From: Gordonia sp. ABSL11-1
GTDB lineage: Bacteria; Actinomycetota; Actinomycetes; Mycobacteriales; Mycobacteriaceae
Reading direction: 5' to 3'
Length of the DNA stretch: 64,000 bases
NCBI RefSeq assembly: GCF_030315685.1
Contig: NZ_JASXSI010000006.1
Span: 1 to 64,000 of the forward strand
Part shown: positions 1 to 64,000 of the stretch, in pieces
Position numbering within the stretch: the stretch's first letter is position 1
How the letters are laid out: each line of letters begins with the position of its first letter
Made by a program: the position numbers and the translations under genes
Notes under the pieces: model-generated
Database searches by the model: none
What the model saw: only the letters and a program-made list of their open reading frames with translations
What the model was told of the DNA's origin: nothing

Positions 1-207
1 ATCCCCGCCGACGGTCCGGGGGATCGCGTTCCCGACGGCGATGGTCGGGTAGCTGATCAGCGCGGCCAGGGCGGTGCGTTTGCGGTTCCACGCCGACATG
101 GCTCCGGCCGCGGTGGACCATATCTCGTTCAGGCCAACGCCGTCGGCCGTCTTGTTGACGAGAACGTCGCCGTGCTGTGAACTCCAATTCGGAATGGTCC
201 GGAACAC
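1..207 (-). CDS. Phage minor-tail-like protein, 5' part only
   Basis: An open frame runs off the left edge on the minus strand. From a GTG at 207 it reads MFRTIPNWSSQHGDVLVNK and continues through DGVGLNEIWSTAAGAMSAWN to ISYPTIAVGNAIPRTVGGD, about 69 residues in the window. The pattern of a tryptophan-rich start, a short helix with WN and a following R/T-rich helix reminds me of the N-termini of actinophage minor tail proteins. That is recall of a family style, not a database match. No good ribosome-binding site precedes the GTG, and an ATG at 99 is an alternative start. The frame upstream is closed by a stop near 263. The nearby tRNA fragment supports a phage origin. Confidence 0.35.
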   Translation of the reverse strand, partial: MFRTIPNWSSQHGDVLVNKTADGVGLNEIWSTAAGAMSAWNRKRTALAALISYPTIAVGNAIPRTVGGD

Positions 208-776
208 CGGACGGAGGGAAACGAGAAATCCGCGACGCCTGGGCAACGGTAGAGCTCGGTCCTACCGAACTGGGATGTGAAGGTGTCGGCGAGGCACTCA
301 CGCCGTAGAACTTGCGGACGCTCACCAAACGAACCGCGAGCCGGTGCCGGGTACTGCCCAGCGATGCCGTACTGCCCGCCGCCCTATGCCCCGCCCACGG
401 CTCATCGCTAGCCTCAGCGCACCGAGTGGCGCACCGCTGCCATGCCACCCCCGTACTACCCACACGCGCCATCTCAACGGTGATCCAGCGGTAGCCGCTA
501 CTGAGCAACAGGTAGCGATGTATGCGTTCCTACCTGCGTCGATTCGAGTTCCCGTCAAGCGAAAGCACAGGTGATAGCGGTGCCAAACAGGTGGGTTGGG
601 CGTTCTTGAATTCCGCCCGGTGTCGGTTCGAGTCCGACTGGGGGCACCGCATCAGCCTGAGTAGCTCGTCAGCGCAGGCAGCACACACGCGGCTTCCGAC
701 ACGTTCGGCCAAAGCCGTTGACTCGACCACCCCTGCCATTACTGTGGTACACATCACACCGTATTGGAGGAGTGGC
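208..776. other. Non-coding stretch with phage-host junction
   Basis: No convincing gene is seen in this 570-bp stretch. The open frames across 310-780 have arginine- and proline-rich compositions typical of antisense reading of high-G+C DNA, and none has a ribosome-binding site. The only recognisable element is the tRNA 3' end at 621-648. The last 120 bp before 777 should hold the promoter of the Sdh1 operon; no clear -10/-35 pair stands out. Confidence 0.5.
621..648 (+). other. tRNA 3'-end fragment, putative att site
   Basis: Positions 622-638 form a tRNA T-arm: stem GTCGG, loop TTCGAGT, stem CCGAC. It is followed by TGGGGGC as the 3' acceptor strand, discriminator A and CC at 646-648. The matching 5' acceptor strand (GCCCCCA), D-arm and anticodon arm are absent in the 80 bp upstream, so this is not a working tRNA. 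A lone tRNA 3' end is what integration of a phage or island into a tRNA gene leaves at one end of the element. Phage-like sequence lies to the left and conserved chromosomal genes start at 777 on the right, so this is the likely core of one attachment site. The tRNA isotype cannot be told from this part. Confidence 0.55.
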
Positions 777-1067
777 ATGGCAACCATCGAGATGAAGGAC
801 CTCCGCCGAAGTATCGGGCTGTTGCGGCATCACATCAGCAGCCTGAAGGTGCAGTACGGGGATGTCGACGCCGTCCGACGGATGACCAACGACCTCGATC
901 GGCTCGAGATCGATCTGCATGACTTCGAGCATTCGCCACCACCCCTGCTCAAGCCGTCGAAGCGGGAGGACGTGGTGTACGTCCCGGACAGCAAATCAGA
1001 CGAGGCCGCATGGCTCGGCGCGCAAGACGAAGGGCTGGGCTTCCACTCGCGTGAGCGAACGAAGTGA
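777..1067 (+). CDS. Rv0250c-like small conserved protein
   Basis: A 96-residue acidic/basic soluble protein of unknown function begins MATIEMKDLRRSIGLLRHH. The ATG at 777 was chosen because GGAGGAG sits just upstream (766-772); the longer frame back to 522 crosses the tRNA fragment. Its stop overlaps the GTG of the next gene by four bases (GTGA), so the two are translationally coupled. M. tuberculosis has a 97-residue protein, Rv0250c, in the same place in front of the Sdh1 genes, and I take this as its ortholog from position and length. The N-terminal half is predicted helical. No signal peptide or membrane segment is seen. A role in Sdh1 assembly is only an inference from context. Confidence 0.8.
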   Translation: MATIEMKDLRRSIGLLRHHISSLKVQYGDVDAVRRMTNDLDRLEIDLHDFEHSPPPLLKPSKREDVVYVPDSKSDEAAWLGAQDEGLGFHSRERTK

Positions 1068-1888
1068 GCGCCCCCGCGACTGAGCGGGTGGCAACCGGGG
1101 TCTTCTCTCCGGGACGAGCGCGCGTCCTGGCGCGCACACTTCGAGTCGACAGGTGGTGGCTGTCGCCGCTGTTGACGGTGCTCGGCCTGTCGGCTTTCGT
1201 CGTCTATGCGACGGTTCGTTCGTTTGTCCGCAGTGCCTATTGGGTCGCCGACTACCACTACCTGACGCCGTTCTATTCACCGTGCCTGAGCGAGTCGTGC
1301 GTTCCCGGGTCGAGCCATTTCGGCACTCCCTTCCCGGAACTCCCCATGTGGATTCCGCTCGGTTTCGTCGTCCTGCCGTTCCTCCTCGGCTTCCGACTCA
1401 CGTGTTACTACTACCGCAAGGCCTACTACCGGTCGTTCTGGCTCTCGCCACCGGCATGTGCCGTGGCCGAACCGCACAGTCGGTACTCCGGCGAGACCCG
1501 GCTCCCGCTGATCCTCCAGAACGCGCACCGCTACTTCTTCTATGTGGCGCTGATCGTGTCGTTGATCAACACCTACGACGCTGTGACGGCATTCCATGGC
1601 AAGGACGGTGGCTTCGGCTTCGGGCTGGGCAACGTGATCCTCGTCGGAAACGTGATCCTGCTGTGGATCTACACGCTGTCCTGCCACTCATGCCGGCACG
1701 TCACGGGAGGCCGGCTCAAGCACTTCTCGGCGCACCCGATCCGGTACTGGATCTGGAGTCAGGTCTCGAAGCTCAACACCCGACACATGCAGTACGCCTG
1801 GATCACCCTCGGCACGCTCGTGCTCACCGATTTCTACATCATGCTGGTGGCCAGTGCCACCATCTCCGACCTGCGATTCGTGGGTTGA
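1064..1888 (+). CDS. sdhC: Sdh1 succinate dehydrogenase membrane anchor
   Basis: A 274-residue polytopic membrane protein, ortholog of Rv0249c by position next to SdhA and SdhB. About five hydrophobic segments are visible, near residues 36-55, 95-115, 155-172, 190-208 and 245-265. It anchors the catalytic subunits and passes electrons from the iron-sulfur protein to menaquinone. A compact CHSCRH motif near residue 207 follows a membrane segment. Published work on M. smegmatis Sdh1 describes a membrane-embedded Rieske-type 2Fe-2S cluster in this subunit, and these Cys/His residues are candidate ligands. The GTG start at 1064 overlaps the upstream stop. There are 60 bp to the next gene, so it is part of one operon. 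Confidence 0.85.
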   Translation: MSAPATERVATGVFSPGRARVLARTLRVDRWWLSPLLTVLGLSAFVVYATVRSFVRSAYWVADYHYLTPFYSPCLSESCVPGSSHFGTPFPELPMWIPLGFVVLPFLLGFRLTCYYYRKAYYRSFWLSPPACAVAEPHSRYSGETRLPLILQNAHRYFFYVALIVSLINTYDAVTAFHGKDGGFGFGLGNVILVGNVILLWIYTLSCHSCRHVTGGRLKHFSAHPIRYWIWSQVSKLNTRHMQYAWITLGTLVLTDFYIMLVASATISDLRFVG

Positions 1889-1948
1889 TCCTGTGCTGTC
1901 ACCGATCTGCCTGACACACAATCGATCTGACGCTGGGAGCCTTGCCGG

Positions 1949-3877
1949 ATGACCGAACCGGAACGCCACAAGTACGACGTCGTCGTGATCGGCGCCGGAG
2001 GTGCCGGCCTGCGGGCCGTCATCGAGGCCCGCGAGAAGGGCTACTCGGTGGCGGTCGTGTGCAAGTCGCTGTTCGGTAAGGCACACACCGTGATGGCCGA
2101 GGGTGGCTGCGCGGCATCGATGGGCAACGCCAACGAGAAGGACAACTGGCAGACCCATTTCCAGGACACCATGCGCGGTGGCAAGTTCCTGAACAACTGG
2201 CGGATGGCCGAACTCCACGCCAAGGAGGCTCCCGATCGCGTCTGGGAGCTGGAAACCTATGGGGCGCTGTTCGATCGGACGCCCGACGGCCGTATTGCCC
2301 AGCGCAACTTCGGAGGTCACACCTACCCGCGACTCGCCCACGTCGGCGACCGCACGGGTCTCGAACTGATCCGGACCATGCAGCAGAAGATCGTCTCACT
2401 GCAGCAGGAGGACCATGCTGCGACCGGCGACTACGAGTCCCGGATTCGGGTCTTCGCCGAGTGCACCATCACCGAATTGCTCAAGGACGGTGACGCGATC
2501 GCCGGGGCGTTCGGGTACTGGCGCGAATCCGGTCGCTTCGTGGTGTTCGAGGCCCCGGCGGTGGTGCTGGCCACCGGCGGGATCGGCAAGTCGTTCAAGG
2601 TGACGTCGAACTCCTGGGAATACACCGGCGACGGGCACGCTCTCGCGCTGCGCGCGGGCGCCAGTCTGATCAACATGGAGTTCGTCCAGTTCCACCCGAC
2701 CGGCATGGTGTGGCCACCCAGCGTCAAGGGAATCCTGGTGACCGAAGGTGTCCGAGGTGACGGCGGTGTCCTGAAGAACACCGACGACAAGCGCTTCATG
2801 TTCGACTACATCCCGCCGGTGTTCAAGGGGCAGTATGCCGAGACCGAAGAAGAAGCCGACAAATGGCTCGCCGACAACGACAGCGCCCGCCGCACACCCG
2901 ATCTCCTGCCGCGCGACGAGGTGGCCCGCGCGATCAACGAGGAGGTCAAGGCCGGCCGCGGCACCGAGCACGGCGGCGTCTACCTGGACATCGCGTCGCG
3001 CATGCCCGCCGACGAGATCATCCGCCGACTGCCCTCGATGCATCATCAGTTCAAAGAGCTTGCGGACGTGGATATCACGGCCGAACCCATGGAGGTCGGG
3101 CCCACCTGCCACTACGTGATGGGCGGCGTCGAGGTCGACCCGGACACCGGGGCCGCGCGGGTTCCCGGCCTGTTCGCGGCCGGTGAGTGCTCGGGTGGCA
3201 TGCACGGTTCGAATCGGTTGGGCGGCAATTCGTTGTCCGATCTGCTCGTGTTCGGCCGTCGCGCCGGACTGGGCGCCGCGTCGTACGTCGAGTCGCTGGC
3301 CACCCGACCCGAGATCTCCGACGACGACATCGAGCGCGCCGCCGCGTTCGCGTTGGCGCCGTTCGACCCACCGTCGGACGGCTCACCCGAGAATCCGTAC
3401 ACCCTGCACACGGACCTGCAGCAATCCATGAACGACCTGGTGGGCATCATCCGGAAGGACGAGGAGGTCCAGGAGGCCATCGATGTCCTCCGGGACATCC
3501 GGGGCCGGTTGGGCCAGATGCAGGTCGAGGGCCATCGACAGTTCAATCCCGGTTGGCACCTGGCGGTCGACCTGCGCAACATGCTGCTGGTCTGCGAATG
3601 TGTCGCCCAGGCAGCTCTGTTGCGCACCGAGAGCCGTGGTGGTCACACCCGCGACGACCATCCGTCGATGGACTCCACCTGGCGCAACACCCTGCTGGTG
3701 TGCACTGCCGACGGCGCCGGCGAATCACCGGTCCCCACGGTGACGGTGATCAAGGAGGAACAGGTCCCGATGCGGCCGGACCTCCTGGAGCTCTTCGACT
3801 TCGACGAGATCGAGAAGTATTACACCGCCGGTGAGATCGCCGGTCATCCCGACGCCGGGGGAGGCAAGGAGGACTGA
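1949..3877 (+). CDS. sdhA: Succinate dehydrogenase flavoprotein (Sdh1)
   Basis: A 642-residue flavoprotein that oxidises succinate to fumarate with covalently bound FAD; ortholog of Rv0248c. The dinucleotide-binding motif VVVIGAGGAGLRA is at residues 11-23. KAHTVMAEGG (about 45-54) carries the histidine that normally links FAD. FHPTG and GVRGDGG are substrate-site motifs. A second FAD-binding stretch, GLFAAGECSGGMHGSNRLGG, lies near residue 410, followed by the C-terminal helical domain. The ATG at 1949 has a plausible purine-rich site (GGGAG). Its stop at 3877 is one base before the sdhB start, so expression is coupled. Length matches the family. Confidence 0.95.
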   Translation: MTEPERHKYDVVVIGAGGAGLRAVIEAREKGYSVAVVCKSLFGKAHTVMAEGGCAASMGNANEKDNWQTHFQDTMRGGKFLNNWRMAELHAKEAPDRVWELETYGALFDRTPDGRIAQRNFGGHTYPRLAHVGDRTGLELIRTMQQKIVSLQQEDHAATGDYESRIRVFAECTITELLKDGDAIAGAFGYWRESGRFVVFEAPAVVLATGGIGKSFKVTSNSWEYTGDGHALALRAGASLINMEFVQFHPTGMVWPPSVKGILVTEGVRGDGGVLKNTDDKRFMFDYIPPVFKGQYAETEEEADKWLADNDSARRTPDLLPRDEVARAINEEVKAGRGTEHGGVYLDIASRMPADEIIRRLPSMHHQFKELADVDITAEPMEVGPTCHYVMGGVEVDPDTGAARVPGLFAAGECSGGMHGSNRLGGNSLSDLLVFGRRAGLGAASYVESLATRPEISDDDIERAAAFALAPFDPPSDGSPENPYTLHTDLQQSMNDLVGIIRKDEEVQEAIDVLRDIRGRLGQMQVEGHRQFNPGWHLAVDLRNMLLVCECVAQAALLRTESRGGHTRDDHPSMDSTWRNTLLVCTADGAGESPVPTVTVIKEEQVPMRPDLLELFDFDEIEKYYTAGEIAGHPDAGGGKED

Positions 3878-3878
3878 C

Positions 3879-4625
3879 ATGGGCTACGACGCGAAGTTCC
3901 GGGTGTGGCGCGGTGACGCCGATTCAGGTGGCCTCCAGGATTTCACGGTCCTCGCCAACGACGGCGAGGTGGTGCTCGACATCATCCATCGACTGCAGGC
4001 CACGCAGGCGCCCGACCTGGCGGTGCGATGGAACTGCAAGGCGGGCAAGTGCGGATCGTGTTCGGCGGAGGTGAACGGTCGGCCCAAACTGCTGTGCATG
4101 ACCCGGATGTCGACCTTCACCGAGGACGAGGTCATCACGGTGACACCAATGCGGACGTTCCCGGTGGTCCGAGATCTGGTCACCGATGTGTCGTTCAACT
4201 ACGCGAAGGCCCGCGAGATCCAGTCGTTCACACCACCGGAAGGTCTGGGGCCGGGCGAATATCGGATGAAGCAGGTCGATGTCCAGCGCTCCCAGGAGTT
4301 CCGGAAGTGCATCGAGTGCTTTCTCTGTCAGGACACTTGCCACGTCGTCCGCGATCATGAGGAGAACAAGCAGAACTTCGCCGGTCCGCGATTCCTGATG
4401 CGTATCGCCGAGCTCGACATGCATCCGCTCGACGTCGCCGAGCGACGGGACACGGCCCAGTCCGAGCACGGTCTGGGCCTGTGCAACATCACCAAGTGCT
4501 GTACGGATGTCTGTCCCGAACACATCAAGATCACCGACAATGCGTTGATCCCGATGAAGGAACGGGTGGTGGATCGTCGATACGATCCGCTGGCATGGCT
4601 GGGTAACAAACTCTTTCGGCGATAG
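3879..4625 (+). CDS. sdhB: Succinate dehydrogenase iron-sulfur protein (Sdh1)
   Basis: A 248-residue iron-sulfur subunit, the same length as Rv0247c. It carries electrons from FAD to the membrane anchor. The N-terminal ferredoxin-like domain has CKAGKCGSC followed by a fourth Cys in LLCM (2Fe-2S). The C-terminal domain has CIECFLCQDTC and a later CCTDVCPEH (4Fe-4S and 3Fe-4S). The ATG at 3879 has an excellent GGAGG site (3868-3872), so the in-frame extension back to 3831 inside sdhA was not used. It is the last gene of the Sdh1 operon. Confidence 0.95.
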   Translation: MGYDAKFRVWRGDADSGGLQDFTVLANDGEVVLDIIHRLQATQAPDLAVRWNCKAGKCGSCSAEVNGRPKLLCMTRMSTFTEDEVITVTPMRTFPVVRDLVTDVSFNYAKAREIQSFTPPEGLGPGEYRMKQVDVQRSQEFRKCIECFLCQDTCHVVRDHEENKQNFAGPRFLMRIAELDMHPLDVAERRDTAQSEHGLGLCNITKCCTDVCPEHIKITDNALIPMKERVVDRRYDPLAWLGNKLFRR

Positions 4626-4639
4626 CCGGGTCAGGAACG

Positions 4640-4915
4640 ATGGTCATGGCGACAGCAACACTTCTCTCCTCGGACGAGCTCGAGATCCGCGTCATCTTCA
4701 CCGATCCCGTGACAGACGTGATCGGCTATGTCCGCGACGTCGTCCGTGATCGCGCCCCGATGGTGTTGTCGACGGGAAAGGACACCACCGCCTACGTCGT
4801 GCTCCTCGCCAACGTCAGGGAGTTCACTCTCGCCGAGGACGACACCGACAGCTCACACGTCGCCGACGACGACCCGGTGACCGTCGTGACGTCGATCGCC
4901 GAGCTGGACGGGTAG
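4640..4915 (+). CDS. Small protein of unknown function
   Basis: A 91-residue acidic protein, MVMATATLLSSDELEIRVIF onward, with an alternating beta/alpha look and a very acidic middle. It starts 15 bp after sdhB on the same strand, with AGGA upstream of the ATG at 4640; a second ATG at 4646 is also possible. I do not recognise a family. It has no signal peptide and no membrane segment. The spacing suggests it may be co-transcribed with sdhCAB. Confidence 0.65.
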   Translation: MVMATATLLSSDELEIRVIFTDPVTDVIGYVRDVVRDRAPMVLSTGKDTTAYVVLLANVREFTLAEDDTDSSHVADDDPVTVVTSIAELDG

Positions 4916-5039
4916 CGCGTCACCTCCTCGCGCGGGCATCGTTTGCTTGATTTCTGATCACCAAATACGGAACGCACTGTCTTGGATATCACAGCAGTTT
5001 CGTTCGGCACTCTGACCTGCGCAGACGTACCCTCGACAT

Positions 5040-5240
5040 GTGACTGGGAAAACCGAACAGCAGCACATCGATGAGGTCCGTGACCGTCTGGCGGCGCGCT
5101 TCCCCGATCAGCCCACCGACGCGGTCGCGGCCGCCGTCGACACCGTGTACCGCGAATTGGGCGACACCCGCGTCCGCGATTTCATCCCGCTGCTGGTGGA
5201 GCGTCGCGCCGGCGCCGAGCTAGCCGCGCTCGCGCACTGA
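5040..5240 (+). CDS. Three-helix-bundle small protein
   Basis: A 66-residue protein starting at GTG 5040. It has the look of the small actinobacterial 'three-helix bundle dimerization domain' proteins: an amphipathic helix with VRDRLAARFP, a helix with AVAAAVDTVYRELGD, and a C-terminal helix with RDFIPLLVERRA. No enzymatic motif is present. Related domains occur alone or next to ArsR-type regulators, but there is no regulator beside this copy. Its 3' end overlaps the 3' end of the convergent gene at 5220-5438 by 21 bp. Confidence 0.7.
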   Translation: MTGKTEQQHIDEVRDRLAARFPDQPTDAVAAAVDTVYRELGDTRVRDFIPLLVERRAGAELAALAH

Positions 5241-5438
5241 GTTCCGCAGCCCGTACTCGTCCTCGAGCCGCCTGATCTGAGCGCGCACCTGATACAGCTC
5301 GTCGCGGAGGCCGGGCAACTGCTTCGCGGGCGTGCGAGGATTCTCCAGGTCGGCGACGAGCACATCGGCGATCCGCTCGAACTCGGTGACGAACACAATC
5401 GCCTGCGCATGGTCTGAATCGTCTTGCTCGGTGCGCAT
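5220..5438 (-). CDS. Small helical protein of unknown function
   Basis: A 72-residue protein starting MRTEQDDSDHAQAIVF. It consists of two predicted amphipathic helices (about 12-31 and 41-64) with charged heptads such as LPGLRDELYQVRAQIRRLED, so a coiled coil is likely. The frame is open for 149 codons further upstream but that part is low-quality sequence, so the ATG at 5438 was chosen. It overlaps the previous gene tail to tail. I do not recognise the family. Confidence 0.6.
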   Translation of the reverse strand: MRTEQDDSDHAQAIVFVTEFERIADVLVADLENPRTPAKQLPGLRDELYQVRAQIRRLEDEYGLRNSVRERG

Positions 5439-5739
5439 GAGAGTGCAATCTACGCTCCCCGACATCACTCGGCTCACCGAACCGGCACGGCAGTCCGTTT
5501 CGTGTCGTTCACCACGGGGTGTCATCTGAGCGACGGACAACCCCGGTGTAGAGACCGCGTGTCGCATTTTCTCGCGCAACGTCATCAATGCATGTGCGAC
5601 CAGCACGTTCTGCACACAATGATGTACCTGGCGAACATTCTGTGAATGGTCTCTTCGTACGAGTGATTCACGATCGCTCACTTTGTACGATCGGCGCATG
5701 GCCGTCCATGGTGGCAAACATCGAGTTCGACAATCAACG
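5439..5739. other. Intergenic region before PE-PPE esterase
   Basis: About 300 bp with no supported gene; noticeably richer in A and T than its surroundings. Near 5659-5696 there is an imperfect dyad, TCGTACGAGTGA against TCACTTTGTACGA, with a one-base length difference between arms. It could be an operator for the esterase that follows, but the evidence is weak. Confidence 0.35.
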
Positions 5740-7269
5740 ATGTCACATTCCCGACGTGCCGTCGACACCCGGTTGACCGTGCTGTCGGCGGTGGCGGGCG
5801 CCGTGTGCATTGCGACTCTGGCACCTACGGGAAGCGCATCGGCAGAGACGGTTTCGGTGGTCGACGGCTTGATCGCCGACGGCACCGTCTACGACGTCAC
5901 GGGCCGCGATTACGACCCGGACGCCGGGGACATCGACTTCTTCGATGACCTCCCCGGGAGCGCGACCATCGTCGTCACCCCCGGCACCGACGACACCACA
6001 TTGTTTCCGCGCATCAAGCCGCTGATCACCAATCGGCAGGCACTGATCGTCAATTATCCGCAGTCGTTCGGCCCGATCATCGCCGGACGATCCGGAAAAC
6101 CGTTCTTTCTCGCCCCGAGCTACACCGATTCGAAGGCCACCGCCGTCGAGCAGAACCTGAAGGTCATGGCGGCCTTCGCGACGGCCGGCTCCGATCGACC
6201 GCCGATGGTGGTCTACACCGGTTACTCGCAGGGCGCCGATGCAGTCGGCGATGCCGCCGAGAAGGCAATCGCGGCCGGAGTCTTCGATGTCGACAAGGGT
6301 CGCGTCGTCCTCGTCTCCGATCCACGCAGCCCATGGGGCATCAAGGCGTGGCTCGCCGATATGCCGCTGCTCCCGCAGGTGGCGAGTGTCGTCGGCATCG
6401 ACTCCGACGACGCGCGGAACCCTGCGAACACCGGTGCCGCCGACGTCATGTCGGTGATCATCGCCGGCGATCCCGCCGCCAACTTCCAGTGGCGATGGGA
6501 CCGTCCGGTGTCGTCTCTGATCGTCGATGCCGCCGGGTTCTGGACCATTCACCTCGGCAACGGTCCGCAGTCCTATGCGACGTTGGATCGCACCGACGAG
6601 GCCACCATGTACAGGAGCGTCGAGGGCAACACCCGCTACGCGGTCTATGACGTCGGGCACCCCCTCGCACTGCTCAACCAGTGGGCGCACGACGAGTTGG
6701 GCCTGTCCTACACCGCCGACGACGTCGCCCGCTGGAATCGTGACGCCGAGGCGTTCTATCCGATGCAGCGACCCGGCGTCGACAATGCCGCCGTCAAGGT
6801 CAAAGCCGCGCCGTCGGCGACGCCGACCGGTCGATACGACGTGACCGTCCCGTCGTCGGTGGCGACGGGCGAGACCTCACGCTCAGCGGCGAGCTCGTCG
6901 GTCCCGGCCTCGCCGCAACAGTCATCGCAGCAACAATCGTCGCAACTGAAGTCGGTGCAACAGCAGTCGGTGCAACAGCAGTCGGTGCAACAGCAGTCGT
7001 CGACGGCCGTACCGAGCAACACCTCGACGGCCCCGACGACTCGTGCCGAGTCACCGGCGTCGGAACCAACCGCGTCCTTACCGACGCCGCCGGTGCCGAC
7101 AGCACCCGATGGCGCGTCGTCGCATCCCCCTGCATCGGAATCAACGGGTGGTTCGCAGTCGCCCACCTCCGAGTCGGATAGCTCGGACGACCCGACCTCG
7201 GATGAGTCCGCTTCCGATGACGGGGAAGATTCGTCACCGGATTCGGGGTCGGATTCGTCTGAGGGTTGA
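5740..7269 (+). CDS. Secreted PE-PPE-domain esterase
   Basis: A 509-residue exported alpha/beta-hydrolase. An N-terminal signal peptide (basic start, hydrophobic LTVLSAVAGAVCIATLA, then SASA before E) covers about residues 1-33. The catalytic domain, about 50-350, carries VYTGYSQGADAVGD with the nucleophile serine in GYSQG. This is the signature of the PE-PPE C-terminal hydrolase family seen in mycobacteria, here without any PE or PPE domain. The last 150 residues are a Ser/Pro/Gln/Thr-rich tail with a short repeat of QQSVQ units encoded by 15-bp DNA repeats, probably a wall-spanning linker. The ATG at 5740 gives the best signal peptide; 5698 and 5683 are alternatives. Likely substrates are acyl esters or lipids of the envelope. 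Confidence 0.8.
   Translation: MSHSRRAVDTRLTVLSAVAGAVCIATLAPTGSASAETVSVVDGLIADGTVYDVTGRDYDPDAGDIDFFDDLPGSATIVVTPGTDDTTLFPRIKPLITNRQALIVNYPQSFGPIIAGRSGKPFFLAPSYTDSKATAVEQNLKVMAAFATAGSDRPPMVVYTGYSQGADAVGDAAEKAIAAGVFDVDKGRVVLVSDPRSPWGIKAWLADMPLLPQVASVVGIDSDDARNPANTGAADVMSVIIAGDPAANFQWRWDRPVSSLIVDAAGFWTIHLGNGPQSYATLDRTDEATMYRSVEGNTRYAVYDVGHPLALLNQWAHDELGLSYTADDVARWNRDAEAFYPMQRPGVDNAAVKVKAAPSATPTGRYDVTVPSSVATGETSRSAASSSVPASPQQSSQQQSSQLKSVQQQSVQQQSVQQQSSTAVPSNTSTAPTTRAESPASEPTASLPTPPVPTAPDGASSHPPASESTGGSQSPTSESDSSDDPTSDESASDDGEDSSPDSGSDSSEG
6961..7005 (+). repeat. 15-bp tandem repeat in esterase tail
   Basis: The unit CAGCAGTCGGTGCAA is repeated twice exactly from 6961 and then as a partial third copy ending in CAGCAGTCGTCG. 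Looser copies precede it from about 6918. It encodes QQSVQ units in the low-complexity C-terminal tail. Such repeats change length easily by slippage. Confidence 0.8.
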
Positions 7270-7352
7270 CGACCCTTCGAGACGCTCGCAAGCTCCCTCC
7301 TCAGAGACCACCTGTGGCCATCGCCGACCGACTCGTGTGGTCAACTCGATAG

Positions 7353-7574
7353 ATGACCAGCTCCTCGACGACAGTCGTCGCCATGGCGGACGCGAACGCG
7401 GCAATCCTCACACTCGGTATCGCGGCCTACGCGGCGGCCATCCTGATCGGGATCGGGCTGGGCATCAACGCCATCCAACATCACCGGCGACAACGAGCGA
7501 TTATCGCGGCGGTTGTCGTGGGAGTGCTCGTACTGGCCGGCGTCGTCGTCGCGGTCGCCAGCAGCATTCACTGA
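7353..7574 (+). CDS. Small two-helix membrane protein
   Basis: A 73-residue protein with two predicted transmembrane helices, about residues 17-38 (ILTLGIAAYAAAILIGIGLG) and 48-70 (AIIAAVVVGVLVLAGVVVAV), joined by a basic loop (HHRRQR). The family is unknown. It lies between two esterase genes and ends one base before the stop of the convergent hydrolase. The ATG at 7353 is the first in frame; no strong ribosome-binding site is seen. Confidence 0.6.
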   Translation: MTSSSTTVVAMADANAAILTLGIAAYAAAILIGIGLGINAIQHHRRQRAIIAAVVVGVLVLAGVVVAVASSIH

Positions 7575-7575
7575 G

Positions 7576-8478
7576 CTAGCCGAACGCCGCCCGCAGCGCT
7601 GCGGCCTGGCTCCGGAAGAACTCGCGGGACACCGGCGCCCCTGGATCGACCAGATCGAATCCGTGGAAGGCACCCGGGATGACCTCGACCGCGCAGGGCA
7701 CTCCGGCGGTGCGCAGCCGATCGGCGTAGGCCAGGTCCTCGTCATGGAACAGGTCGAGTTCGCCGACGCCGATCCACGCGTTCGCGAGCCCCGACAGGTC
7801 GGTTTGGCGTGCCGGGGACACCTGCAACGGGTCGGCCTTACCGAGATAACCCGACCACCCGAACCGATTCGACCGCGAGTTCCACATGCGGAATCCACGC
7901 TCGATCGCCGCGGGACCGTCGAAGCCGGTGCGGTCGTCGAGCATCGGATACACCAACAACTGCAATACCGGCGGCGCCTCCCGCCGATCCCGAATGCGCA
8001 ACGCGAGCTGGGCGGCCAGTCCCCCACCGGCACTCGCACCGCCGATCGCGAGCCGATCCGGATCGACACCGTCGAGACGTCTGGCCACCTCGACGGCATC
8101 CGTGCAATCGTCGAGGGCAGCGGGATAGGGCTGATCGGGCGCCAAGCGATAGTCGACGGACACCACGACAGCGCCGAGGACACGGGCGAACCGACGACAC
8201 AGCGCGTCGTCCTGTTTGGCCTGCCCGAGAACATATCCCCCGCCATGCATCCACACCAGGACGGGGGCGTCGGCCACCGCGTCGTCCGGCCGGATGATCC
8301 GGACCGATCCCCCGGACGGCAACGCCCGCACCTCGATACCGGGGCTGCGCTGGAGTCGACTCATCGCACTCTGGACGAAACGGATAACCCGTAGCGAACG
8401 CGGTCCGACCAGTCCACGCGGCAGCACCCGTGCGGCGCGCGCCAGATCCGGATGGAACTCCTGCTGCTCGACGACCAC
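7576..8478 (-). CDS. HSL-family alpha/beta-hydrolase (esterase)
   Basis: A 300-residue cytoplasmic carboxylesterase of the hormone-sensitive-lipase family, related to mycobacterial Lip proteins. The oxyanion motif WMHGGGYVLG is near residue 75. The nucleophile is in IGGASAGGGLA near residue 150. The acid residue is likely in GVGELDLFHDED and the histidine in GAFHGFDL near residue 277. It would hydrolyse short to medium acyl esters. It is divergent from the exporter gene that starts at 8548, with about 70 bp between. Confidence 0.88.
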   Translation of the reverse strand: MVVEQQEFHPDLARAARVLPRGLVGPRSLRVIRFVQSAMSRLQRSPGIEVRALPSGGSVRIIRPDDAVADAPVLVWMHGGGYVLGQAKQDDALCRRFARVLGAVVVSVDYRLAPDQPYPAALDDCTDAVEVARRLDGVDPDRLAIGGASAGGGLAAQLALRIRDRREAPPVLQLLVYPMLDDRTGFDGPAAIERGFRMWNSRSNRFGWSGYLGKADPLQVSPARQTDLSGLANAWIGVGELDLFHDEDLAYADRLRTAGVPCAVEVIPGAFHGFDLVDPGAPVSREFFRSQAAALRAAFG

Positions 8479-8547
8479 GGGTCGCCTCCGTTCTCTCCCG
8501 ATGTCGGATTCGATTCGCCCACCTTATTACCGGCAGAATCTGCATCG

Positions 8548-9714
8548 ATGACTTCCGCCGCCCCCAACCCGAAGCGCTATGCGTTGCCCGCCATCCTGAC
8601 CGTGCTGTTCACCACCGGTTGGGGTGCCAATCACTTCGCCTCGATGATCCCCGTCCTGAAGATGGACGAGGGACTGTCGGCGACCGTGCTCGACGGGGCC
8701 TTCGGGATCTATGCCGTGGGGCTTCTGCCTGGACTGTTCGGTGGCGGCTCGCTGTCGGACCGGGTCGGCCGACGACCCGTGGTGCTGACCGGCGCCGCGC
8801 TGGCCGGCGTCGGCAACCTGGTCATGATCGGATGGCACGACCAGGCGGGTGTGCTCGTCGGGCGTCTCGTCGTCGGACTCGGTGCGGGTCTGACGATCAG
8901 CGCCGGCACCGCGTGGGCGGCGGATCTGCGGGGCCGGTCCGGCGCCACTCTTGCCGGCGCGCTGCTCACCACAGGTTTCGCGATGGGGCCGGTCATCACC
9001 GGTCTGCTCGCCGAGCTCGCGCCCGCCAGGCTCGCGGTCCCGTTCGCGGTCAGCGGGATCGTGTCCCTCCTGGCCGCCGCCGCGGGACTGCTCCTCACTC
9101 CATCCGTCGAGCTGGCCCACGATCACCCGGTGTCCGACATCGGGGAGACCGGCGAACGCTCGATGGCACTCGCCCTGTCGTGGTCGGTTCCCATGGCGCT
9201 GTGGGTGTTCTCGTCGATCAGCGTCGCGGTGGTGGTGATGGCCGCACGGATCGCCGATAGGCACAGTGCCGCGTGGGTTCCGGGGCTGGCCGCTGCGTTG
9301 GGGCTCGGGTCCGGCGTGATCGTCCAGTTCGTGGTGCGTCGCCTGCACACGGGGCCGGTCGCCGGAGTCGTCGGCTCAGCATTGGCGGCCCTCGGATTCG
9401 TCCTCGTGGCCGTCGCGGGTTGGCATCCGTCCATGGCGTTCTTCGCGGTGATCGCGATCGTGCTGGGTCTCGCCTACGGCCTGTGCCTGCGTGACGGGCT
9501 GGTCGATGTGGAGACGATGACGCCACCGGCACACCGTGGTGGGGTCACCGGCATTTTCTACGTGGCCTGCTACCTGGGCTTCGGGTTGCCGGTCCTACTC
9601 ACCACCATCGCACCCGCCGTCGGGGTGAACGCCCCGATGGTGGTGCTGGCGCTCGCGGCGGCCGCGTCGGCGGCGGGGCGTGCGGTTCGTCTACGCCACC
9701 ACCGGCTCTACTGA
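8548..9714 (+). CDS. MFS transporter
   Basis: A 388-residue major facilitator superfamily protein with about twelve hydrophobic segments. The conserved loop between helices 2 and 3 reads GGSLSDRVGRRPVVL, close to the family motif A. The ATG at 8548 begins MTSAAPNPKRYALPAILTVL; the upstream in-frame extension overlaps the divergent esterase and was left out. The sequence does not reveal the substrate. Export of a small molecule is likely. Confidence 0.85.
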   Translation: MTSAAPNPKRYALPAILTVLFTTGWGANHFASMIPVLKMDEGLSATVLDGAFGIYAVGLLPGLFGGGSLSDRVGRRPVVLTGAALAGVGNLVMIGWHDQAGVLVGRLVVGLGAGLTISAGTAWAADLRGRSGATLAGALLTTGFAMGPVITGLLAELAPARLAVPFAVSGIVSLLAAAAGLLLTPSVELAHDHPVSDIGETGERSMALALSWSVPMALWVFSSISVAVVVMAARIADRHSAAWVPGLAAALGLGSGVIVQFVVRRLHTGPVAGVVGSALAALGFVLVAVAGWHPSMAFFAVIAIVLGLAYGLCLRDGLVDVETMTPPAHRGGVTGIFYVACYLGFGLPVLLTTIAPAVGVNAPMVVLALAAAASAAGRAVRLRHHRLY

Positions 9715-9738
9715 ACCGACCTCCCAGCTGTCGTCGGT
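9715..9738. terminator. Weak hairpin between convergent genes
   Basis: ACCGAC at 9715-9720 pairs with GTCGGT at 9733-9738 across a 12-base loop, right after the MFS stop and before the end of the convergent TDT gene. There is no T-run, so it would be a weak terminator in either direction. Confidence 0.35.
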
Positions 9739-9751
9739 CCGACTTACCCCG

Positions 9752-10903
9752 TCAGGCGGGTAGGAAGACCCGCCCACCGAACGCGCCCTTCGCTGTTCGC
9801 GCGGCGACGATCACCCACGCGGCCAGCAACACCACGTACAGTACCTCGGCCAGATAGCGGATCGGTGCGGAACCGACGGCCACACCGAGCGCGCTCAGTC
9901 CGGTGACGCAGGTACCGACGGGAAACGTGAAGCTCCACCACGTCAAGGCGAACGGCAACCCGCTGCGCACACTGCGCACCGTGACCGCGACCGCGAGGGC
10001 GAACATCGCCACCCCGAACCCGCCCATGATCAGGCCGTACACGATCCCGAAGACCATGAGGCCCGTGGCGATCGGCACGTGATCGCCGCTGAACACCAGG
10101 CCGGCGTGCGCGCCCAGGAGATTGGCGGCGGTGATCGACTGCCCGACGACACCAAGCGTGATCCATATCGTCGGCGCCGACTTGTCCACCGGCAGGCCAC
10201 CGTGGAACAGGCGGGCATAGATCATCGTCAGCGTCATCATGCCGAGGATCAGGCTCATCCCGAACAACAGGTAGCACAGCGACAACATGCCCAGGCGCGC
10301 TTGGCCTTCGGGGATGAACTCGAGCAACGCGACGCCCGTTGTGGCCGAGACCATCGGGGGCACGACGGGCATCAGCCACGCCGGCAGCGCCGTGACGTCG
10401 TGACGCCGTTCGGCGGTCATCATCGCGAACGGGACCCAGATGGCCGTCGCCACGCCGATGACGGTGCCGACCACCCAGAGTGCGCCACCCACCGAGACCG
10501 CCGCCGTCTGACCCATCAGTGGGACGCCGAGATGGACGGTGCCGGCACCGACGGTCAGCAACGCCATCGGGAGCGCACCGTAGAACTGCGACATCACCGG
10601 ATCGGAGGCATAGCGCCGGGCCTGATCGGTGTGCCGCACCCAGTGCAGAACGAACGCCGCCCCGATGAGAACCAGCAAGCACGACGCCGACACCCACACG
10701 ATTGTCGCGAAACCGGTGAGCACCGACGAGTGCACCGGCAGCGCGACCGCGGCGTTGGCGACGATCCCGGTACCCATCACCGCGGCGAACCAGTTCGGCG
10801 TGATGTGTTCGACGACCTGACGGGGATGCTCGAGGTCGCCGAGGAATCGCCGGGACGCGACGGGTGCGGTGTCAGCGGATGCGGCGGGAAGCGTTGCGGT
10901 CAT
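9752..10903 (-). CDS. TDT/SLAC1-family transporter
   Basis: A 383-residue integral membrane protein of the tellurite-resistance/dicarboxylate transporter family (TehA, Mae1, SLAC1, sulfite exporter SSU1). About ten hydrophobic segments start near residue 36 with the conserved ITPNWFAAVMGTGIVANA. Possible substrates are C4-dicarboxylates, sulfite or small anions, and the sequence alone does not decide. It is preceded by overlapping inverted repeats at 10949-10978, a likely operator. The nearest divergent or co-directional regulator is not in this window. Confidence 0.85.
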   Translation of the reverse strand: MTATLPAASADTAPVASRRFLGDLEHPRQVVEHITPNWFAAVMGTGIVANAAVALPVHSSVLTGFATIVWVSASCLLVLIGAAFVLHWVRHTDQARRYASDPVMSQFYGALPMALLTVGAGTVHLGVPLMGQTAAVSVGGALWVVGTVIGVATAIWVPFAMMTAERRHDVTALPAWLMPVVPPMVSATTGVALLEFIPEGQARLGMLSLCYLLFGMSLILGMMTLTMIYARLFHGGLPVDKSAPTIWITLGVVGQSITAANLLGAHAGLVFSGDHVPIATGLMVFGIVYGLIMGGFGVAMFALAVAVTVRSVRSGLPFALTWWSFTFPVGTCVTGLSALGVAVGSAPIRYLAEVLYVVLLAAWVIVAARTAKGAFGGRVFLPA

Positions 10904-10948
10904 GACTCAAGAGTCGTCGTGACGCATCGTCGCCGGTAGACGCTTCGA

Positions 10949-10978
10949 CGTTGTGCACTCACAACGATCGATTGTGAG
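10949..10978. promoter_or_regulatory. Overlapping inverted repeats upstream of TDT gene
   Basis: Two perfect dyads share one half-site. CGTTGTG (10949-10955) faces CACAACG (10960-10966), and CTCACAA (10958-10964) faces TTGTGAG (10972-10978). They lie 45-75 bp upstream of the TDT transporter start at 10903. The arrangement fits an operator for a dimeric regulator binding in two registers. Confidence 0.55.
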
Positions 10979-11006
10979 CACACGGTTGTGGATGTGAGCG
11001 CGGCCG

Positions 11007-11327
11007 TCAGTCGACGGACATCTCCCCCAGTTCCGACCAGACGTCCTGATCGAGAGAGAAGTTGACGATGTCCGGGGTGCGCTGGAGGTACTTCGGCAGA
11101 TCGGTGGTCGCCGTCGTGAAATGCGCGCTGGTCACATGCGCCTCGGCGGCGTCGTCGTCGAAGGCCTCGACGAGCACGTAGGTGTTCGGGTCCTCCAGGC
11201 TCCGAGACCACTCGAACCACTTGTTGCCTGCCTCGGCCCGGGTCGCGGCGGTGAAGTCCGCGACAAGTTCGGGCCATTGATCGGCGAATTCGGGTTTGAT
11301 CGGCCATTTCGCGACGATGAAGATCAT
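11007..11327 (-). CDS. Antibiotic-biosynthesis-monooxygenase-fold protein
   Basis: A 106-residue protein of the ABM/quinol-monooxygenase fold. It opens MIFIVAKWPIKPEFADQWPE and has a conserved WFEWSRSLEDPNTYVLVEAF strand-helix stretch followed by HVTSAHF with the usual histidine. Family members oxidise quinols or act on small aromatics without a cofactor. The ATG at 11327 has GAGGG just upstream on this strand, so the longer frame to 11405 was rejected. It stands alone, divergent from the aldehyde dehydrogenase gene. Confidence 0.8.
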   Translation of the reverse strand: MIFIVAKWPIKPEFADQWPELVADFTAATRAEAGNKWFEWSRSLEDPNTYVLVEAFDDDAAEAHVTSAHFTTATTDLPKYLQRTPDIVNFSLDQDVWSELGEMSVD

Positions 11328-11485
11328 GCCCTCAGCGTAATGATCGGGCCGTCGAATAGAGAGCGCCGACTGTCTCAATTCGAGATCATATATCTGACAA
11401 CACACGTTTCCTCAAACCCGGCACCGATGTCACCCTGACGGGCATAGTGTGGTGTCGACAACACCGCGCCGAGACGGAGGAACAC

Positions 11486-12910
11486 ATGCGCGAGATCTCC
11501 AAGTTCTACATCGACGGCCAGTGGGTGGAGCCCGCCGAACTCAATCTGGTCGACGTGATCAACCCCGCCACCGAGAAGGCGGCCGGGCACGTCGCCCTGG
11601 GCACCGCCGCCGACGTCGATGCCGCGGTCGACGCCGCCCGCAAAGCGTTCACCACGTGGAGCCAGACCAGCGTCGACGAGCGGGTCGACGTTCTCAACGC
11701 CGTCGTCGCCGAGTACCAGAAACGGATGCCCGACCTCGCCGCCGCCGTGACCGAGGAGATGGGCGCGCCGAGCGGGTTGTCGAACAACGTGCAGGTGCCC
11801 ATCGGTCTCGCCCATCTGATGACCGCGGCGGCCCAGCTGCCCACGTTCGCGTTCAGCGAGGACCGCGGGACGTCGCGCATCGTCAAAGAACCGATCGGTG
11901 TCTGCGGATTCATCACCCCGTGGAACTGGCCGCTGAACCAGGTCATGGTCAAGGTCGCACCGGCCCTGGCCACCGGCTGCACGATGGTTCTCAAGCCGTC
12001 CGAGATCGCACCCTTCAGTGCGGCCATCGTCGCCGAGATCTTCGACGCCGCAGGCGTTCCCGCAGGCGTGTTCAACCTGGTCAACGGCGACGGACCGGGC
12101 GTCGGAGCCGCCATCTCGTCGCACCCGGGGATCGACATGGTGTCGTTCACGGGCAGCACCCGCGCCGGCATCGAGGTCGCCAAGAACGCGGCCCCGACCG
12201 TCAAGCGGGTGTCGCAGGAACTCGGCGGCAAGAGCCCGAACGTGATCCTCGACGACGAGGACTTCGCGGCCAACGTCGCCGGAGGTGTCGCGGCGGTCAT
12301 GATGAACTCCGGGCAGTCGTGCAACGCTCCGACCCGCATGTTGGTGCCCACGGCCCGCCTGGCCGAGGCGGCCGAGGCGGCGAAGTCCGTCCAGGACACG
12401 CTGACCGTCGGCGACCCGAGCGGCGACGTCCGTCTCGGACCAGTGGTGTCCGAGGCACAGTTCGACAAGATCCAGGGCCTCATCGAGCGCGCGGTCGGCG
12501 ACGGCGCGAACGTGGTCTTCGGCGGCGCGGGTCGTCCGGACGACCTGCCCACCGGCTACTACGTGAAGCCGACGGTCTTCTCGGATGTCACCAACGACAT
12601 GGAGATCGCCCGGACCGAGGTATTCGGACCCGTGCTGGTGATGATCGGCTACGACGACGTCGACAACGCCGTCGAGATCGCCAACGACACCGAATACGGT
12701 CTCGCAGGCTATGTCTCGGGCAAGGACGTCGACGAGGTGCGCAAGGTGGGCTCCCGCATCCGCGCGGGCTCCATCTCGCTCAACGGCGCACAGCTCGATC
12801 CGGTCGCCCCGTTCGGCGGGTACAAGCAGAGCGGCAACGGCCGCGAGTGGGGCGACTATGCCTTCGACGAGTTCCTCGAGGTCAAGTCGTTGCTCGGGTA
12901 CGACGCCTGA
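11486..12910 (+). CDS. NAD(P)-dependent aldehyde dehydrogenase
   Basis: A 474-residue aldehyde dehydrogenase, full length for the family. It oxidises aldehydes to acids. Motifs in order: GFITPWNWPLNQVMVKVAPA (cofactor entry, about residue 140), KPSE, SFTGSTRAG, QELGGKSPN with the general-base Glu near residue 250, NSGQSCNAPTR with the catalytic Cys near residue 283, and EVFGPVLVM. The GGAGG site at 11476-11480 supports the ATG at 11486. The aldehyde substrate is not evident; the sequence resembles the broad aldehyde and betaine-aldehyde types. Confidence 0.92.
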   Translation: MREISKFYIDGQWVEPAELNLVDVINPATEKAAGHVALGTAADVDAAVDAARKAFTTWSQTSVDERVDVLNAVVAEYQKRMPDLAAAVTEEMGAPSGLSNNVQVPIGLAHLMTAAAQLPTFAFSEDRGTSRIVKEPIGVCGFITPWNWPLNQVMVKVAPALATGCTMVLKPSEIAPFSAAIVAEIFDAAGVPAGVFNLVNGDGPGVGAAISSHPGIDMVSFTGSTRAGIEVAKNAAPTVKRVSQELGGKSPNVILDDEDFAANVAGGVAAVMMNSGQSCNAPTRMLVPTARLAEAAEAAKSVQDTLTVGDPSGDVRLGPVVSEAQFDKIQGLIERAVGDGANVVFGGAGRPDDLPTGYYVKPTVFSDVTNDMEIARTEVFGPVLVMIGYDDVDNAVEIANDTEYGLAGYVSGKDVDEVRKVGSRIRAGSISLNGAQLDPVAPFGGYKQSGNGREWGDYAFDEFLEVKSLLGYDA

Positions 12911-13014
12911 GCCCAGTCCGGTAAAGCGCCCCAGAAAACCGCCCACCGTGGAGCCGTCGTCGACGATCTGTCGATCGCGGCCCCACGGCGGACGCGTTTG
13001 CCGGCGCATCTCCG

Positions 13015-13042
13015 GGAGGGCCGGCCCCGAGAGTGGCCCTCC
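13015..13042. terminator. Hairpin between convergent genes
   Basis: GGAGGGCC (13015-13022) and GGCCCTCC (13035-13042) form a perfect 8-bp stem with a 12-base loop. They sit between the ends of the aldehyde dehydrogenase and the carotenoid oxygenase. The lack of a T-run is usual for actinobacterial terminators. It may act in both directions. Confidence 0.55.
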
Positions 13043-13050
13043 TCCCGTCG

Positions 13051-14460
13051 TCACTCCGCAGGCAACCAGGCCCCGTGCAGGCCCGCGGGCACCCGGATGG
13101 GCATCCGGACGGTGGCCAGGGGCCCGGCGGACGGGTCGTCGGCGGCGAGCACGTAGAAGTACGACGTGAGGTCCGTCGGATCGGTGCCATAGGCGCCCCA
13201 GTAGTTGTGCTCCGATCCCGGCATGTGGATCGGCTCACCGAGCGCAACACCTGGACTCCACCGGGTTTCACTCGCCGACTGCACATCGAGGAACCACAGG
13301 CTGTCCCGGCCGCGACGGTCGCCGTCGCCCGCCTCGACAGTGGCGATACAGGTATGCGAACGCGTCAGCAGCCGGTCGTCGACCCGCGGGAACTCGACAT
13401 CCGGGGCGCCACCGAGGGTGGTGCGGCCGATCGTTCCACGGTCTGGATCGAGTACGGCACGCACCATCTCCGACGATGCCGGTTGTGCGATGTCGGCGAA
13501 GCCGCCCGGATAGTTCCACTGCACGTAATCGACGGTGACGGTCGTCGACTGAGGGGTGTCGAAGGCATTGGCGAAGTGCCACACCCACATCGGCTCGCAG
13601 TCGATCCAGCGGATGGCGCCGCCGTCACGCGGGACCAGCGCGATCCGCGTGCCGCGCTCCGGATGCCACTGCAGGAGCCCGCCGCCGCTGACCATGGCGT
13701 TGATGTCGAAGATCAACGGGCACAGGAACAGCACCACGTACCGCGATGTCAGCGCCATGTCGTGGATCATCAGTGGCGCGTCGAGACCCTCGACCGGGGT
13801 CGGTGGCCGACGGACCGTCCCGTCCGGACCGACGACGGACCACGTCAGGTAGGGGGCATCGAACACATAGTCGAAGATGACCAGCTCACCGGTCTCCGGG
13901 TCGATCTTCGGATGCGCCGTCGTGCCGAACGGCATTGCGCCGTCGAAACTCTCGCGGCCGATGGTGGAGAGGTCGGCGCAGTCCAGCCGGTACGGCTGAT
14001 CGGACTCGGCCATCGCGAACAGCTTGCCCGCATGCTGGACGATGTTGATGTCGGGCAGGTGGCGGAACGACCCGGCGAGATCGGGTCCGACCTCCTCGGC
14101 CGAGGGAGAGTAGCCGTCGGTCAGACCTGACCAGATCGCATGACCCGCCTCCTCCTCGGCGAGCACCATCGGTGTCCGAACGAACCGATTCCGGTAATCC
14201 ACTGTGCCCCCGTCAATCTCGAGGCGATGCACCATCGCGTCGCCGTCGAGCGGAAAGACATAGGAACCGATCGGGTCGAATCGCGGATTCGGGCCGTTGC
14301 GCAGGTAACTGCCGCGAAGATCGGCCGGGAGTTCACCGGTGACCTCGAGGTCGGTGACGTCGACCTCCTCGCGCTGCGGCGCGAAGACGCCGGACAGGTG
14401 GGCGTGGCGGGCCATATCCACCGGCGCGGGACGGGACGGGGAGGCTTCGGTCGTGGTCAT
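13051..14460 (-). CDS. Carotenoid oxygenase family protein
   Basis: A 469-residue member of the carotenoid-cleavage/lignostilbene dioxygenase (RPE65) family, a seven-bladed propeller with an Fe(II) held by four histidines. Candidates are in GTTAHPKIDPETG, MIHDMALTSRYVVL, MWVWHFANAFD and the terminal LHGAWLP. The N-terminal family motif GELPADLRGSYLRNGPNPRF is near residue 45. It cleaves conjugated double bonds in apocarotenoids or stilbenes; which one is not clear. The ATG at 14460 (MTTTEASPS) was chosen over 14583 because the family homology begins shortly after it. Confidence 0.88.
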   Translation of the reverse strand: MTTTEASPSRPAPVDMARHAHLSGVFAPQREEVDVTDLEVTGELPADLRGSYLRNGPNPRFDPIGSYVFPLDGDAMVHRLEIDGGTVDYRNRFVRTPMVLAEEEAGHAIWSGLTDGYSPSAEEVGPDLAGSFRHLPDINIVQHAGKLFAMAESDQPYRLDCADLSTIGRESFDGAMPFGTTAHPKIDPETGELVIFDYVFDAPYLTWSVVGPDGTVRRPPTPVEGLDAPLMIHDMALTSRYVVLFLCPLIFDINAMVSGGGLLQWHPERGTRIALVPRDGGAIRWIDCEPMWVWHFANAFDTPQSTTVTVDYVQWNYPGGFADIAQPASSEMVRAVLDPDRGTIGRTTLGGAPDVEFPRVDDRLLTRSHTCIATVEAGDGDRRGRDSLWFLDVQSASETRWSPGVALGEPIHMPGSEHNYWGAYGTDPTDLTSYFYVLAADDPSAGPLATVRMPIRVPAGLHGAWLPAE

Positions 14461-14615
14461 GCGGGTCGTCGCTTTCTCGGGAGAGGTCTGCGCGTGGGGG
14501 CTCGTCCACGCCGTGCTCTCAGAATGCGCCTTCCCACATGTGCAGACGTCCGTTATCTGACGTAGATTCCGGTGCCACTCCAAGGGCCGCGCCTCCAGTC
14601 CATGCCGTCAGGACG

Positions 14616-15821
14616 TCAGCATCCGCCGGTCGGCCGCCCGGCGAACCGGTCGTTCAGGAAGGCCGCGGCGTCACGCTGGAACGGGATGAACGCGGCCCCG
14701 TGCGCGTCCCCCTGATATCGGTGGAACTGCGTCGGTACCCCTCGTGCACAGAAGGTGCGGGCGAGCCCGGCGACGTCGGCGGCCACCATGACCCCGTCAC
14801 CGACGGCATCCTTCTGCCCGACGGCCAGCATCATCGGTGCGCGCGGCGTACCGGCGGTGCCCATCACGTTGCGCGCGATCGCCGATCGCAGGGCGGGCAC
14901 CTGCAGGAATCCGCGATACGGTGACCGCACCATCTGACCGTCGGTGAGTCCCGGGTAGTCGGCGGCGAAATCGAGGATGCACTGGCTGCTCACCGTGGTC
15001 ACCAGACGCTGCCCGTACGGCGACAGGAACGACGCGAGATCGAGGTCATAGGCCCGCTGATAGGCGACCACCAGTGCCGGCATCACGCCCGACCACTCCT
15101 TGCTACCGCTCACGTACGGGAGATTGTGCGCGAGATTCACCGGGATGCCACCCGCCGCCGCCCCGACGACGGCGAGTTCCGGCGCGTAGGTCGGGGCCAG
15201 TTCGGCACCGAACCCGGTGGGAACCGAACCGCCGGAATACCCGATCATGCCCACCGGTGTGGAGCGCGGCAGACGCAGGACCGACTGCGCGGCCCGGATG
15301 CCGTCGAGGGCCAGATATCCCGACTGCCGACCGATGGTCCACTCCTGGCGCTGCCCCTCGTAGTCGGGGACGACGACGGTGTATCCCGCCGCGAGGTAAC
15401 CCGCGATCGCGATCTCCTCGAACTGCGCCGCCCGACTGGGCTTGTTGCCCTGCAGCGTGTACGACGGATCGCACTGCGGCCCCAGGGCGTCGTAGGCCAT
15501 GTGGAACGACACCATCCGGCCGTTCGGCACACCCGGCCGGAGGATCGTCGTGACGCCGGCGATCGGGCTGCGGAAGTCGTCGTTGCTGCGGTAGAGCACC
15601 TGCGTCGAGGTCACCGGCACCGTCACCCCGCGGGCGACGAACCGTGCCGGACGGGTCCGCAGCACGTCACCCGGCCGATGCTCGCCGAGACCGGGTCCCG
15701 CACGATAGAACGGGTCCGCGCTGGGCAGCGGCGACGACGGTGCAGCCGTCGCGACCGGAACCTGCCACCCGACCATCACCAGGAGGGCTGCGCCGAGCGC
15801 GATCACCCATCGTCTCGACAT
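14616..15821 (-). CDS. Secretory lipase (LIP family)
   Basis: A 401-residue exported lipase of the fungal-type secretory lipase family common in Mycobacteriales. The signal peptide is MSRRWVIALGAALLVMVGWQ followed by VATAA before the mature PSSPL. The nucleophile is in GMIGYSGGSVPTG near residue 195. The acid and histidine are likely in VGQKDAVGDG and QGDAHGAAF. Cysteines at CDPSY, QCILDF, TFCARG and the C-terminal GGC could form disulfides. It hydrolyses acylglycerols outside the cell. The ATG at 15821 gives a clean signal peptide, so the eight-residue longer start was not used. Confidence 0.85.
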   Translation of the reverse strand: MSRRWVIALGAALLVMVGWQVPVATAAPSSPLPSADPFYRAGPGLGEHRPGDVLRTRPARFVARGVTVPVTSTQVLYRSNDDFRSPIAGVTTILRPGVPNGRMVSFHMAYDALGPQCDPSYTLQGNKPSRAAQFEEIAIAGYLAAGYTVVVPDYEGQRQEWTIGRQSGYLALDGIRAAQSVLRLPRSTPVGMIGYSGGSVPTGFGAELAPTYAPELAVVGAAAGGIPVNLAHNLPYVSGSKEWSGVMPALVVAYQRAYDLDLASFLSPYGQRLVTTVSSQCILDFAADYPGLTDGQMVRSPYRGFLQVPALRSAIARNVMGTAGTPRAPMMLAVGQKDAVGDGVMVAADVAGLARTFCARGVPTQFHRYQGDAHGAAFIPFQRDAAAFLNDRFAGRPTGGC

Positions 15822-16000
15822 CGGTTCTCCATCCCTCACGGACACGAATCCGCCCGTCTCACAGCGTTTTCACAGCCTAGTCGAGCCGCCGACAGCTGTA
15901 ACACCGAAGCGTCGATGCGCGACAGACGAGACAACACGGCTGTACCCCGCGGGGCGTTCGTGTGCCGGGGTATCACCAGCGCAAGTGTGTCAGGAGTCAG

Positions 16001-17572
16001 ATGTCCACCTCACCCGAATCGTCGTCATCGGGATCGTCCCCGTCGGACTCGTCCCAACCGACCGGCATTCCGGAGGGATGGCAGGTGGCGCCCGAGGCCG
16101 CCGCCGATTCCGCGCCCGTCTCCGCAGATCAGCGGCCGCGCCGCAGCGGCCGCCGCCAGCTCGCCGGCGTCGCGGTGATCGCCGTCCTCAGCATCGTCCT
16201 CTTCGGGATCAGCACGCTGATCTCCGGCAACAACCGCGCATCGGCACTGACCGGTCACCCGGAGGTACTGCGGCAGGGCTGCACCTGGGACAAGTCCGGC
16301 AACTACGTGCAGAACTGCAAGGTCTGGTCGAAGTCGCAGAACAAGTACGTCATCGTCCAGATCCGCGCGTCGAACGGCAGCGACAACGGGATCTATCTGC
16401 TCGACGGCATGCGCGCCGCCGAGGACCGCTCGGCCTGGACCACCGACGTCCAGGCGGCCAAGGTGTACGACGGCAGCACGGACACGACTCTGGTCATGCC
16501 GGTCGGCGGGGCGTCGTCGTTCTACACCGACTGGGACGGCGGGGCCGGCGACAAGAACACCACGATCAAGCAGGAGACGTTCCTGACCGAGGAACTCCCC
16601 GACTTCCTTGCCGCGAACTTCGGCGTGAGCAAGAACAACAACGCCATCGTCGGACTGTCGATGTCGGGCGGACCGGCGGTGACGCTTGCCGAACGTCACC
16701 CGGAGCAGTTCAAGGTCGTGCAGGCGATGTCCGGGTACTACCAGACCGACAATCCGCTCGGCGCGGCCGGCGTCTTCGCCAGCCAGACCATGGTGTCGAA
16801 CTACACCAACGGCATCCTCAACATGTGGGGCGCGCCGGGAAGCCAGCGTTGGACCGACAACGACCCGTCGAAGAACGTCAACAAGCTCGCCGAGAACGGG
16901 CAGGTCCTGATCATCTCGTCGGGCAACGGATTCCTCACGCCGAGCGAGATGTCGAAGCTGTCGCAGCAGGACCAGATCAGTGCGATCGCCCTCGAGATCC
17001 TCTCGGCCGTGTCCACCGTGTTGATGCAGCTACAGGCCGCGCAGTCCGGGGCATCGGTCATCTCGTTGCCCAACTACGGCGGTCACACCTGGGAGAACTG
17101 GGGCCGGGCGCTGTCCGACGGCAAGCCGCACGTGCTCGACGCCCTGCGCAACAACCCGCCGGTCACGCAGAAGGTCCAGCTCGTCAGCGCCGCCGGATCG
17201 CCCGATCCCGACGGCGCCACCAAGGCCACGCAGGCCGCCCTGGTCGCCGCGAAGGCGTCGCCGGTGCTCGCCTCGTCCGACCTCGCGGTCGCTTCCGGTG
17301 AGTCGTCGGCATCGACGAGTTCGGCGGAGTCGGGCACCAGCACCGAATCCGGGACCACATCCCCGGCCGCTGAGTCGAGCACGGCCGAGACTTCGGCCTC
17401 CGAGTCCCCGTCCGCCGACGACCCGATCGCACCGGACACCCCAGTCGAGGCTGTCGCCCCATCGGCCCCCGCCACGTCCGACGTCCCGACCGCGCCGGAC
17501 ACCAGGCAGTCGCTGACGGTGATCCCGAACTCGGCCTCCTCGTCGGCGCCGACGACGACCCCGACCCGCTGA
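16001..17572 (+). CDS. Antigen-85-type mycolyltransferase/esterase
   Basis: A 523-residue alpha/beta-hydrolase of the Ag85 family, which transfers mycolic acids to trehalose and arabinogalactan in the envelope. A Ser/Pro-rich N-terminus of about 50 residues precedes one membrane helix (about 55-73, LAGVAVIAVLSIVLFGI). The catalytic domain has MPVGGASSFYTDWDGG, the nucleophile in IVGLSMSGGPA near residue 223 and the histidine in GGHTWENWGRAL near residue 366. After about residue 420 comes a Ser/Thr/Glu/Pro-rich tail. Ag85 proteins of M. tuberculosis have a cleaved signal and no such tail. GGAG precedes the ATG at 16001. Confidence 0.88.
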   Translation: MSTSPESSSSGSSPSDSSQPTGIPEGWQVAPEAAADSAPVSADQRPRRSGRRQLAGVAVIAVLSIVLFGISTLISGNNRASALTGHPEVLRQGCTWDKSGNYVQNCKVWSKSQNKYVIVQIRASNGSDNGIYLLDGMRAAEDRSAWTTDVQAAKVYDGSTDTTLVMPVGGASSFYTDWDGGAGDKNTTIKQETFLTEELPDFLAANFGVSKNNNAIVGLSMSGGPAVTLAERHPEQFKVVQAMSGYYQTDNPLGAAGVFASQTMVSNYTNGILNMWGAPGSQRWTDNDPSKNVNKLAENGQVLIISSGNGFLTPSEMSKLSQQDQISAIALEILSAVSTVLMQLQAAQSGASVISLPNYGGHTWENWGRALSDGKPHVLDALRNNPPVTQKVQLVSAAGSPDPDGATKATQAALVAAKASPVLASSDLAVASGESSASTSSAESGTSTESGTTSPAAESSTAETSASESPSADDPIAPDTPVEAVAPSAPATSDVPTAPDTRQSLTVIPNSASSSAPTTTPTR

Positions 17573-17591
17573 CCCTCCCGACCGAACGGTT

Positions 17592-17625
17592 GCCGGCCTG
17601 TCGGATTCGCTTCCCTCAGGCCGGC
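17592..17625. terminator. Hairpin between convergent genes
   Basis: GCCGGCCTG (17592-17600) and CAGGCCGGC (17617-17625) form a perfect 9-bp stem with a 16-base loop. The right arm overlaps the stop codon of the monoacylglycerol lipase gene. It probably ends transcription of the mycolyltransferase from the left, and perhaps of the lipase gene from the right. Confidence 0.6.
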
Positions 17626-18458
17626 ATCCGCTTGTCCAGCCAGTCGATCACGTCCGTGAGGACGCGGTCCCGTTCAGGTTCGTTGAAGATCTCGTGATAC
17701 AGCCCGTCGTAGATGGCGAGCGTCTTGTCCTCCGACGATGCGAGGCGGTCCACCAGCTCGCTGCCGGCGGGGCTGGTGAGCGTGTCGTCGCCTCCGTGCA
17801 TGACCAGCAACGGCAGATGCATCGACGGCAGTCGTCGCGGGAACGACTGCATCGTCGAGATCATCGCCGCACCGAGGTCGGCGGGGATCTTGGCCCGGGT
17901 CACCAGTGGATCGGCGTTGTAGTCGGCGACGACCTTGGCATCCCGCGAGATATTCGACGAGTCGAGAGCTGTCGTCGGCAGTCCCGGCGCGACGCGCGCC
18001 AGCAACGGCGCGAGTCTGATCGCGATCGGTGACAGATCGTCACCCGGCATCACCGCCGCCCCGGACAGGATCAGGCAGGCGAGTCGGTCCTGATGGTCCA
18101 GTGCGTAGTCGAGTGCGATGCAGCCACCCATGCTGTGTCCGATGAGGATCGACGGCGCGTCGTCGAGCGCCGTCTCGTCGATCACCGTCCCGAGGTCGTC
18201 GGTGAACTGCGAGAACCGTTGCACGCGTATTCGTTTGCCGCCGGATCGACCGTGGCCCAGGTGATCGGGAACGGCAACCTGATAGCCGGCGTCGACGAGA
18301 CGTTCGACGACGTGGGTGTAGCGGCGGCCATGTTCGCCGAGGCCGTGCGCGATGACCACCGCTGCGCGCGGTGAGCGGTCCGGGCGGCTCAGGTCGTAGG
18401 TGATGGTCTCGCCGTGGCGTCCGCGAAAGGTGCGTTCTTCAGCTGTCATGTCGGTCAT
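17616..18458 (-). CDS. Monoacylglycerol lipase (Rv0183-like)
   Basis: A 280-residue serine lipase. Motifs closely follow Rv0183 of M. tuberculosis (279 residues), a monoacylglycerol lipase: VIAHGLGEHGRRYTHV near residue 36, DHLGHGRSGGKRI, ILIGHSMGGCIALDYA with the nucleophile near residue 109, MHGGDDTLT with the acid, and YDGLYHEIFNEPERD with the histidine near 256. It releases fatty acid and glycerol from monoacylglycerols. The start at 18458 has a second ATG three codons in. It lies just downstream of the coiled-coil gene that ends at 18473, so the two are likely one transcript. Confidence 0.92.
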   Translation of the reverse strand: MTDMTAEERTFRGRHGETITYDLSRPDRSPRAAVVIAHGLGEHGRRYTHVVERLVDAGYQVAVPDHLGHGRSGGKRIRVQRFSQFTDDLGTVIDETALDDAPSILIGHSMGGCIALDYALDHQDRLACLILSGAAVMPGDDLSPIAIRLAPLLARVAPGLPTTALDSSNISRDAKVVADYNADPLVTRAKIPADLGAAMISTMQSFPRRLPSMHLPLLVMHGGDDTLTSPAGSELVDRLASSEDKTLAIYDGLYHEIFNEPERDRVLTDVIDWLDKRMPA

Positions 18459-18472
18459 TGTGTCCCTTCTGC

Positions 18473-18880
18473 TCAGCTGATGAAGCCGAGTCGGGACGCA
18501 AGGCCACGACCTGCCGACTCGATCGCGCCGAGCGGTCGCATCGCGACCTCGCCGATACCGACGAGCGCCTCGACCCGGCTGACGACACGTTCGAGCCGGC
18601 CGACGACGTCGCCCATCGCCACAACCGTGGAGTCCACCTGATCGAGGGTTCCGGACAGGCGCGACAGCGTGCTGTCGAGAGTGTCGATCGCACCGTCGAG
18701 CCCACCGATCGTCTTGTTCATGTCTACGAGCACCTCGCCCAGGTCGGACAGAATGCCCTCGACCTGATCGACGGTGACGTCGGCGTTCAAGGCAGCCTGG
18801 GCGAGCTTCCTGAACCGTTGCCGCTCCTGCGGCCGCTCGTCGCTGCCGGTCCCCCGATTGTCGATACCTTTGTCGGCCAT
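18473..18880 (-). CDS. Coiled-coil protein of unknown function
   Basis: A 135-residue protein. From about residue 30 to 110 it is a long heptad series of Leu/Val and Asp/Thr (VDQVEGILSDLG, LDGAIDTLDSTL, LDQVDSTVVAMGD), so a coiled-coil dimer or oligomer is very likely. A short hydrophobic C-terminus (SRLGFIS) ends it. I recognise no enzyme motif. The ATG at 18880 was chosen; the longer frame to 18985 has poor composition. It lies 14 bp upstream of the monoacylglycerol lipase gene and is probably in the same transcript. Confidence 0.7.
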   Translation of the reverse strand: MADKGIDNRGTGSDERPQERQRFRKLAQAALNADVTVDQVEGILSDLGEVLVDMNKTIGGLDGAIDTLDSTLSRLSGTLDQVDSTVVAMGDVVGRLERVVSRVEALVGIGEVAMRPLGAIESAGRGLASRLGFIS

Positions 18881-18984
18881 GCCGTGATTATCCACAGCGG
18901 GTGACGCTCCTGGCGGACGATCGAGGGGACCTCCCTGACGGAGGAGTCGGAATATCGGCGACCCACCGAGACGTTCCCTCCACA

Positions 18985-19002
18985 TAGCTCAAAATTGAGC
19001 TA
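18985..19002. promoter_or_regulatory. Perfect palindrome, probable MarR operator
   Basis: TAGCTCAA at 18985-18992 and TTGAGCTA at 18995-19002 form a perfect inverted repeat with a two-base centre. It lies 19-36 bp upstream of the first pirin gene, where it would cover the promoter. The size fits a MarR-family dimer, and the operon encodes one. Confidence 0.7.
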
Positions 19003-19020
19003 CTTCGAGAGGAGCTCACC

Positions 19021-19992
19021 ATGCCCGCCGTCACCGCTGACACGTTGACCCTGCCCCGCCTGGCCTCGCCCGCACCCACGGATGTCGAGCGGCCGGTGCG
19101 ATCGATCACCACCGGGCCGCGAGGATATGAGGGCGAAGGCTTCCCCGTCGTCCGCGCATTCGCCGGGGTGTCGGCCGCCGATCTCGATCCGTTCGTCCAC
19201 ATGGACCAGATGGGTGAGGTCGAGTACGAGCCGGGCGAACCGAAGGGGACGTCGTGGCATCCCCACCGCGGCTTCGAGACGGTCACCTACATGATCGACG
19301 GCCGGTTCCAACATCAGGACTCGACCGGCGGCGGTGGCCTCATCGAGAACGGAGCAACGCAATGGATGACCGCAGGCGCCGGGATTCTGCACATCGAGAC
19401 CCCACCGGCTGAACTGGTCGACTCCGGCGGTCTGTTCCACGGCATTCAACTGTGGGTCAATCTTCCGGCCGCGGACAAGTTCTTGACCCCGAAGTATCAG
19501 AACCTCGAGGGCGCTCAGACCGCGCTGCTGACCTCAGAGGATGCCGGATCGTTGATCCGAGTCGTCGCGGGTGACGTCGGCGGCCACAGCGGACCCGGTG
19601 CGACACACACGCCGATCACGTTCGCGCACGCGACCGTTGAGCCGGGAGCTCGGCTGTCGATGCCGTGGCAGCCCGACTTCAACGCGCTGGTGTACGTCTT
19701 GTCGGGTCGCGGGACCGTCGGGGCGGAGCAACGACCGATCCACCAGGGGCAGCTCGCGCTGTTCGGCGCCGGGGATCGGATCACGGTGTCCGCCGACGAG
19801 GCCCAGGACGCCAACCGTCCGGCACTCGAGGTGCTCGTGCTGGGCGGACGACCCATCCGCGAACCGGTTGTCCAATACGGGCCGTTCGTGATGAACACAC
19901 GCCAGCAACTCATCGAGGCGATGGAGGACTTCCGAGCGGGACGGCTCGGGGTCGTCCCCGCCGACGCCTTGATACCGCACACCTCACGATGA
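19021..19992 (+). CDS. Pirin family protein (first copy)
   Basis: A 323-residue bicupin. The metal-site motif HPHRGFETVTYMIDG lies near residue 80 and GILHIETP near residue 122; together they give the His-His-His-Glu set of pirins. A second cupin domain follows from about residue 190. Bacterial pirins can have quercetin 2,3-dioxygenase activity or regulatory roles, and here the role is open. GAGAGGAG precedes the ATG at 19021. Its stop overlaps the ATG of the marR gene (ATGA), so the operon is translationally coupled. Confidence 0.9.
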   Translation: MPAVTADTLTLPRLASPAPTDVERPVRSITTGPRGYEGEGFPVVRAFAGVSAADLDPFVHMDQMGEVEYEPGEPKGTSWHPHRGFETVTYMIDGRFQHQDSTGGGGLIENGATQWMTAGAGILHIETPPAELVDSGGLFHGIQLWVNLPAADKFLTPKYQNLEGAQTALLTSEDAGSLIRVVAGDVGGHSGPGATHTPITFAHATVEPGARLSMPWQPDFNALVYVLSGRGTVGAEQRPIHQGQLALFGAGDRITVSADEAQDANRPALEVLVLGGRPIREPVVQYGPFVMNTRQQLIEAMEDFRAGRLGVVPADALIPHTSR

Positions 19993-20456
19993 GCCGCTCT
20001 GCCGCCCAACGGGATCCGCGGCGTGCAGCATGGCAGGTCTTCATCGAGACCAGCGCGCGGTTGCAGACGATGCTCGACGACGATCTCAAGGCGGGCTCGG
20101 GCATGTCGCTGGCGGACTATCAGGTGCTGATGTTGCTGCACGACGCACCGGATCGCCGCCTGCGCATGCGCGATCTGTCTGACCGTCTGGTGTTCTCGAC
20201 GTCGCGTCTGTCGTATCAGATCGACACCCTTGTCCGCCGCGACTGGCTGCGCCGGGAGCGTGCGGACGAGGATCGGCGTGGCAGCTACGCGGTCCTCACT
20301 GCGGCCGGGGCCACCGCCTTCCGTACGGCAGCCCGCGATCATGCGCGGTGCGTCGACGAGTTGTTCGTGGACGCGATCTCCGACGCCGACGGCCGGGCCC
20401 TGCTCGACATCATGACCCGCCTGTCCGACCGCCTCACCGATGCGAGAGCACACTGA
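19989..20456 (+). CDS. MarR family transcriptional regulator
   Basis: A 155-residue winged-helix repressor. The recognition region reads LRMRDLSDRLVFSTSRLSYQ near residue 57, followed by VRRDWLRRERADEDRRGSYA with the D-R-R-G wing typical of MarR. Such proteins release DNA when they bind small phenolic ligands or are oxidised. It overlaps the pirin gene before it by four bases, and its stop shares one base with the next start. The palindrome at 18985-19002 is the likely site of autoregulation of the whole unit. Confidence 0.92.
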   Translation: MSRSAAQRDPRRAAWQVFIETSARLQTMLDDDLKAGSGMSLADYQVLMLLHDAPDRRLRMRDLSDRLVFSTSRLSYQIDTLVRRDWLRRERADEDRRGSYAVLTAAGATAFRTAARDHARCVDELFVDAISDADGRALLDIMTRLSDRLTDARAH

Positions 20457-21193
20457 TGACACCACAACTGATCCGCGGGACGCAGCGACACCACTGGCGC
20501 AACGAGTGGCTCGAGTCGTGGCAGTCGTTCCCCGCGACCGGAAACTTCGATCTGTCAGCGAATGCGCACGGAGTCCTGCTCGTGCACAACGACGATCGGG
20601 TCGACGCCGGCGAGGGTCTCGACATGCATCACCATCACGACGCGGAGATCGTGACCTGGGTCTTGGAGGGCACGCTGCATCATCGGGATTCGAGAGGTCA
20701 TCGCGGCACCCTCGGTCCCGGTGTGATCCAGCGGATGTCGGCGGGGCGCGGCATCACCCACGCCGAGGGAAACGCATCATCACGGCGCGACGGTGGGCCA
20801 CTCCGGGTGGTGCAGATGTGGATCGCGCCGGATCGCCCCGGCGGCGAACCCGGTTACGCAGAGCACGATTTCACCGAGGAGCTGTCCGGCGGCACACCGG
20901 TCGTCGTCGTGTCCGGCCTGGCGCGTGATGCCGAGACCGCCGCGGTTCCACTCGAGAGCAGCCACGCCGCACTGCATGTCGCACGTCTTCGCAACGGCCA
21001 GGAGGCGCAGCTTCCGGGATCACCGTTCGGGCACCTGTACGTGGCTTCCGGTGAGGTCGTCGTCGACGGGGTGGGCCCCCTGGAACAGGGTGACGCGGTT
21101 CGTCTGACCGATTCGGATGGAGTCCGGCTGGCCGGGGGCGCGGAGGCCGAGATCCTGTACTGGGAGATGCACGCGTCGTTCGAACTCCGCTGA
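20456..21193 (+). CDS. Pirin family protein (second copy, YhaK type)
   Basis: A 245-residue bicupin of the shorter YhaK-like pirin type. Metal-site motifs are MHHHHDAEIVTWVLEG near residue 58 and RGITHAEGN near residue 99. The second cupin is smaller and less conserved, with FGHLYVASGEVVVDG. It differs clearly from the pirin three kilobases earlier in length and order of motifs, so this is not a recent duplication. The start overlaps the marR stop by one base (TGATG). Confidence 0.88.
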   Translation: MTPQLIRGTQRHHWRNEWLESWQSFPATGNFDLSANAHGVLLVHNDDRVDAGEGLDMHHHHDAEIVTWVLEGTLHHRDSRGHRGTLGPGVIQRMSAGRGITHAEGNASSRRDGGPLRVVQMWIAPDRPGGEPGYAEHDFTEELSGGTPVVVVSGLARDAETAAVPLESSHAALHVARLRNGQEAQLPGSPFGHLYVASGEVVVDGVGPLEQGDAVRLTDSDGVRLAGGAEAEILYWEMHASFELR

Positions 21194-21196
21194 CGC

Positions 21197-21718
21197 TCAC
21201 CGACGTCGCGCCCGGACCGCCGCGCGTTTGGCACGCGCGCAGCGCAGGAGATACAGCGGCGACGGAGGCACCCAGCCGAGTTGTTCGCCCATTCCGAGAT
21301 CATCACGATTGGCCCAGTGCTCGATGCACAATCCGTCACTCATGCGGAACCAATGGGACTGGGTGATCTCGAACGTTCTGCCGGTGGGCGCGAACACCTG
21401 TTTCACGTCCCCACCGTCGTCATAGACGACGAACGCCCCGGTGTGCGTCCCGGACATCGTCGTGTGAATGACGACGATGTCCCCGGCGGCAACCACCTCC
21501 TGCACGTCGTGGCGCAGACCGGTGAACGCGGACCGTAACCACTCGGCAGTCGCCCACGCAGCGTCCGGACCCACACCCCGACAGTCCGGGGGTTCGACGG
21601 CCGCCTCCCGGTTGACCATCTCCGGGTGCGTGACCTCGTCGAACTCGGTGCGCGTTCCGGCGCCCATGATGGTCACCGCACGAACAGCCACATCGATCAG
21701 ATCGGTTGACCGGCCCAT
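21197..21718 (-). CDS. SnoaL-like ester-cyclase family protein
   Basis: A 173-residue alpha+beta-barrel protein of the SnoaL/NTF2 type, with DIVVIHTTMSGTHTGAFVVY, GRTFEITQSHWFRMSDGLC and EHWANRDDLGMGEQLGW as the conserved second half. Family members are ester cyclases or have no known activity. It is divergent from the TetR gene that starts at 21781, with a dyad between them, so TetR probably controls it. It ends three bases from the convergent pirin stop. Confidence 0.78.
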   Translation of the reverse strand: MGRSTDLIDVAVRAVTIMGAGTRTEFDEVTHPEMVNREAAVEPPDCRGVGPDAAWATAEWLRSAFTGLRHDVQEVVAAGDIVVIHTTMSGTHTGAFVVYDDGGDVKQVFAPTGRTFEITQSHWFRMSDGLCIEHWANRDDLGMGEQLGWVPPSPLYLLRCARAKRAAVRARRR

Positions 21719-21750
21719 CGCGACCTCCGAAGACTTTCATTCCAGTTAGT

Positions 21751-21779
21751 CTGTACTGAAAATCGAGTATTCATTACAG
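21751..21779. promoter_or_regulatory. TetR operator dyad between divergent genes
   Basis: CTGTACTGAA (21751-21760) and TTCATTACAG (21770-21779) match as an inverted repeat at nine of ten positions, with a nine-base centre. The dyad lies 1 bp before the tetR start and 32 bp before the divergent SnoaL-like gene. It is in an A+T-rich patch that should hold both promoters. Confidence 0.65.
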
Positions 21780-21780
21780 G

Positions 21781-22419
21781 GTGACTGGAGTCAATAGGCA
21801 GCGCGGATACGATGCGACCGGCCGACGGGATCGTGCCCGACAGCGTCGCCGCGAGATCGTGCTCGTGGCGACCCGGATGTTCGAACGCCACGGGTACTCC
21901 GTGACCATTGCCGACATCGCTGCCGACGCGGGAGTCTCCCCGGAGACGATCTACAAGTCGTTCGGGGGCAAGGCGGGCCTGCTCAAGGTGGCGTACGACC
22001 AGGCACTGGCCGGCGACGACGAGCCCGTCGCCGTCGCGGACCGCCCGGAGTCACGGGCGATCGACGACGAGCCCGACATCCGCACCAAGCTCGAGATGTA
22101 CGCCGCGGTGGCCGCCGCGCGTAGCGATAGGGCGGGTCGACTCACGCTCGTCATCCGTGACGGAGCCCGCTCCGACGACGCTCTGGCCGCGTTGTGGGCC
22201 CAGACACTCGAGCAACGGCTACGTGGGATGACCATGCTGGCCACCCATCTCGCGGAGGCCGGCGGCCTCCGGCGTGCGCTCTCAGTGGAGGAGGCCCGGG
22301 ACAGCCTGTGGACGTTGATCTCTCCCGAGATCTACGAGTTGCTCGTGGTGCAGCGCGGATGGTCGAAAGAGCGATATCGCGACTGGATCACGCGGGCGAT
22401 GATCGCCGAACTCACCTGA
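21781..22419 (+). CDS. TetR family transcriptional regulator
   Basis: A 212-residue regulator. The N-terminal helix-turn-helix is at about residues 25-70, with REIVLVATRMFERHGYSVTI and VSPETIYKSFGGKAGLLKVA. The ligand-binding helical domain has no recognisable specificity. The GTG start at 21781 abuts the dyad at 21751-21779, which fits autorepression and control of the divergent SnoaL-like gene. Its last eight bases overlap the end of the convergent LLM gene. Confidence 0.88.
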   Translation: MTGVNRQRGYDATGRRDRARQRRREIVLVATRMFERHGYSVTIADIAADAGVSPETIYKSFGGKAGLLKVAYDQALAGDDEPVAVADRPESRAIDDEPDIRTKLEMYAAVAAARSDRAGRLTLVIRDGARSDDALAALWAQTLEQRLRGMTMLATHLAEAGGLRRALSVEEARDSLWTLISPEIYELLVVQRGWSKERYRDWITRAMIAELT

Positions 22420-23353
22420 CGAGCTGTGGGGCAACCTCTTTCGCGACCAGTTCGAGGTGATCGAGATCGGTCAGGTCGAGGGTCTGCAGGTAGATGCGGC
22501 TGATCCCGGCCTCGCGATAGCGTTCGATGGTCTCGACGACCTCGTCGGGCGTGCCGGCCGCACCGTTCTCGCGCAGTTCGCCGACGTCGCGACCGATGGC
22601 GTCCGCGCGCCGTGCGAGTTCCGATTCGTCTCGTCCGCAACACAAGACGAGGGCTGCCGAGTAGGTCATCGTCTCCGGTCGACGCCCGGCTTTCGCGCAC
22701 GCCGCACGGACGCGTCCGATCTGCTCGGCCGCGGTGTCTGCAGGCACGAACGCGCAGTTGAATTCGTCGGCGAAACGGGCGGCGAGCGCCGGGGTCCGCT
22801 TCTTCCCGGCACCGCCCACGATGATCGGCGGACGAGGTGATTGCGCCGGCTTGGGCAGTGCAGGCGAGTCGGTGAGCCGATAGTGGGCGCCCTGATGATC
22901 GAACCGGCGTCCCTCCGGCGTGCCCCAGAGCCCGGTGATGATCTCGAAGGACTCCTCGAGCCGGTCGAACCGCTCCCCCAGCGGCGGGAACGGAATCCCA
23001 TATGCAGAGTGTTCGCCCTCGAACCAGCCCGCGCCGAGTCCCAATTCGACGCGGCCACCGCTCATCTGGTCGACCTGGGCGACCGAGATCGCCAGCGGTC
23101 CCGGGTGACGGAAGGTCGCCGACGTCACGAGCGTGCCCAGCCGGATCCTCGAGGTCTCGCGGGCCAGTCCGGCCAGTGTGAGCCATGCGTCGGTCGGCCC
23201 GGGCAGTCCCTCGGCATTCATGGCGAGGTAGTGGTCGGAGCGGAAGAACGCGTCGAAGCCGAGGTCCTCGGTGGTTCGTGCCACGCGGAGCAGGTCGTCG
23301 TAGGTCGCGCCTTGCTGGGGTTCGGTGAAGATGCGGAGGTCCACCTGAGCCAA
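22412..23353 (-). CDS. LLM-class F420-dependent oxidoreductase
   Basis: A 313-residue TIM-barrel protein of the luciferase-like family. It opens with DLRIFTEPQQGATYDDLLRV and has GFDAFFRSDHYL, TLVTSATFRHPGPLAISVAQ, DQMSGGRVELGLGAGWFEGE and PIIVGGAGKKRTPALAARFA. These features match TIGR03560-like actinobacterial F420-dependent members that reduce or oxidise diverse small molecules. Use of F420 rather than FMN is inferred from subfamily style. It overlaps the tetR end by eight bases. Confidence 0.85.
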   Translation of the reverse strand: MAQVDLRIFTEPQQGATYDDLLRVARTTEDLGFDAFFRSDHYLAMNAEGLPGPTDAWLTLAGLARETSRIRLGTLVTSATFRHPGPLAISVAQVDQMSGGRVELGLGAGWFEGEHSAYGIPFPPLGERFDRLEESFEIITGLWGTPEGRRFDHQGAHYRLTDSPALPKPAQSPRPPIIVGGAGKKRTPALAARFADEFNCAFVPADTAAEQIGRVRAACAKAGRRPETMTYSAALVLCCGRDESELARRADAIGRDVGELRENGAAGTPDEVVETIERYREAGISRIYLQTLDLTDLDHLELVAKEVAPQLVR

Positions 23354-23387
23354 CGTACCGGGTGACCCGGCACGGCGACCGATGCGG

Positions 23388-24347
23388 TCAGGGCGCCAGC
23401 GACGTCTCGTCGGTCGTCGACAGGGTCAGGACCGCCTCGACGATACTGTCGCGCCGCTCGATCTCGGCCTCCAGACCGCGCAGACGTGTCGCGAGATCGT
23501 GCTCGGCGAGATCGCCGACGATGTCGACGGCGGCGACGAGGTAGTACCGGCTGGGCCCGACGTACTCGGCATGCAGATAGGTGACGCGATCGATGTCCGG
23601 GTGATCGAGAAGTGCACGCAGGATCTGCGAGCGTGTGGCCGGCATGGCCGACTGACCGAGCAGGAACTCGCCGTTGCGTTTGATGAGGAACACTGCGATG
23701 AATCCCAGCAGGATGCCCACCAGGATCGAGCCGATGGCATCCCAGACCGCGTTGCCGGTGATCTGGTGCAGTGCCATGCCCATCGCGGCGATCGCCAGAC
23801 CGATGAGGGCTGCGGAGTCCTCGGCGAACACGGCGCGCAGCGTGGTGTTCGAGGTCCGGTTCACGAACCGCAGCGGGTGCATCGAGAACCGCTCACCACC
23901 CGCGGTCGCCTGCCGGACCGACTGCAGGAACGAGACGGCCTCCAGCACCGCGGAGATCGCCAGGACGACGTACCCGACCAGATAGTTGCTCTCGGCCTCC
24001 GGTTCGGTCAGCGCCGAGATGCCGTGCATCACCGAGACGACAGCACCGACCGTGAACAGCCCGAACGCCGCGAACATGGACCAGATGTACGTCTCGCGTC
24101 CGTAACCGAACGGGTGCCGCCGATCCCGCCCACGGCTACCGCGACGTTCGGCGATCAACAGGAAGACCTCGTTGCCCGCATCCGCCCAGCTGTGCGCAGA
24201 CTCTGCGACCATCGACGCCGATCCGGTCAGAGCCGCGGCGATGGTCTTCGCCACGGCGACGAGAACATTCATCGAGAACGCGATGATGACCGTGGTCATC
24301 GACTCGCTCGGTGCGTCGGTGTCGGTCGACGGCTGACTCGTGGTCAT
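23388..24347 (-). CDS. Cation diffusion facilitator transporter
   Basis: A 319-residue divalent metal exporter of the CDF family. Six hydrophobic segments are visible. The metal-site motif in helix 2 is AESAHSWADAGNE (His and Asp), and the helix-5 counterpart is AVFAEDSAALIGL. The cytoplasmic C-terminal domain, from about residue 215, has the usual beta-alpha-beta pattern (RSQILRALLDHPDIDRVTYL). Likely ions are Zn, Mn or Fe. It is preceded by a short region divergent to the small secreted protein. Confidence 0.88.
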   Translation of the reverse strand: MTTSQPSTDTDAPSESMTTVIIAFSMNVLVAVAKTIAAALTGSASMVAESAHSWADAGNEVFLLIAERRGSRGRDRRHPFGYGRETYIWSMFAAFGLFTVGAVVSVMHGISALTEPEAESNYLVGYVVLAISAVLEAVSFLQSVRQATAGGERFSMHPLRFVNRTSNTTLRAVFAEDSAALIGLAIAAMGMALHQITGNAVWDAIGSILVGILLGFIAVFLIKRNGEFLLGQSAMPATRSQILRALLDHPDIDRVTYLHAEYVGPSRYYLVAAVDIVGDLAEHDLATRLRGLEAEIERRDSIVEAVLTLSTTDETSLAP

Positions 24348-24458
24348 CGCTCGATCGTCTCACGCGTGCGGGGACGCGATGATCCGGCGGGAAGGCAATC
24401 CACAGTCGGTTCCGCTCCGAACTCCCGGGTACGCAACCAGCGACCCAAGGAGATCATC

Positions 24459-24875
24459 ATGCGCAAGACCACCCGTGTTGTCGGCGGATTCGTGATCGCA
24501 GCGGCCGGAGCCGTCGGCGTGTCCCTTGCCGCGAGCCCCGCCGCAGAAGCCGCCCCACAGGTTTGTCCCGCATTGCCGGGCCAGACCTCGACGATGCCGA
24601 ACTGCAGCGCGTCCTCCGGCTCGACCGGCCTCACGCTGGCGATCACCGACAACGGAGGCACCGCCACCGCGACCGGCGACAACGACGCCGGGCCGGCCGC
24701 GATCGCTGTCGGCAAGGGCGCCACCGTGACGATGAACGGCGTGAAGCCGGGCCGGGCCATCGCGATCGCAGGGCCGGGGGCAACCGTCACCGTCGACGGC
24801 AAGAACGGTCCCACCTGCTCGGGCGGCCCGGCATTCGCGGGCGACTTCCAGACGCTGAAGGGGTGTCGTTCGTAG
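24459..24875 (+). CDS. Small secreted protein of unknown function
   Basis: A 138-residue exported protein. The signal peptide runs from MRKTTRVVGGFVIAAAGAVG to about residue 32 (AEAA before PQVC). The mature part is Gly/Ala/Thr-rich with short repeated strands (ATVTMNG, ATVTVDG) and four cysteines, which suggests a small disulfide-bonded beta fold. AAGGAG precedes the ATG at 24459. The long open frame running back to 23382 is an artefact of antisense reading of the CDF gene. I do not recognise a named family with certainty. Confidence 0.8.
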   Translation: MRKTTRVVGGFVIAAAGAVGVSLAASPAAEAAPQVCPALPGQTSTMPNCSASSGSTGLTLAITDNGGTATATGDNDAGPAAIAVGKGATVTMNGVKPGRAIAIAGPGATVTVDGKNGPTCSGGPAFAGDFQTLKGCRS

Positions 24876-25382
24876 CTACGAATCAGCTTGGAGCCCACGC
24901 ACATACGCGGCCTGGCCGACGTGCTGGGCGTCGTCGTCCACGATGCTGACCAGGCGCACACCCAGCGTGACCGGTGGGTCCCAGTTCTCGTCGATCACGG
25001 TGTCCAGGTCGTCGTCGGACAGACCTCTCAGATAGGCGACGGACGCGTCGTGGGTCGCGTCGTAGTACTCGGCGAGCAATCCCGGTTCGACGACGACCTG
25101 TCCGACCTCGTCCGCGGACTGACCGTACCCGGACGCCGATGCCGGGAACGGGACCTTGAATCGGTCGTAGAACCCCGACGCTGTCCAGACCTCGTCAGTG
25201 CCGGCGACGTCGGCGATCTGCGCGTCCTGGGCGCGGGTGAGGTGCCAGATCAGCCACGCGATCGTGTTGGCCTCTGCAGCGGGCCGGAACGTGAGTTGGT
25301 CGGCGGTGATGCCGTCGAGGACGGCGTGGACGTTCTCCGAGACACGGGTGAGACCGTCGATCAGGACATCTGTGGAACGCAT
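24876..25382 (-). CDS. DinB/mycothiol-transferase-like protein
   Basis: A 168-residue four-helix DinB-fold protein. Helix 1 is RSTDVLIDGLTRVSENVHAV. The metal-site histidines are in IAWLIWHLTRAQD near residue 48 and DDDAQHVGQAAYV near the C-terminus. Many actinobacterial relatives are annotated as mycothiol-dependent transferases, though activity is mostly unproven. The ATG at 25382 is well placed; the extension to 25475 runs into the next gene's promoter. Its stop directly follows that of the convergent secreted gene. Confidence 0.82.
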   Translation of the reverse strand: MRSTDVLIDGLTRVSENVHAVLDGITADQLTFRPAAEANTIAWLIWHLTRAQDAQIADVAGTDEVWTASGFYDRFKVPFPASASGYGQSADEVGQVVVEPGLLAEYYDATHDASVAYLRGLSDDDLDTVIDENWDPPVTLGVRLVSIVDDDAQHVGQAAYVRGLQADS

Positions 25383-25477
25383 GCCTCCACTACTACTCCT
25401 GCACTGCGACACGCGGCTTACATTCGCGGTGCGCGCAAACCTGGCGTACCTTCCATCGGCCTCGCAGCATCGCACGG

Positions 25478-26920
25478 GTGTCCGAACCGTCCCGCCCCCG
25501 CCAGATCCGTTTCAACGCCTTCGACATGAACTGTGTCGCCCACCAGTCACCCGGGCTGTGGCGCCACCCGGACGATCGGTCGTGGGACTACAACACCATC
25601 GACTACTGGGTCGACCTCGCGACGCTGCTGGAGCGCGGCGGATTCGACGGACTGTTCATCGCCGACGTGCTCGGCACCTACGACGTGTACGCGGGCACCG
25701 ACGAGGCCGCGATCCGGCAGGGCGCACAGATCCCGGTGAACGACCCGCTGCTGCTGGTCTCCGCGATGGCTCACGCCACTGAGCATCTCGGTTTCGGCAT
25801 CACCACCGGAACCGGGTTCGAACACCCGTATCCGTTCGCCCGTCGGCTCTCGACTCTCGATCACCTCACGCGCGGGCGTGTCGGGTGGAATGTGGTGACG
25901 GGCTACCTGCCCGCCGCGGCGCGAAACATGGGCGAGGAGGACCAACTCGCCCACGATGCGCGCTACGACCACGCCGACGAGTACCTCACCGTCCTCTACA
26001 AGCTGTGGGAGGGATCGTGGGAGCGCGATGCGGTCCGCCGCGACCGCGCGCGCGGAGTGTTCGCCGATCCGGCAAAAGTGCATCACATCGGTCATCGCGG
26101 CGAACACTTCTCGGTGCCCGGCATTCACCTGTCCGAGCCGTCGCCCCAGGGCTCGCCGGTCATCTACCAGGCCGGCGCGTCACCGCGTGGTCGACGGTTC
26201 GCCGCGCAGAACGCCGAAGCGATCTTCGTCGCGGCACCGACCAAAGCGATTCTGCGAGAAGTCGTCTCACAGATCCGCGATGAACTCGTCACGGCTGGTC
26301 GCGATCCGTACGACGCTCGCATCTACACCCTCCTCACGATCATCACCGACTCGACCCCCGAGGCCGCGCGCGCCAAGGCCACCGAGTACCAGCGCTACGC
26401 CAGCGACGAGGGCTCGCTGGTGTTCATGTCCGGGTGGATGGGCATCGACCTCGCGTCCTACGACCTCGACGAGCCGATCGGCAACGTCGAGAGCAATGCG
26501 ATCCAGTCGGCCGTGTCCGCGTTCCAGCAGGCCTCCGACTCGGGCAAGGAGTGGAGTGTGCGTGACATCGCGGCGTGGGGCGGCATCGGCGGAATGGGTC
26601 CGGTGCTGATCGGATCGGGCGACGAGATCGCCGAGTCGCTCCAGGAATGGGTCACCGAGACCGACGTCGACGGCTTCAATGTCGCCTATGCGATCACGCC
26701 GGGCTCGTTCGAGGACATCGTGACCCACGTCGTGCCGGCGTTGGAGCGGCGCGGTGTCTACGACCGTACCTATACACCGGGAACGCTGCGGCACAAGCTG
26801 TTCGGCCGCGGAGATCATCTGCCGGACAACCATCGAGGTGCGACGTACCGGGTGGGCGGATCGCGATCGACCATCGACGACTCGATCCGCACGATCGGAG
26901 CGCTCACCCCGACGCCCTAG
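25478..26920 (+). CDS. DszA/NtaA/SnaA-type FMN monooxygenase
   Basis: A 480-residue flavin-dependent monooxygenase of the two-component NtaA/SnaA/DszA family, which uses reduced FMN from a separate reductase. Motifs: FDGLFIADVLGTYDVYAG, NDPLLLVSAMAHATEHLGFG, DHLTRGRVGWNVVTGYLPAA, PVIYQAGASPRGRRFAAQNA and a C-terminal TDVDGFNVAYAITPG. Family members oxidise nitrilotriacetate, dibenzothiophene sulfone, pristinamycin or alkylated compounds. It is not possible to choose among these. No flavin reductase gene is adjacent. The start is GTG at 25478. Confidence 0.88.
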   Translation: MSEPSRPRQIRFNAFDMNCVAHQSPGLWRHPDDRSWDYNTIDYWVDLATLLERGGFDGLFIADVLGTYDVYAGTDEAAIRQGAQIPVNDPLLLVSAMAHATEHLGFGITTGTGFEHPYPFARRLSTLDHLTRGRVGWNVVTGYLPAAARNMGEEDQLAHDARYDHADEYLTVLYKLWEGSWERDAVRRDRARGVFADPAKVHHIGHRGEHFSVPGIHLSEPSPQGSPVIYQAGASPRGRRFAAQNAEAIFVAAPTKAILREVVSQIRDELVTAGRDPYDARIYTLLTIITDSTPEAARAKATEYQRYASDEGSLVFMSGWMGIDLASYDLDEPIGNVESNAIQSAVSAFQQASDSGKEWSVRDIAAWGGIGGMGPVLIGSGDEIAESLQEWVTETDVDGFNVAYAITPGSFEDIVTHVVPALERRGVYDRTYTPGTLRHKLFGRGDHLPDNHRGATYRVGGSRSTIDDSIRTIGALTPTP

Positions 26921-26923
26921 TGG

Positions 26924-27721
26924 TCACCGCCCACTGAAGACCGCTGCTCGCCGCTCGACGAACGATGACATGCCCTCCGCGGCGTCGGCGGACCCGAGCA
27001 GCGTGGTCAGTGTCGGGACCAGGCGGTCGGCGGCCGCACGATCACCTTCGTCGCGGGCAAGGTGCGCGGACTCCAGAGTGGCACGCACACCCAACGGCGC
27101 CGCCCCACCGGCAATCGTCGCAGCGATCGTCCGTGCCCGTGCGAGAGCGTCGGCGGCGGTCTCGGTGACCTCCTGCACCACCCCGAGGCGGTGTGCTTCT
27201 GCCGCGTCGAACTCGTCTCCGGTCAGCAACCAGCGCATCGCGTTTCCCCATCCGGCCTCCCGTGCGAACCGGATCGTGGCACCGCCGAAGGGATAGATCC
27301 CGCGCAGCACCTCCATCTGAGTGAAACGCGCGTCGCGGGCGGCGATCCGGATGTCGGAGGCGAGCAGGAGTTCGATGCCGAGCGTCATCGACCACCCGTG
27401 GGCCACCGCGATCACCGGCGTGGTCCACGGCCCATCGAGACGCCACGGATCGCGGCCGTCCGACGGGAAGGGTGACCGGCCCTCGGCGATGGCCGGAGCC
27501 ACGTCGACGAGATCGAGTCCGCCGGTGAAATGGTCACCGCAGCCGTAGAGGATTCCGACGCGCAACTCGTCGTCGGACTCGAGCAGCCCGTAGGCGCGTG
27601 ACAGGTCCGCAAGCATCTGTCGGGTGAACGCATTGCGCTTCTCCGGACGGTTCAGACCCATCAGCAGCACATGACCGTCGCGTTCGACGGTGACGGTGGT
27701 CGTGTCGAGTTCGTGATTCAT
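26924..27721 (-). CDS. Enoyl-CoA hydratase/isomerase family protein
   Basis: A 265-residue crotonase-fold protein. It begins with VERDGHVLLMGLNRPEKRNA and has GCGDHFTGGLDL, an oxyanion-hole strand WTTPVIAVAHGWSMTLGIEL, and ARFTQMEVLRGIYPFGGAT. In rat hydratase two glutamates do catalysis. By hand alignment the first is kept (QMEV) but the second position, just before WLLTGDEF, is Arg (AMRW). Classical hydration is therefore doubtful, and an isomerase or hydrolase role is possible. It is 29 bp downstream of the ene-reductase fusion gene, in the same transcript. Confidence 0.85.
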   Translation of the reverse strand: MNHELDTTTVTVERDGHVLLMGLNRPEKRNAFTRQMLADLSRAYGLLESDDELRVGILYGCGDHFTGGLDLVDVAPAIAEGRSPFPSDGRDPWRLDGPWTTPVIAVAHGWSMTLGIELLLASDIRIAARDARFTQMEVLRGIYPFGGATIRFAREAGWGNAMRWLLTGDEFDAAEAHRLGVVQEVTETAADALARARTIAATIAGGAAPLGVRATLESAHLARDEGDRAAADRLVPTLTTLLGSADAAEGMSSFVERRAAVFSGR

Positions 27722-27750
27722 CGTCAGGTCTCTCCGATTCTCTGTCGTGG

Positions 27751-29445
27751 TCAGTCGGTGAAGGTGATCCGCACCGAGATCGGATCGCTCTGCAGGGCAC
27801 GGAAACCGGCCGCGGTGATGCCGGCGAACAACGGTCGGGAGGCGAAGGTCCGAGCACGGGCCACGACATCGTCGCCGGGCACGAACTCGGCGGTGCCGCT
27901 GCGCCATCGGGCTCCCTGCCGGATGCGCACCCGAGAATCCGCGGCGACGTTGATCGCCCACCCGGACCGGGCACCGTGTTGACTGATGATCCACGCGCCG
28001 TCGTCGTCGAAAGCGGCAGAGACGGGCACGACCCGGGCCTGTCCCGATCGGCGGCCGGTCGTCTCGAGTTCGGTGGCCAGTCGCGTGGTGATGCCGATGC
28101 GGGACAGGAGTGCCACCGCCGGGTTCGCAATGTGACGGCCGACGGCCCGTTCGAACCGGAACTTGCGCACTGTTCCTCGCGCGGCCACGGGGCCTCGGGT
28201 ACTGCGCAGTGCGTCGACGCCGTTGCGCCGCACCGTCGTGATGGCGGTCCTCCACAGCGGTCGTAGCGGGTCGGGGTCGAGTCCGTCGCCCATCCGGTGC
28301 AATTGGTCGGTATGCCATTGCAGATCCAGTGCGCCCTCCATTGATCGGATCGATGCGACGGTGGCCGCCTTCGCCGGCACCCGGAGGGACAACTGTGGCA
28401 CGTCGAGGCGGTGTGCGCCGTCGGTGATGAGTTCGCGTGCCGCACCGGGTGAGGTGACGGTGGGCCGCCCGATACCCACGATGTCACAGGCCCCTTCGGC
28501 GAGAGCGTCGGCGATGGCCGAACGCGAGCGGAAGCCACCGGTCACCGCGAGCGGTATCCCCGCGGTGAGGTCGCGGACGGTGACCGCGTACTCCAGGAAG
28601 TACGCTTCGCGTGCCTGCGTGCTCGCCCGTGCCACCGGCCGTCCCATCATTGCCGGGGATTCGTAACTGCCGCCGCTGATCTCGATGAGATCGAGCGACT
28701 CGGCCGCGAGCATCTCGACGACCGCACGGGAGTCGTCCTCGGAGAACCCTCCGCGCTGGAAGTCGGCGGAGTTGAGTTTGATGCCCACGCCGAATCCGGG
28801 TCGTACCACGGCACGGACTCGCCGGATCACCTCGAGCGCGAAGCGGGTCCGGTTCTCGATGGAGCCACCCCAGCGGTCCTCGCGCCGATTGGCTTGCGGT
28901 GAGAGGAACTGGGAGATCAGGTAGCCGTGCGCGCCATGGATCTGCACGCCGTCGAACCCTGCCGCCTCGGCGACCGAGGCAGCGGTGGCGAATCGCGCGA
29001 CGATCTCCTCGATCTCCGGGTGGGTGAGTTCACGTGGCGTCGGCATGCCGGGTATCGCCAGCCGCACCGCGGACGGGGCGACGATCGGACCGGCTGTCGT
29101 CAGCGGGTTCGCCTGCCGTCCGGGGTGATTCAGCTGCATCCAGATCGGTGAGCCACCGTCCTGGGTGGTTTTCGCCCACCGGGTGAGCGCATCCAGGTGT
29201 CGGTCGTCTTCGATCACGACATTGCCGGGCTCACCCAGATACCGTCGGTCGACCATCACGTTCCCGGTCACCACCAGTCCGTATTCCCCTGTGGCCCATC
29301 GCGAATAGAGCCGCTCCAACCGGATGTCAGGCCCCGCGTCGTTGTCGCCGAGCCCCTCGCTGAGTGCCGACTTCATGAGGCGATTGGGAAGAACCTGACC
29401 CGACGGCAACGTCAGCGGCGTCGACGGCGACACGGTGGTGGTCAT
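27751..29445 (-). CDS. Ene-reductase fused to deazaflavin reductase domain
   Basis: A 564-residue fusion. Residues 1 to about 385 are an Old-Yellow-Enzyme-type TIM barrel: IWMQLNHPGRQANPL with the usual QxNHPGRQ motif, FDGVQIHGAHGYLISQFLSP, RREDRWGGSIENRTRF and CDIVGIGRPTV. After a linker, about residues 445-564 resemble F420-dependent Ddn-type reductases: LETTGRRSGQARVVPVSAA, WAINVAADSRVRIRQGARW. The frame is continuous with no internal start signal, so one polypeptide is expected. The ATG at 29445 was chosen. The divergent TetR gene and the dyad at 29478-29519 point to ligand-induced expression. Confidence 0.85.
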   Translation of the reverse strand: MTTTVSPSTPLTLPSGQVLPNRLMKSALSEGLGDNDAGPDIRLERLYSRWATGEYGLVVTGNVMVDRRYLGEPGNVVIEDDRHLDALTRWAKTTQDGGSPIWMQLNHPGRQANPLTTAGPIVAPSAVRLAIPGMPTPRELTHPEIEEIVARFATAASVAEAAGFDGVQIHGAHGYLISQFLSPQANRREDRWGGSIENRTRFALEVIRRVRAVVRPGFGVGIKLNSADFQRGGFSEDDSRAVVEMLAAESLDLIEISGGSYESPAMMGRPVARASTQAREAYFLEYAVTVRDLTAGIPLAVTGGFRSRSAIADALAEGACDIVGIGRPTVTSPGAARELITDGAHRLDVPQLSLRVPAKAATVASIRSMEGALDLQWHTDQLHRMGDGLDPDPLRPLWRTAITTVRRNGVDALRSTRGPVAARGTVRKFRFERAVGRHIANPAVALLSRIGITTRLATELETTGRRSGQARVVPVSAAFDDDGAWIISQHGARSGWAINVAADSRVRIRQGARWRSGTAEFVPGDDVVARARTFASRPLFAGITAAGFRALQSDPISVRITFTD

Positions 29446-29477
29446 CTCACTCCTGAATGTGGGGCCCGGCGTCCGTA

Positions 29478-29519
29478 TACCGGTCGGTCTACCTGGCGAC
29501 GGTAGTAGACCGACTGGTA
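29478..29519. promoter_or_regulatory. Large TetR operator dyad
   Basis: TACCGGTCGGTCTAC (29478-29492) and GTAGACCGACTGGTA (29505-29519) are an inverted repeat matching at 14 of 15 positions with a 12-base centre. Each arm contains its own ACCG-AC-(C/T)GGT near-dyad, so two TetR dimers could bind. It lies between the divergent ene-reductase and tetR genes and should cover both promoters. Confidence 0.72.
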
Positions 29520-29564
29520 TATTGCAAGGGTCTTGCACGGTCGGCACGAAAGGATGGGCCCTCG

Positions 29565-30146
29565 ATGGCAGTCCGCGATCAGCTGACCAGCGCCACAGCA
29601 GAACTCATGCGGCGCTACGGGGTCGCCGGGACCGGGGTCGCCGACATCCTGAAGCAGAGCGGTGTGGCACGCAGGTCGATCTACCTGAACTTCCCGGGTG
29701 GGAAGGCCGAACTCGTGTGCGCGACGACGCGGACGTCGGGCGCAGCGATCACGGCGATCATGCGAAAGCTGATGCGCGCGCCCGATCCGATCGGGGCGTT
29801 CGCCGAGATGTGGTCATCTGTTCTCGTCGATTCGGACTTCGACGCCGGCTGCCCCGTGGTCGCCGCCGCACTGGGGCGCCATTCCGCGCCGGAGGCGACG
29901 GACGTCGCCGTCGAGGTGTTCGAGGATTGGCGGGCCGTCAGCGCTGAACGTCTCGTCGCCGACGGCGTCGACCCGCAACTCGCCGACTCCCTCGCGATCA
30001 CCATCGTGGCGGCGATCGAGGGAGCCGTGATCATGGCGCAGGCCGAGCGGTCCACGCGTCCGCTCCTGGAAGTCGCCGCTCGTCTGAACGATCTCGTGGC
30101 AGCGCACCTTCCCGCCTCCTCACCTCGCGTTCCGGGTGATGCCTGA
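29565..30146 (+). CDS. TetR family transcriptional regulator
   Basis: A 193-residue regulator with the helix-turn-helix at about residues 8-53: TSATAELMRRYGVAGTGVAD and VARRSIYLNFPGGKAELVCA. The C-terminal domain resembles the YxaF/LfrR-like TetR group (PIGAFAEMWSSVLVDSDFDA, CPVVAAALG). The ATG at 29565 was chosen; the frame from 29457 would run through the operator. It probably represses itself and the divergent ene-reductase/crotonase operon. Confidence 0.88.
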   Translation: MAVRDQLTSATAELMRRYGVAGTGVADILKQSGVARRSIYLNFPGGKAELVCATTRTSGAAITAIMRKLMRAPDPIGAFAEMWSSVLVDSDFDAGCPVVAAALGRHSAPEATDVAVEVFEDWRAVSAERLVADGVDPQLADSLAITIVAAIEGAVIMAQAERSTRPLLEVAARLNDLVAAHLPASSPRVPGDA

Positions 30147-30168
30147 CCGCCTTGGATAGGGTGTCGTC

Positions 30169-31674
30169 GTGAGTCATCCAGGACACGGCCACGGTCATTC
30201 ACACAATCTGTCCGAGATCCCCGCGGTGCTGTCACCGTTCGCGCGTTGGTTCGTCATCATCACCCTCGCGGTGATCGGAGTGGGCGTGGTGGCGGGAGCT
30301 GTCGTGCTGTGGCCGTCGGACAGCGACCATCCGATCCCGATGCAGTTCCGATCTGCCGACGGCGGCTCGATCCAGACCGTCGACGCCCACGTCGTCGACC
30401 AGAAGCGCGCGCAATGCCTGAATCCGCTCGCCGGCACGGTCCAGGACGACGCCGAGTTCCAGATCGAGGGAGCCGCCGCCGATGGTCCGTGCATCGAGAC
30501 CACGGTGCAGATCGACGGCGGTGACGATCAGGGACGGCACACGCTGCTCGAGATCCCCACCAATCGCGCCCAATCGGGATCAGAGCCGGGTGCCGTGGCG
30601 CCACCGGCCGACCAGCTCGACCAACCACAGGCCGGTCAGCCGACCCTGGCGGTCGGCGACAAGGTCCGACTCAGCGTCGTCCCCGGCCCCGACGGCAATA
30701 CCCGATACACCTTCTTCGATTTCCATCGCACGGTTCCGACGATCATCTGGGCACTGCTCTTCGTCGGCGCGGTCGTGCTCGTCGCGGCCTGGCGCGGCTT
30801 GCGTTCCATCATCGGCCTGGCCTTCGCCTTCCTCGTCCTCGGCGTGTTCACCCTGCCCGCGATCCTCGACGGCGAGTCGCCGGTGGCTGTCGCAGTCGTG
30901 TCGTCGGCGGCCATCCTGTTCGTGGTGCTGTACCTCGCCCACGGCATCAGCCTCCGGACAAGTTCCGCACTCCTGGGCACCCTGATGTCACTCGTCCTCG
31001 CGGGGGTCCTGAGCTGGCTGGCCATCGAGACGATGCACCTGACCGGACTCTCCGGCGATCAGACCACGAATCTGCAGGTATACCAGGGCAGTATCTCGAT
31101 CAGCGGCCTGCTCCTCGCGGGATTCATCATCGGGACCCTCGGCGTCTTGAACGATGTGACGATCACCCAGGCGTCGGCGGCCTTCGAGCTCGCGGCCGCG
31201 GGGGAACCCACCCGTCTGGCGACGTTCCGGGCGGCCATGCGAGTCGGCCGCGATCACATCGCCAGCACCGTGTACACCCTCGTGTTCGCCTATGCCGGAA
31301 GCGCACTGCCCCTGCTGCTGCTCTTCTCGGTGGCACAACAACCATTCGGCTCGCTGATCACCACCGACGCCGTCGCCGTCGAATTGGCCCGATCGTTTGT
31401 CGGCGGTATCGCGATCGCGCTGTCGGTGCCGCTCACGACGGTCATCGCCGCGGCCCTGACTCGGCCCGCGGGATCGGTCGATCCCCGATCGGCACCCGAG
31501 GCCGCCCCACCCGCCCGGAGCACCGATCCCCGAGAGACCCCCGCATCGACCAGTTCGGCGTCGACTCCTCAGCGGACCGTACGGCCGACCAGCCCGCGGG
31601 TCACACCGTCCCCGGCCCCGCCACCACAGTCGTCGCCACCGTCGACGGGACGGCATGCCCGTCCCGACGACTGA
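30169..31674 (+). CDS. YibE/F family membrane protein
   Basis: A 501-residue membrane protein. A His-rich N-terminus (HPGHGHGHSHN) precedes the first helix (about 27-48). An extracytoplasmic domain follows, then about seven helices from residue 190 (TIIWALLFVGAVVLVAAW, VAVAVVSSAAILFVVLYLAH, GLLLAGFIIGTLGVLNDVTI). The last is the YibE/F signature. A Pro/Ser/Thr-rich cytoplasmic tail of about 65 residues ends it. The function of the family is unknown. The start is GTG at 30169. The histidine cluster could bind metal, an inference only. Confidence 0.85.
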   Translation: MSHPGHGHGHSHNLSEIPAVLSPFARWFVIITLAVIGVGVVAGAVVLWPSDSDHPIPMQFRSADGGSIQTVDAHVVDQKRAQCLNPLAGTVQDDAEFQIEGAAADGPCIETTVQIDGGDDQGRHTLLEIPTNRAQSGSEPGAVAPPADQLDQPQAGQPTLAVGDKVRLSVVPGPDGNTRYTFFDFHRTVPTIIWALLFVGAVVLVAAWRGLRSIIGLAFAFLVLGVFTLPAILDGESPVAVAVVSSAAILFVVLYLAHGISLRTSSALLGTLMSLVLAGVLSWLAIETMHLTGLSGDQTTNLQVYQGSISISGLLLAGFIIGTLGVLNDVTITQASAAFELAAAGEPTRLATFRAAMRVGRDHIASTVYTLVFAYAGSALPLLLLFSVAQQPFGSLITTDAVAVELARSFVGGIAIALSVPLTTVIAAALTRPAGSVDPRSAPEAAPPARSTDPRETPASTSSASTPQRTVRPTSPRVTPSPAPPPQSSPPSTGRHARPDD

Positions 31675-31693
31675 CGCCCCGCGTCGTCGGCGA

Positions 31694-32617
31694 TCAGCAC
31701 CGTCCCATCGGGAGCTGAGCGAGGTTGCGGCCCAACCAGTCCCCCATTCTGTTGAGCATCTTCGTCCCGTCGGAGAACGATCCGCTCTTCGGTACCGCGG
31801 CCATCGACACGGCCACCTGTCCACGGGTGGTCGAGATGACACCCAACTGGCGGACCAGATATCCGGCAGACTTCGAGGTCGCGGGGCCCCAGCCTCCCTT
31901 GACCGCGGTGATCGCTCCCTGGCTGCGTCCGGTCTTCGCGATGCCCCACTGCTGGTTGGCGGCAACCGAACTCATGAGACGGATGATGTGCTCGCTGTCG
32001 GGCAGACACGGCAGGTGCGCCCCGAAACGCGCCTGATCTACCAACGCCCACTGCGTGTATCCGGGGTACGACGGCGGGTTGTCGGCCTCGGAGGTGACGT
32101 GCGTCCTCTGATCGTGACCTTCCCGCAGGACATCGGTCACCGCATTGACCGAGCTCATCCCGCCGCCGAGCGATCCCCACAGATCGCCGGCTGCGTCGTT
32201 GTCGGAGAACTTGATCGCCTTGTCCTCTTTCATCGCGACGGCGAAGCCGTTCTTGCGCTGCGCAGCGAGCGACACCGGCACCTTCAACGTCGACCACGCG
32301 CGCCCCGTCTTGAGGGTGCCCATGCTGATCGCCTCGTCGGATCCCACCGGGACGAGCGACAGGCCCACCTGGCCCGGCAACGATTTCCGCATCGACTTCT
32401 GCACCGCGGCGAAGCTCTTGCTCAGCTTCTTGTCCAACGGCACGGGCGGCTCGAACATCTTGGCGATCTGCGGCGGGAGCGGCGGCAGCTGCGGGGGCCA
32501 CCAGGGTGGTGAGGCAGCCGTCGCCGTCGCGGTGCCGAAGGCCACGCAGCACACCATTGTCGCGGTGGCGACGACGAGAGCTCTTTTCACACGTGTCACT
32601 TTTATCTCCTGAGTCAC
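31694..32617 (-). CDS. Secreted serine hydrolase with beta-lactamase motifs
   Basis: A 307-residue exported protein. The signal peptide covers about residues 10-34 (VKRALVVATATMVCCVAFGT, ending TATAA). The three class-A beta-lactamase/DD-peptidase motifs are visible in order: STLK (SxxK) near residue 110, SDN near residue 139 and KGGWG (KxG) near residue 243. Residue 35 onward is Pro/Trp-rich. The Glu166 region of true beta-lactamases is not obvious. It could be a DD-peptidase, an esterase or a weak lactamase. Two cysteines (LPCLPD, and GRC at the C-terminus) may pair. Start alternatives are the ATG at 32617 and a GTG at 32596. Confidence 0.75.
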   Translation of the reverse strand: MTQEIKVTRVKRALVVATATMVCCVAFGTATATAASPPWWPPQLPPLPPQIAKMFEPPVPLDKKLSKSFAAVQKSMRKSLPGQVGLSLVPVGSDEAISMGTLKTGRAWSTLKVPVSLAAQRKNGFAVAMKEDKAIKFSDNDAAGDLWGSLGGGMSSVNAVTDVLREGHDQRTHVTSEADNPPSYPGYTQWALVDQARFGAHLPCLPDSEHIIRLMSSVAANQQWGIAKTGRSQGAITAVKGGWGPATSKSAGYLVRQLGVISTTRGQVAVSMAAVPKSGSFSDGTKMLNRMGDWLGRNLAQLPMGRC

Positions 32618-32722
32618 TTCTGTAACACAGAGACTAAGGCCATCGCAGATGCTTCACCAGCGACGATGCGAAGTTGTAGCCGTTGTGGCGCCCAGGCGAG
32701 CACTCAGAGCCGAAAACGTGCA

Positions 32723-33406
32723 TCATTCACCCCGCGGACGCCATTGCCCCATTCCCAGGAACACCATCACGAGTTGCCGCTCGGTGCGTTCGACGATCTC
32801 GCGTTCCACGCCTCGCCCGCGGTAGTCGTTGTCGAGCAGGTCGGCAACGGCGGTGAGCATGATCGTGACGATCAGCTCGGCCGAGATCTCGAGATCTTCC
32901 GGATGCCATTGGGCCAGGTCGGGCAGCCGCGACAGATCGATCGCGAGTTCTTTGGAGAACAGCCTCAGCTCGGTGTCGATCGCCCGGCGGATCTCCGCGA
33001 TGCCACCGTGCTGTTCCCGGACGAGGAAACGGAACTGGGCTTCGTTGTCGTGCACCTGACCGAGCAGGATGGCGAGGGAATTCTGAGCCGTGGGCAGCGC
33101 CTGGCGTGCCGCCAGGTCTCGCCGTCCCTCGCGAAGCGTGCGACGCAGAACCCGCATCGAGTCCTCGACGAGCGTGACGCCCAGGTCCTCCATCGACGCG
33201 AAGTGACGATAGAAGGCGGTCGGCACGATGCCGGCGCCTCGCGCCACCTCACGCAGGCTGATGCTCGCGAAACTGCGTTCGGCGACCAGTTCCATGGTCG
33301 CGTCGAGCAACGACTGCCGGGTCCGGTTCTTGCGTTCCGCGCGCGTCTCGGACTCACCAGGCGCGCGCGAGGACCGCGGGCGGGAAGTGTGTCGGGACCT
33401 GGTCAC
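32723..33406 (-). CDS. TetR regulator beside the desaturase genes
   Basis: A 227-residue TetR protein. The helix-turn-helix is at about residues 25-70: TRQSLLDATMELVAERSFAS and IVPTAFYRHFASMEDLGVTL. It is of the type that controls fatty-acid desaturases (DesT-like), and it is divergent from the desaturase operon. The GTG at 33406 was chosen; an ATG at 33439 is also open. The dyad at 33546-33561 between the two units is its likely operator. Long-chain acyl-CoA is the expected ligand by analogy. Confidence 0.82.
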   Translation of the reverse strand: MTRSRHTSRPRSSRAPGESETRAERKNRTRQSLLDATMELVAERSFASISLREVARGAGIVPTAFYRHFASMEDLGVTLVEDSMRVLRRTLREGRRDLAARQALPTAQNSLAILLGQVHDNEAQFRFLVREQHGGIAEIRRAIDTELRLFSKELAIDLSRLPDLAQWHPEDLEISAELIVTIMLTAVADLLDNDYRGRGVEREIVERTERQLVMVFLGMGQWRPRGE

Positions 33407-33545
33407 GACCCCGAGTCTAGGCCGAGCACACCGGACCACGGCCTCGACCTCGCCGACGGCACGGTGAACCGGTGATTGCCATCACAGCATTTTCCGCTTG
33501 ACCAACAGACCCGCCGACATGTCACACTGGTTCGTGTACAGATGT

Positions 33546-33561
33546 TCACTAAAACGTGAAT
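33546..33561. promoter_or_regulatory. Operator dyad upstream of desaturase operon
   Basis: TTCAC (33546-33550) and GTGAA (33557-33561) face each other across six bases. The match extends outward to AGAT on the left and ATCT on the right if one base is skipped. It is centred 30 bp before the reductase start at 33584, inside an A+T-rich patch, and is a good candidate site for the neighbouring TetR protein. Confidence 0.5.
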
Positions 33562-33583
33562 CTGACCGAAACGGAGCCAGCCC

Positions 33584-34663
33584 ATGAGCATCCGCATCCC
33601 CGATGTCGTCGGTTCGATCGTCGAGGCAGCACTGTCTCCTCATCCCGTCGACCGCTATCTCGAACTGATCGATCCGATGATGACGTGGCGCGACCTGCGC
33701 GCGAAGATCGTCGGCGTCGACCACCCCACGCCCCGCACCGTCCGCCTGACGCTGCGCCCCACACGGCAGTGGGAGGGCCACCAGGCCGGTCAATATGTGC
33801 AGCTCAGCACGGTGATCGATGGCGTACGCCACACTCGCTGCTTCTCGCCGGCGAACGCCTCCGGACGCCCCGGCGGCGACCTCGAACTCACGATCACCGC
33901 CCACGACGACGGATTCGTCTCCACCCACCTGCGCGACCACGCCCACGTCGGCATGATCGTCGGCCTGGGCCAGGCGGCCGGTGAGTTCACGCTACCCGCC
34001 GTCCGGCCCGCCTCCATGATCTTCATCAGCGGCGGCAGTGGGATCACACCTGTACTCTCGATGGTGCGCACGCTCGTAGCCGAGGGGTATGACGGCCAGG
34101 TCGCTTTCCTGCACTACGCCCGCACTCCGGCCGATGTCGCCTACCGTGCCGAACTCGCCGCCATCGAGGCAGCACATCCTCACGTCGACGTCCGACTGCA
34201 CTACACCCGGGGAGTCGACGGTGAACACTTCACCGCGGCACACCTCGACGGGATCGCCGGCGTCGACGACGCGCATCTGTTCGTCTGCGGCCCGACCGCG
34301 CTGATGGACGCCGTCAACCAGCACTACGACGACTCCGGCATGACTCAGCCGATGTCCGGCGAGGCCTTCACCCTCGCCGCTCCGATCGCGGTCGACCGCG
34401 ACGCACCCGTCGACGGTGAACTGACCTTCCTGCGATCCGGTAGATCCGCGTCCAACGACGGTCGCACCATCCTCGAGCAGGCGGAATCGGCCGGGTTGAA
34501 CCCGGAATCCGGCTGCCGGATGGGGATCTGCTTCTCCTGCACCGCCATCAAGAAATCCGGCTGCACCCGCAACGTGTTGACCGGAGAAACCGACACCGAA
34601 GCCGACACGCAGGTCCAACTCTGCATCAACGCGCCTGTCGGCGACGTGGAAATCGAGGTATAG
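33584..34663 (+). CDS. Ferredoxin reductase for the desaturase (Rv3230c-like)
   Basis: A 359-residue electron-transfer protein with three domains: FAD-binding barrel (GQYVQLS near residue 70, RCFSPANA), NAD(P)-binding (IFISGGSGITPVLSMVR near residue 147, LFVCGPTALMDAV near 230) and a C-terminal plant-type 2Fe-2S ferredoxin (ESGCRMGICFSCTAIKKSGC, with a last Cys in LCIN). Rv3230c of M. tuberculosis reduces the stearoyl-CoA desaturase DesA3 (Rv3229c), and gene order here is the same. Five bases separate it from the desaturase gene. Confidence 0.92.
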   Translation: MSIRIPDVVGSIVEAALSPHPVDRYLELIDPMMTWRDLRAKIVGVDHPTPRTVRLTLRPTRQWEGHQAGQYVQLSTVIDGVRHTRCFSPANASGRPGGDLELTITAHDDGFVSTHLRDHAHVGMIVGLGQAAGEFTLPAVRPASMIFISGGSGITPVLSMVRTLVAEGYDGQVAFLHYARTPADVAYRAELAAIEAAHPHVDVRLHYTRGVDGEHFTAAHLDGIAGVDDAHLFVCGPTALMDAVNQHYDDSGMTQPMSGEAFTLAAPIAVDRDAPVDGELTFLRSGRSASNDGRTILEQAESAGLNPESGCRMGICFSCTAIKKSGCTRNVLTGETDTEADTQVQLCINAPVGDVEIEV

Positions 34664-34668
34664 CAACC

Positions 34669-35874
34669 ATGACCATCACCACGCCCACCAGTACCGACAC
34701 CAGTACGGCCCTCGTCCCGGTGACCGATCCGCGGGATGACGTCGCCCCGACGGACGATCCGAAGCACATCACGCTCAACTATGAACAGGTCGAGGCGCTC
34801 GGTCGTGACCTCGACGAGCTGAAGGCCCGTGTCGTCGCCGACCTCGGCGAGAAGGACCGCGAATACCTGTACTCGATCATCCGGGCACAGCGAGGATTCG
34901 AGATCACCGGCCGCGCACTGATGTACCTGGGATTCTTCCCGCCCGCGTGGATCGCCGCCGTCGGCGCGCTCTCCGTCTCGAAGATCCTGGACAACATGGA
35001 GATCGGCCACAACGTCATGCATGGTCAGTACGACTGGATGCGTGAGGACACCTACAATTCGCGTGAATTCGAATGGGACACCGTGTGTCCGGCCGATCAG
35101 TGGCGCCACAGCCACAACTACATGCACCACACGTTCACCAACATCGTCGGCGAGGACCGCGACATCGGTTACGGGATCCTCCGGATGGACCGCGATCAGA
35201 AGTGGAACCCCTACTACCTCGGCAATCTCGGCTACGCGACAGCACTGATGTTGCTGTTCGAGTGGGGCGTCATGCTGCACGACCTCGAAGTCGAGAACAT
35301 CGTCGCCGGCAAGCGCAAGTGGCACGACGTCAAAGGCCTCGTGAAAGGCATGTGGCGCAAGGCCGGCCGCCAGGTCCTCAAGGACTACGTCGTGTTCCCG
35401 GCCCTGACCGGGCCGATGTTCGTCACCACGCTCCTCGGCAACGCGTCAGCGAACCTGGTCCGCAATGTGTGGACGTACTCGATCATCTTCTGCGGCCACT
35501 TCCCCAGCGGCGCACAGACCTTCACGCCCGAGGAATGTGCGAACGAGACACGTGGACAGTGGTATCTGCGCCAGATGCTCGGCTCGGCCAACATCACCGG
35601 CAGCCCGCTGTTCCATGTGATGAGCGGCAACCTCTCCCACCAGATCGAGCACCACCTGTTCCCGGACATCCCGGCGAGCCGGTACCCCGAGATCTCCGGC
35701 GAGGTGCGCGAGATCTGTGAGCGCTACGGACTGCCGTACAACACGGGCTCGCTGAGCCACCAGCTGGCATCCACGTGGAAGAAGATCGCGAAGCTGTCGC
35801 TGCCGAACTTCATGACCCGCGACGACAACGACATCGTGGTGACCGTGGAACGGTCGAAGTCCGCGGTCGCGTGA
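34669..35874 (+). CDS. desA3: Membrane acyl-CoA desaturase (DesA3-like)
   Basis: A 401-residue membrane fatty-acyl desaturase. The three histidine boxes of the di-iron site are present: GHNVMHGQ near residue 111, HSHNYMHH near 145 and HQIEHHLFP near 325. Hydrophobic hairpins lie near residues 83-105 and 185-210. By analogy with M. tuberculosis DesA3 it makes oleoyl from stearoyl groups, using electrons from the reductase encoded five bases upstream. The ATG at 34669 has AGCAACC upstream, so translation probably depends on coupling. Confidence 0.92.
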   Translation: MTITTPTSTDTSTALVPVTDPRDDVAPTDDPKHITLNYEQVEALGRDLDELKARVVADLGEKDREYLYSIIRAQRGFEITGRALMYLGFFPPAWIAAVGALSVSKILDNMEIGHNVMHGQYDWMREDTYNSREFEWDTVCPADQWRHSHNYMHHTFTNIVGEDRDIGYGILRMDRDQKWNPYYLGNLGYATALMLLFEWGVMLHDLEVENIVAGKRKWHDVKGLVKGMWRKAGRQVLKDYVVFPALTGPMFVTTLLGNASANLVRNVWTYSIIFCGHFPSGAQTFTPEECANETRGQWYLRQMLGSANITGSPLFHVMSGNLSHQIEHHLFPDIPASRYPEISGEVREICERYGLPYNTGSLSHQLASTWKKIAKLSLPNFMTRDDNDIVVTVERSKSAVA

Positions 35875-35912
35875 TCCGCGAGGCGTCGACACCGGTGGCA
35901 CAATACGGAACC

Positions 35913-36287
35913 ATGGTCGATCGCATCGAACGCAACAAGGACCTGGTCCAAGAACTGGTGGAGTCGACGGCCACACACGTCGGCCGCATCGCCACCATCA
36001 TCACCGGCGCCGTCACCGACGTCGCACGAGAGATCGGCGACCTCGTCACCGACGGTTTCGAAATGCGTGAGGCGGCGCGTCGGGCCCGGGACGACCAGGA
36101 ACGGGGCATCCTCGACGTCGAGGAACACGAACTCGTCGACGACGAGGTGCCACCGGTCGACGACGAACCCGGCGACCCGGTGGACCTCGGCGAACTCCCG
36201 GGCACCGAGCAGGCGGCGCTCCCGAGCGCCGAGGACGTACCCGAGGAACCGGTCGACGTCGGAGAGTTACCGGGCGAACAGCCCTGA
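35913..36287 (+). CDS. Small acidic protein of unknown function
   Basis: A 124-residue protein. The first 65 residues form an amphipathic helix pair ([40 protein letters not shown]). The rest is very acidic and Pro-rich, with two loose repeats of PVDLGELPG and PVDVGELPG. There is no signal peptide or membrane helix. It follows desA3 by 38 bp and precedes recQ by 26 bp. The ATG at 35913 was chosen; the in-frame extension to 35775 overlaps desA3. Confidence 0.65.
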
Positions 36288-36307
36288 CGCACCGCGACAG
36301 TAACCTT

Positions 36308-38134
36308 GTGCCCATGTCGGACATGTGGCACGTGCTGGAGTCGACCTTCGGATACGAGTCCTTCCGCGGCGACCAGGAACAGATCGTGGGGCATGTGGTC
36401 GGCGGCGGTGACGCCGTCGTCCTCATGCCGACCGGAGGCGGCAAGAGCCTCTGCTACCAGATCCCGGCGCTGGTCCGCGAGGGCTGCGGGGTGGTGGTGT
36501 CACCACTGATCGCCCTCATGGCCGATCAGGTTGCCGCCCTCCGGGAACTGGGTGTGCGTGCCGCCTATCTCAACTCGACCCAGATGCCCGAACAACGAGC
36601 GGAGGTCGAGGCCGCCTACCGGTCCGGCGAGCTGGACCTCCTTTACGTCGCCCCGGAGCGCCTGAACACACCCGGCACGCGGGCGCTGCTCCAGCAGGGC
36701 AGGATCTCCCTGTTCGCCATCGACGAGGCGCACTGCGTGTCCCAGTGGGGCCACGACTTCCGGCCCGACTACCTGATGCTCGGCGAGCTGGCCGACCTGT
36801 GGCCCGAGGTACCGCGGATCGCGCTGACCGCCACCGCGACCGCCCGCACACACGCGGAGCTCACCGAGCGCCTCCGGCTCGACGACGCCCGCCACTTCGT
36901 CGCCGACTTCGACCGGCCCAACATCACCTACCGCATCGTCTCCAAGTCGGAGCCCCGCAAGCAGCTGCTCGATTTCATCCGCACCGACGGCGTCGTCGAC
37001 GGCCGACCGGCCACCGGCATCGTCTACGCACTCAGCCGTGCGTCGGTCGAGAAGACTGCGGAGTTCTTGCGCAGCAAGGGAATCGACGCGATGCCCTACC
37101 ACGCCGGTCTCGACCGCGCGGTCCGTCAGGACACCCTCGAGCGTTTCCTCCGCGCCGACGGGGTCGTCGTCGTCGCGACGATTGCGTTCGGCATGGGCAT
37201 CGACAAACCGGACGTCCGATTCGTCGCGCACATCGATCTCCCGAAGAGCGTCGAGGGCTACTACCAGGAGACGGGTCGCGCAGGGCGCGACGGAGCGCCG
37301 TCGGTGGCCTGGATGACCTACGGGCTCGCCGACGTGATGCAGCAGCGACGCCTCATCGACCAGTCCGACGGCGACGCCAATCACCGCCGTGTCCAGCAAC
37401 AACACCTCGATGCGATGCTCGCGCTGTGCGAGACCGTCGACTGCCGCCGAACCCAGCTGCTGCGATATTTCGGCCAGGAGTCCACCGCCTGCAACAACTG
37501 CGACACCTGCCTGAACCCACCGGAGACCACCGACGGTACGGTCGCGGCGCAGAAGCTGCTGTCGACCATCGTCCGTCTCGATCGCGAGTACCGTCAGGCC
37601 TTCGGCGCGGGCCACCTCATCGACATCCTGCGCGGCGCCGACACCGCCCGCATCCGCGAGCAGGGCCACAACCGCCTCAGCACTTACGGAATCGGGACCG
37701 AGTTCGATGCCGCCGGCTGGCGTGGCGCGGTCCGCCAGTTCGTCGCGACCGGGATCATTGCGCCACAAGGTGATTACGGCGTGCTTACCTTGACCGAGAA
37801 GAGCTGGCCGGTCCTGCGCGGCGAGACGTCGGTCATGCTGCGCCTGGACCCGGTGAAGGCGGTGACCCGTCGGCGATCCACATCGACGGCCGACGAACTG
37901 CCCGAGCCGGACCGGGGACTCTTCGAGCATCTGCGCGCCTGGCGCAAGGCCGAGGCGTCCCGACGCGGGGTCCCACCGTATGTGGTGTTCAACGACGCGA
38001 CGTTGCGAGAACTGGCCGGGCGCCGCCCGGTGACCGCCGACCAGCTGCGATCGGTGTCGGGTATCGGCGACGCGAAGCTCGAACAGTACGGTGACGACGT
38101 GCTGGCGACGATCGCCGCCTTCGAACCTGCGTGA
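36308..38134 (+). CDS. recQ: ATP-dependent DNA helicase RecQ
   Basis: A 608-residue superfamily-2 helicase that unwinds DNA 3' to 5' in recombination and repair. Walker A is [11 protein letters not shown] near residue 41 and the DEAH box is [19 protein letters not shown] near residue 140. Motif VI is in [13 protein letters not shown]. Zinc-binding cysteines are [12 protein letters not shown]...CNNCDTC near 380-402. A winged-helix RQC and a C-terminal HRDC domain ([20 protein letters not shown]) complete it. GTG 36308 or ATG 36314 could start it. M. tuberculosis lacks a canonical RecQ, other actinobacteria have one. Confidence 0.93.
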
Positions 38135-38202
38135 GCACAATCATTGCCCGACCGCGCAGCTCTGCCTACTGTGGGTGACGCTGTCTTCGCAGGAGGTATG
38201 TC

Positions 38203-38715
38203 GTGTCCAGGTCGCTGCCGTCGTTCCTGACATTCCCGAACCCGGTCAACGACTACGCGGCGAGATCGACCGCCGGCCTGGTCATCCTGCTCGCCATCGT
38301 CGCGATCGTCGTCGACCATCCCGTCGTCTATGCGCTCCTCGCACTCGGATTCCTGCTGCGGGTGATGGCCGGTCCGCGCTACTCGCCCTTCGGCCAGCTG
38401 TCGGTGCGGGTCATCGCCCCCAAGATCTGGCGCAAGACCAAGCTGGTGCCGGGCCCGCCCAAGCGTTTCGCACAGACGATCGGGCTCGCGTTCAGCGGCA
38501 GCGCCCTGATCCTGTCGCTTCTCGGCCTCGGCCTGGCCGCGCAGATCGTGGTCGGCGCGTTGATCGTCGCCGCCGCCCTCGAGTTCGCCTTCGGACTGTG
38601 CCTCGGCTGCATCGCCTTCGGATTCCTGCAGCGCCACGGCGTCATCCCGGAGACGGTATGCGAGGCGTGCAACAACCTGTCGTGGCGAACTCCGGCGGAG
38701 CAGACCGCCGCGTAG
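38203..38715 (+). CDS. DUF4395 membrane protein
   Basis: A 170-residue membrane protein of the DUF4395 family. It opens FPNPVNDYAARSTAGLVIL and has about four helices in two hairpins (25-60 and 95-135), with the conserved GPRYSPFGQLSVRVIAPK between. A C-terminal CEACN motif is seen; LCLGC lies in the last helix. Some relatives sit next to thiosulfate sulfurtransferase or thioredoxin genes, so a sulfur or redox role is possible. GGAGG before the GTG at 38203 supports this start. Confidence 0.82.
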   Translation: MSRSLPSFLTFPNPVNDYAARSTAGLVILLAIVAIVVDHPVVYALLALGFLLRVMAGPRYSPFGQLSVRVIAPKIWRKTKLVPGPPKRFAQTIGLAFSGSALILSLLGLGLAAQIVVGALIVAAALEFAFGLCLGCIAFGFLQRHGVIPETVCEACNNLSWRTPAEQTAA

Positions 38716-38739
38716 GTTCACGTTCGCGTCCAGAGGGCG

Positions 38740-39690
38740 TCAGTCCAGCAACCCCAGCGCGATGCCGTCCAGGATGTCGTGCTCGCTGACCAGCAGTTCG
38801 GTGATGCCGGTGCGTGCGGACAGCACATCGGCCAGTTCCATCGTGACCAGCGACCCGCCACCGATCACATCGGCGCGACCGGGGTGCATGGGGCCGAGGG
38901 CAGCCCGCTCTGCGCGGGTCATCGCCACCAGCCGACTGCACACCGCGTCGAGATCATCGAACGAGATCCGCGACAGGTGGATCACCTCGGGGTCGTAGTC
39001 GGCGAGGCCGGCGCCGATCGCTGCCAGCGTCGTCATCGTCCCGGCCACCCCCACCCATGTATGCGCCCCCTCGACGGGCACAGCGGCAAACGCCGGTTCC
39101 AGTCGCTCACGGGCGAAGACGCGGGCCGCGGCGACCTCGTCGTCGGACGGCGGATCCGACGGCAGGCACCGCTCGGTGAGCCGCACGCACCCGATGTCGG
39201 CGGAGAACGCAGCGCTGACTCCGTCGCTGTCGCCGACCACCACCTCGGTAGAGCCGCCACCGAGGTCGGTGACAACGAAAGGTCCACGCGCGGAGTCGAG
39301 TTCGCCGACCGCACCACGAAACGAGAGGCGGGCTTCCTCGTCACCGGTGATGACCTCGGCACGCGCACCAGGAACCGCCCGTCCGAGGAGTTCTGCGGTC
39401 ATCGCGAAGAACTCGTCCCGGTTGGCCGCGTCCCGCGTCGCCGACGTCGCGACCATCCGCACCCGCTCGACGCCCGCGGCGATCATGATGTCGACGTAGT
39501 CCGCCAGCGCCTGACGGGTCCGCTCGATGGCCTCCGGGGCGAAACGTCCGGTGGCATCGACGCCCTGCCCGAGGCGCACGACGCGCATCTCGCGATGGAG
39601 GTCGACGAGTGGTGCGGGTGCCGAGTTTGCACGCGCGACGAGCAGACGGATCGAATTGGTGCCGCAGTCGATGGCGCCGACGACGATCAC
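38740..39690 (-). CDS. ppx: Exopolyphosphatase, Ppx/GppA family
   Basis: A 316-residue ASKHA-fold phosphatase, about the size of Rv1026 (short form without the C-terminal domain). Motifs: AIDCGTNSIRLLVA at residue 7, MVATSATRDAANRD, VVTDLGGGSTEVVVGD near residue 142 and DVIGGGSLVTMEL near 272. It hydrolyses polyphosphate or pppGpp. The start ATG overlaps the stop of the DUF501 gene by four bases, so it is coupled to ftsB-DUF501. Confidence 0.92.
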   Translation of the reverse strand: MIVVGAIDCGTNSIRLLVARANSAPAPLVDLHREMRVVRLGQGVDATGRFAPEAIERTRQALADYVDIMIAAGVERVRMVATSATRDAANRDEFFAMTAELLGRAVPGARAEVITGDEEARLSFRGAVGELDSARGPFVVTDLGGGSTEVVVGDSDGVSAAFSADIGCVRLTERCLPSDPPSDDEVAAARVFARERLEPAFAAVPVEGAHTWVGVAGTMTTLAAIGAGLADYDPEVIHLSRISFDDLDAVCSRLVAMTRAERAALGPMHPGRADVIGGGSLVTMELADVLSARTGITELLVSEHDILDGIALGLLD

Positions 39691-40217
39691 GAGTTCTCTC
39701 CGAGCCGCTCGGCACCGGGACTCATCCGCGGCCAGTCGGAGGGAATAGCGGTGCCGCGCAACGCTCCTTCGGCTGCCAGCGCGACGGCTTCATCACCGAG
39801 CGGGTTCGTTCCCGGACCCTTGGCGAGGGAATGGGCCATCAGCACATGCAGGCATTTCACGCGGTCGGGCATGCCGCCGCCGGTGAAGTCCGTGCCGAGG
39901 GATTCAATCGCGTCCCTCTCGGCGAGATACGACTCGTGGGCAGTCCGATAAGCAGCCGAGAGTGCGTCGTCGGTACCCAACCGGGCGGTCATGTCCTTCA
40001 TGACGCCGGCGGACTCGAGCCGACTCGCCTCCGCGGTGAGTCGCGGATCGGTGAGGTAGTAGAGCGTCGGAAAAGGCGTGCCGTCGGGAAGTCGGGGGGT
40101 CGTCTTGATGACCGCGGGCTGCCCGTCCGGCGTACGATAGCTGACCTCGATCACACCGCGTGGTTCACGTCCGAGTTGCGCGGCGATGGTGGCGAAGTCG
40201 GCGTCGGTGACGCTCAC
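39687..40217 (-). CDS. DUF501 family protein (Rv1025-like)
   Basis: A 176-residue cytoplasmic protein of the DUF501 family, always found between ftsB and ppx in mycobacteria and relatives. It starts VSVTDADFATIAAQLGREPR from a GTG at 40217 that overlaps the ftsB stop (GTGA). Conserved parts include FPTLYYLTDPRLTAEASRLE and GMPDRVKCLHVLMAHSLAKG with a Cys-His pair. Its function is unknown. The frame open to 40265 was not used. Confidence 0.88.
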   Translation of the reverse strand: MSVTDADFATIAAQLGREPRGVIEVSYRTPDGQPAVIKTTPRLPDGTPFPTLYYLTDPRLTAEASRLESAGVMKDMTARLGTDDALSAAYRTAHESYLAERDAIESLGTDFTGGGMPDRVKCLHVLMAHSLAKGPGTNPLGDEAVALAAEGALRGTAIPSDWPRMSPGAERLGENS

Positions 40218-40879
40218 TTGCTGGTCGGCGGGGTCGAGACCGACTCCCACAGATTGCCGTACCACGGGTTGCGTGCCCGCTCCTGCGCCTTCTTCTGCGC
40301 GGCCATGCGCGCGTCGTCGCCGGGGTACATCATCACCAACGCCTTCTCCCCCGGCCTGACCAACTGGAGACGCTCACGCGCCTTCGCCTCGATGTAGGCC
40401 GGATCGCCTTGCTCGTTGACCTTCTGCTGATAATCGGTGACCTCGGTGTGGAGTCGATCATTGCTGGCCCGGAGCTGCTCGAACTCTCCACGCTGCGAGA
40501 AATATGTGCGGACCGGCATCGCCAGCGTCAGCGCGACGACACTCACGACGAGCGCGAGGACGATCGCGCGCTTGGCGTCGAGTCCCTCCCACCGCGCGGC
40601 AAGCGCGGCACCGTCGATCCGTCGCCGCGAGGTCGGGCGCGAAGGGCGCACCCGCTTCGGCGCGGGTTTCTCCTCGGTGTCGTCGGCGACGGTGTCGTCG
40701 GCGAGGTCGATCGGATCGAGATCGTCCGAATGCACTTCCTGCTCACCGGTCTCCGTCACCGAGATGCGGGTCGCCCGGGCCGACCCCGGGCGCGCGCCCG
40801 GCGATCGGGGACGGGCGTGACCGCGCGTAGCGGTGCCACGACGATCAGCCCGCGCCCGACGACGCCCGTCCTCAGTCAT
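40214..40879 (-). CDS. ftsB: Cell division protein FtsB/DivIC-like
   Basis: A 221-residue bitopic septum protein. The long basic and acidic cytoplasmic N-terminus (about 105 residues) is followed by one membrane helix (AIVLALVVSVVALTLAM, about 105-121), a coiled coil (FEQLRASNDRLHTEVTDYQQ) and the conserved DPAYIEAKARERLQLVRPGE. It links FtsQ and FtsL in the divisome. It matches Rv1024 by position next to eno and by architecture. The N-terminal tail is longer than in E. coli, which is usual in actinobacteria. Confidence 0.9.
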   Translation of the reverse strand: MTEDGRRRARADRRGTATRGHARPRSPGARPGSARATRISVTETGEQEVHSDDLDPIDLADDTVADDTEEKPAPKRVRPSRPTSRRRIDGAALAARWEGLDAKRAIVLALVVSVVALTLAMPVRTYFSQRGEFEQLRASNDRLHTEVTDYQQKVNEQGDPAYIEAKARERLQLVRPGEKALVMMYPGDDARMAAQKKAQERARNPWYGNLWESVSTPPTSK

Positions 40880-40892
40880 GGGGACCAGCTAA

Positions 40893-42233
<1,341 letters not shown>

Positions 42234-42295
42234 TCAAAGCCTAATCGTTGCCTGCCGGGCGCACGTGACGAGGGAGAGACTGGTGACCGCATGGG

Positions 42296-43051
42296 TCAGT
42301 AGCGCACGTTGACGGAGTATGCGTTGGCTCGATCGCGGACATCGAGCACGTACTGGGTCGAGTTGTTGTAGACCTTGACGGCCTTCTCCCACCCCTCGGG
42401 TGTCGTCATGTCCCCACCCGAGGACACGCACAGGTACCGCGCCGCCGAGAGCGCCGCGTCGTCGATGTTGTCCGGGTCCGCGCGGCCGTCGCCGTTGGCG
42501 TCGACGCCGTACCGGTTCCAGGTCTCCGGGATGAACTGGAACGGACCCATCGCCCGGTCGTGCGTGGAATCTCCGTCCATGCGGCCGCCGTCGGTGTCGT
42601 GGATCTGCATGTTGCCGCGCGTGCCGTCGAGGGCGACTCCGCGGATGGGGGGTGAGGTGTCGCCGTTCGGTGCGATGTCGGTGCCGTGGTGGGTTCCGTG
42701 CTTGCTCTCCACCGCGGCGACCCCCGCGAGCGTCGTCCATGCGAGGCCACACTCGGGGTGCTGCTGGCGCTGGATCTCGGCCGCGTTGCCGTAGGCCTCG
42801 AGGGCGATCAACGGGATGCCGGTCGAGTCGGCGATCGGTGTGGCCCACTCGCGGAGCAACTCGGCGGTGCGGCCGGGCGAGTTGATGTTGATGTACGGAG
42901 TCGGAGCACCGGCGCCGGGCGGGATGCCGTCCGGGATGTCGGGGCGTTTCAGCGACGGCAGATCCAGGCACGCCGACGCGACGAGCGCCGTCGCGCCGAT
43001 GATCATCGGGGCCGCCACCGCCCGACTGGCGACTCGGCGCCACGTCCCCAT
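42296..43051 (-). CDS. lpqU: LpqU-like lytic murein transglycosylase lipoprotein
   Basis: A 251-residue lipoprotein. From the ATG at 43051 the signal peptide has a basic start, a hydrophobic core and the lipobox VASAC at residue 28. The catalytic region has ESKHGTHHG (catalytic Glu near residue 118) and RAMGPFQFIPETWNRYGVD, typical of soluble lytic transglycosylases that cut peptidoglycan. GGAGG lies five bases upstream of 43051, so this start is preferred over ATG 43102 and the 335-codon frame. Position before eno matches Rv1022. An Asp-rich calcium-like loop, DANGDGRADPD, follows. Confidence 0.88.
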   Translation of the reverse strand: MGTWRRVASRAVAAPMIIGATALVASACLDLPSLKRPDIPDGIPPGAGAPTPYININSPGRTAELLREWATPIADSTGIPLIALEAYGNAAEIQRQQHPECGLAWTTLAGVAAVESKHGTHHGTDIAPNGDTSPPIRGVALDGTRGNMQIHDTDGGRMDGDSTHDRAMGPFQFIPETWNRYGVDANGDGRADPDNIDDAALSAARYLCVSSGGDMTTPEGWEKAVKVYNNSTQYVLDVRDRANAYSVNVRY

Positions 43052-43152
43052 CCGCCCCTCCACCGTCGACTCTCCCTCTGGGTCCTTGGTCCCGTTCTTC
43101 ATGACAACTTTGCGACAGCCCTTTCGGTTCCCGGCGGTCGGGGCTACTGTCA

Positions 43153-43171
43153 CCTGGTTAGCCTCACCAAA
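43153..43171. promoter_or_regulatory. IdeR/DtxR-like iron box
   Basis: The 19-mer at 43153-43171 matches the classical iron box TTAGGTTAGCCTAACCTAA at 14 of 19 positions, including the core GGTTAGCCT. It lies 38-56 bp before the efeU start and about 100 bp before the divergent lpqU start. Iron-loaded IdeR would repress the efe operon here. Confidence 0.6.
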
Positions 43172-43208
43172 CCTGCATCGCTCGCGGTGCAGTCGCAGAA
43201 AGTCCGTG

Positions 43209-44135
43209 ATGAGTTCTCTGGCTGCGGGTGGCGCGCCCTCGATTTTCGCGCAGATGTTCGGCAGCGGACTCATCGGGCTTCGCGAAGGCCTCGAAACGGG
43301 CATAGTGGTGATGATCCTCGTCGCCTACGTCGTGAAATCGGACCGACGCGATGCACTCAAATGGATCTGGGCAGGCGTCGCCGCGGCGGTCGCGATGGTG
43401 ATCTTCGTGTTCCTGATCATCCACCTCGGGACGTCGACGGTGTCCACCCTGACCGCCGAACTCATCGCCGGACTCGCGTCGCTGGTCGCAGTGGCCATCG
43501 TCACGTTCATGGTGTTGTGGATGAGCAAGGCGTCGGCACACATCTCATCCGACCTCAAGGACGAGATGTCGAATGCGCTCATCACCGGCGGCGTCTCCGT
43601 GATGGGTCTGGCGTTCCTGGCCGTCGGCCGCGAGGGCTTCGAGACCGCGCTGCTCATGGTCGGCTATGCGGAGAGCGTGTCCGGGGGCCTGTGGCCGTTA
43701 CTCGGACTGCTCCTGGGGATCGTCGTCGCCGTCGTGATCAGCATCCTGCTCTACCGGGGTGCGGTCCGACTCAACTTCCACACGTTCTTCCTCTACACGG
43801 GGATATTCCTCATCTTCGTCGCGGCCGGGATCCTCGCCTACGGAGTCCGTGCGCTGCAGACCGTGGGCTGGCTACCCGGCGGCAACACGCTGGCGTTCGA
43901 CATCAGCGAGCATTATGACCAATCGTCGTGGTACGGCACGGTTCTGGCAGGCATCTTCAACTTCCGCCCGGACCCGACGGCGCTGCAGGTCGTCGCATGG
44001 TGCCTGTACGTGGCGATCGTCCTGACGTTCTTCCTCCGCGCGAACCGCCCGAAGCGGCCGCCCGCACCGGCGAATGGTTCGTCCACCGAGACCCCGGCAC
44101 CTACCACGCCGGCATCTGAAAGGAATCCAGGGTGA
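43209..44135 (+). CDS. efeU: FTR1-family iron permease EfeU
   Basis: A 308-residue membrane permease. Both iron-binding REXXE motifs are present: GLREGLETG near residue 23 in helix 1 and VGREGFETA near residue 139 in helix 4. About seven helices are visible. With EfeO and EfeB it takes up ferrous or ferric iron. The ATG at 43209 was chosen (a GTG one codon earlier is possible); the longer frame to 42816 is antisense to lpqU. Its stop overlaps the efeO GTG. Confidence 0.9.
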   Translation: MSSLAAGGAPSIFAQMFGSGLIGLREGLETGIVVMILVAYVVKSDRRDALKWIWAGVAAAVAMVIFVFLIIHLGTSTVSTLTAELIAGLASLVAVAIVTFMVLWMSKASAHISSDLKDEMSNALITGGVSVMGLAFLAVGREGFETALLMVGYAESVSGGLWPLLGLLLGIVVAVVISILLYRGAVRLNFHTFFLYTGIFLIFVAAGILAYGVRALQTVGWLPGGNTLAFDISEHYDQSSWYGTVLAGIFNFRPDPTALQVVAWCLYVAIVLTFFLRANRPKRPPAPANGSSTETPAPTTPASERNPG

Positions 44136-45340
44136 AACCGAGTAGCACCACGACGGTCGCATTGCTGTCGATGGCGGTCGCCGCCCCGATGTTGTTGGCC
44201 GGGTGCACGTCGAAGGAGAGCGCGAACGGCGCGATCGCCGTCACCTCCACCAACGACGCGTGTGAGCTGGCCACCAGCGAGGCACAGACCGGCGACGTGA
44301 ACTTCAAGGTGACCAACAACGGCTCCAAGGTCACCGAGTTCTACGTGTACGGCAACAACAACCGCGTCCTCGGCGAGGTGGAGAACATCGGCCCCGGCCT
44401 GTCGGGCAACCTGACGGTCGAGGTGACCGACCCAGGCACCTACACCGTCGCATGCAAGCCCGGGATGGTCGGCACGGGCGTTCGCGAGGAGATCACCGTG
44501 ACCGGCGACAAGAAAGAGAAGTCGCAGGCTCCGGAGGACGTGAACAACGCCAAGGAGCAATACCTCAGCTATGTCCGCAATCAGCTGAACACTCTCGAGA
44601 CGCAGACGAAGACCTTCGTCGACGCCGTCAAGAGCGGCGACCTCGACGCCGCCCGTGCACAATTCGGACTCGCGCGCACACCGTACGAGCGGATCGAACC
44701 CGTCGCCGAGTCGTTCCCTGATCTCGACCCGGCCATCGACATGCGCTGGGACGACACCGAAGACGGCAAGCAGCCATTCACCGGATTCCACCGCATCGAG
44801 CGCTACCTGTGGCCGCCGCAGCCGCAGGAGATCGGCGACGGCCCGGGTCAGATCTCTCCGGCCGACGCCGCGAACGCGAAGGCCACCGACACGAAGCCGA
44901 ACATCGATCGAGCCGCCGACCAGCTCCTGGCCGACGTCACCACCCTCAAGACGGAGGTGAACAAGCCGGACTTCACGTTCGAGACACGGTCGTTCGTGCA
45001 GGGGCCGCAGGCGCTCATCGACGAGGTCGCCGCGACCAAGGTCGGGGGCGAGGAAGACCGGTACTCCCACACCGACCTCTGGGACTTCGCCGCGAATGTC
45101 GACGGCTCGGAGACGGCCATCGCGACGATGCAGCCGATCATCTCCGCGAAGGATCCGCAGCTGATGGACAAGATCACCGCACAGTTCGCCGATGTCCGCA
45201 ATGCCATCAACGAGTTCCGCGAGGGCGACGGATACGTCAGCTACACCCAGGTGACCGAAGCGCAGCGCAAGGACCTGTCCAACAAGATCGACGCGTTGTC
45301 GGCGACGCTGTCGCAGGTTCCGGGTCTGGTCCTGGGCTGA
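44132..45340 (+). CDS. efeO: Iron-uptake lipoprotein EfeO
   Basis: A 402-residue lipoprotein with signal peptide and lipobox LLAGC at residue 25. The first domain (about 35-125) is cupredoxin-like, with NDACELA and TYTVACKPGMVGTG. The second domain, M75 peptidase-like, carries the HxxE motif in GFHRIERYLWPP near residue 219. It binds iron outside the membrane and hands it to EfeU. GTG at 44132 overlaps the efeU stop, and its own stop overlaps the efeB start (TGATG), so the operon is tightly coupled. Confidence 0.92.
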   Translation: MKPSSTTTVALLSMAVAAPMLLAGCTSKESANGAIAVTSTNDACELATSEAQTGDVNFKVTNNGSKVTEFYVYGNNNRVLGEVENIGPGLSGNLTVEVTDPGTYTVACKPGMVGTGVREEITVTGDKKEKSQAPEDVNNAKEQYLSYVRNQLNTLETQTKTFVDAVKSGDLDAARAQFGLARTPYERIEPVAESFPDLDPAIDMRWDDTEDGKQPFTGFHRIERYLWPPQPQEIGDGPGQISPADAANAKATDTKPNIDRAADQLLADVTTLKTEVNKPDFTFETRSFVQGPQALIDEVAATKVGGEEDRYSHTDLWDFAANVDGSETAIATMQPIISAKDPQLMDKITAQFADVRNAINEFREGDGYVSYTQVTEAQRKDLSNKIDALSATLSQVPGLVLG

Positions 45341-46647
45341 TGTCCGAGCCCACCCCGACACCGGCAGAACCCGCAGGGCGTCAGCGCTTCTCGCGTCGCG
45401 CCCTGCTGGGAGGCGCCGGAGTCGGGGTGGTCGCTGCGGCGGGCGGGGTCGCCATCGGCCGCGCGACGGCCGCCGAGGACACCGCGGGCGGCAAGGTGGT
45501 GCCGTTCCGCGGCGACCGGCAGGCAGGCATCATCACCGCCGCCCAGGACCGATTGCATTTCGCGAGCTTCGACGTCGTCACCGACTCCCGGTCCGACCTC
45601 GTCGCGATGCTGAAGGCCTGGACCGACGCAGCAGAACGCATGACGCGTGGCGAGGAGACGGTGCCCGGAGGCGCCGTCGACCACGGCGACTACACGCCCC
45701 CCGCCGACACCGGTGAGGCACTCGGCCTGAGCGCGGCAAACCTCACCCTCACGATCGGTTTCGGCCCAGGGTTGTTCGGCCCCAGCGCATCCGACCCCGC
45801 GAGACGCGACCGATTCGGGCTCGCGGACCGCAAACCTGCCGCATTGGTCGATCTGCCCGCGTTCGCGGCCGAGCGGATCGAACTGTCGCAGTCGTTCGGC
45901 GACATCTGCATCCAGGCCTGCGCCGACGACCCGCAGGTGGCCGTGCACGCCATCCGCAACCTCGCGCGGATGGGCCTCGGGGTTGTCGCGGTGCGCTGGT
46001 CTCAGCTCGGCTTCGGCCGTACGTCGTCGACCACACAGTCGCAAGAGACACCGCGAAACATGTTCGGCTTCAAGGACGGCACCGCGAATCTGCGTGCCGA
46101 GCAGACCGATCTCCTGGACCGATGGGTGTGGGTCGGCGCGGACGACAACCCGTCGTCGGCGCAGTGGATGACGGGCGGGACGTACCTCGTCGCACGGCGA
46201 ATCCGGATGGACATCGAACCGTGGGATCGAGCGAACCTGTTAGAGCAGGAGCAGATCGTCGGGCGGCTCAAGGGTTCCGGCGCCCCACTCGGGCAGGAAG
46301 GTGAGTTCGACGCCCCGGACTTCAACGTCACGTCGTACGGCGCACCGATGATCCCCCGCAATGCCCATGTACGCCTGGCCCATCCGGACAATCTCGGCGG
46401 AATCAGGATCCTGCGGCGCGGCTACAACTTCACCGACGGCTCCGACGGATTCGGGCATCTCGACGCAGGTCTGTTCTTCATCGCCTTCAACCGGGACACG
46501 AGCAAGCAGTTCGTCCCGATGCAGCAAGTGCTCTCCCGGCAGGACGCGATGACCGAGTACTTGATACCGAACGGGTCGTCGGTGTTCGCGATCCCACCCG
46601 GCGTGCAGCCCGGGGAATGGTGGGGACAGCACCTGTTCGAGGGCTGA
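45340..46647 (+). CDS. efeB: Dye-decolorising peroxidase EfeB (Tat-exported)
   Basis: A 435-residue heme peroxidase. The N-terminus has a twin-arginine signal, RFSRRALLGGAGVGVVAAAG. The DyP signature GFKDGTANLR with the distal Asp is near residue 248. The proximal heme His is probably in NAHVRLAHPDN near 345. In EfeUOB the peroxidase oxidises ferrous iron or extracts iron from heme at the surface. It is the last gene of the operon and ends 16 bp before the convergent mazG. Confidence 0.93.
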   Translation: MSEPTPTPAEPAGRQRFSRRALLGGAGVGVVAAAGGVAIGRATAAEDTAGGKVVPFRGDRQAGIITAAQDRLHFASFDVVTDSRSDLVAMLKAWTDAAERMTRGEETVPGGAVDHGDYTPPADTGEALGLSAANLTLTIGFGPGLFGPSASDPARRDRFGLADRKPAALVDLPAFAAERIELSQSFGDICIQACADDPQVAVHAIRNLARMGLGVVAVRWSQLGFGRTSSTTQSQETPRNMFGFKDGTANLRAEQTDLLDRWVWVGADDNPSSAQWMTGGTYLVARRIRMDIEPWDRANLLEQEQIVGRLKGSGAPLGQEGEFDAPDFNVTSYGAPMIPRNAHVRLAHPDNLGGIRILRRGYNFTDGSDGFGHLDAGLFFIAFNRDTSKQFVPMQQVLSRQDAMTEYLIPNGSSVFAIPPGVQPGEWWGQHLFEG

Positions 46648-46663
46648 TCAGCTCACGTGCGGG

Positions 46664-47683
46664 TCACTGATCTTCGTCGCCGACCGGGTCTTGTTTCGCG
46701 CCGATCGGGTCCAGATCTTCGTCGATCGGGTCCAGATTTTCGCCGACCGGGTCCAGATTTTCGCCGACCGGGTCCAGTTCGTCGCCGACCGGGTCCAGAA
46801 TCGCCAACCAGTCTGCGCGATTCCTCGGTGTGATCCCCTGTTCGCGTCCGCGCATCTCAGTGTCGTGCACCTGTGCCATCATATCGCGAACACGTTGTCG
46901 GGCAACCTCTTCGACGCTGTCACCGCCGATACCGATGGTCACGCGGGTGATCGCTGGATCGATGCGCTCCATCGGATACCCTGCCGACTCGAGCCGCTCC
47001 ATCACCTTCTGCGTCAGTGCGAGGGCCGGCGCGGTGGTGGCGACGCCGTCCAGCACCGACCCACGCTCCTTCTCCGCCGCCTTGCGTTCCTCCCATTCGC
47101 TGATCTGGGTCTCCAGGTCGGCGTGCGCGCCGGAGAGGATCCCCGGTGTCCGGCCACGGACCTTCGCGGTGAAACTTCGTGCGACGTCATCGATGTCGAA
47201 AGGATGGTCGGGATCATCGGCAGCGATGCGCGCATGAAACAACACCTGCAGCAGCAGGTCGCCGAGCTCCTCGCGCAGCAGGTCGCGATCATCGTCGTCG
47301 ATCGCATCGAGCAGTTCGTAACACTCTTCCAGGAGATACCGACGCAGGGATGGATGGGTCTGGGTGCTCTCCCACGGTCCCCGTCGTCGCAATGTGTCCA
47401 TCAGCGCCACCGCCTCCAGAAGCGCATCACCCGGCACCGGGCGCGCGGCGATGACGTCGTCGCCGCGTTCGATACGGGCGCGGGTCAACGGATGCTGCCG
47501 ATCGCCGGTGAGCAACGTCGTGTCGGGGTCGTCGCGCTCGGCCCAGGTGGCACCGGTGAGTCCGAGGTCCCACAACGTCGACGGGTGGACGTCCTCGGTG
47601 ACCACGAGCGGACCGTTCAGCAGGGGCAGTGCTCGCGCCGGGATCGTGTCCGGCCGCAACGGATCGAGCAGGATCACGGTCAT
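46664..47683 (-). CDS. mazG: NTP pyrophosphohydrolase MazG with repeat-encoded tail
   Basis: A 339-residue house-cleaning pyrophosphatase that hydrolyses NTPs such as oxidised or non-canonical ones; ortholog of Rv1021. The Mg-binding core has YLLEECYELLDAIDDDDRD and LREELGDLLLQVLFHARIAA near residues 137-170. A tetrapyrrole-methylase-like N-terminal part is reduced, as in mycobacteria. The last 45 residues are a repeat, LDPVGDE, LDPVGEN, LDPVGEN, LDPIDED, LDPIGAK, QDPVGDE, encoded by the 21-bp array at 46680-46805. The ATG at 47683 starts MTVILLDPLRPD. The frame is open further up to 47803, through a second array. Confidence 0.88.
   Translation of the reverse strand: MTVILLDPLRPDTIPARALPLLNGPLVVTEDVHPSTLWDLGLTGATWAERDDPDTTLLTGDRQHPLTRARIERGDDVIAARPVPGDALLEAVALMDTLRRRGPWESTQTHPSLRRYLLEECYELLDAIDDDDRDLLREELGDLLLQVLFHARIAADDPDHPFDIDDVARSFTAKVRGRTPGILSGAHADLETQISEWEERKAAEKERGSVLDGVATTAPALALTQKVMERLESAGYPMERIDPAITRVTIGIGGDSVEEVARQRVRDMMAQVHDTEMRGREQGITPRNRADWLAILDPVGDELDPVGENLDPVGENLDPIDEDLDPIGAKQDPVGDEDQ
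46680..46805 (-). repeat. 21-bp tandem repeat array A, inside mazG
   Basis: Six head-to-tail 21-bp units fill 46680-46805. The plus-strand consensus is CCGACCGGGTCCAGATTTTCG, for example at 46743-46763. On the mazG coding strand each unit encodes the heptad LDPVGEN or a variant. The units differ at several places, so the array is not freshly amplified. Confidence 0.9.
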
Positions 47684-47744
47684 CGGCGATCCATCTCCCT
47701 TCGGACGACGTGACACGAACCTAGCGCAGCGTCCCGATTCTCCG

Positions 47745-47807
47745 CCGATCGTGTCCACAAACGCGCCGACCGTGTCCAGAATCCCACCGACCGGGCCCGC
47801 CATCCAC
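47745..47807 (-). repeat. 21-bp tandem repeat array B, upstream of mazG
   Basis: Three units of the same family, starting at 47745, 47766 and 47787 (CCGACCGTGTCCAGAATCCC at 47766), with a degenerate fourth on the left from about 47724. Orientation is the same as array A. The frame of the heptad is open and in phase with mazG, about 40 residues upstream of its chosen start. Confidence 0.8.
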
Positions 47808-47868
47808 AGACCTCGGCGTAGGCGCATGCCGATGAAACCGATCCGGTCCGCTCTGCGTCTAAACGGGC

Positions 47869-48759
47869 ATGACACGCAATTCAGAGATCACCCGCAAACG
47901 GCTCGTCAAGCGGCAGCAGGCCGTCGAGCGTAGTGGAATGACCGCCGAGGAGTTCGCCGGCGCTTTCAGCCATCTTCGCGGCGGACTCTATGTCGAGCGG
48001 TCCGCAATTCTGCCACCAACCGAGCGCATCGATGCGATTGCACTGAGCGCAGATGGGCAACCCGTCGTCGGCGCAATAGCAGCTCTCATCAAGCACGGGG
48101 GAAAGTGGCACGACGCCGACTTCGAGGTCGAACTCTTCCGGCACCCCTCGGGATGCGGGAAGCCGGGGCGCGGAAGTCTGGTGCATCGGACCGAACTGAC
48201 CGAATCGGACGTCATGATCCTCGACGGGATCGCGGTCACGACTCCTCTTCGAACAGCATATGACCTGGGACGACGCGGACCGGAGTGGCGTGCGCTGGGA
48301 CATCTCGACGACTTGGCACGGGCAACCGGATTCTCGGTGGCGGACCTCCAGGAGTACGCCGACGAGCGCGACGGATATCGAGGAATCCGACAGTTACGAT
48401 TCCTCATTCCCTTGATCGATGCGCTCGCCGAGTCACCACCCGAGAGCTGGGTTCGCCTCATGATGATCCGCGCCGAGCTGCCGACGCCCGACCTACAGAT
48501 CGAGGTCGAGAACGAGTCAGGCCATGTCTACGCCCGCATCGACCTCGGCTATCGAGAGCCGAAGATCGCGATCGAGTACGACGGCGAGGACTTCCACTCG
48601 ACTCCTGAGCAGCGTGCGCACGACGCCGCGCGCGATGAACAGCTACGCAGGGACGGCTGGATCGTCATTCGCATCAACGCCGAGCAGCTTCGGACGGCGC
48701 CGTGGCTCATCATCATCGCCATCGAGAACGCCCTGCGGTCGCGTGGCGCGTACTTCTGA
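47869..48759 (+). CDS. DUF559/Vsr-like nuclease-fold protein
   Basis: A 296-residue protein of a type common in actinobacteria. The N-terminal half looks like an AbiEi-type antitoxin/winged-helix region (MTAEEFAGAFSHLRGGLYVE, LVHRTELTESDVMILDGIAV, TTPLRTAYDLGRRG). The C-terminal part has the Vsr/DUF559 endonuclease-like core: IDLGYREPKIAIEYDGEDFH near residue 230, then DAARDEQLRRDGWIVIRINA. Asp and Glu of this core could bind metal. Whether it cuts DNA is unknown. It is divergent from mazG with array B between them, and array C follows it 43 bp after its stop. Confidence 0.75.
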   Translation: MTRNSEITRKRLVKRQQAVERSGMTAEEFAGAFSHLRGGLYVERSAILPPTERIDAIALSADGQPVVGAIAALIKHGGKWHDADFEVELFRHPSGCGKPGRGSLVHRTELTESDVMILDGIAVTTPLRTAYDLGRRGPEWRALGHLDDLARATGFSVADLQEYADERDGYRGIRQLRFLIPLIDALAESPPESWVRLMMIRAELPTPDLQIEVENESGHVYARIDLGYREPKIAIEYDGEDFHSTPEQRAHDAARDEQLRRDGWIVIRINAEQLRTAPWLIIIAIENALRSRGAYF

Positions 48760-48801
48760 CGAGCGGACGCCGACGACACGAGGGGCGTCGGAGAACGGCC
48801 C

Positions 48802-48927
48802 GAGCACGATCGACGACAAGTCGGACACGCTCGGCGAGAATCTGGACACGGTCGGCGAAAAGTTGGACACGGTCGGCATATTCTCGGGCACGGTCGGCGA
48901 ATTGCGGGGCACGATTGCCGGAGTGGA
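48802..48927 (+). repeat. 21-bp tandem repeat array C
   Basis: Six 21-bp units start at 48802, 48823, 48844, 48865, 48886 and 48907. The clearest is GGACACGGTCGGCGAAAAGT at 48844. It is the reverse complement of the array A family, so relative to its own upstream gene it has the same sense as array A has to mazG. No gene covers it; the frame reading LDTVGEK is open through the array. Confidence 0.9.
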
Positions 48928-48993
48928 GTCAGGTCGTGGAGGGGGCATGTCGCCGGGGTGGAGGTCCGAACGCGGCCCGCCGACGACCACCGA

Positions 48994-51900
48994 TCACCCG
49001 CCCTCGACCGGTTTGATCTGCGACAGGAATGTCGTCAGGTAATCCACCAACTCCTCGTCGCGCAGTCGCGGTGACCCGACACCGCCGGTTCGCGGGATCG
49101 GCAGGGTCACGACCGAGGTCGTCGCCCGGTAGCTCGCCGACGAGTACAGCCGCTTGAGCCGGACCTGCTCGCTGTCGAGTAGCGTCATCGGCGACACCTT
49201 GACACCTGTTCCCGCCAAACCGATCTCGGTCACCCCACGCTCGCGGCACCGCAACCGGAGTCGCGCGATCGACGCCAGTCTCCGGGTCTCCTCCGGTGGT
49301 TCGCCGTAGCGGTCGACCAGTTCGGCGAGCACGCCGTCGACGGCCCCGTCGTTCTCCGCGGAGGCCAACTTGCGGTATGCCTCGAGTCGGAGGCGGTCCG
49401 AATCCACGTACTCGACCGGGATGTGGGCATCCACGGGCAGGTCGATGCGCACCTCCGTCGGTTCCGAACTCGTGACCGGCTTGCCGTCGGCGGCGGCGCG
49501 ATAGGCCTCGACCGCTTCCCCGACCAGTCGCACGTACAGGTCGAATCCGATGCCGGCGACGTGTCCGGATTGCTCCGCGCCCAACACATTTCCCGCACCA
49601 CGCAGTTCGAGATCCTTCAGCGCGACGGCCATCCCGGCGCCCAATTCGTTGTTCTGGGCGATCGTCGCGAGGCGGTCGTAGGCGGTCTCGGTCAGCGGAC
49701 GCTCCGGGCTGTAGAGCAGGTAGGCGTATCCGCGCTCACGACTGCGGCCGACCCGACCGCGTAACTGATGCAGCTGCGAGAGTCCGAGATTCTCGGCGCG
49801 GTCGACGATGAGGGTGTTGGCGTTCGAGATGTCGAGGCCGGTCTCGATGATGGTGGTGCACACCAGGACATCGAACTCGCGATTCCAGAATCCGGCGACG
49901 GTCCGTTCGAGCTGATCCTCGTTCATCTGTCCGTGGGCCACGACGACCCGCGCCTCCGGCACCATCTGCGCGATGTCACGCGCCGTCTTGTCGATCGTCG
50001 AGACGCGGTTGTGGACGTAGAACACCTGACCATCACGCAGCAGTTCACGACGGATCGCAGCCGCAACCTGTTTCGACGAGTAGCCACCCACATAGGTGAG
50101 CACCGGATGCCGCTCCTCCGGCGGTGTCAGGATCGTCGACATCTCGCGAATACCGGCCATCGACATCTCCAGGGTGCGCGGGATCGGCGTCGCGGACATC
50201 GTGAGGACGTCCACGTGCGTGCGCAGCGACTTGATGTGCTCCTTGTGCTCGACGCCGAAACGTTGTTCCTCGTCGACGATCACGAGACCGAGGTCCTTCC
50301 ACGTGATGCCCGTCTGCAGGAGTCGGTGGGTGCCGATCACGATGTCGACCTCGCCGGTCGCCATCGCGTCGATGATCTCCTTGGACTCCTTGGAGTCGGT
50401 GAAGCGCGACAGCCCACGCACCCGGATCGGGAATCCCGTCATCCGCTCGGTGAAGGTCTGCAGATGCTGTTGCGCCAGAATCGTTGTCGGCACGAGGACG
50501 GCGACCTGCTTACCGTCCTGCACGGCCTTGAACGCGGCGCGGACCGCGATCTCGGTCTTGCCGTAACCGACATCGCCGACGATGACGCGGTCCATCGGCA
50601 CCGCACGTTCCATGTCCGACTTGACCTCCGCGATGACCGTGAGTTGGTCCATCGTCTCGGTGAAGTCGAAGGCGTCCTCCATCTCGCGCTGCCACGGGGT
50701 GTCGGGACTGAACGCGTACCCGGGCGCGGCATGTCGCGCAGCGTAGAGCTGGACGAGTTCGCCGGCAATCTCCCGAACCGCCTTGCGCGCCTTGCGTTTG
50801 GTGTTCTGCCAGTCCGATCCGCCCAGTTTCGACAGCGACGGCTGCTCACCGCCGACATAGCGCGAGAGCTGATCGAGGGCGTCCATCGGGACGTACAGGC
50901 GGTCGCCGGGCTGACCACGCTTGCCGGCGGCGTATTCGAGTACCAGGTACTCGCGACGCGCACCCGAGACCGTCCGTTCGATCATCTCGACGAACTTGCC
51001 GATGCCGTGCTGATCGTGCACGACCAGGTCGCCCGCGGTCAGCGCGAGAGGATCGACCTGGTTGCGACGTTTCGCCGGCAGTTTTCGCCCGTCGCGAACG
51101 CCGGCCACCCGGTTGCCGGTCAGATCTGTCTCGGTGACGATCACCAGGCCGGCATCCGGACACACGATGCCCGACCGCAGCGTGCCGTGGAACACCGACA
51201 CCTGTCCCGGCTCGGGTCGCGCCCCGCTTTCGACGATCTCGGCGGGCACCTCGGCCTCGCCGAGACGTTCACCGATCCGCTGGGCGGTCCCCTTGCCGGC
51301 CACGACGATCGCCGCCGCACCCCCGGACGTCACATGGGCGCGCAAAGACGCAAACGTGGTGGCGATGTCGTGTTCATTACCGTGCGGAGCCGGCGCGGCG
51401 GTCAGGTCGAGCTCGAGTTCGTCGCCGCTGCCCGTCGACAGCGGGCTCATGGTCCACCACGACCGGCCGGCGGCGAGCGTCGTCTTCTCCACGTCGTCGA
51501 GGGGACGGTAGGCGCTGGCCTGCAAGTCGATACCCGAGCCATCGGCGTTACGTCCGTCGACCGGCGCGTCCGCGCCGAGGGCTGCGGCCGTCCACGATGC
51601 CTCGAGGAACTCCGCACCGGTCTGGGCGAGGTCGGCTGCTCGTGTGCGGACCTTCTCCGGGTCGAGCAGCAACACACCGGTCCCGGTCGGCATGACCTCG
51701 GTGAGCAACTGCATCTGTCCCTCGACGAGCATCGGGATCAGCGCTTCCATACCCTCGACGGGGATCCCCTCGGCGAGCTTCGACAGCATCTCGGCGAGCA
51801 CACCGTCGGCCGAGTGCTCTGCGGCGAGGTCGGCCGCGCGCCCGCGCACGGCGGGGGTCAGCATCAGTTCCCGACCGGGGTGCACACGGACGGTCGCGAC

Positions 51901-52632
51901 CTCGATCTCCGGCTGGCTGCGCTGGTCGGCCACCGAGAACGCACGCATCTCGGAGATCTCGTCGCCCCAGAACTCCACGCGCACCGGATAGTCGGCCGTC
52001 GTCGGGAACACGTCGAGGATCCCGCCGCGCACGGCGAACTCACCACGTCGACCGACCATGTCGACGCGCTCGTAGGCCATCTCGACGAGATCGGTCAGCA
52101 GGCCGTCGAAGTCGATCTCGATGCCCTCGCGCAGCTCGACGGTGCGCACCGCGCCGAGCCCCGGCGCCATCGGCTGCACCAGCGAACGCACGGTGGTGAC
52201 AACGACACGCAGCGGGGACCCGGCCTCGGGATGAGCGAGCCGGTACAGCACGGCGAGACGTTGGCCGACCGTGTCGGCGCTCGGCGAGAGTCGCTCGTGC
52301 GGGAGCGTCTCCCACGACGGGAACTGCGCGACCGATGCCGGGTCGTCGAGGAGTTCGGAGAGCTCGGCGGTGAGGTCGTCGGCCTCGCGGCCGTTCGCGG
52401 AGACGACGAGCAGGGGCGCGGTCCGGTCGGAGGCCGCGTCGGTCCCACCCGCGGCGGCGAGGCAGGCCACGACGAACGGTCGTGCGGCGTCGGGTGCGGT
52501 GATGTCGAGGCGGTCCTGACCGCGCCGACCGACCAGATCCGCGATGGCCTTGTCAGCGCAGGTGACCGCGGCAAGCCCGTGCAGGGCGGGGGTAGTCGAC
52601 ACTCCGACGATTGTAGGCAACGCCGATGACAC
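48994..52632 (-). CDS. mfd: Transcription-repair coupling factor Mfd
   Basis: A 1212-residue translocase that removes stalled RNA polymerase at DNA damage and recruits UvrA. The order is: N-terminal UvrB-like domain; RNA-polymerase-interacting domain with [17 protein letters not shown] near residue 505; motor domain with Walker [17 protein letters not shown] near 665, DEEQ box [15 protein letters not shown] near 770 and [19 protein letters not shown]; and TRG and autoinhibitory C-terminal regions. Length fits the family. The ortholog is Rv1020. It ends 67 bp from array C. Confidence 0.96.
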
Positions 52633-52635
52633 GGA

Positions 52636-53151
52636 TCAGGTCAGCGCTCGCTGCATGTAGATGCAGTCGATCCATTGCCCGAACTTGTAGCCCACGGCCG
52701 GGGTACGGCCGACCTCGACGAAACCGTGCTTGGCGTGCAGGGCGACCGACGCCTCCCCGCCCGTCGCCGCGATCACGGCGATCATCTGGCGGACATTGGT
52801 GGGGTCAGCGGCCTCGATCAACGCGCCCAACAGCGCGCCGCCGATGCCGCGGCCACCGGCCCCGGGATCGAGGTAGATGGTGTCCTCGGCTGTCCACGCG
52901 TAGGCCTTCTTGTCCCGGAAGGAACTCAGGTAGGCGAATCCGATGACCACCGCATCACCCGTGCCGCCGGCATCGTCGACGGCGACCACGAACGGCCGGT
53001 CCGCCGCCCGGATCGCGGCGAGCTTCGCTTCCCAGTGAGCCACCGTCGGCGCCTCGTAATCGAACGTGGCGACCGTGTGCTCGACGTAGTGTCCATAGAT
53101 GGCGGTGACGGCCGGGCAGTCGGCCGCGGTCGCGGGACGGATGGAGACCAT
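52636..53151 (-). CDS. GNAT acetyltransferase, phosphinothricin type
   Basis: A 171-residue GNAT enzyme of the phosphinothricin/methionine-sulfone N-acetyltransferase type. It opens with IRPATAADCPAVTAIYGHYV, has TVATFDYEAPT, and the acetyl-CoA loop DPGAGGRGIGGALLGALIEA near residue 96. A C-terminal GFVEVGRTPAVGYKFGQWID is typical. It acetylates amino groups of small amino-acid-like compounds. It starts three bases upstream of mfd on the same strand, so it leads that transcript. Confidence 0.88.
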   Translation of the reverse strand: MVSIRPATAADCPAVTAIYGHYVEHTVATFDYEAPTVAHWEAKLAAIRAADRPFVVAVDDAGGTGDAVVIGFAYLSSFRDKKAYAWTAEDTIYLDPGAGGRGIGGALLGALIEAADPTNVRQMIAVIAATGGEASVALHAKHGFVEVGRTPAVGYKFGQWIDCIYMQRALT

Positions 53152-53241
53152 GCCGACGATGATGCCGGATCGACGCAGGCAGCCCGAACACGGTACCGAC
53201 CGCGCGGAATCAACCGGACCACGGTCCCGTTAGATACCGAC

Positions 53242-54036
53242 ATGAGCGCAGCCGACTCCGTTGATCGTCCACCCACGCTGTTCCTCAGCCACGGCGCGCC
53301 ACCTCTGGTGGACAGCGAGCGCTGGGTGGACCAGCTCACCGAGCTCGCGGGCCGGCTGTCCCGTCCGTCCGCGATCCTCGTGGTATCGGCGCACTGGGAG
53401 GCTGCCCCGTTGACGATCGGATCGACCGATCCGACGACTCCGCTGACCTACGACTTCTGGGGCTTCCCCGATCGCTTCTATGAGACGACGTACTGGTCCC
53501 CCGGCGCCGACGAGCTGGCGGCGTCCGTCGAGGCGATGATGCCCGACAGCGAACCGATCGCCCACGATCGGCGGCGACGCCTCGACCACGGTGCCTACGT
53601 CCCGCTGACGGTGATGTACCCCGAGGCCGACATCCCGGTCCTCCAGGTCTCACTGCCGACCCTCGATCCCGAACGGCTGCTCGACCTCGGCCGCCGGCTC
53701 GCGCCGCTCCGCGACAACGGCGTGCTGATCATCGGCTCAGGATTCATCACGCACGGCCTGCCCTACCTCACCGATCCCACACCGGAGGCGACGCCGCCCG
53801 AATGGTCGGTCGAATTCGACGCGTGGGCGCACGAGCGTTTCGCCGCGGGTGATGTCGACGCGCTCATCGATTTCCGCAACCGGGCGCCGGGGATGCCATA
53901 CGCGCACCCGACCATCGAACATTTCGCTCCGCTGTTCGTCGCGCTGGGCGCGAGCGATGACGTCGGACAACCCCCCGATCAGGTCATCGACGGTTTCTGG
54001 ATGGGACTGGCGAAGCGGAGTGTCGTGCTCGCGTGA
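53242..54036 (+). CDS. DODA-type extradiol dioxygenase
   Basis: A 264-residue class III (LigB-like) extradiol ring-cleavage family protein, of the 4,5-DOPA dioxygenase (YgiD) type. Motifs: LFLSHGAPPLVD near residue 15, SAHWEAAPLTIG near 50, RLDHGAYVPLTVMYP near 114 (catalytic His) and GSGFITHGLPYL near 168. The metal is Zn or Fe held by His residues. The ATG at 53242 was chosen; the upstream extension is antisense to the GNAT gene. The promoter is shared with the divergent GNAT gene. Confidence 0.9.
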   Translation: MSAADSVDRPPTLFLSHGAPPLVDSERWVDQLTELAGRLSRPSAILVVSAHWEAAPLTIGSTDPTTPLTYDFWGFPDRFYETTYWSPGADELAASVEAMMPDSEPIAHDRRRRLDHGAYVPLTVMYPEADIPVLQVSLPTLDPERLLDLGRRLAPLRDNGVLIIGSGFITHGLPYLTDPTPEATPPEWSVEFDAWAHERFAAGDVDALIDFRNRAPGMPYAHPTIEHFAPLFVALGASDDVGQPPDQVIDGFWMGLAKRSVVLA

Positions 54037-54084
54037 CGCGCGTGGCGGCAGCCGGACAAGTCGCCGGCACCTGCGAACCGCTTG

Positions 54085-54795
54085 CTACAGAACGGTTTCC
54101 GTGTCGTCGACGATAGACCGCTCCCGCGACTCCACGTAGTCCGGGCCGACGAGTTCCGGGCTCGGGTCGAGGCGGGTGAGCCCGTTCCAGCAGAGGTTCA
54201 CCAGGTGCGCAGCGACCACCTCCTTCGACGGCTCCCGGACGTCGAGCCACCACTGGGCGGTCACCGACACCATCCCGACGAGCGCCTGCGCGTACAGCGG
54301 AGCCAGCGTCGGGTCGAAGCCGCGGCGCTCGAAGTCACCGGCCAGAATGTGTTCGACCTGACTGATCGCATCGTTGAGCAGGCTGGAGTACGTGGCCGTC
54401 TCGCTCGCGTCGGTCCGGTCTCCGCGGACGAGGATGCGGAAGCCGTCGGTCCGCTCCTCCATGTAGGTGAGGAGGGCGAGGGCCACCTGCTGAATCCGGT
54501 ACAGCGAGCGGTTCTTCGTGAGCGACGACGTGACCATCTCCAGCAAGGTCTCCATCTCGCGGTCGACGACGACCGCGTACAGGCCTTCCTTGCCACCGAA
54601 GTGTTCGTAGACGATCGGTTTGGAGACACCGGCGCGCTGGGCGATCTCCTCGATCGAGGTGCCCTCGAATCCGCGCTCGGCGAAAAGCCCCCGGGCCACC
54701 TCGATGAGCTGCAGGCGCCGCTGAGCGCCGGTCATCCGGGCACGAGGTGCGCGCTGCACCTCGCCGGACTTGTCGGTCGGGCGGCTCACTGCCAT
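54085..54795 (-). CDS. TetR regulator (Rv1019-like)
   Basis: A 236-residue TetR protein. The helix-turn-helix is at about residues 27-72: RLQLIEVARGLFAERGFEGT and VSKPIVYEHFGGKEGLYAVV. Rv1019 in M. tuberculosis is a TetR protein next to mfd; order and orientation fit here apart from the GNAT and dioxygenase genes in between. The ligand is unknown. It is divergent from the NTF2-like gene that starts at 54841, separated by only 45 bp, so control of that gene is likely. Confidence 0.88.
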   Translation of the reverse strand: MAVSRPTDKSGEVQRAPRARMTGAQRRLQLIEVARGLFAERGFEGTSIEEIAQRAGVSKPIVYEHFGGKEGLYAVVVDREMETLLEMVTSSLTKNRSLYRIQQVALALLTYMEERTDGFRILVRGDRTDASETATYSSLLNDAISQVEHILAGDFERRGFDPTLAPLYAQALVGMVSVTAQWWLDVREPSKEVVAAHLVNLCWNGLTRLDPSPELVGPDYVESRERSIVDDTETVL

Positions 54796-54840
54796 GGGAC
54801 AACCCTATCCACGACGGCCCGACTGCGGTAATCAGTAGAG

Positions 54841-55254
54841 ATGCTGACCATCGAGGAGATCTCGGCACGTCTCGAGATCCAACAGATCCTGACCGAGTAC
54901 TCGACCGCCGTGGATTCGCAACAGTTCGAGGATCTCGACCGGGTGTTCACCGCCGACGCGCGCATCGACTACAGCGCCACCGGCGGCATAGTCGGCGATC
55001 TTGCGGAGGTGAAAGCGTGGCTCGCGCAGGTGCTCCCGGCCTTCTCGGCCTACTGCCACCTCGTGGGCAATCATGACATCCGGGTCGACGGCGATGCAGC
55101 CACCACGCGCTCGCTCTGTCTGAATCCGATGCAGACGCCGGACAACTCGACGTTCCTGTTGGGGCTCTGGTATTCCGACACGTGGATTCTCACCGACGAC
55201 GGCTGGCGCATTACCACCCGGACGCTTGAGAGGTGCTTCGACAAACTGATTTGA
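54841..55254 (+). CDS. NTF2/SnoaL-like protein
   Basis: A 137-residue alpha+beta-barrel protein. It opens MLTIEEISARLEIQQILTEY and has DLDRVFTADARIDYSATGG, FSAYCHLVGNHDIRVDGDAA and DDGWRITTRTLER. This is the NTF2-like family that includes steroid isomerases, dehydratases and many enzymes of unknown role. An Asp-Tyr pair near residues 35-43 and a His at about 69 could be catalytic. It is probably controlled by the divergent TetR protein. Confidence 0.85.
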   Translation: MLTIEEISARLEIQQILTEYSTAVDSQQFEDLDRVFTADARIDYSATGGIVGDLAEVKAWLAQVLPAFSAYCHLVGNHDIRVDGDAATTRSLCLNPMQTPDNSTFLLGLWYSDTWILTDDGWRITTRTLERCFDKLI

Positions 55255-55466
55255 CTCATCGCGACGAAAAGTCCGAGCCACGGTCCGACGAGCACGAAAA
55301 GCCAGCTCACACACTAATCTGAGACAACTCGACTACGTTTGCCCACGACTTTGACGACGAATATGACAACGTCTGAACGCCATCTCGATAAGGTGATTAC
55401 GGTTCGGGGCCCTGATTCCGCTCAGCGGTATCAGTCAAGGGAGCACTGAGAGCGAGGGGAGATCTC

Positions 55467-56111
55467 GTGCAGTTGTGGGACTACGTTCAGGGTCACGCGT
55501 CGAACCTGACGTTCCTGACCTACCAGCACGCGTCCTTGGCCTTCCAGACGGTGCTCGTGGGCACAATCGTCGCGGTCATCGTCGCAGTCGCTGTCTACCG
55601 CCTTCCGTTTTTCTCGGCGCTCACTTTGACCAGCAGCCGAGTCGCGCTGACGATTCCCTCGTTGGCCCTGCTGGCACTCCTGATCGTGCCTTTCGGGCTC
55701 GGAGTGGTTCCGTCGTTCATCATGCTCGCATTCTTCGCGACCATGCCAGTGATCGGAAACGCCATCGTCGGACTGCGGTCGGTTCCCGATTCGGTGATCG
55801 AATCGGCACGCGGAATCGGGCTGTCGCGCTGGCGGATTCTGCTGTCTGTGGAACTTCCGATCGCGTGGCCCGTCATCCTGACCGGCATCAGGGTCTCCAC
55901 GCAGATGATCGTCGGCGTGGCGGCGATCGTCGCCTACGTTCTCGGGCCCGGCCTGGGGTCCCTCATCTTCAACGGACTTTCCCGACTCGGCGGCGCCAAC
56001 GCCCTCGAGATGGCCCTGACCGGAACGATACTCATCGTGGCGATCGCCCTGGTATTCGACGGACTCCTGGTTCTCCTCGGACGTTTCACCATCTCCAAAG
56101 GATTGTCATGA
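55467..56111 (+). CDS. OpuC-type ABC transporter permease
   Basis: A 214-residue permease of the glycine-betaine/choline/carnitine uptake system (OpuCB/ProW-like). It has five or six helices and the EAA loop ESARGIGLSRWRILLSVELP near residue 112 that contacts the ATPase. The start is GTG at 55467 with GAGGGGAG upstream. Its stop overlaps the ATPase ATG by four bases. It leads a four-gene coupled operon plus one duplicate. The 210 bp upstream should hold the promoter; no clear operator is seen. Confidence 0.9.
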   Translation: MQLWDYVQGHASNLTFLTYQHASLAFQTVLVGTIVAVIVAVAVYRLPFFSALTLTSSRVALTIPSLALLALLIVPFGLGVVPSFIMLAFFATMPVIGNAIVGLRSVPDSVIESARGIGLSRWRILLSVELPIAWPVILTGIRVSTQMIVGVAAIVAYVLGPGLGSLIFNGLSRLGGANALEMALTGTILIVAIALVFDGLLVLLGRFTISKGLS

Positions 56112-57379
56112 CGCATTCGGCCACCGACCAGATCTCGCAGCGCACCGTCACCGGAGCGCCGATTCGCCTCGACGGCGTGGTGAAACGCTATCGCGGACAG
56201 ACCAAGCCGGCCGTCGAGCGCCTGGATCTCGACATAGAGGCGGGTGACATCGTCGCGTTTGTGGGTCCTTCCGGATGCGGCAAGACGACCACCTTGAAGA
56301 TGATCAACAGGCTCATCGAGCCCAGCGAAGGCCACATCTTCATCGGCGGCAACGATGCGACCAAAGAGGATCCCGACAAACTTCGCCAGTCGATCGGCTA
56401 CGTCATCCAGTCGGGCGGGTTGTTCCCGCACTGGTCGGTGGCGAAAAACATCGGCGCCATCCCCCGCGTCCTCGGATGGGACAGGAAGCGAATCGCCGAA
56501 CGCACCGAGTACCTGCTCGACCTCGTCGGACTCGACGCAGCGACATTCGCCGACCGCCTCCCCAAGGACATGTCGGGCGGTCAGCAACAGCGCGTCGGCG
56601 TCGCTCGTGCCCTAGCCGCCGACCCGCCCGTCCTACTGATGGACGAGCCTTTCAGTGCAGTCGATCCGATCACCCGAGTTCGATTGCAGGACAGTCTGAT
56701 CGCGATCCAGCACGAACTCGCCAAGACCATCGTCATCGTCACGCACGACTTCGAGGAGGCGACGAAGCTCGGCGACAAGGTGTTGATCCTCTCCGAGGGC
56801 GGGCACGTCGAGCAGTACGCCGCACCAGAGGAGATCCTGGCCAACCCGGCAACGCCTTTCGTCGAGGAGTTCGTGGGCTCAGGCGCCACACTCGCTCATC
56901 TGACCCTCACCCGCGTAAGGGATGTGGAGCACGAATCGGTGACGACCGCGACGGTTGGTGAGCCGGCCGGAGATGTCATCGGTCGCGCCCGAGCCGCAGG
57001 CCACTCCTGGGTTGTCGTGGTCGACAACGAAGGCCACCCACGCTCATGGCCATCGATCGACGAATTGAACTCCAAGCCGCAGGTCTCCGACTACATCGAC
57101 CGGCGAATCCCCGTGGTGGCCCGGTCCTCGACCCTCAACGACGCTCTCGACACCATGCTGGCCGCCAGCCAGGGTGGTGCGCTGATCACCGACGCACGTG
57201 GAGCGGTCGTCGGATCGCTGACGATCAAATCGGTCATGGAGGTCATTCGGACACAACTCGCCGAGGCACGAGAAGACGCAGTGGAGCACGGCTACGAGAG
57301 CCATGCCGAGGGCACACACACTGGAGAGACCCCGGTGATCGTGGCCGCGGACGATGACGAAGGTACGGCTCCCCGGTGA
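56108..57379 (+). CDS. OpuC-type ABC transporter ATPase
   Basis: A 423-residue ATPase. Walker A is GPSGCGKTTTLK near residue 55, Q-loop VIQSGGLFP near 99, signature MSGGQQQRVGVARAL near 156, and Walker B LLMDEPFSAVDP near 178. The C-terminal part has a pair of CBS domains (about 275-395), which in OpuA and OpuC sense ionic strength and gate transport under osmotic stress. The tail is acidic. It overlaps both neighbours by four bases (ATGA and GTGA). Confidence 0.93.
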   Translation: MTHSATDQISQRTVTGAPIRLDGVVKRYRGQTKPAVERLDLDIEAGDIVAFVGPSGCGKTTTLKMINRLIEPSEGHIFIGGNDATKEDPDKLRQSIGYVIQSGGLFPHWSVAKNIGAIPRVLGWDRKRIAERTEYLLDLVGLDAATFADRLPKDMSGGQQQRVGVARALAADPPVLLMDEPFSAVDPITRVRLQDSLIAIQHELAKTIVIVTHDFEEATKLGDKVLILSEGGHVEQYAAPEEILANPATPFVEEFVGSGATLAHLTLTRVRDVEHESVTTATVGEPAGDVIGRARAAGHSWVVVVDNEGHPRSWPSIDELNSKPQVSDYIDRRIPVVARSSTLNDALDTMLAASQGGALITDARGAVVGSLTIKSVMEVIRTQLAEAREDAVEHGYESHAEGTHTGETPVIVAADDDEGTAPR

Positions 57380-58116
57380 TCACGCGACTCCGCCGACTCC
57401 CGATGGACGTATGGTTCGAGCCACTCCTCATCGTCGTGCTCGGTGTCGGCTACATCGTCTGGTATCAGTCGACGACGTTCACCGAAACCGAGCAGGCCGC
57501 CCTCGGCTGGGACAACCTCCGTACCACCATCTTCGATCACATCAAACTGACGCTCACCGCAACCGTCATCGTGGTCGTCGTCGCGATCCCGCTCGGCATA
57601 CTGCTGACCCGCCCCTCGATGCGGTGGCTGAACCCCATCGCGGTGAACATCGCGAACATCGGACAAGCCGCTCCCGCAGTCGGTCTCCTCGTCCTGTTCA
57701 CCTTCTGGCTCGGTACGGGATTCACAACGGCCGTCATCGGCCTCGTGGTCTATGCGATCCTGCCGATCCTCCAGAACACCATCGTTGGTCTGCGACAAGT
57801 GGATCAACGCACGATCGAGGCGTCGCGCGGGATCGGGTACTCCGGGCTTCGAACCCTGGTCCAGGTCGAATTGCCCTTGGCCGTACCGGTGATCCTCAAC
57901 GGCGTTCGCACTGCCCTCGTGATCCTCGTCGGAACCGCGACGTTGAGCACGTTCATCGGCGCCACCAGCCTGGGTACGTTGATCACCACGGGCGTGACGC
58001 TGTTCCTGCCCAAACTACTCATCTCCGGTGCCATCCTCGTCGGCCTGCTCGCCCTGATCATCGATTGGCTCGGTCGGCTGGTCGAATTGTTCGCGACCCC
58101 GCGAGGTGTGGCATGA
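57376..58116 (+). CDS. OpuC-type ABC transporter permease (second)
   Basis: A 246-residue permease, the partner of the first. The EAA loop is EASRGIGYSGLRTLVQVELP near residue 155. It has a longer N-terminus (MITRLRRLPMDVWFEPLL) and six helices. GTG at 57376 overlaps the ATPase stop, and the end overlaps the binding-protein ATG. A damaged copy of its 3' end lies at 59134-59294. Confidence 0.9.
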   Translation: MITRLRRLPMDVWFEPLLIVVLGVGYIVWYQSTTFTETEQAALGWDNLRTTIFDHIKLTLTATVIVVVVAIPLGILLTRPSMRWLNPIAVNIANIGQAAPAVGLLVLFTFWLGTGFTTAVIGLVVYAILPILQNTIVGLRQVDQRTIEASRGIGYSGLRTLVQVELPLAVPVILNGVRTALVILVGTATLSTFIGATSLGTLITTGVTLFLPKLLISGAILVGLLALIIDWLGRLVELFATPRGVA

Positions 58117-59087
58117 AGCGCGTGGCAGGTGTGCTTGTCACGTTCGTGGCATCGGTTCTTACGATCGCCGGATGCGGCCTCGTCAGTTCATCGGGCACGT
58201 TCGACGCGGCCAGTCTCCCCGACGGCTCCAAGCCTCTCGAGGGAGCGAAGCTGACGGTGACGTCCAAGAGTTTCACAGAGGGAGTCATCCTCGGCAAGAT
58301 CACCGCGACATATCTGGCGGCAGCAGGTGCGGACATCACCGATCTGACCGGCGCACCCGGTTCGGCGTCGTCGCGCCAGGCGCAATTGAATGGCGATGCG
58401 GATCTGGTCTGGGAGTACACCGGAACCGGATGGGTCAATTATCACAACGAGACCGAGACGATCTCCGACCCGCAGGAGCTCTGGCAGAAAGTCCACGACA
58501 TCGAGAAGCAGGAATACGACCTCGAATGGTTGCCGCCGGCGAACTTCAACGACACTTACGCGTTCGCCGCGTCGAGTCCGACGGCGAAACGCCTGAATGT
58601 GCGCAGTCTGTCCGACGTCGCCCGGCTACCCGTTCAGGATCGCACCTTCTGCGTTGACGACGAGTTCTTCAGCCGCTCAGACGGTTTCGTACCCATGCTC
58701 GATAAGTACGGCATCCCGTACAACACGCCCAACGGCGTCCCCTCCGGGAATGTCACCCGAATGGACGCGGGCGTCGTGTACACGGCGACCGCGAAGAGCT
58801 CACCGTGCAACTTCGGCATGGTCTACACCACGGACGGCCGGATCAAGAACCTCGACCTCGTCGTGCTCGACGACGACAAGAAGTTCTTCCTGCCCTACAG
58901 CGGCACCGTCGTCGTTCGCGGCGAGATCTACCGCCGCTATCCACAACTGCCCGGACTCATCGCCAACATCTCGAATCGCCTGACCGATCAGATCATGCAG
59001 GACCTGAACGGGAAAGTCGACATCGACGGCGAAGATCCGTCGACAGTCGCCTACGACTGGCTCAAGAGCGAGGGATTGATCGAGTAA
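58113..59087 (+). CDS. OpuC-type substrate-binding lipoprotein, copy 1
   Basis: A 324-residue lipoprotein with the lipobox TIAGC near residue 21, followed by GLVSSSGTF. It is of the quaternary-amine (glycine betaine, choline) type: TSKSFTEGVILGKI at the start of the mature domain, then GSASSRQAQLNGDADLVWEY and TGTGWVNY. It captures osmoprotectants outside the membrane. It overlaps the permease stop. A second copy, about three quarters identical by hand alignment, follows at 59295. Confidence 0.92.
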   Translation: MKRVAGVLVTFVASVLTIAGCGLVSSSGTFDAASLPDGSKPLEGAKLTVTSKSFTEGVILGKITATYLAAAGADITDLTGAPGSASSRQAQLNGDADLVWEYTGTGWVNYHNETETISDPQELWQKVHDIEKQEYDLEWLPPANFNDTYAFAASSPTAKRLNVRSLSDVARLPVQDRTFCVDDEFFSRSDGFVPMLDKYGIPYNTPNGVPSGNVTRMDAGVVYTATAKSSPCNFGMVYTTDGRIKNLDLVVLDDDKKFFLPYSGTVVVRGEIYRRYPQLPGLIANISNRLTDQIMQDLNGKVDIDGEDPSTVAYDWLKSEGLIE

Positions 59088-59133
59088 ACGATCGCTCGAT
59101 CTCGGTAAGGCCGCCACAGTCGGATCTCCGTCC

Positions 59134-59294
59134 GTCGGCACAGCCTACGCAGAGTACCTTCAGCGGCGCTTCGCGCGTGGCACACTGAGAACCACCGGTG
59201 TCACGCTCTGCCTGCCGAAACTGCTTGTGTCGCGATGGTCTTGGTCGGCTTGCTGACCGTGATCATCGAACTCGTCACAACCCTGAGGACTCTC
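59134..59294 (+). pseudogene. Remnant of duplicated permease 3' end
   Basis: The stretch 59134-59294 aligns to the last part of the second permease gene (about 57930-58110). GTLRTTGVTLCLPKLLVS is readable, and after a frameshift near 59230 AMVLVGLLTVIIELV continues in another frame. The intact permease has GTLITTGVTLFLPKLLIS and AILVGLLALIIDWL at these places. It ends directly before the second binding-protein gene, exactly as the intact permease ends before the first. This shows that the permease 3' end and the binding-protein gene were duplicated together. Confidence 0.75.
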
Positions 59295-60290
59295 ATGAAC
59301 CGCCCAGCCCGACGATGTAGACCCCTCCGGACGACATTGATGCTGATGGCGTCCGGGGTCCTGCTCCTGGCCGGCTGCGGCCTGGTGAGTTCGTCCGGCA
59401 CCTTCACAGTCGCCTCATTGCCCGATGGACAGAAACCGTTGCAGGGCGCCAAGATCGCCGTGACATCGAAGAACTTCACCGAGAGCGTCTTGCTCGGCAA
59501 GATCGCGGCCACCTACCTTGCGGCGGCCGGCGCCGACGTCGTCGACCTCACCAACGCACCGGGGTCGGCGTCGTCCCGGCAGGCCCAACTCAACGGCGAC
59601 GCGGACCTGTTGTGGGAGTACACCGGAACGGCGTGGGTGACCTACCTGCACGAGACCGAGGTCATCCCCGACCCGCAGGAACTGTGGCAGAAGGTGCACG
59701 ACGCCGAGATCGAGCAGAACAATCTCGTATGGCTGCCGCCTGCGAACTTCAACGACACCTACGCGTTCGCGGTGTCGGGTCCGACAGCCAAGCGCCTCAA
59801 CGTGAAGACGATGTCGGACATCGCGAAGCTGCCTGTCGACGAACGCACGTTCTGCATCAACGACGAGTTCTTCAGTCGCCCCGACGGAATGCTACCGATG
59901 CTGAAGACCTACGGCATTCCGTACAACACACCGAACGGCGTCCCGGCCGGCAACGTGACCCAGATGGACTCCGGCGTCGTCTACACGTCCACGGCCAACA
60001 GCGCGCCGTGCAACTTCGGCATGGTCTACACCACCGACGGACGCATCAAGAACCTCGAGCTGACCGTTCTCGAGGACGACAAGAAGTACTTCCTGCCCTA
60101 CAGCGGGACCGTCGTGGTGCGCAAGGAGACCCTGGATCAGTACCCGCAGATCCAGCCGCTGATGGACACGCTCTCCGAGCGGCTCACCGACGAGGTCATG
60201 CAGGAACTCAACGGTCAGGTCGACATCGAGGGCGAGGATCCGTCCGACGTCGCCTACAACTGGCTCAAGAGCGAGGGCCTCATCACCTGA
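59295..60290 (+). CDS. OpuC-type substrate-binding lipoprotein, copy 2
   Basis: A lipoprotein of 331 residues from the ATG at 59295, paralog of the gene just before it. Same mature length and core motifs (TSKNFTESVLLGKI, GSASSRQAQLNGDADLLWEY, TGTAWVTYLHE), lipobox LLAGC. Differences gather in the C-terminal helices and near WVNYHNE/WVTYLHE, which may change substrate choice. The frame extends to 59235, but that part is the permease remnant. A start at 59340 (MLMASGVLLLAGC) is also possible. Its stop falls in a degenerate unit of repeat array D. Confidence 0.88.
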   Translation: MNRPARRCRPLRTTLMLMASGVLLLAGCGLVSSSGTFTVASLPDGQKPLQGAKIAVTSKNFTESVLLGKIAATYLAAAGADVVDLTNAPGSASSRQAQLNGDADLLWEYTGTAWVTYLHETEVIPDPQELWQKVHDAEIEQNNLVWLPPANFNDTYAFAVSGPTAKRLNVKTMSDIAKLPVDERTFCINDEFFSRPDGMLPMLKTYGIPYNTPNGVPAGNVTQMDSGVVYTSTANSAPCNFGMVYTTDGRIKNLELTVLEDDKKYFLPYSGTVVVRKETLDQYPQIQPLMDTLSERLTDEVMQELNGQVDIEGEDPSDVAYNWLKSEGLIT

Positions 60291-60306
60291 CCGCAAAGCC
60301 GGAATC

Positions 60307-60369
60307 AGACCCGATCGGCGCGATTCTGAACCCGGTCAGCGGAATCCAGGGCACGATCGGCGGGGTCAG
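60307..60369 (+). repeat. 21-bp tandem repeat array D
   Basis: Three units at 60307, 60328 and 60349, for instance GAACCCGGTCAGCGGAATCC at 60328, with a worn fourth at 60286-60306 that includes the end of the binding-protein gene. They belong to the same family as arrays A-C and run in the same sense as the gene upstream. The right end reaches the stop codon of the convergent TetR gene. Confidence 0.75.
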
Positions 60370-61070
60370 TCGCGGTCCATACGCCGCTGCTGGATCGCCC
60401 GGATCTGCTCCTCGCTGAGCGGTGGCGTGGGTATCGCGGCGGCGTCCGGCTCAGCATGGATGCCGCGCAGGAAGAGTTCCACGTAGCGCCGCCATGCTCC
60501 CGGGACCGTCGCTTCGGTGAGGTCGGCGAACGACGAGATCATCGTGAAGATGCCGAAGAAGTCAGTGCTCGAGACGTCGGATCGCAGCACACCGGCTGCC
60601 ATCGCCCGGTCGAAGATCTCCTCCATGTGCCGGGTCAGCTGCGCCTTCGTCGACTCGATGTCCGGGTGCGAATGGTCGATGCGCATGATGATGGCCGCCA
60701 ACCCACGGTCCGCGGCGAGCACACTGCAGAACCACGTCAGCAGATCCACCACCGCCGCCCATGGATCGGGGTCGTCGAGGGCGTCGTTCGCATGCGCCAC
60801 GACCTCCTTGAGGTGCTCGGCGAAGATGCCGGTGATCAGGTCGTCACGGTTCGCGAACCGCCGGTAGACCGTGCCGACGCCGACCCCTGCACGTTCGGCC
60901 ACCTCGTCCATGGACACCTCGAGGCCACGCTCGGCGAACAGGTCGCGGGCGGCCTCGATGATCCGCAGGCGGTTGCGCTCGGCATCCGCCCGCAGCTGAC
61001 GGGGTTCGACCTCTCTGGGCTCGATCCCGTCGGGTTCGACTTTCGGGTTCGACGACGTGTGCATGGTCAC
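60366..61070 (-). CDS. TetR repressor of the adjacent exporter
   Basis: A 234-residue TetR protein. The helix-turn-helix is at about residues 33-78: RLRIIEAARDLFAERGLEVS and VGVGTVYRRFANRDDLITGI. It is divergent from a DHA2 drug exporter with two operator-like dyads in the 88 bp between them, the usual arrangement for repressor-exporter pairs. An ATG two codons inside is an alternative start. Confidence 0.9.
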   Translation of the reverse strand: MTMHTSSNPKVEPDGIEPREVEPRQLRADAERNRLRIIEAARDLFAERGLEVSMDEVAERAGVGVGTVYRRFANRDDLITGIFAEHLKEVVAHANDALDDPDPWAAVVDLLTWFCSVLAADRGLAAIIMRIDHSHPDIESTKAQLTRHMEEIFDRAMAAGVLRSDVSSTDFFGIFTMISSFADLTEATVPGAWRRYVELFLRGIHAEPDAAAIPTPPLSEEQIRAIQQRRMDRD

Positions 61071-61077
61071 ATTCTAT

Positions 61078-61100
61078 AACCGGAGGAATCATCTCCGGTT
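61078..61100. promoter_or_regulatory. TetR operator 1
   Basis: AACCGGAG (61078-61085) and CTCCGGTT (61093-61100) are a perfect inverted repeat with a seven-base centre. It is 8 bp from the tetR start and shares the core CGGAGGA..CTCCG with the second dyad at 61123-61141. Confidence 0.7.
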
Positions 61101-61122
61101 CACGGCCGTTGTCACGCAGTAA

Positions 61123-61141
61123 GCGGAGGAGATACCTCCGC
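61123..61141. promoter_or_regulatory. TetR operator 2
   Basis: GCGGAGG (61123-61129) and CCTCCGC (61135-61141) are a perfect inverted repeat with a five-base centre, 18 bp before the exporter start. Its right half lies close to the ribosome-binding site region (GGAGG at 61149-61153). Confidence 0.7.
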
Positions 61142-61158
61142 ATCAGACGGAGGCCCGA

Positions 61159-62673
61159 ATGAGTACCACGTACGATACGGCCGACGCACCGGTCGCCGAG
61201 AAGGAATCCGAGCAGGAACGGCATCACCGTTTGCGCTGGGTCGTTCTGGGCGTGCTGGCGCTGGCCCAGTTGATGGTCGTCCTGGACGCGACCATCGTGA
61301 ACATCGCACTACCGCACGCCCAGGCGTCCCTCGGCTTCGACAACGCGGACCGACAGTGGATCGTCACTGCCTATGCCCTGGCCTTCGGCAGCCTGCTGCT
61401 GCTCGGCGGGCGACTCTCCGATCTGTGGGGCCGCAAGGTCACCCTGGTCATCGGCCTGGTCGGTTTCGCCGTGATGTCCGCAGTCGGTGGCGCGGCCGTC
61501 AACTTCGAGATGCTGGTCGCTGCACGTGCCGGGCAGGGCGTCTTCGGCGCACTCCTCGCACCTGCCGCGCTGTCTTTGCTGACCACCACGTTCACCGATC
61601 CGTCGGAGCGCGGCCGCGCGTTCGGCATCTTCGGTGCGATCGCCGGCGGCGGCGGTGCACTCGGTCTGCTACTCGGCGGCATGCTCACCGAGTGGGCGGA
61701 GTGGCGCTGGTGCCTGTACGTGAATCTCGTCATCGCAGCCATTGCCCTCGTCGGTGCCGTGCTGTTCGTCGGATCGCACAAGGCCGAGCATCGGCCGCGT
61801 CTGGACATCCCCGGTGTCGTCACCGTCTCGCTGGCCCTGTTCTCCGTCGTCTACGGATTCTCCAACGCGGAGACCAACGGCTGGGGTGACTGGGCGACGA
61901 TCACCTGGCTCATCGCAGGTGCGGTGTTGCTCGCCGGATTCGTCTGGCTGCAGTCGCGGACCGATCATGCACTGCTGCCGCTGCGCGTGGTGCTCGACCG
62001 CACCCGTGGGGGCTCCTACCTGGTCGTCTTCATCGCCGGCATCGGCATGTTCGGCATCTTCCTGTTCCTGACCTACTACCTGCAGCAGAACCTCGGGTTC
62101 AGCCCCATCCGCACCGGCCTCGCGTTCCTGCCGATGATCGGCGCGCTGATCGTCACCGCCACAACGTCGACCGGTGTACTGCTGCCGCGGTTCGGCCCGC
62201 GGTGGCTGATGAGCGCCGGCATGCTGATCGCGGCAGGCGGCATGGTCTACCTGACCCAGATCACCGAGACGAGCTCGTACGCGACGGACATCCTGCCCGC
62301 GCTGATCATCATGGGTCTCGGGCTCGGCGCCTCGATGGCACCGGCCATGCAGGGTGCCGTGTCGGGTGTCTCGTCCGACGACGCGGGCGTCGCATCGGCG
62401 ACCGTGAACACGATGCAGCAGGTGGGCGGTTCCGTGGGCACCGCGTTGCTGAGCACCATCGCCGCCAGCTCGGCCACGGGATACCTGACCGAGCACGCCT
62501 CGCACGTGGTCAACCCGACCCAGCTGACACAGCTGGCCGCCGTGCATTCGTACACGACCGCGTTCTGGGTCGCGGCAGCGGTGTTCGCCGTGGGTGGTGT
62601 CATCGCCGGGCTCATGGTCCGCAGCGGCAAGCTGCCGACCGCCCCCGAAGACGCACCGGCGATGGCTCACTGA
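61159..62673 (+). CDS. DHA2-family MFS multidrug exporter
   Basis: A 504-residue exporter with about fourteen helices, of the EmrB/QacA type. Motif A is GGRLSDLWGRKVTLV near residue 76. Motif D1 (LDATIVNIALP) lies in helix 1 near residue 43, and motif C-like GAIAGGGGALGLLLGG near residue 165. It expels hydrophobic drugs or dyes in exchange for protons. GGAGG at 61149 supports the ATG at 61159. It is probably repressed by the divergent TetR protein. Confidence 0.92.
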   Translation: MSTTYDTADAPVAEKESEQERHHRLRWVVLGVLALAQLMVVLDATIVNIALPHAQASLGFDNADRQWIVTAYALAFGSLLLLGGRLSDLWGRKVTLVIGLVGFAVMSAVGGAAVNFEMLVAARAGQGVFGALLAPAALSLLTTTFTDPSERGRAFGIFGAIAGGGGALGLLLGGMLTEWAEWRWCLYVNLVIAAIALVGAVLFVGSHKAEHRPRLDIPGVVTVSLALFSVVYGFSNAETNGWGDWATITWLIAGAVLLAGFVWLQSRTDHALLPLRVVLDRTRGGSYLVVFIAGIGMFGIFLFLTYYLQQNLGFSPIRTGLAFLPMIGALIVTATTSTGVLLPRFGPRWLMSAGMLIAAGGMVYLTQITETSSYATDILPALIIMGLGLGASMAPAMQGAVSGVSSDDAGVASATVNTMQQVGGSVGTALLSTIAASSATGYLTEHASHVVNPTQLTQLAAVHSYTTAFWVAAAVFAVGGVIAGLMVRSGKLPTAPEDAPAMAH

Positions 62674-62702
62674 GTCATGCGCTCCGACGATCGGCCGACA
62701 TG

Positions 62703-62747
62703 ACGACGGTGGCCGTCGCTCCCAACAGGGGCGGCGGCCACCGTCGT
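62703..62747. terminator. Strong bidirectional terminator hairpin
   Basis: ACGACGGTGGCCG (62703-62715) pairs perfectly with CGGCCACCGTCGT (62735-62747), and further partial pairing extends into the loop. A T-rich run, GGTTCTTCTTGTTG, follows. It lies between the convergent exporter and protease genes. Confidence 0.8.
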
Positions 62748-62775
62748 CGTGGTTCTTCTTGTTGTCAGGGCGCCG

Positions 62776-63414
62776 TCAGCGCAGATTCGCCGGGAGAGCC
62801 GAGACCGGCGCGACGAGGGTGTCACTCCCACTGCCGGCCGAGAGTATGCCGACCACCCGGCCGCCGGCATCGCGCACTCCGGCCCCGCTGTCCCCGGACT
62901 CCGAGACCAGGGTCGACCGGACGGAGACGGTGGCCTGCTGGATCAGGAACGGTGGCGCGAACGAGAAACCCTGTGCGGTACGGACCGTCGGTCGTGGATC
63001 GGTGATGACCCCGCGCCCGAATCCGGTGGTGACGCCTCGCTTGGTGACCTGCTGGCCCTGCCAGAAGCCGGACGTCCAGTTGACTGTGTCGACGACGACG
63101 CGGCTGCGTGGTGCCAGCCGTATCACGGCGATGTCGAGGCGTCGCGTGATCCGGTTGGCGCTGATCGTGCCGATGCGGACGCCGGTGGGATCGAACACGG
63201 CCTGCCCTACATCTCCGCAGTGCCCCGCGGTGATCGCTTTCGTCCGTGACAGCGCGGCACCGAGGGTGCATCGTGCGCTCGTCACGATCGTGTCCTCGAC
63301 CTCGATCGCCATGCCCGACCGCACCATCGGGGTCGTCGCCTGCGCGGTCACGGCGGGCGCAGCTCCGACGGCGAGCGCCGAGAGCAGCGCCGCCACAGCA
63401 ACCCTTGTCCGCAT
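62776..63414 (-). CDS. Secreted trypsin-like serine protease
   Basis: A 212-residue exported protease of the chymotrypsin fold. The signal peptide is MRTRVAVAALLSALAVGAAP up to about residue 25 (TAQA). The catalytic triad is visible: His in KAITAGHCGDVG near residue 71, Asp in RRLDIAVIRL near 93 and Ser in SESGDSGAGV near 176. Two cysteines (SARCTLG, GHC) would bridge next to the histidine. No propeptide or PDZ domain is seen. The ATG at 63414 gives a proper signal peptide; the frame to 63477 adds a poor N-terminus. Confidence 0.88.
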   Translation of the reverse strand: MRTRVAVAALLSALAVGAAPAVTAQATTPMVRSGMAIEVEDTIVTSARCTLGAALSRTKAITAGHCGDVGQAVFDPTGVRIGTISANRITRRLDIAVIRLAPRSRVVVDTVNWTSGFWQGQQVTKRGVTTGFGRGVITDPRPTVRTAQGFSFAPPFLIQQATVSVRSTLVSESGDSGAGVRDAGGRVVGILSAGSGSDTLVAPVSALPANLR

Positions 63415-63534
63415 AGCTCCCCCTCGAGATCGCTGCGGACTCAGTGCCCGACAGTCACGGTGGGGTAACGCTAGCACGGCGAGGATCCGCGATCGCGAGA
63501 CTTTCGGTGCCCGAGTACCAGGGCGCTCGACGGG

Positions 63535-64000
63535 TCAGGCCGCGAACACCGAGAGGCGTGAGGGCTCCTCGACCACCGAGTAGTGCGAGGCGTCGCCCTG
63601 CAGCACCTGGCTGGACTGGCCGTTCACATCGACCGGGACATCGCCGGCCAGCGTGATTCGATGCAGCTCGCGAGTCTGGTTGCCGTAGTCGGCGATACCG
63701 TAGTGCTGGGTCGCGCGGTTGTCCCAGATCACCACGTCACCGAGGCTCCAGTTCCAGCGGAAGGTGTTCTCCAACTTGATGATGCGCGCCTGCAGCAACT
63801 GGTAGAGGTCGGCGAACTCGGAGCTCTTGAGCCCACGGAACTCCTTGGCGAAATGACCGAGGAGCAGGCTGCGTTCCCCCGTCTCCGGGTGCACGCGCAC
63901 GACCGGGTGCAACGTCTGGTACTCGCTGCTGGTGAACTCCTTGTAATGATCGGCCTTGCGGCTGACGTCGACCCCGCCGGTCGGCTCGGACTGACTGACA
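63535..64000 (-). CDS. TauD/AtsK-type dioxygenase, C-terminal part
   Basis: The C-terminal 154 residues of a 2-oxoglutarate- and Fe(II)-dependent dioxygenase; the 5' end is outside the window. The distal metal histidine and the 2-oxoglutarate arginine are in [15 protein letters not shown] and [15 protein letters not shown]. The proximal HxD is not in the window. The ending [18 protein letters not shown] resembles the alkylsulfatase AtsK and related sulfate-ester dioxygenases more than taurine dioxygenase. It would release sulfite or sulfate from organic sulfur compounds. Confidence 0.85.

Follow-up and report, generated by a model that had tools for sequence, protein, structure and literature searches.

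The genome of Gordonia sp. ABSL11-1 contains a dispersed family of polar tandem repeats, with at least 88 arrays distributed over 58 places, in which 21-bp units carry a constrained core and a near-neutral linker and which lie mainly behind the 3′ ends of genes. Judged from the sequences, these arrays may act as a protein-bound boundary element at gene ends, a reading that is put forward tentatively, as regards both the protein and its function, and that is favoured over a selfish repeat. Each unit consists of GGNCNCGNTCGGCG and a free linker, 21 bp in total. Searching the ABSL11-1 genome with GGACNCGGTCGGCGA, with at most one mismatch allowed, gave 198 matches versus 11 with the reversed pattern, and in a chance control on reversed sequence a PWM score of at least 13 was reached at 2 of 894,128 positions. 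A whole-genome search for further copies had been proposed as a check in the earlier note on the window (the whole stretch of 64,000 nucleotides that was analysed); many were found, and the dispersed family is real.

The four arrays described for the window were all recovered within a few bases of their earlier positions, and their 21-bp period was borne out (Table 1). The six-unit array lies 29 bases past the efeB stop (46647); Gordonia sp. OPL2 has an array at the same place, and in the relative G034 the array is absent there, the MazG of that genome ending in ..DAWLRAASIG. The array behind the DUF559 gene lies 42 bases past that gene and at least 72 bases from the mfd stop; the PWM calls four units at 48817–48900, and weak units flank these on both sides. 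In the fourth array the PWM calls two of the three weak units. This array is separated by 16 bases from the plus-strand gene that it follows and by 2 bases from the stop codon of the minus-strand gene, relative to which it runs antisense. The location at gene ends that had been noted earlier thus stands, but the simple reading that an array runs in the same sense as its gene does not, since this array is antisense to the regulator-like gene and the six-unit array to efeB. Nor does a shared sense hold as a rule: among single-orientation arrays after one gene end only, with co-directional neighbours, 17 of 22 are antisense to the preceding gene (p = 0.008; ABSL11-1, G. araii and UBA7599). Facing inverted array pairs, which are common elsewhere in the genome, are not clear within the window.

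Table 1. Arrays of the 21-bp unit and neighbouring genes in the window
Feature	Position	Strand	Context
efeB-like peroxidase gene	45340–46647	plus	named by eye; convergent to mazG
mazG with array-encoded tail	46664–47683	minus	PF03819; start set at ATG of conserved part
6-unit array of 21 bp	46677–46802	minus	antisense to efeB; forms the MazG C-terminal tail in sense
3-unit array	47742–47804	minus	divergent gap mazG / DUF559 gene; same place in OPL2
DUF559 / REase_MTES_1575-like gene	47869–48759	plus	between two arrays
Array, 4 clear and 2 weak units	48802–48921	plus	convergent gap DUF559 gene / mfd; same place in OPL2
mfd gene	48994–52602	minus	named by eye; convergent to DUF559 gene
Gene preceding fourth array	59235–60290	plus	
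Array, 3 weak units	60307–60363	plus	between two convergent genes
Regulator-like gene (by eye)	60366–61070	minus	stop adjoins fourth array

Comparison of the units of ABSL11-1 and OPL2 at 41 aligned loci demonstrated that the seven most fixed core positions (6, 7, 9, 11, 14, 15 and 18) differ in 4–8% of cases, positions 12, 16, 17 and 19 in 11–16%, and the free positions 8, 10, 13 and 20 in 24–37%. The linkers differ at 33%, and the non-coding flanks at 27% (1113 of 4057 sites). It is clear that the core is constrained while the linkers drift near-neutrally. The spacing is nevertheless fixed: among neighbouring same-strand cores 18–24 bp apart, pooled over four genomes, 603 of 620 are spaced by exactly 21 bp (ABSL11-1 158/165, OPL2 225/233, G. 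araii 173/175 and UBA7599 47/47), and 18 more neighbouring cores, mostly of OPL2, are 16 or 25–58 bp apart. From the indel ratio of the flanks, approximately 0.17–0.55 indels per linker are expected if simple drift is assumed and unit exchange is ignored. Because the 21-bp spacing is kept though drift predicts indels, it may be taken to indicate DNA sites separated by two helical turns; fixed spacing with drifting linkers is a feature of a two-turn-spaced protein array. The unit would then be a putative DNA binding site repeated every two turns, and copies of a sequence-specific protein would sit next to one another along the same face of the helix. Among the four options raised in the earlier note (selfish or slippage-driven repeat, protein-binding array, 3′-end RNA element and source of protein tails), the protein-binding array fits best because the core is conserved, the linker near-neutral and the spacing conserved, and the selfish repeat stays a live rival.

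According to that rival, the arrays would be a dispersed repeat, selfish or neutral, that carries no genes, is spread by a lineage-specific enzyme or by recombination and survives where it is least harmful, i.e. behind genes, in convergent gaps and in frame in flexible protein linkers, recognition by the enzyme conserving the core. Such an origin is possible, though we regard it as doubtful. It agrees with the unit number, which is unequal between ABSL11-1 and OPL2 in 32 of the 41 loci, and with recent expansions, such as the runs of identical units at locus L087. However, the flanks of 52 of 61 ABSL11-1 clusters match an OPL2 array locus, so that the array places are stable at ~89% identity, yet the core is kept there while the linkers drift, and an idle repeat needs no conserved spacing.

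With respect to genes, 31 of the 55 callable intergenic clusters of ABSL11-1 lie in convergent gaps, as compared with baselines of 14 convergent pairs among the window's 58 gene pairs and 18 among 186 pairs at a distance of over 1 kb from any array; exceptions in this genome are three clusters located within genes and seven that occupy divergent gaps. Where arrays face each other their order is fixed: 64 of the 65 mixed clusters run minus-then-plus (ABSL11-1 23/24, OPL2 32/32, G. araii 6/6 and UBA7599 3/3), OPL2 having most of its places in common with ABSL11-1. Single arrays in convergent gaps show no greater closeness to the antisense gene in the four genomes, the nearer gene being antisense versus sense in 8 versus 10 cases in ABSL11-1, 7 versus 9 in OPL2, 7 versus 4 in G. 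araii and 3 versus 3 in UBA7599. The gap between facing arms is about 4.7 + 10.5n bp; this 10.5-bp phase is suggestive only, as decayed units lying on the 21-bp lattice act as a confounder; a null of two random founder offsets reaches the ABSL11-1 value in 4.7% of trials, and in G. araii alone the phase is not significant (R = 0.47, n = 6). Selection for a hairpin or cruciform was rejected, the facing inner units matching no better than shuffles (p = 0.88 for 24 pairs in ABSL11-1 and p = 0.57 for 32 pairs in OPL2).

The minus-then-plus order, which holds regardless of gene context, would also suit remnants of transposon ends. In Mu- or Tn7-like elements the ends face each other and carry several transposase sites each, and the arrays could be such ends with most interiors lost. 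The DUF559 gene of the window has such an array on either side, and in G034 no such gene stands between mazG and mfd. However, DUF559 genes occur in 16 of 16 Gordonia genomes tested, array-rich or not, and on this ground the gene was also rejected as a mobiliser of the arrays. The other gene inspected between facing arrays, at locus L085, looks ordinary (uracil-DNA-glycosylase-type by eye), and no target duplication was shown, the array-free relatives being too diverged at the places examined. An origin from transposon ends is thus judged very improbable.

An element acting at the RNA level in the 3′ UTR, whose C-rich strand downstream of many stops would load Rho or an RNA-binding protein and so end or stabilise transcripts, is less improbable than transposon ends and still unlikely. 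The C-rich strand has C at 0.39–0.44 and G at 0.24–0.27 and is no more structured than shuffles (mean z 0.36 in ABSL11-1, 0.85 in G. araii and −0.06 in UBA7599); the antisense polarity of units behind genes, and the arrays of G. araii that start at the stop codon or one base into it (6 of 14 measured distances), are also in keeping with it. On the other hand, an RNA element does not readily account for a spacing held at exactly 21 bp while the linkers drift, an intrinsic-terminator-like hairpin precedes some arrays (by eye), and a Rho site needs less specificity than the core shows.

For the favoured protein-bound array, the position mainly behind gene 3′ ends, often in convergent gaps, and the minus-then-plus pairing suggest that the bound array would most likely be a boundary at the ends of transcription units, serving as a roadblock or insulator that holds off read-through, antisense transcription or the supercoiling of a neighbour. 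Against this role stands the number of arrays, ~90 in 5.7 Mb, which leaves most gene ends without one. Since most gene ends are array-free and 30 of 59 Gordonia genomes lack any match, a boundary role, if there is one, can be dispensed with. A further point against it is that some arrays come after what by eye resembles an intrinsic terminator. Were the boundary reading right, some bacteria would end or insulate their genes by coating a DNA array with protein, and the arrays would offer ready bait for that protein.

The distribution of the family is patchy. With a multi-variant model, 68–155 matches were found in six of the 59 Gordonia genomes (ABSL11-1, OPL2, G. araii, UBA7599, G009 and G050); this count replaces a one-variant estimate of only four species with large families. 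Different species use different unit variants. Both the restriction of large families to six species and the variation of the unit among species are points in favour of a selfish repeat; under either reading, the large and small families in one genus represent replicate natural experiments. The four copies in G009, which had suggested a multi-copy mobile array, are 99.7–100% identical over stretches of up to 5 kb, as if one place were represented by redundant contigs. In an order-level scan, 391 non-Gordonia genomes had at most three pattern matches each, versus 80 in ABSL11-1. By its sequence, Williamsia sp. 1138 does seem to belong to the family: a three-unit minus array adjoins the stop of a plus-strand gene (PriA-like by eye) and faces a four-unit plus array. 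Matches in Cellulomonas, Sorangium and Acidobacteria are short runs and were judged to be chance or unrelated, on fewer checks for Acidobacteria. Phage and plasmid collections gave no match to one array (window 48780–48940), and the three-unit exact pattern was absent from viral contigs.

The earlier note knew of no named family of this kind, and none was found in a literature search (thin on subscription journals) or in Rfam, which at gathering score gave nothing over the arrays in six loci (33,283 bases); the sole match there was a glycine riboswitch at 328–429 of L081, away from the array. The nearest descriptions are of REP/BIME elements. In two reports these are many short, dispersed, species-specific intergenic elements, often between convergent genes, with alternating orientation in BIMEs, and some are bound by gyrase, IHF or DNA polymerase I (PMC1525189, PMC2817692); a third gives the REP unit as an imperfect palindrome of 20–40 bp that bears a GTAG or CGTC tag (PMC3733652). 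The Gordonia arrays are likewise extragenic and often in convergent gaps. In contrast, their units carry no GTAG/CGTC tag, are not self-complementary, give RNA unstructured beyond shuffles, and form head-to-tail arrays of exact period. Furthermore, the RAYT-type Y1 transposase (PF01797) was absent in 16 of 16 Gordonia genomes, including array-rich ones, while the control was positive in 5 of 14 known genomes; REP/RAYT identity was rejected on this absence, which also speaks against the selfish reading. The TAACTGA direct repeats of Beggiatoaceae form patchy intergenic tandem sets of a 7-bp unit just upstream of start codons and are proposed regulator sites (PMC4679880). Both families comprise many patchy intergenic sets of one tandem unit, but the Gordonia unit is 21 bp long and stands behind genes.

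Among two-turn-spaced arrays, iterons are direct repeats ~two helical turns apart with the protein on one face; they sit at replication origins, whereas the Gordonia arrays are scattered over the chromosome at dozens of places. Mycobacterial interspersed repetitive units, known from a related member of the order, are also dispersed tandem repeats at gene boundaries and, compared by description only, have a longer unit. Rickettsia palindromic elements are dispersed, palindromic and mostly coding, lying in frame inside many unrelated proteins. The Gordonia repeat resembles them in being found in frame within unrelated proteins, but its arrays are mostly intergenic and tandem.

In-frame arrays were found inside NRPS, EccC, NAD-GDH, GlgB and other unrelated proteins, some of them housekeeping proteins, at positions where most relatives of these proteins have a plain loop, as would be expected of a selfish repeat. 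If that reading is true, a species-variant repeat inserts itself in frame into core proteins, whose linkers it rewrites, a clear instance of DNA-level drive shaping proteins. Each of three species has its own unit variant in the EccC linker, and the residues there follow the DNA variant (PTVP, PTEP and PTGP). A wider proposal, no firmer than the selfish reading, is that of a patchy bacterial system in which a DNA-binding protein coats polar two-turn arrays behind genes and ends or insulates transcription units, shifting recognition rewriting the arrays genome-wide, stretches of housekeeping proteins included. Selection of the unit as a heptad in proteins is hardly credible: the MazG tail is open in both ABSL11-1 and OPL2 and in-frame linkers occur, but most arrays are intergenic, and the EccC residues change with the DNA. 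As for the source of protein tails considered earlier, tails do arise, in MazG and others; since the free positions 8, 10, 13 and 20 are not the third codon positions of any one frame, and the arrays are read in several frames and on both strands, the array-encoded tails look like a by-product.

The four tandem arrays of a 21-bp unit claimed by the earlier note are real and belong to a family spread through the genome of Gordonia sp. ABSL11-1 (5.7 Mb in 121 contigs, the window lying in contig C79). Genome-wide, further copies were found far beyond the reversed-pattern control, with 198 matches to the core GGACNCGGTCGGCGA at up to one mismatch vs 11 for the reversed pattern. A two-unit profile, for which 150 candidates were scored so that all counts are lower bounds, returned at least 130 hits forming at least 88 arrays at a minimum of 58 places. 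A PWM scan of 55 fetched loci and the window called 90 arrays in 61 clusters, none of them in loci L082 and L126. Called arrays hold 1 to 10 units, each a 15-base core and a 6-base linker, the AT content being 0.67 in linkers vs 0.25 in cores (40 units). The array at locus L087 is likely a recent expansion; no counterpart to it in Gordonia sp. OPL2 was found among the fetched loci.

Arrays and neighbouring features. L numbers are fetched loci; in-gene names rest on Pfam for L205, L209 and L227 and were otherwise given by eye.
Feature	Location	Strand
Tandem array	window 46677-46802	-
Tandem array	window 47742-47804	-
Tandem array	window 48802-48921	+
Tandem array	window 60307-60363	+
DUF559 / REase_MTES_1575-like gene with flanking arrays, between mazG and mfd (this genome and OPL2, not G034)	window 47742-48921	
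8-unit array, several identical units consecutively	L087 3500-3667	
In-frame array, NRPS genes	L109 and OPL2 counterpart L137, L119, L223	
15-bp tandem repeat (residues DHTPA, DHTLA) immediately after the array, within the NRPS gene	L109 ~1740-1810 (L015 numbering)	
In-frame array, oxidoreductase-like membrane gene	L112	
In-frame array, G. araii NAD-glutamate dehydrogenase	L205	
In-frame array, G. araii EccC	L209	
In-frame array, G. araii hypothetical protein	L194	
In-frame array, UBA7599 GlgB	L227	
In-frame array, UBA7599 DnaX-like gene with run of N	L229	
Another short repeat (..CACTCGGCTAGCGCCTCG..GGCACTCGACCACCGAT.. and related forms), directly adjoining or separating arrays in several genomes	L195, L208, L211 (G. 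araii); L226 (UBA7599); gap within L113; L062 (OPL2)	
Glycine riboswitch (RF00504)	L081 328-429	

When 60 OPL2 stretches were compared, 52 of the 61 clusters had flanks matching an OPL2 array locus. Over the 41 loci alignable along their whole length, core positions 6, 7, 9, 11, 14, 15 and 18 differed in 4-8% of cases and positions 12, 16, 17 and 19 in 11-16%, vs 24-37% at the free positions 8, 10, 13 and 20 and 33% in linkers. Flanks diverged by 16% when pooled and by 27% where non-coding (1113 of 4057 sites, 77 gap openings). Linkers therefore change about as fast as non-coding DNA, unlike the core. Across four genomes, 603 of 620 neighbouring same-strand core pairs (18-24 bp apart, counted without one overlapping locus and eleven loci that carry arrays inside genes) are spaced at exactly 21 bp. 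Adjacent linkers differ per site by 0.54 in this genome, 0.54 in OPL2, 0.32 in G. araii and 0.62 in UBA7599. Combined with the indel ratio of the flanks, these values lead one to expect about 0.40, 0.40, 0.17 and 0.55 indels in each linker, respectively, presuming simple drift; unit exchange within arrays would reduce the expected number. Unit number is unequal between this genome and OPL2 at 32 of the 41 loci, so that whole units are gained or lost while the spacing is maintained. Conserved sites, drifting linkers and a fixed two-turn spacing point, from sequence comparison, to a putative DNA-bound protein, which would bind the conserved cores at two-turn intervals.

In clusters of mixed orientation a minus-strand array precedes a plus-strand array in 23 of 24 cases (L095 being the sole exception), in 32 of 32 in OPL2, 6 of 6 in G. 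araii and 3 of 3 in UBA7599; OPL2 is not independent, most array places being common to both genomes. Because the same order is kept in convergent, co-directional and divergent gaps alike, it seems to be a property of the element itself. The helical phase of the facing arms is suggestive: gaps between facing cores lie near 4.7 + 10.5n bp (R=0.80, n=24; OPL2 R=0.78, n=32), decayed units on the 21-bp lattice are present within these gaps, and a null model drawing two founder offsets at random reached the phase value of this genome in 4.7% of trials. The phase predicted from this genome holds for G. araii and UBA7599 pooled (V-test p=0.005, n=9), the phase in G. araii alone not being significant (R=0.47, n=6).

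Gene context was taken from a home-made gene caller. Besides 3 clusters within genes and 3 at contig ends, 55 were intergenic and callable, 31 of them in convergent gaps, 9 and 8 in co-directional and 7 in divergent gaps; for comparison, convergent pairs make up 14 of the 58 gene pairs of the window and 18 of 186 located over 1 kb from any array, the latter figure possibly biased since loci were selected around arrays. Convergent gaps hold 35 of 63 callable clusters in OPL2, 13 of 27 in G. araii and 7 of 12 in UBA7599. The earlier note had three of the four arrays sharing the sense of the gene they follow, which finds no support as a rule: an array of single orientation that follows just one gene runs antisense to that gene in 8 of 10 cases in this genome, 6 of 9 in G. 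araii and 3 of 3 in UBA7599 (together 17 of 22, p=0.008), and in 9 of 12 in OPL2. Single arrays in convergent gaps showed no preference for the gene to which they are antisense. Arrays start at the stop codon or one base into it in 6 of 14 measured distances in G. araii and 2 of 7 in UBA7599, the closest non-overlapping start in this genome lying 3 bp away, and a terminator-like hairpin-plus-T precedes some arrays by eye (L207, L216, L231). Judged by where they lie and which way they point, the arrays may form, with protein bound to them, a boundary at gene ends; both protein and effect are what we infer here. An RNA element ranks third among the explanations, behind a selfish repeat that persists at sites where it is harmless. 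The patchy distribution and the in-frame presence within proteins favour this main rival; the stability of the places and the conservation of their cores count against it.

With a multi-variant model and strict filters, hits were obtained in 29 of 59 Gordonia genomes and none in the other 30; six genomes carry 68-155, three 8-23 and twenty 1-5, some of these last possibly by chance. In the order, 391 non-Gordonia genomes gave at most 3 pattern matches each vs 80 here, and Williamsia sp. 1138 has a facing array pair starting beside a stop codon. Four contigs of Gordonia genome G009 (L130-L133), with up to 5 kb in common at 99.7-100% identity, are probably redundant assembly.

In-gene arrays use reading frames including ADRAHN, SPTVPTI and LGSVGDD. 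The GlgB loop is plain in 15 of 19 other aligned GlgB, holds about four units in G. araii and shorter unit-like stretches in Gordonia genomes G009, G010 and G044. In the orthologous EccC linker the DNA unit differs by genome, being CCGACCGTGCCC in G. araii, CCGACCGAGCCC in UBA7599 and CCGACTGGGCCC in G009, and hence encodes PTVP, PTEP and PTGP, respectively. In G. araii and UBA7599 the EccC unit matches the main unit of the respective genome; G009 carries two or more unit types, the EccC type among them. Either arrays are homogenised within a genome or they follow a changing recognition.

REP/BIME elements are the nearest known kind, but the arrays lack their palindrome, tag and RAYT and are therefore set as a new form of bacterial interspersed repeats; a boundary array, if true, would be newer still. 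In this genome and OPL2 an array encodes the C-terminal tail of MazG. In Gordonia genome G034, mazG adjoins mfd without the DUF559 gene and without arrays, and MazG ends in ..DAWLRAASIG.
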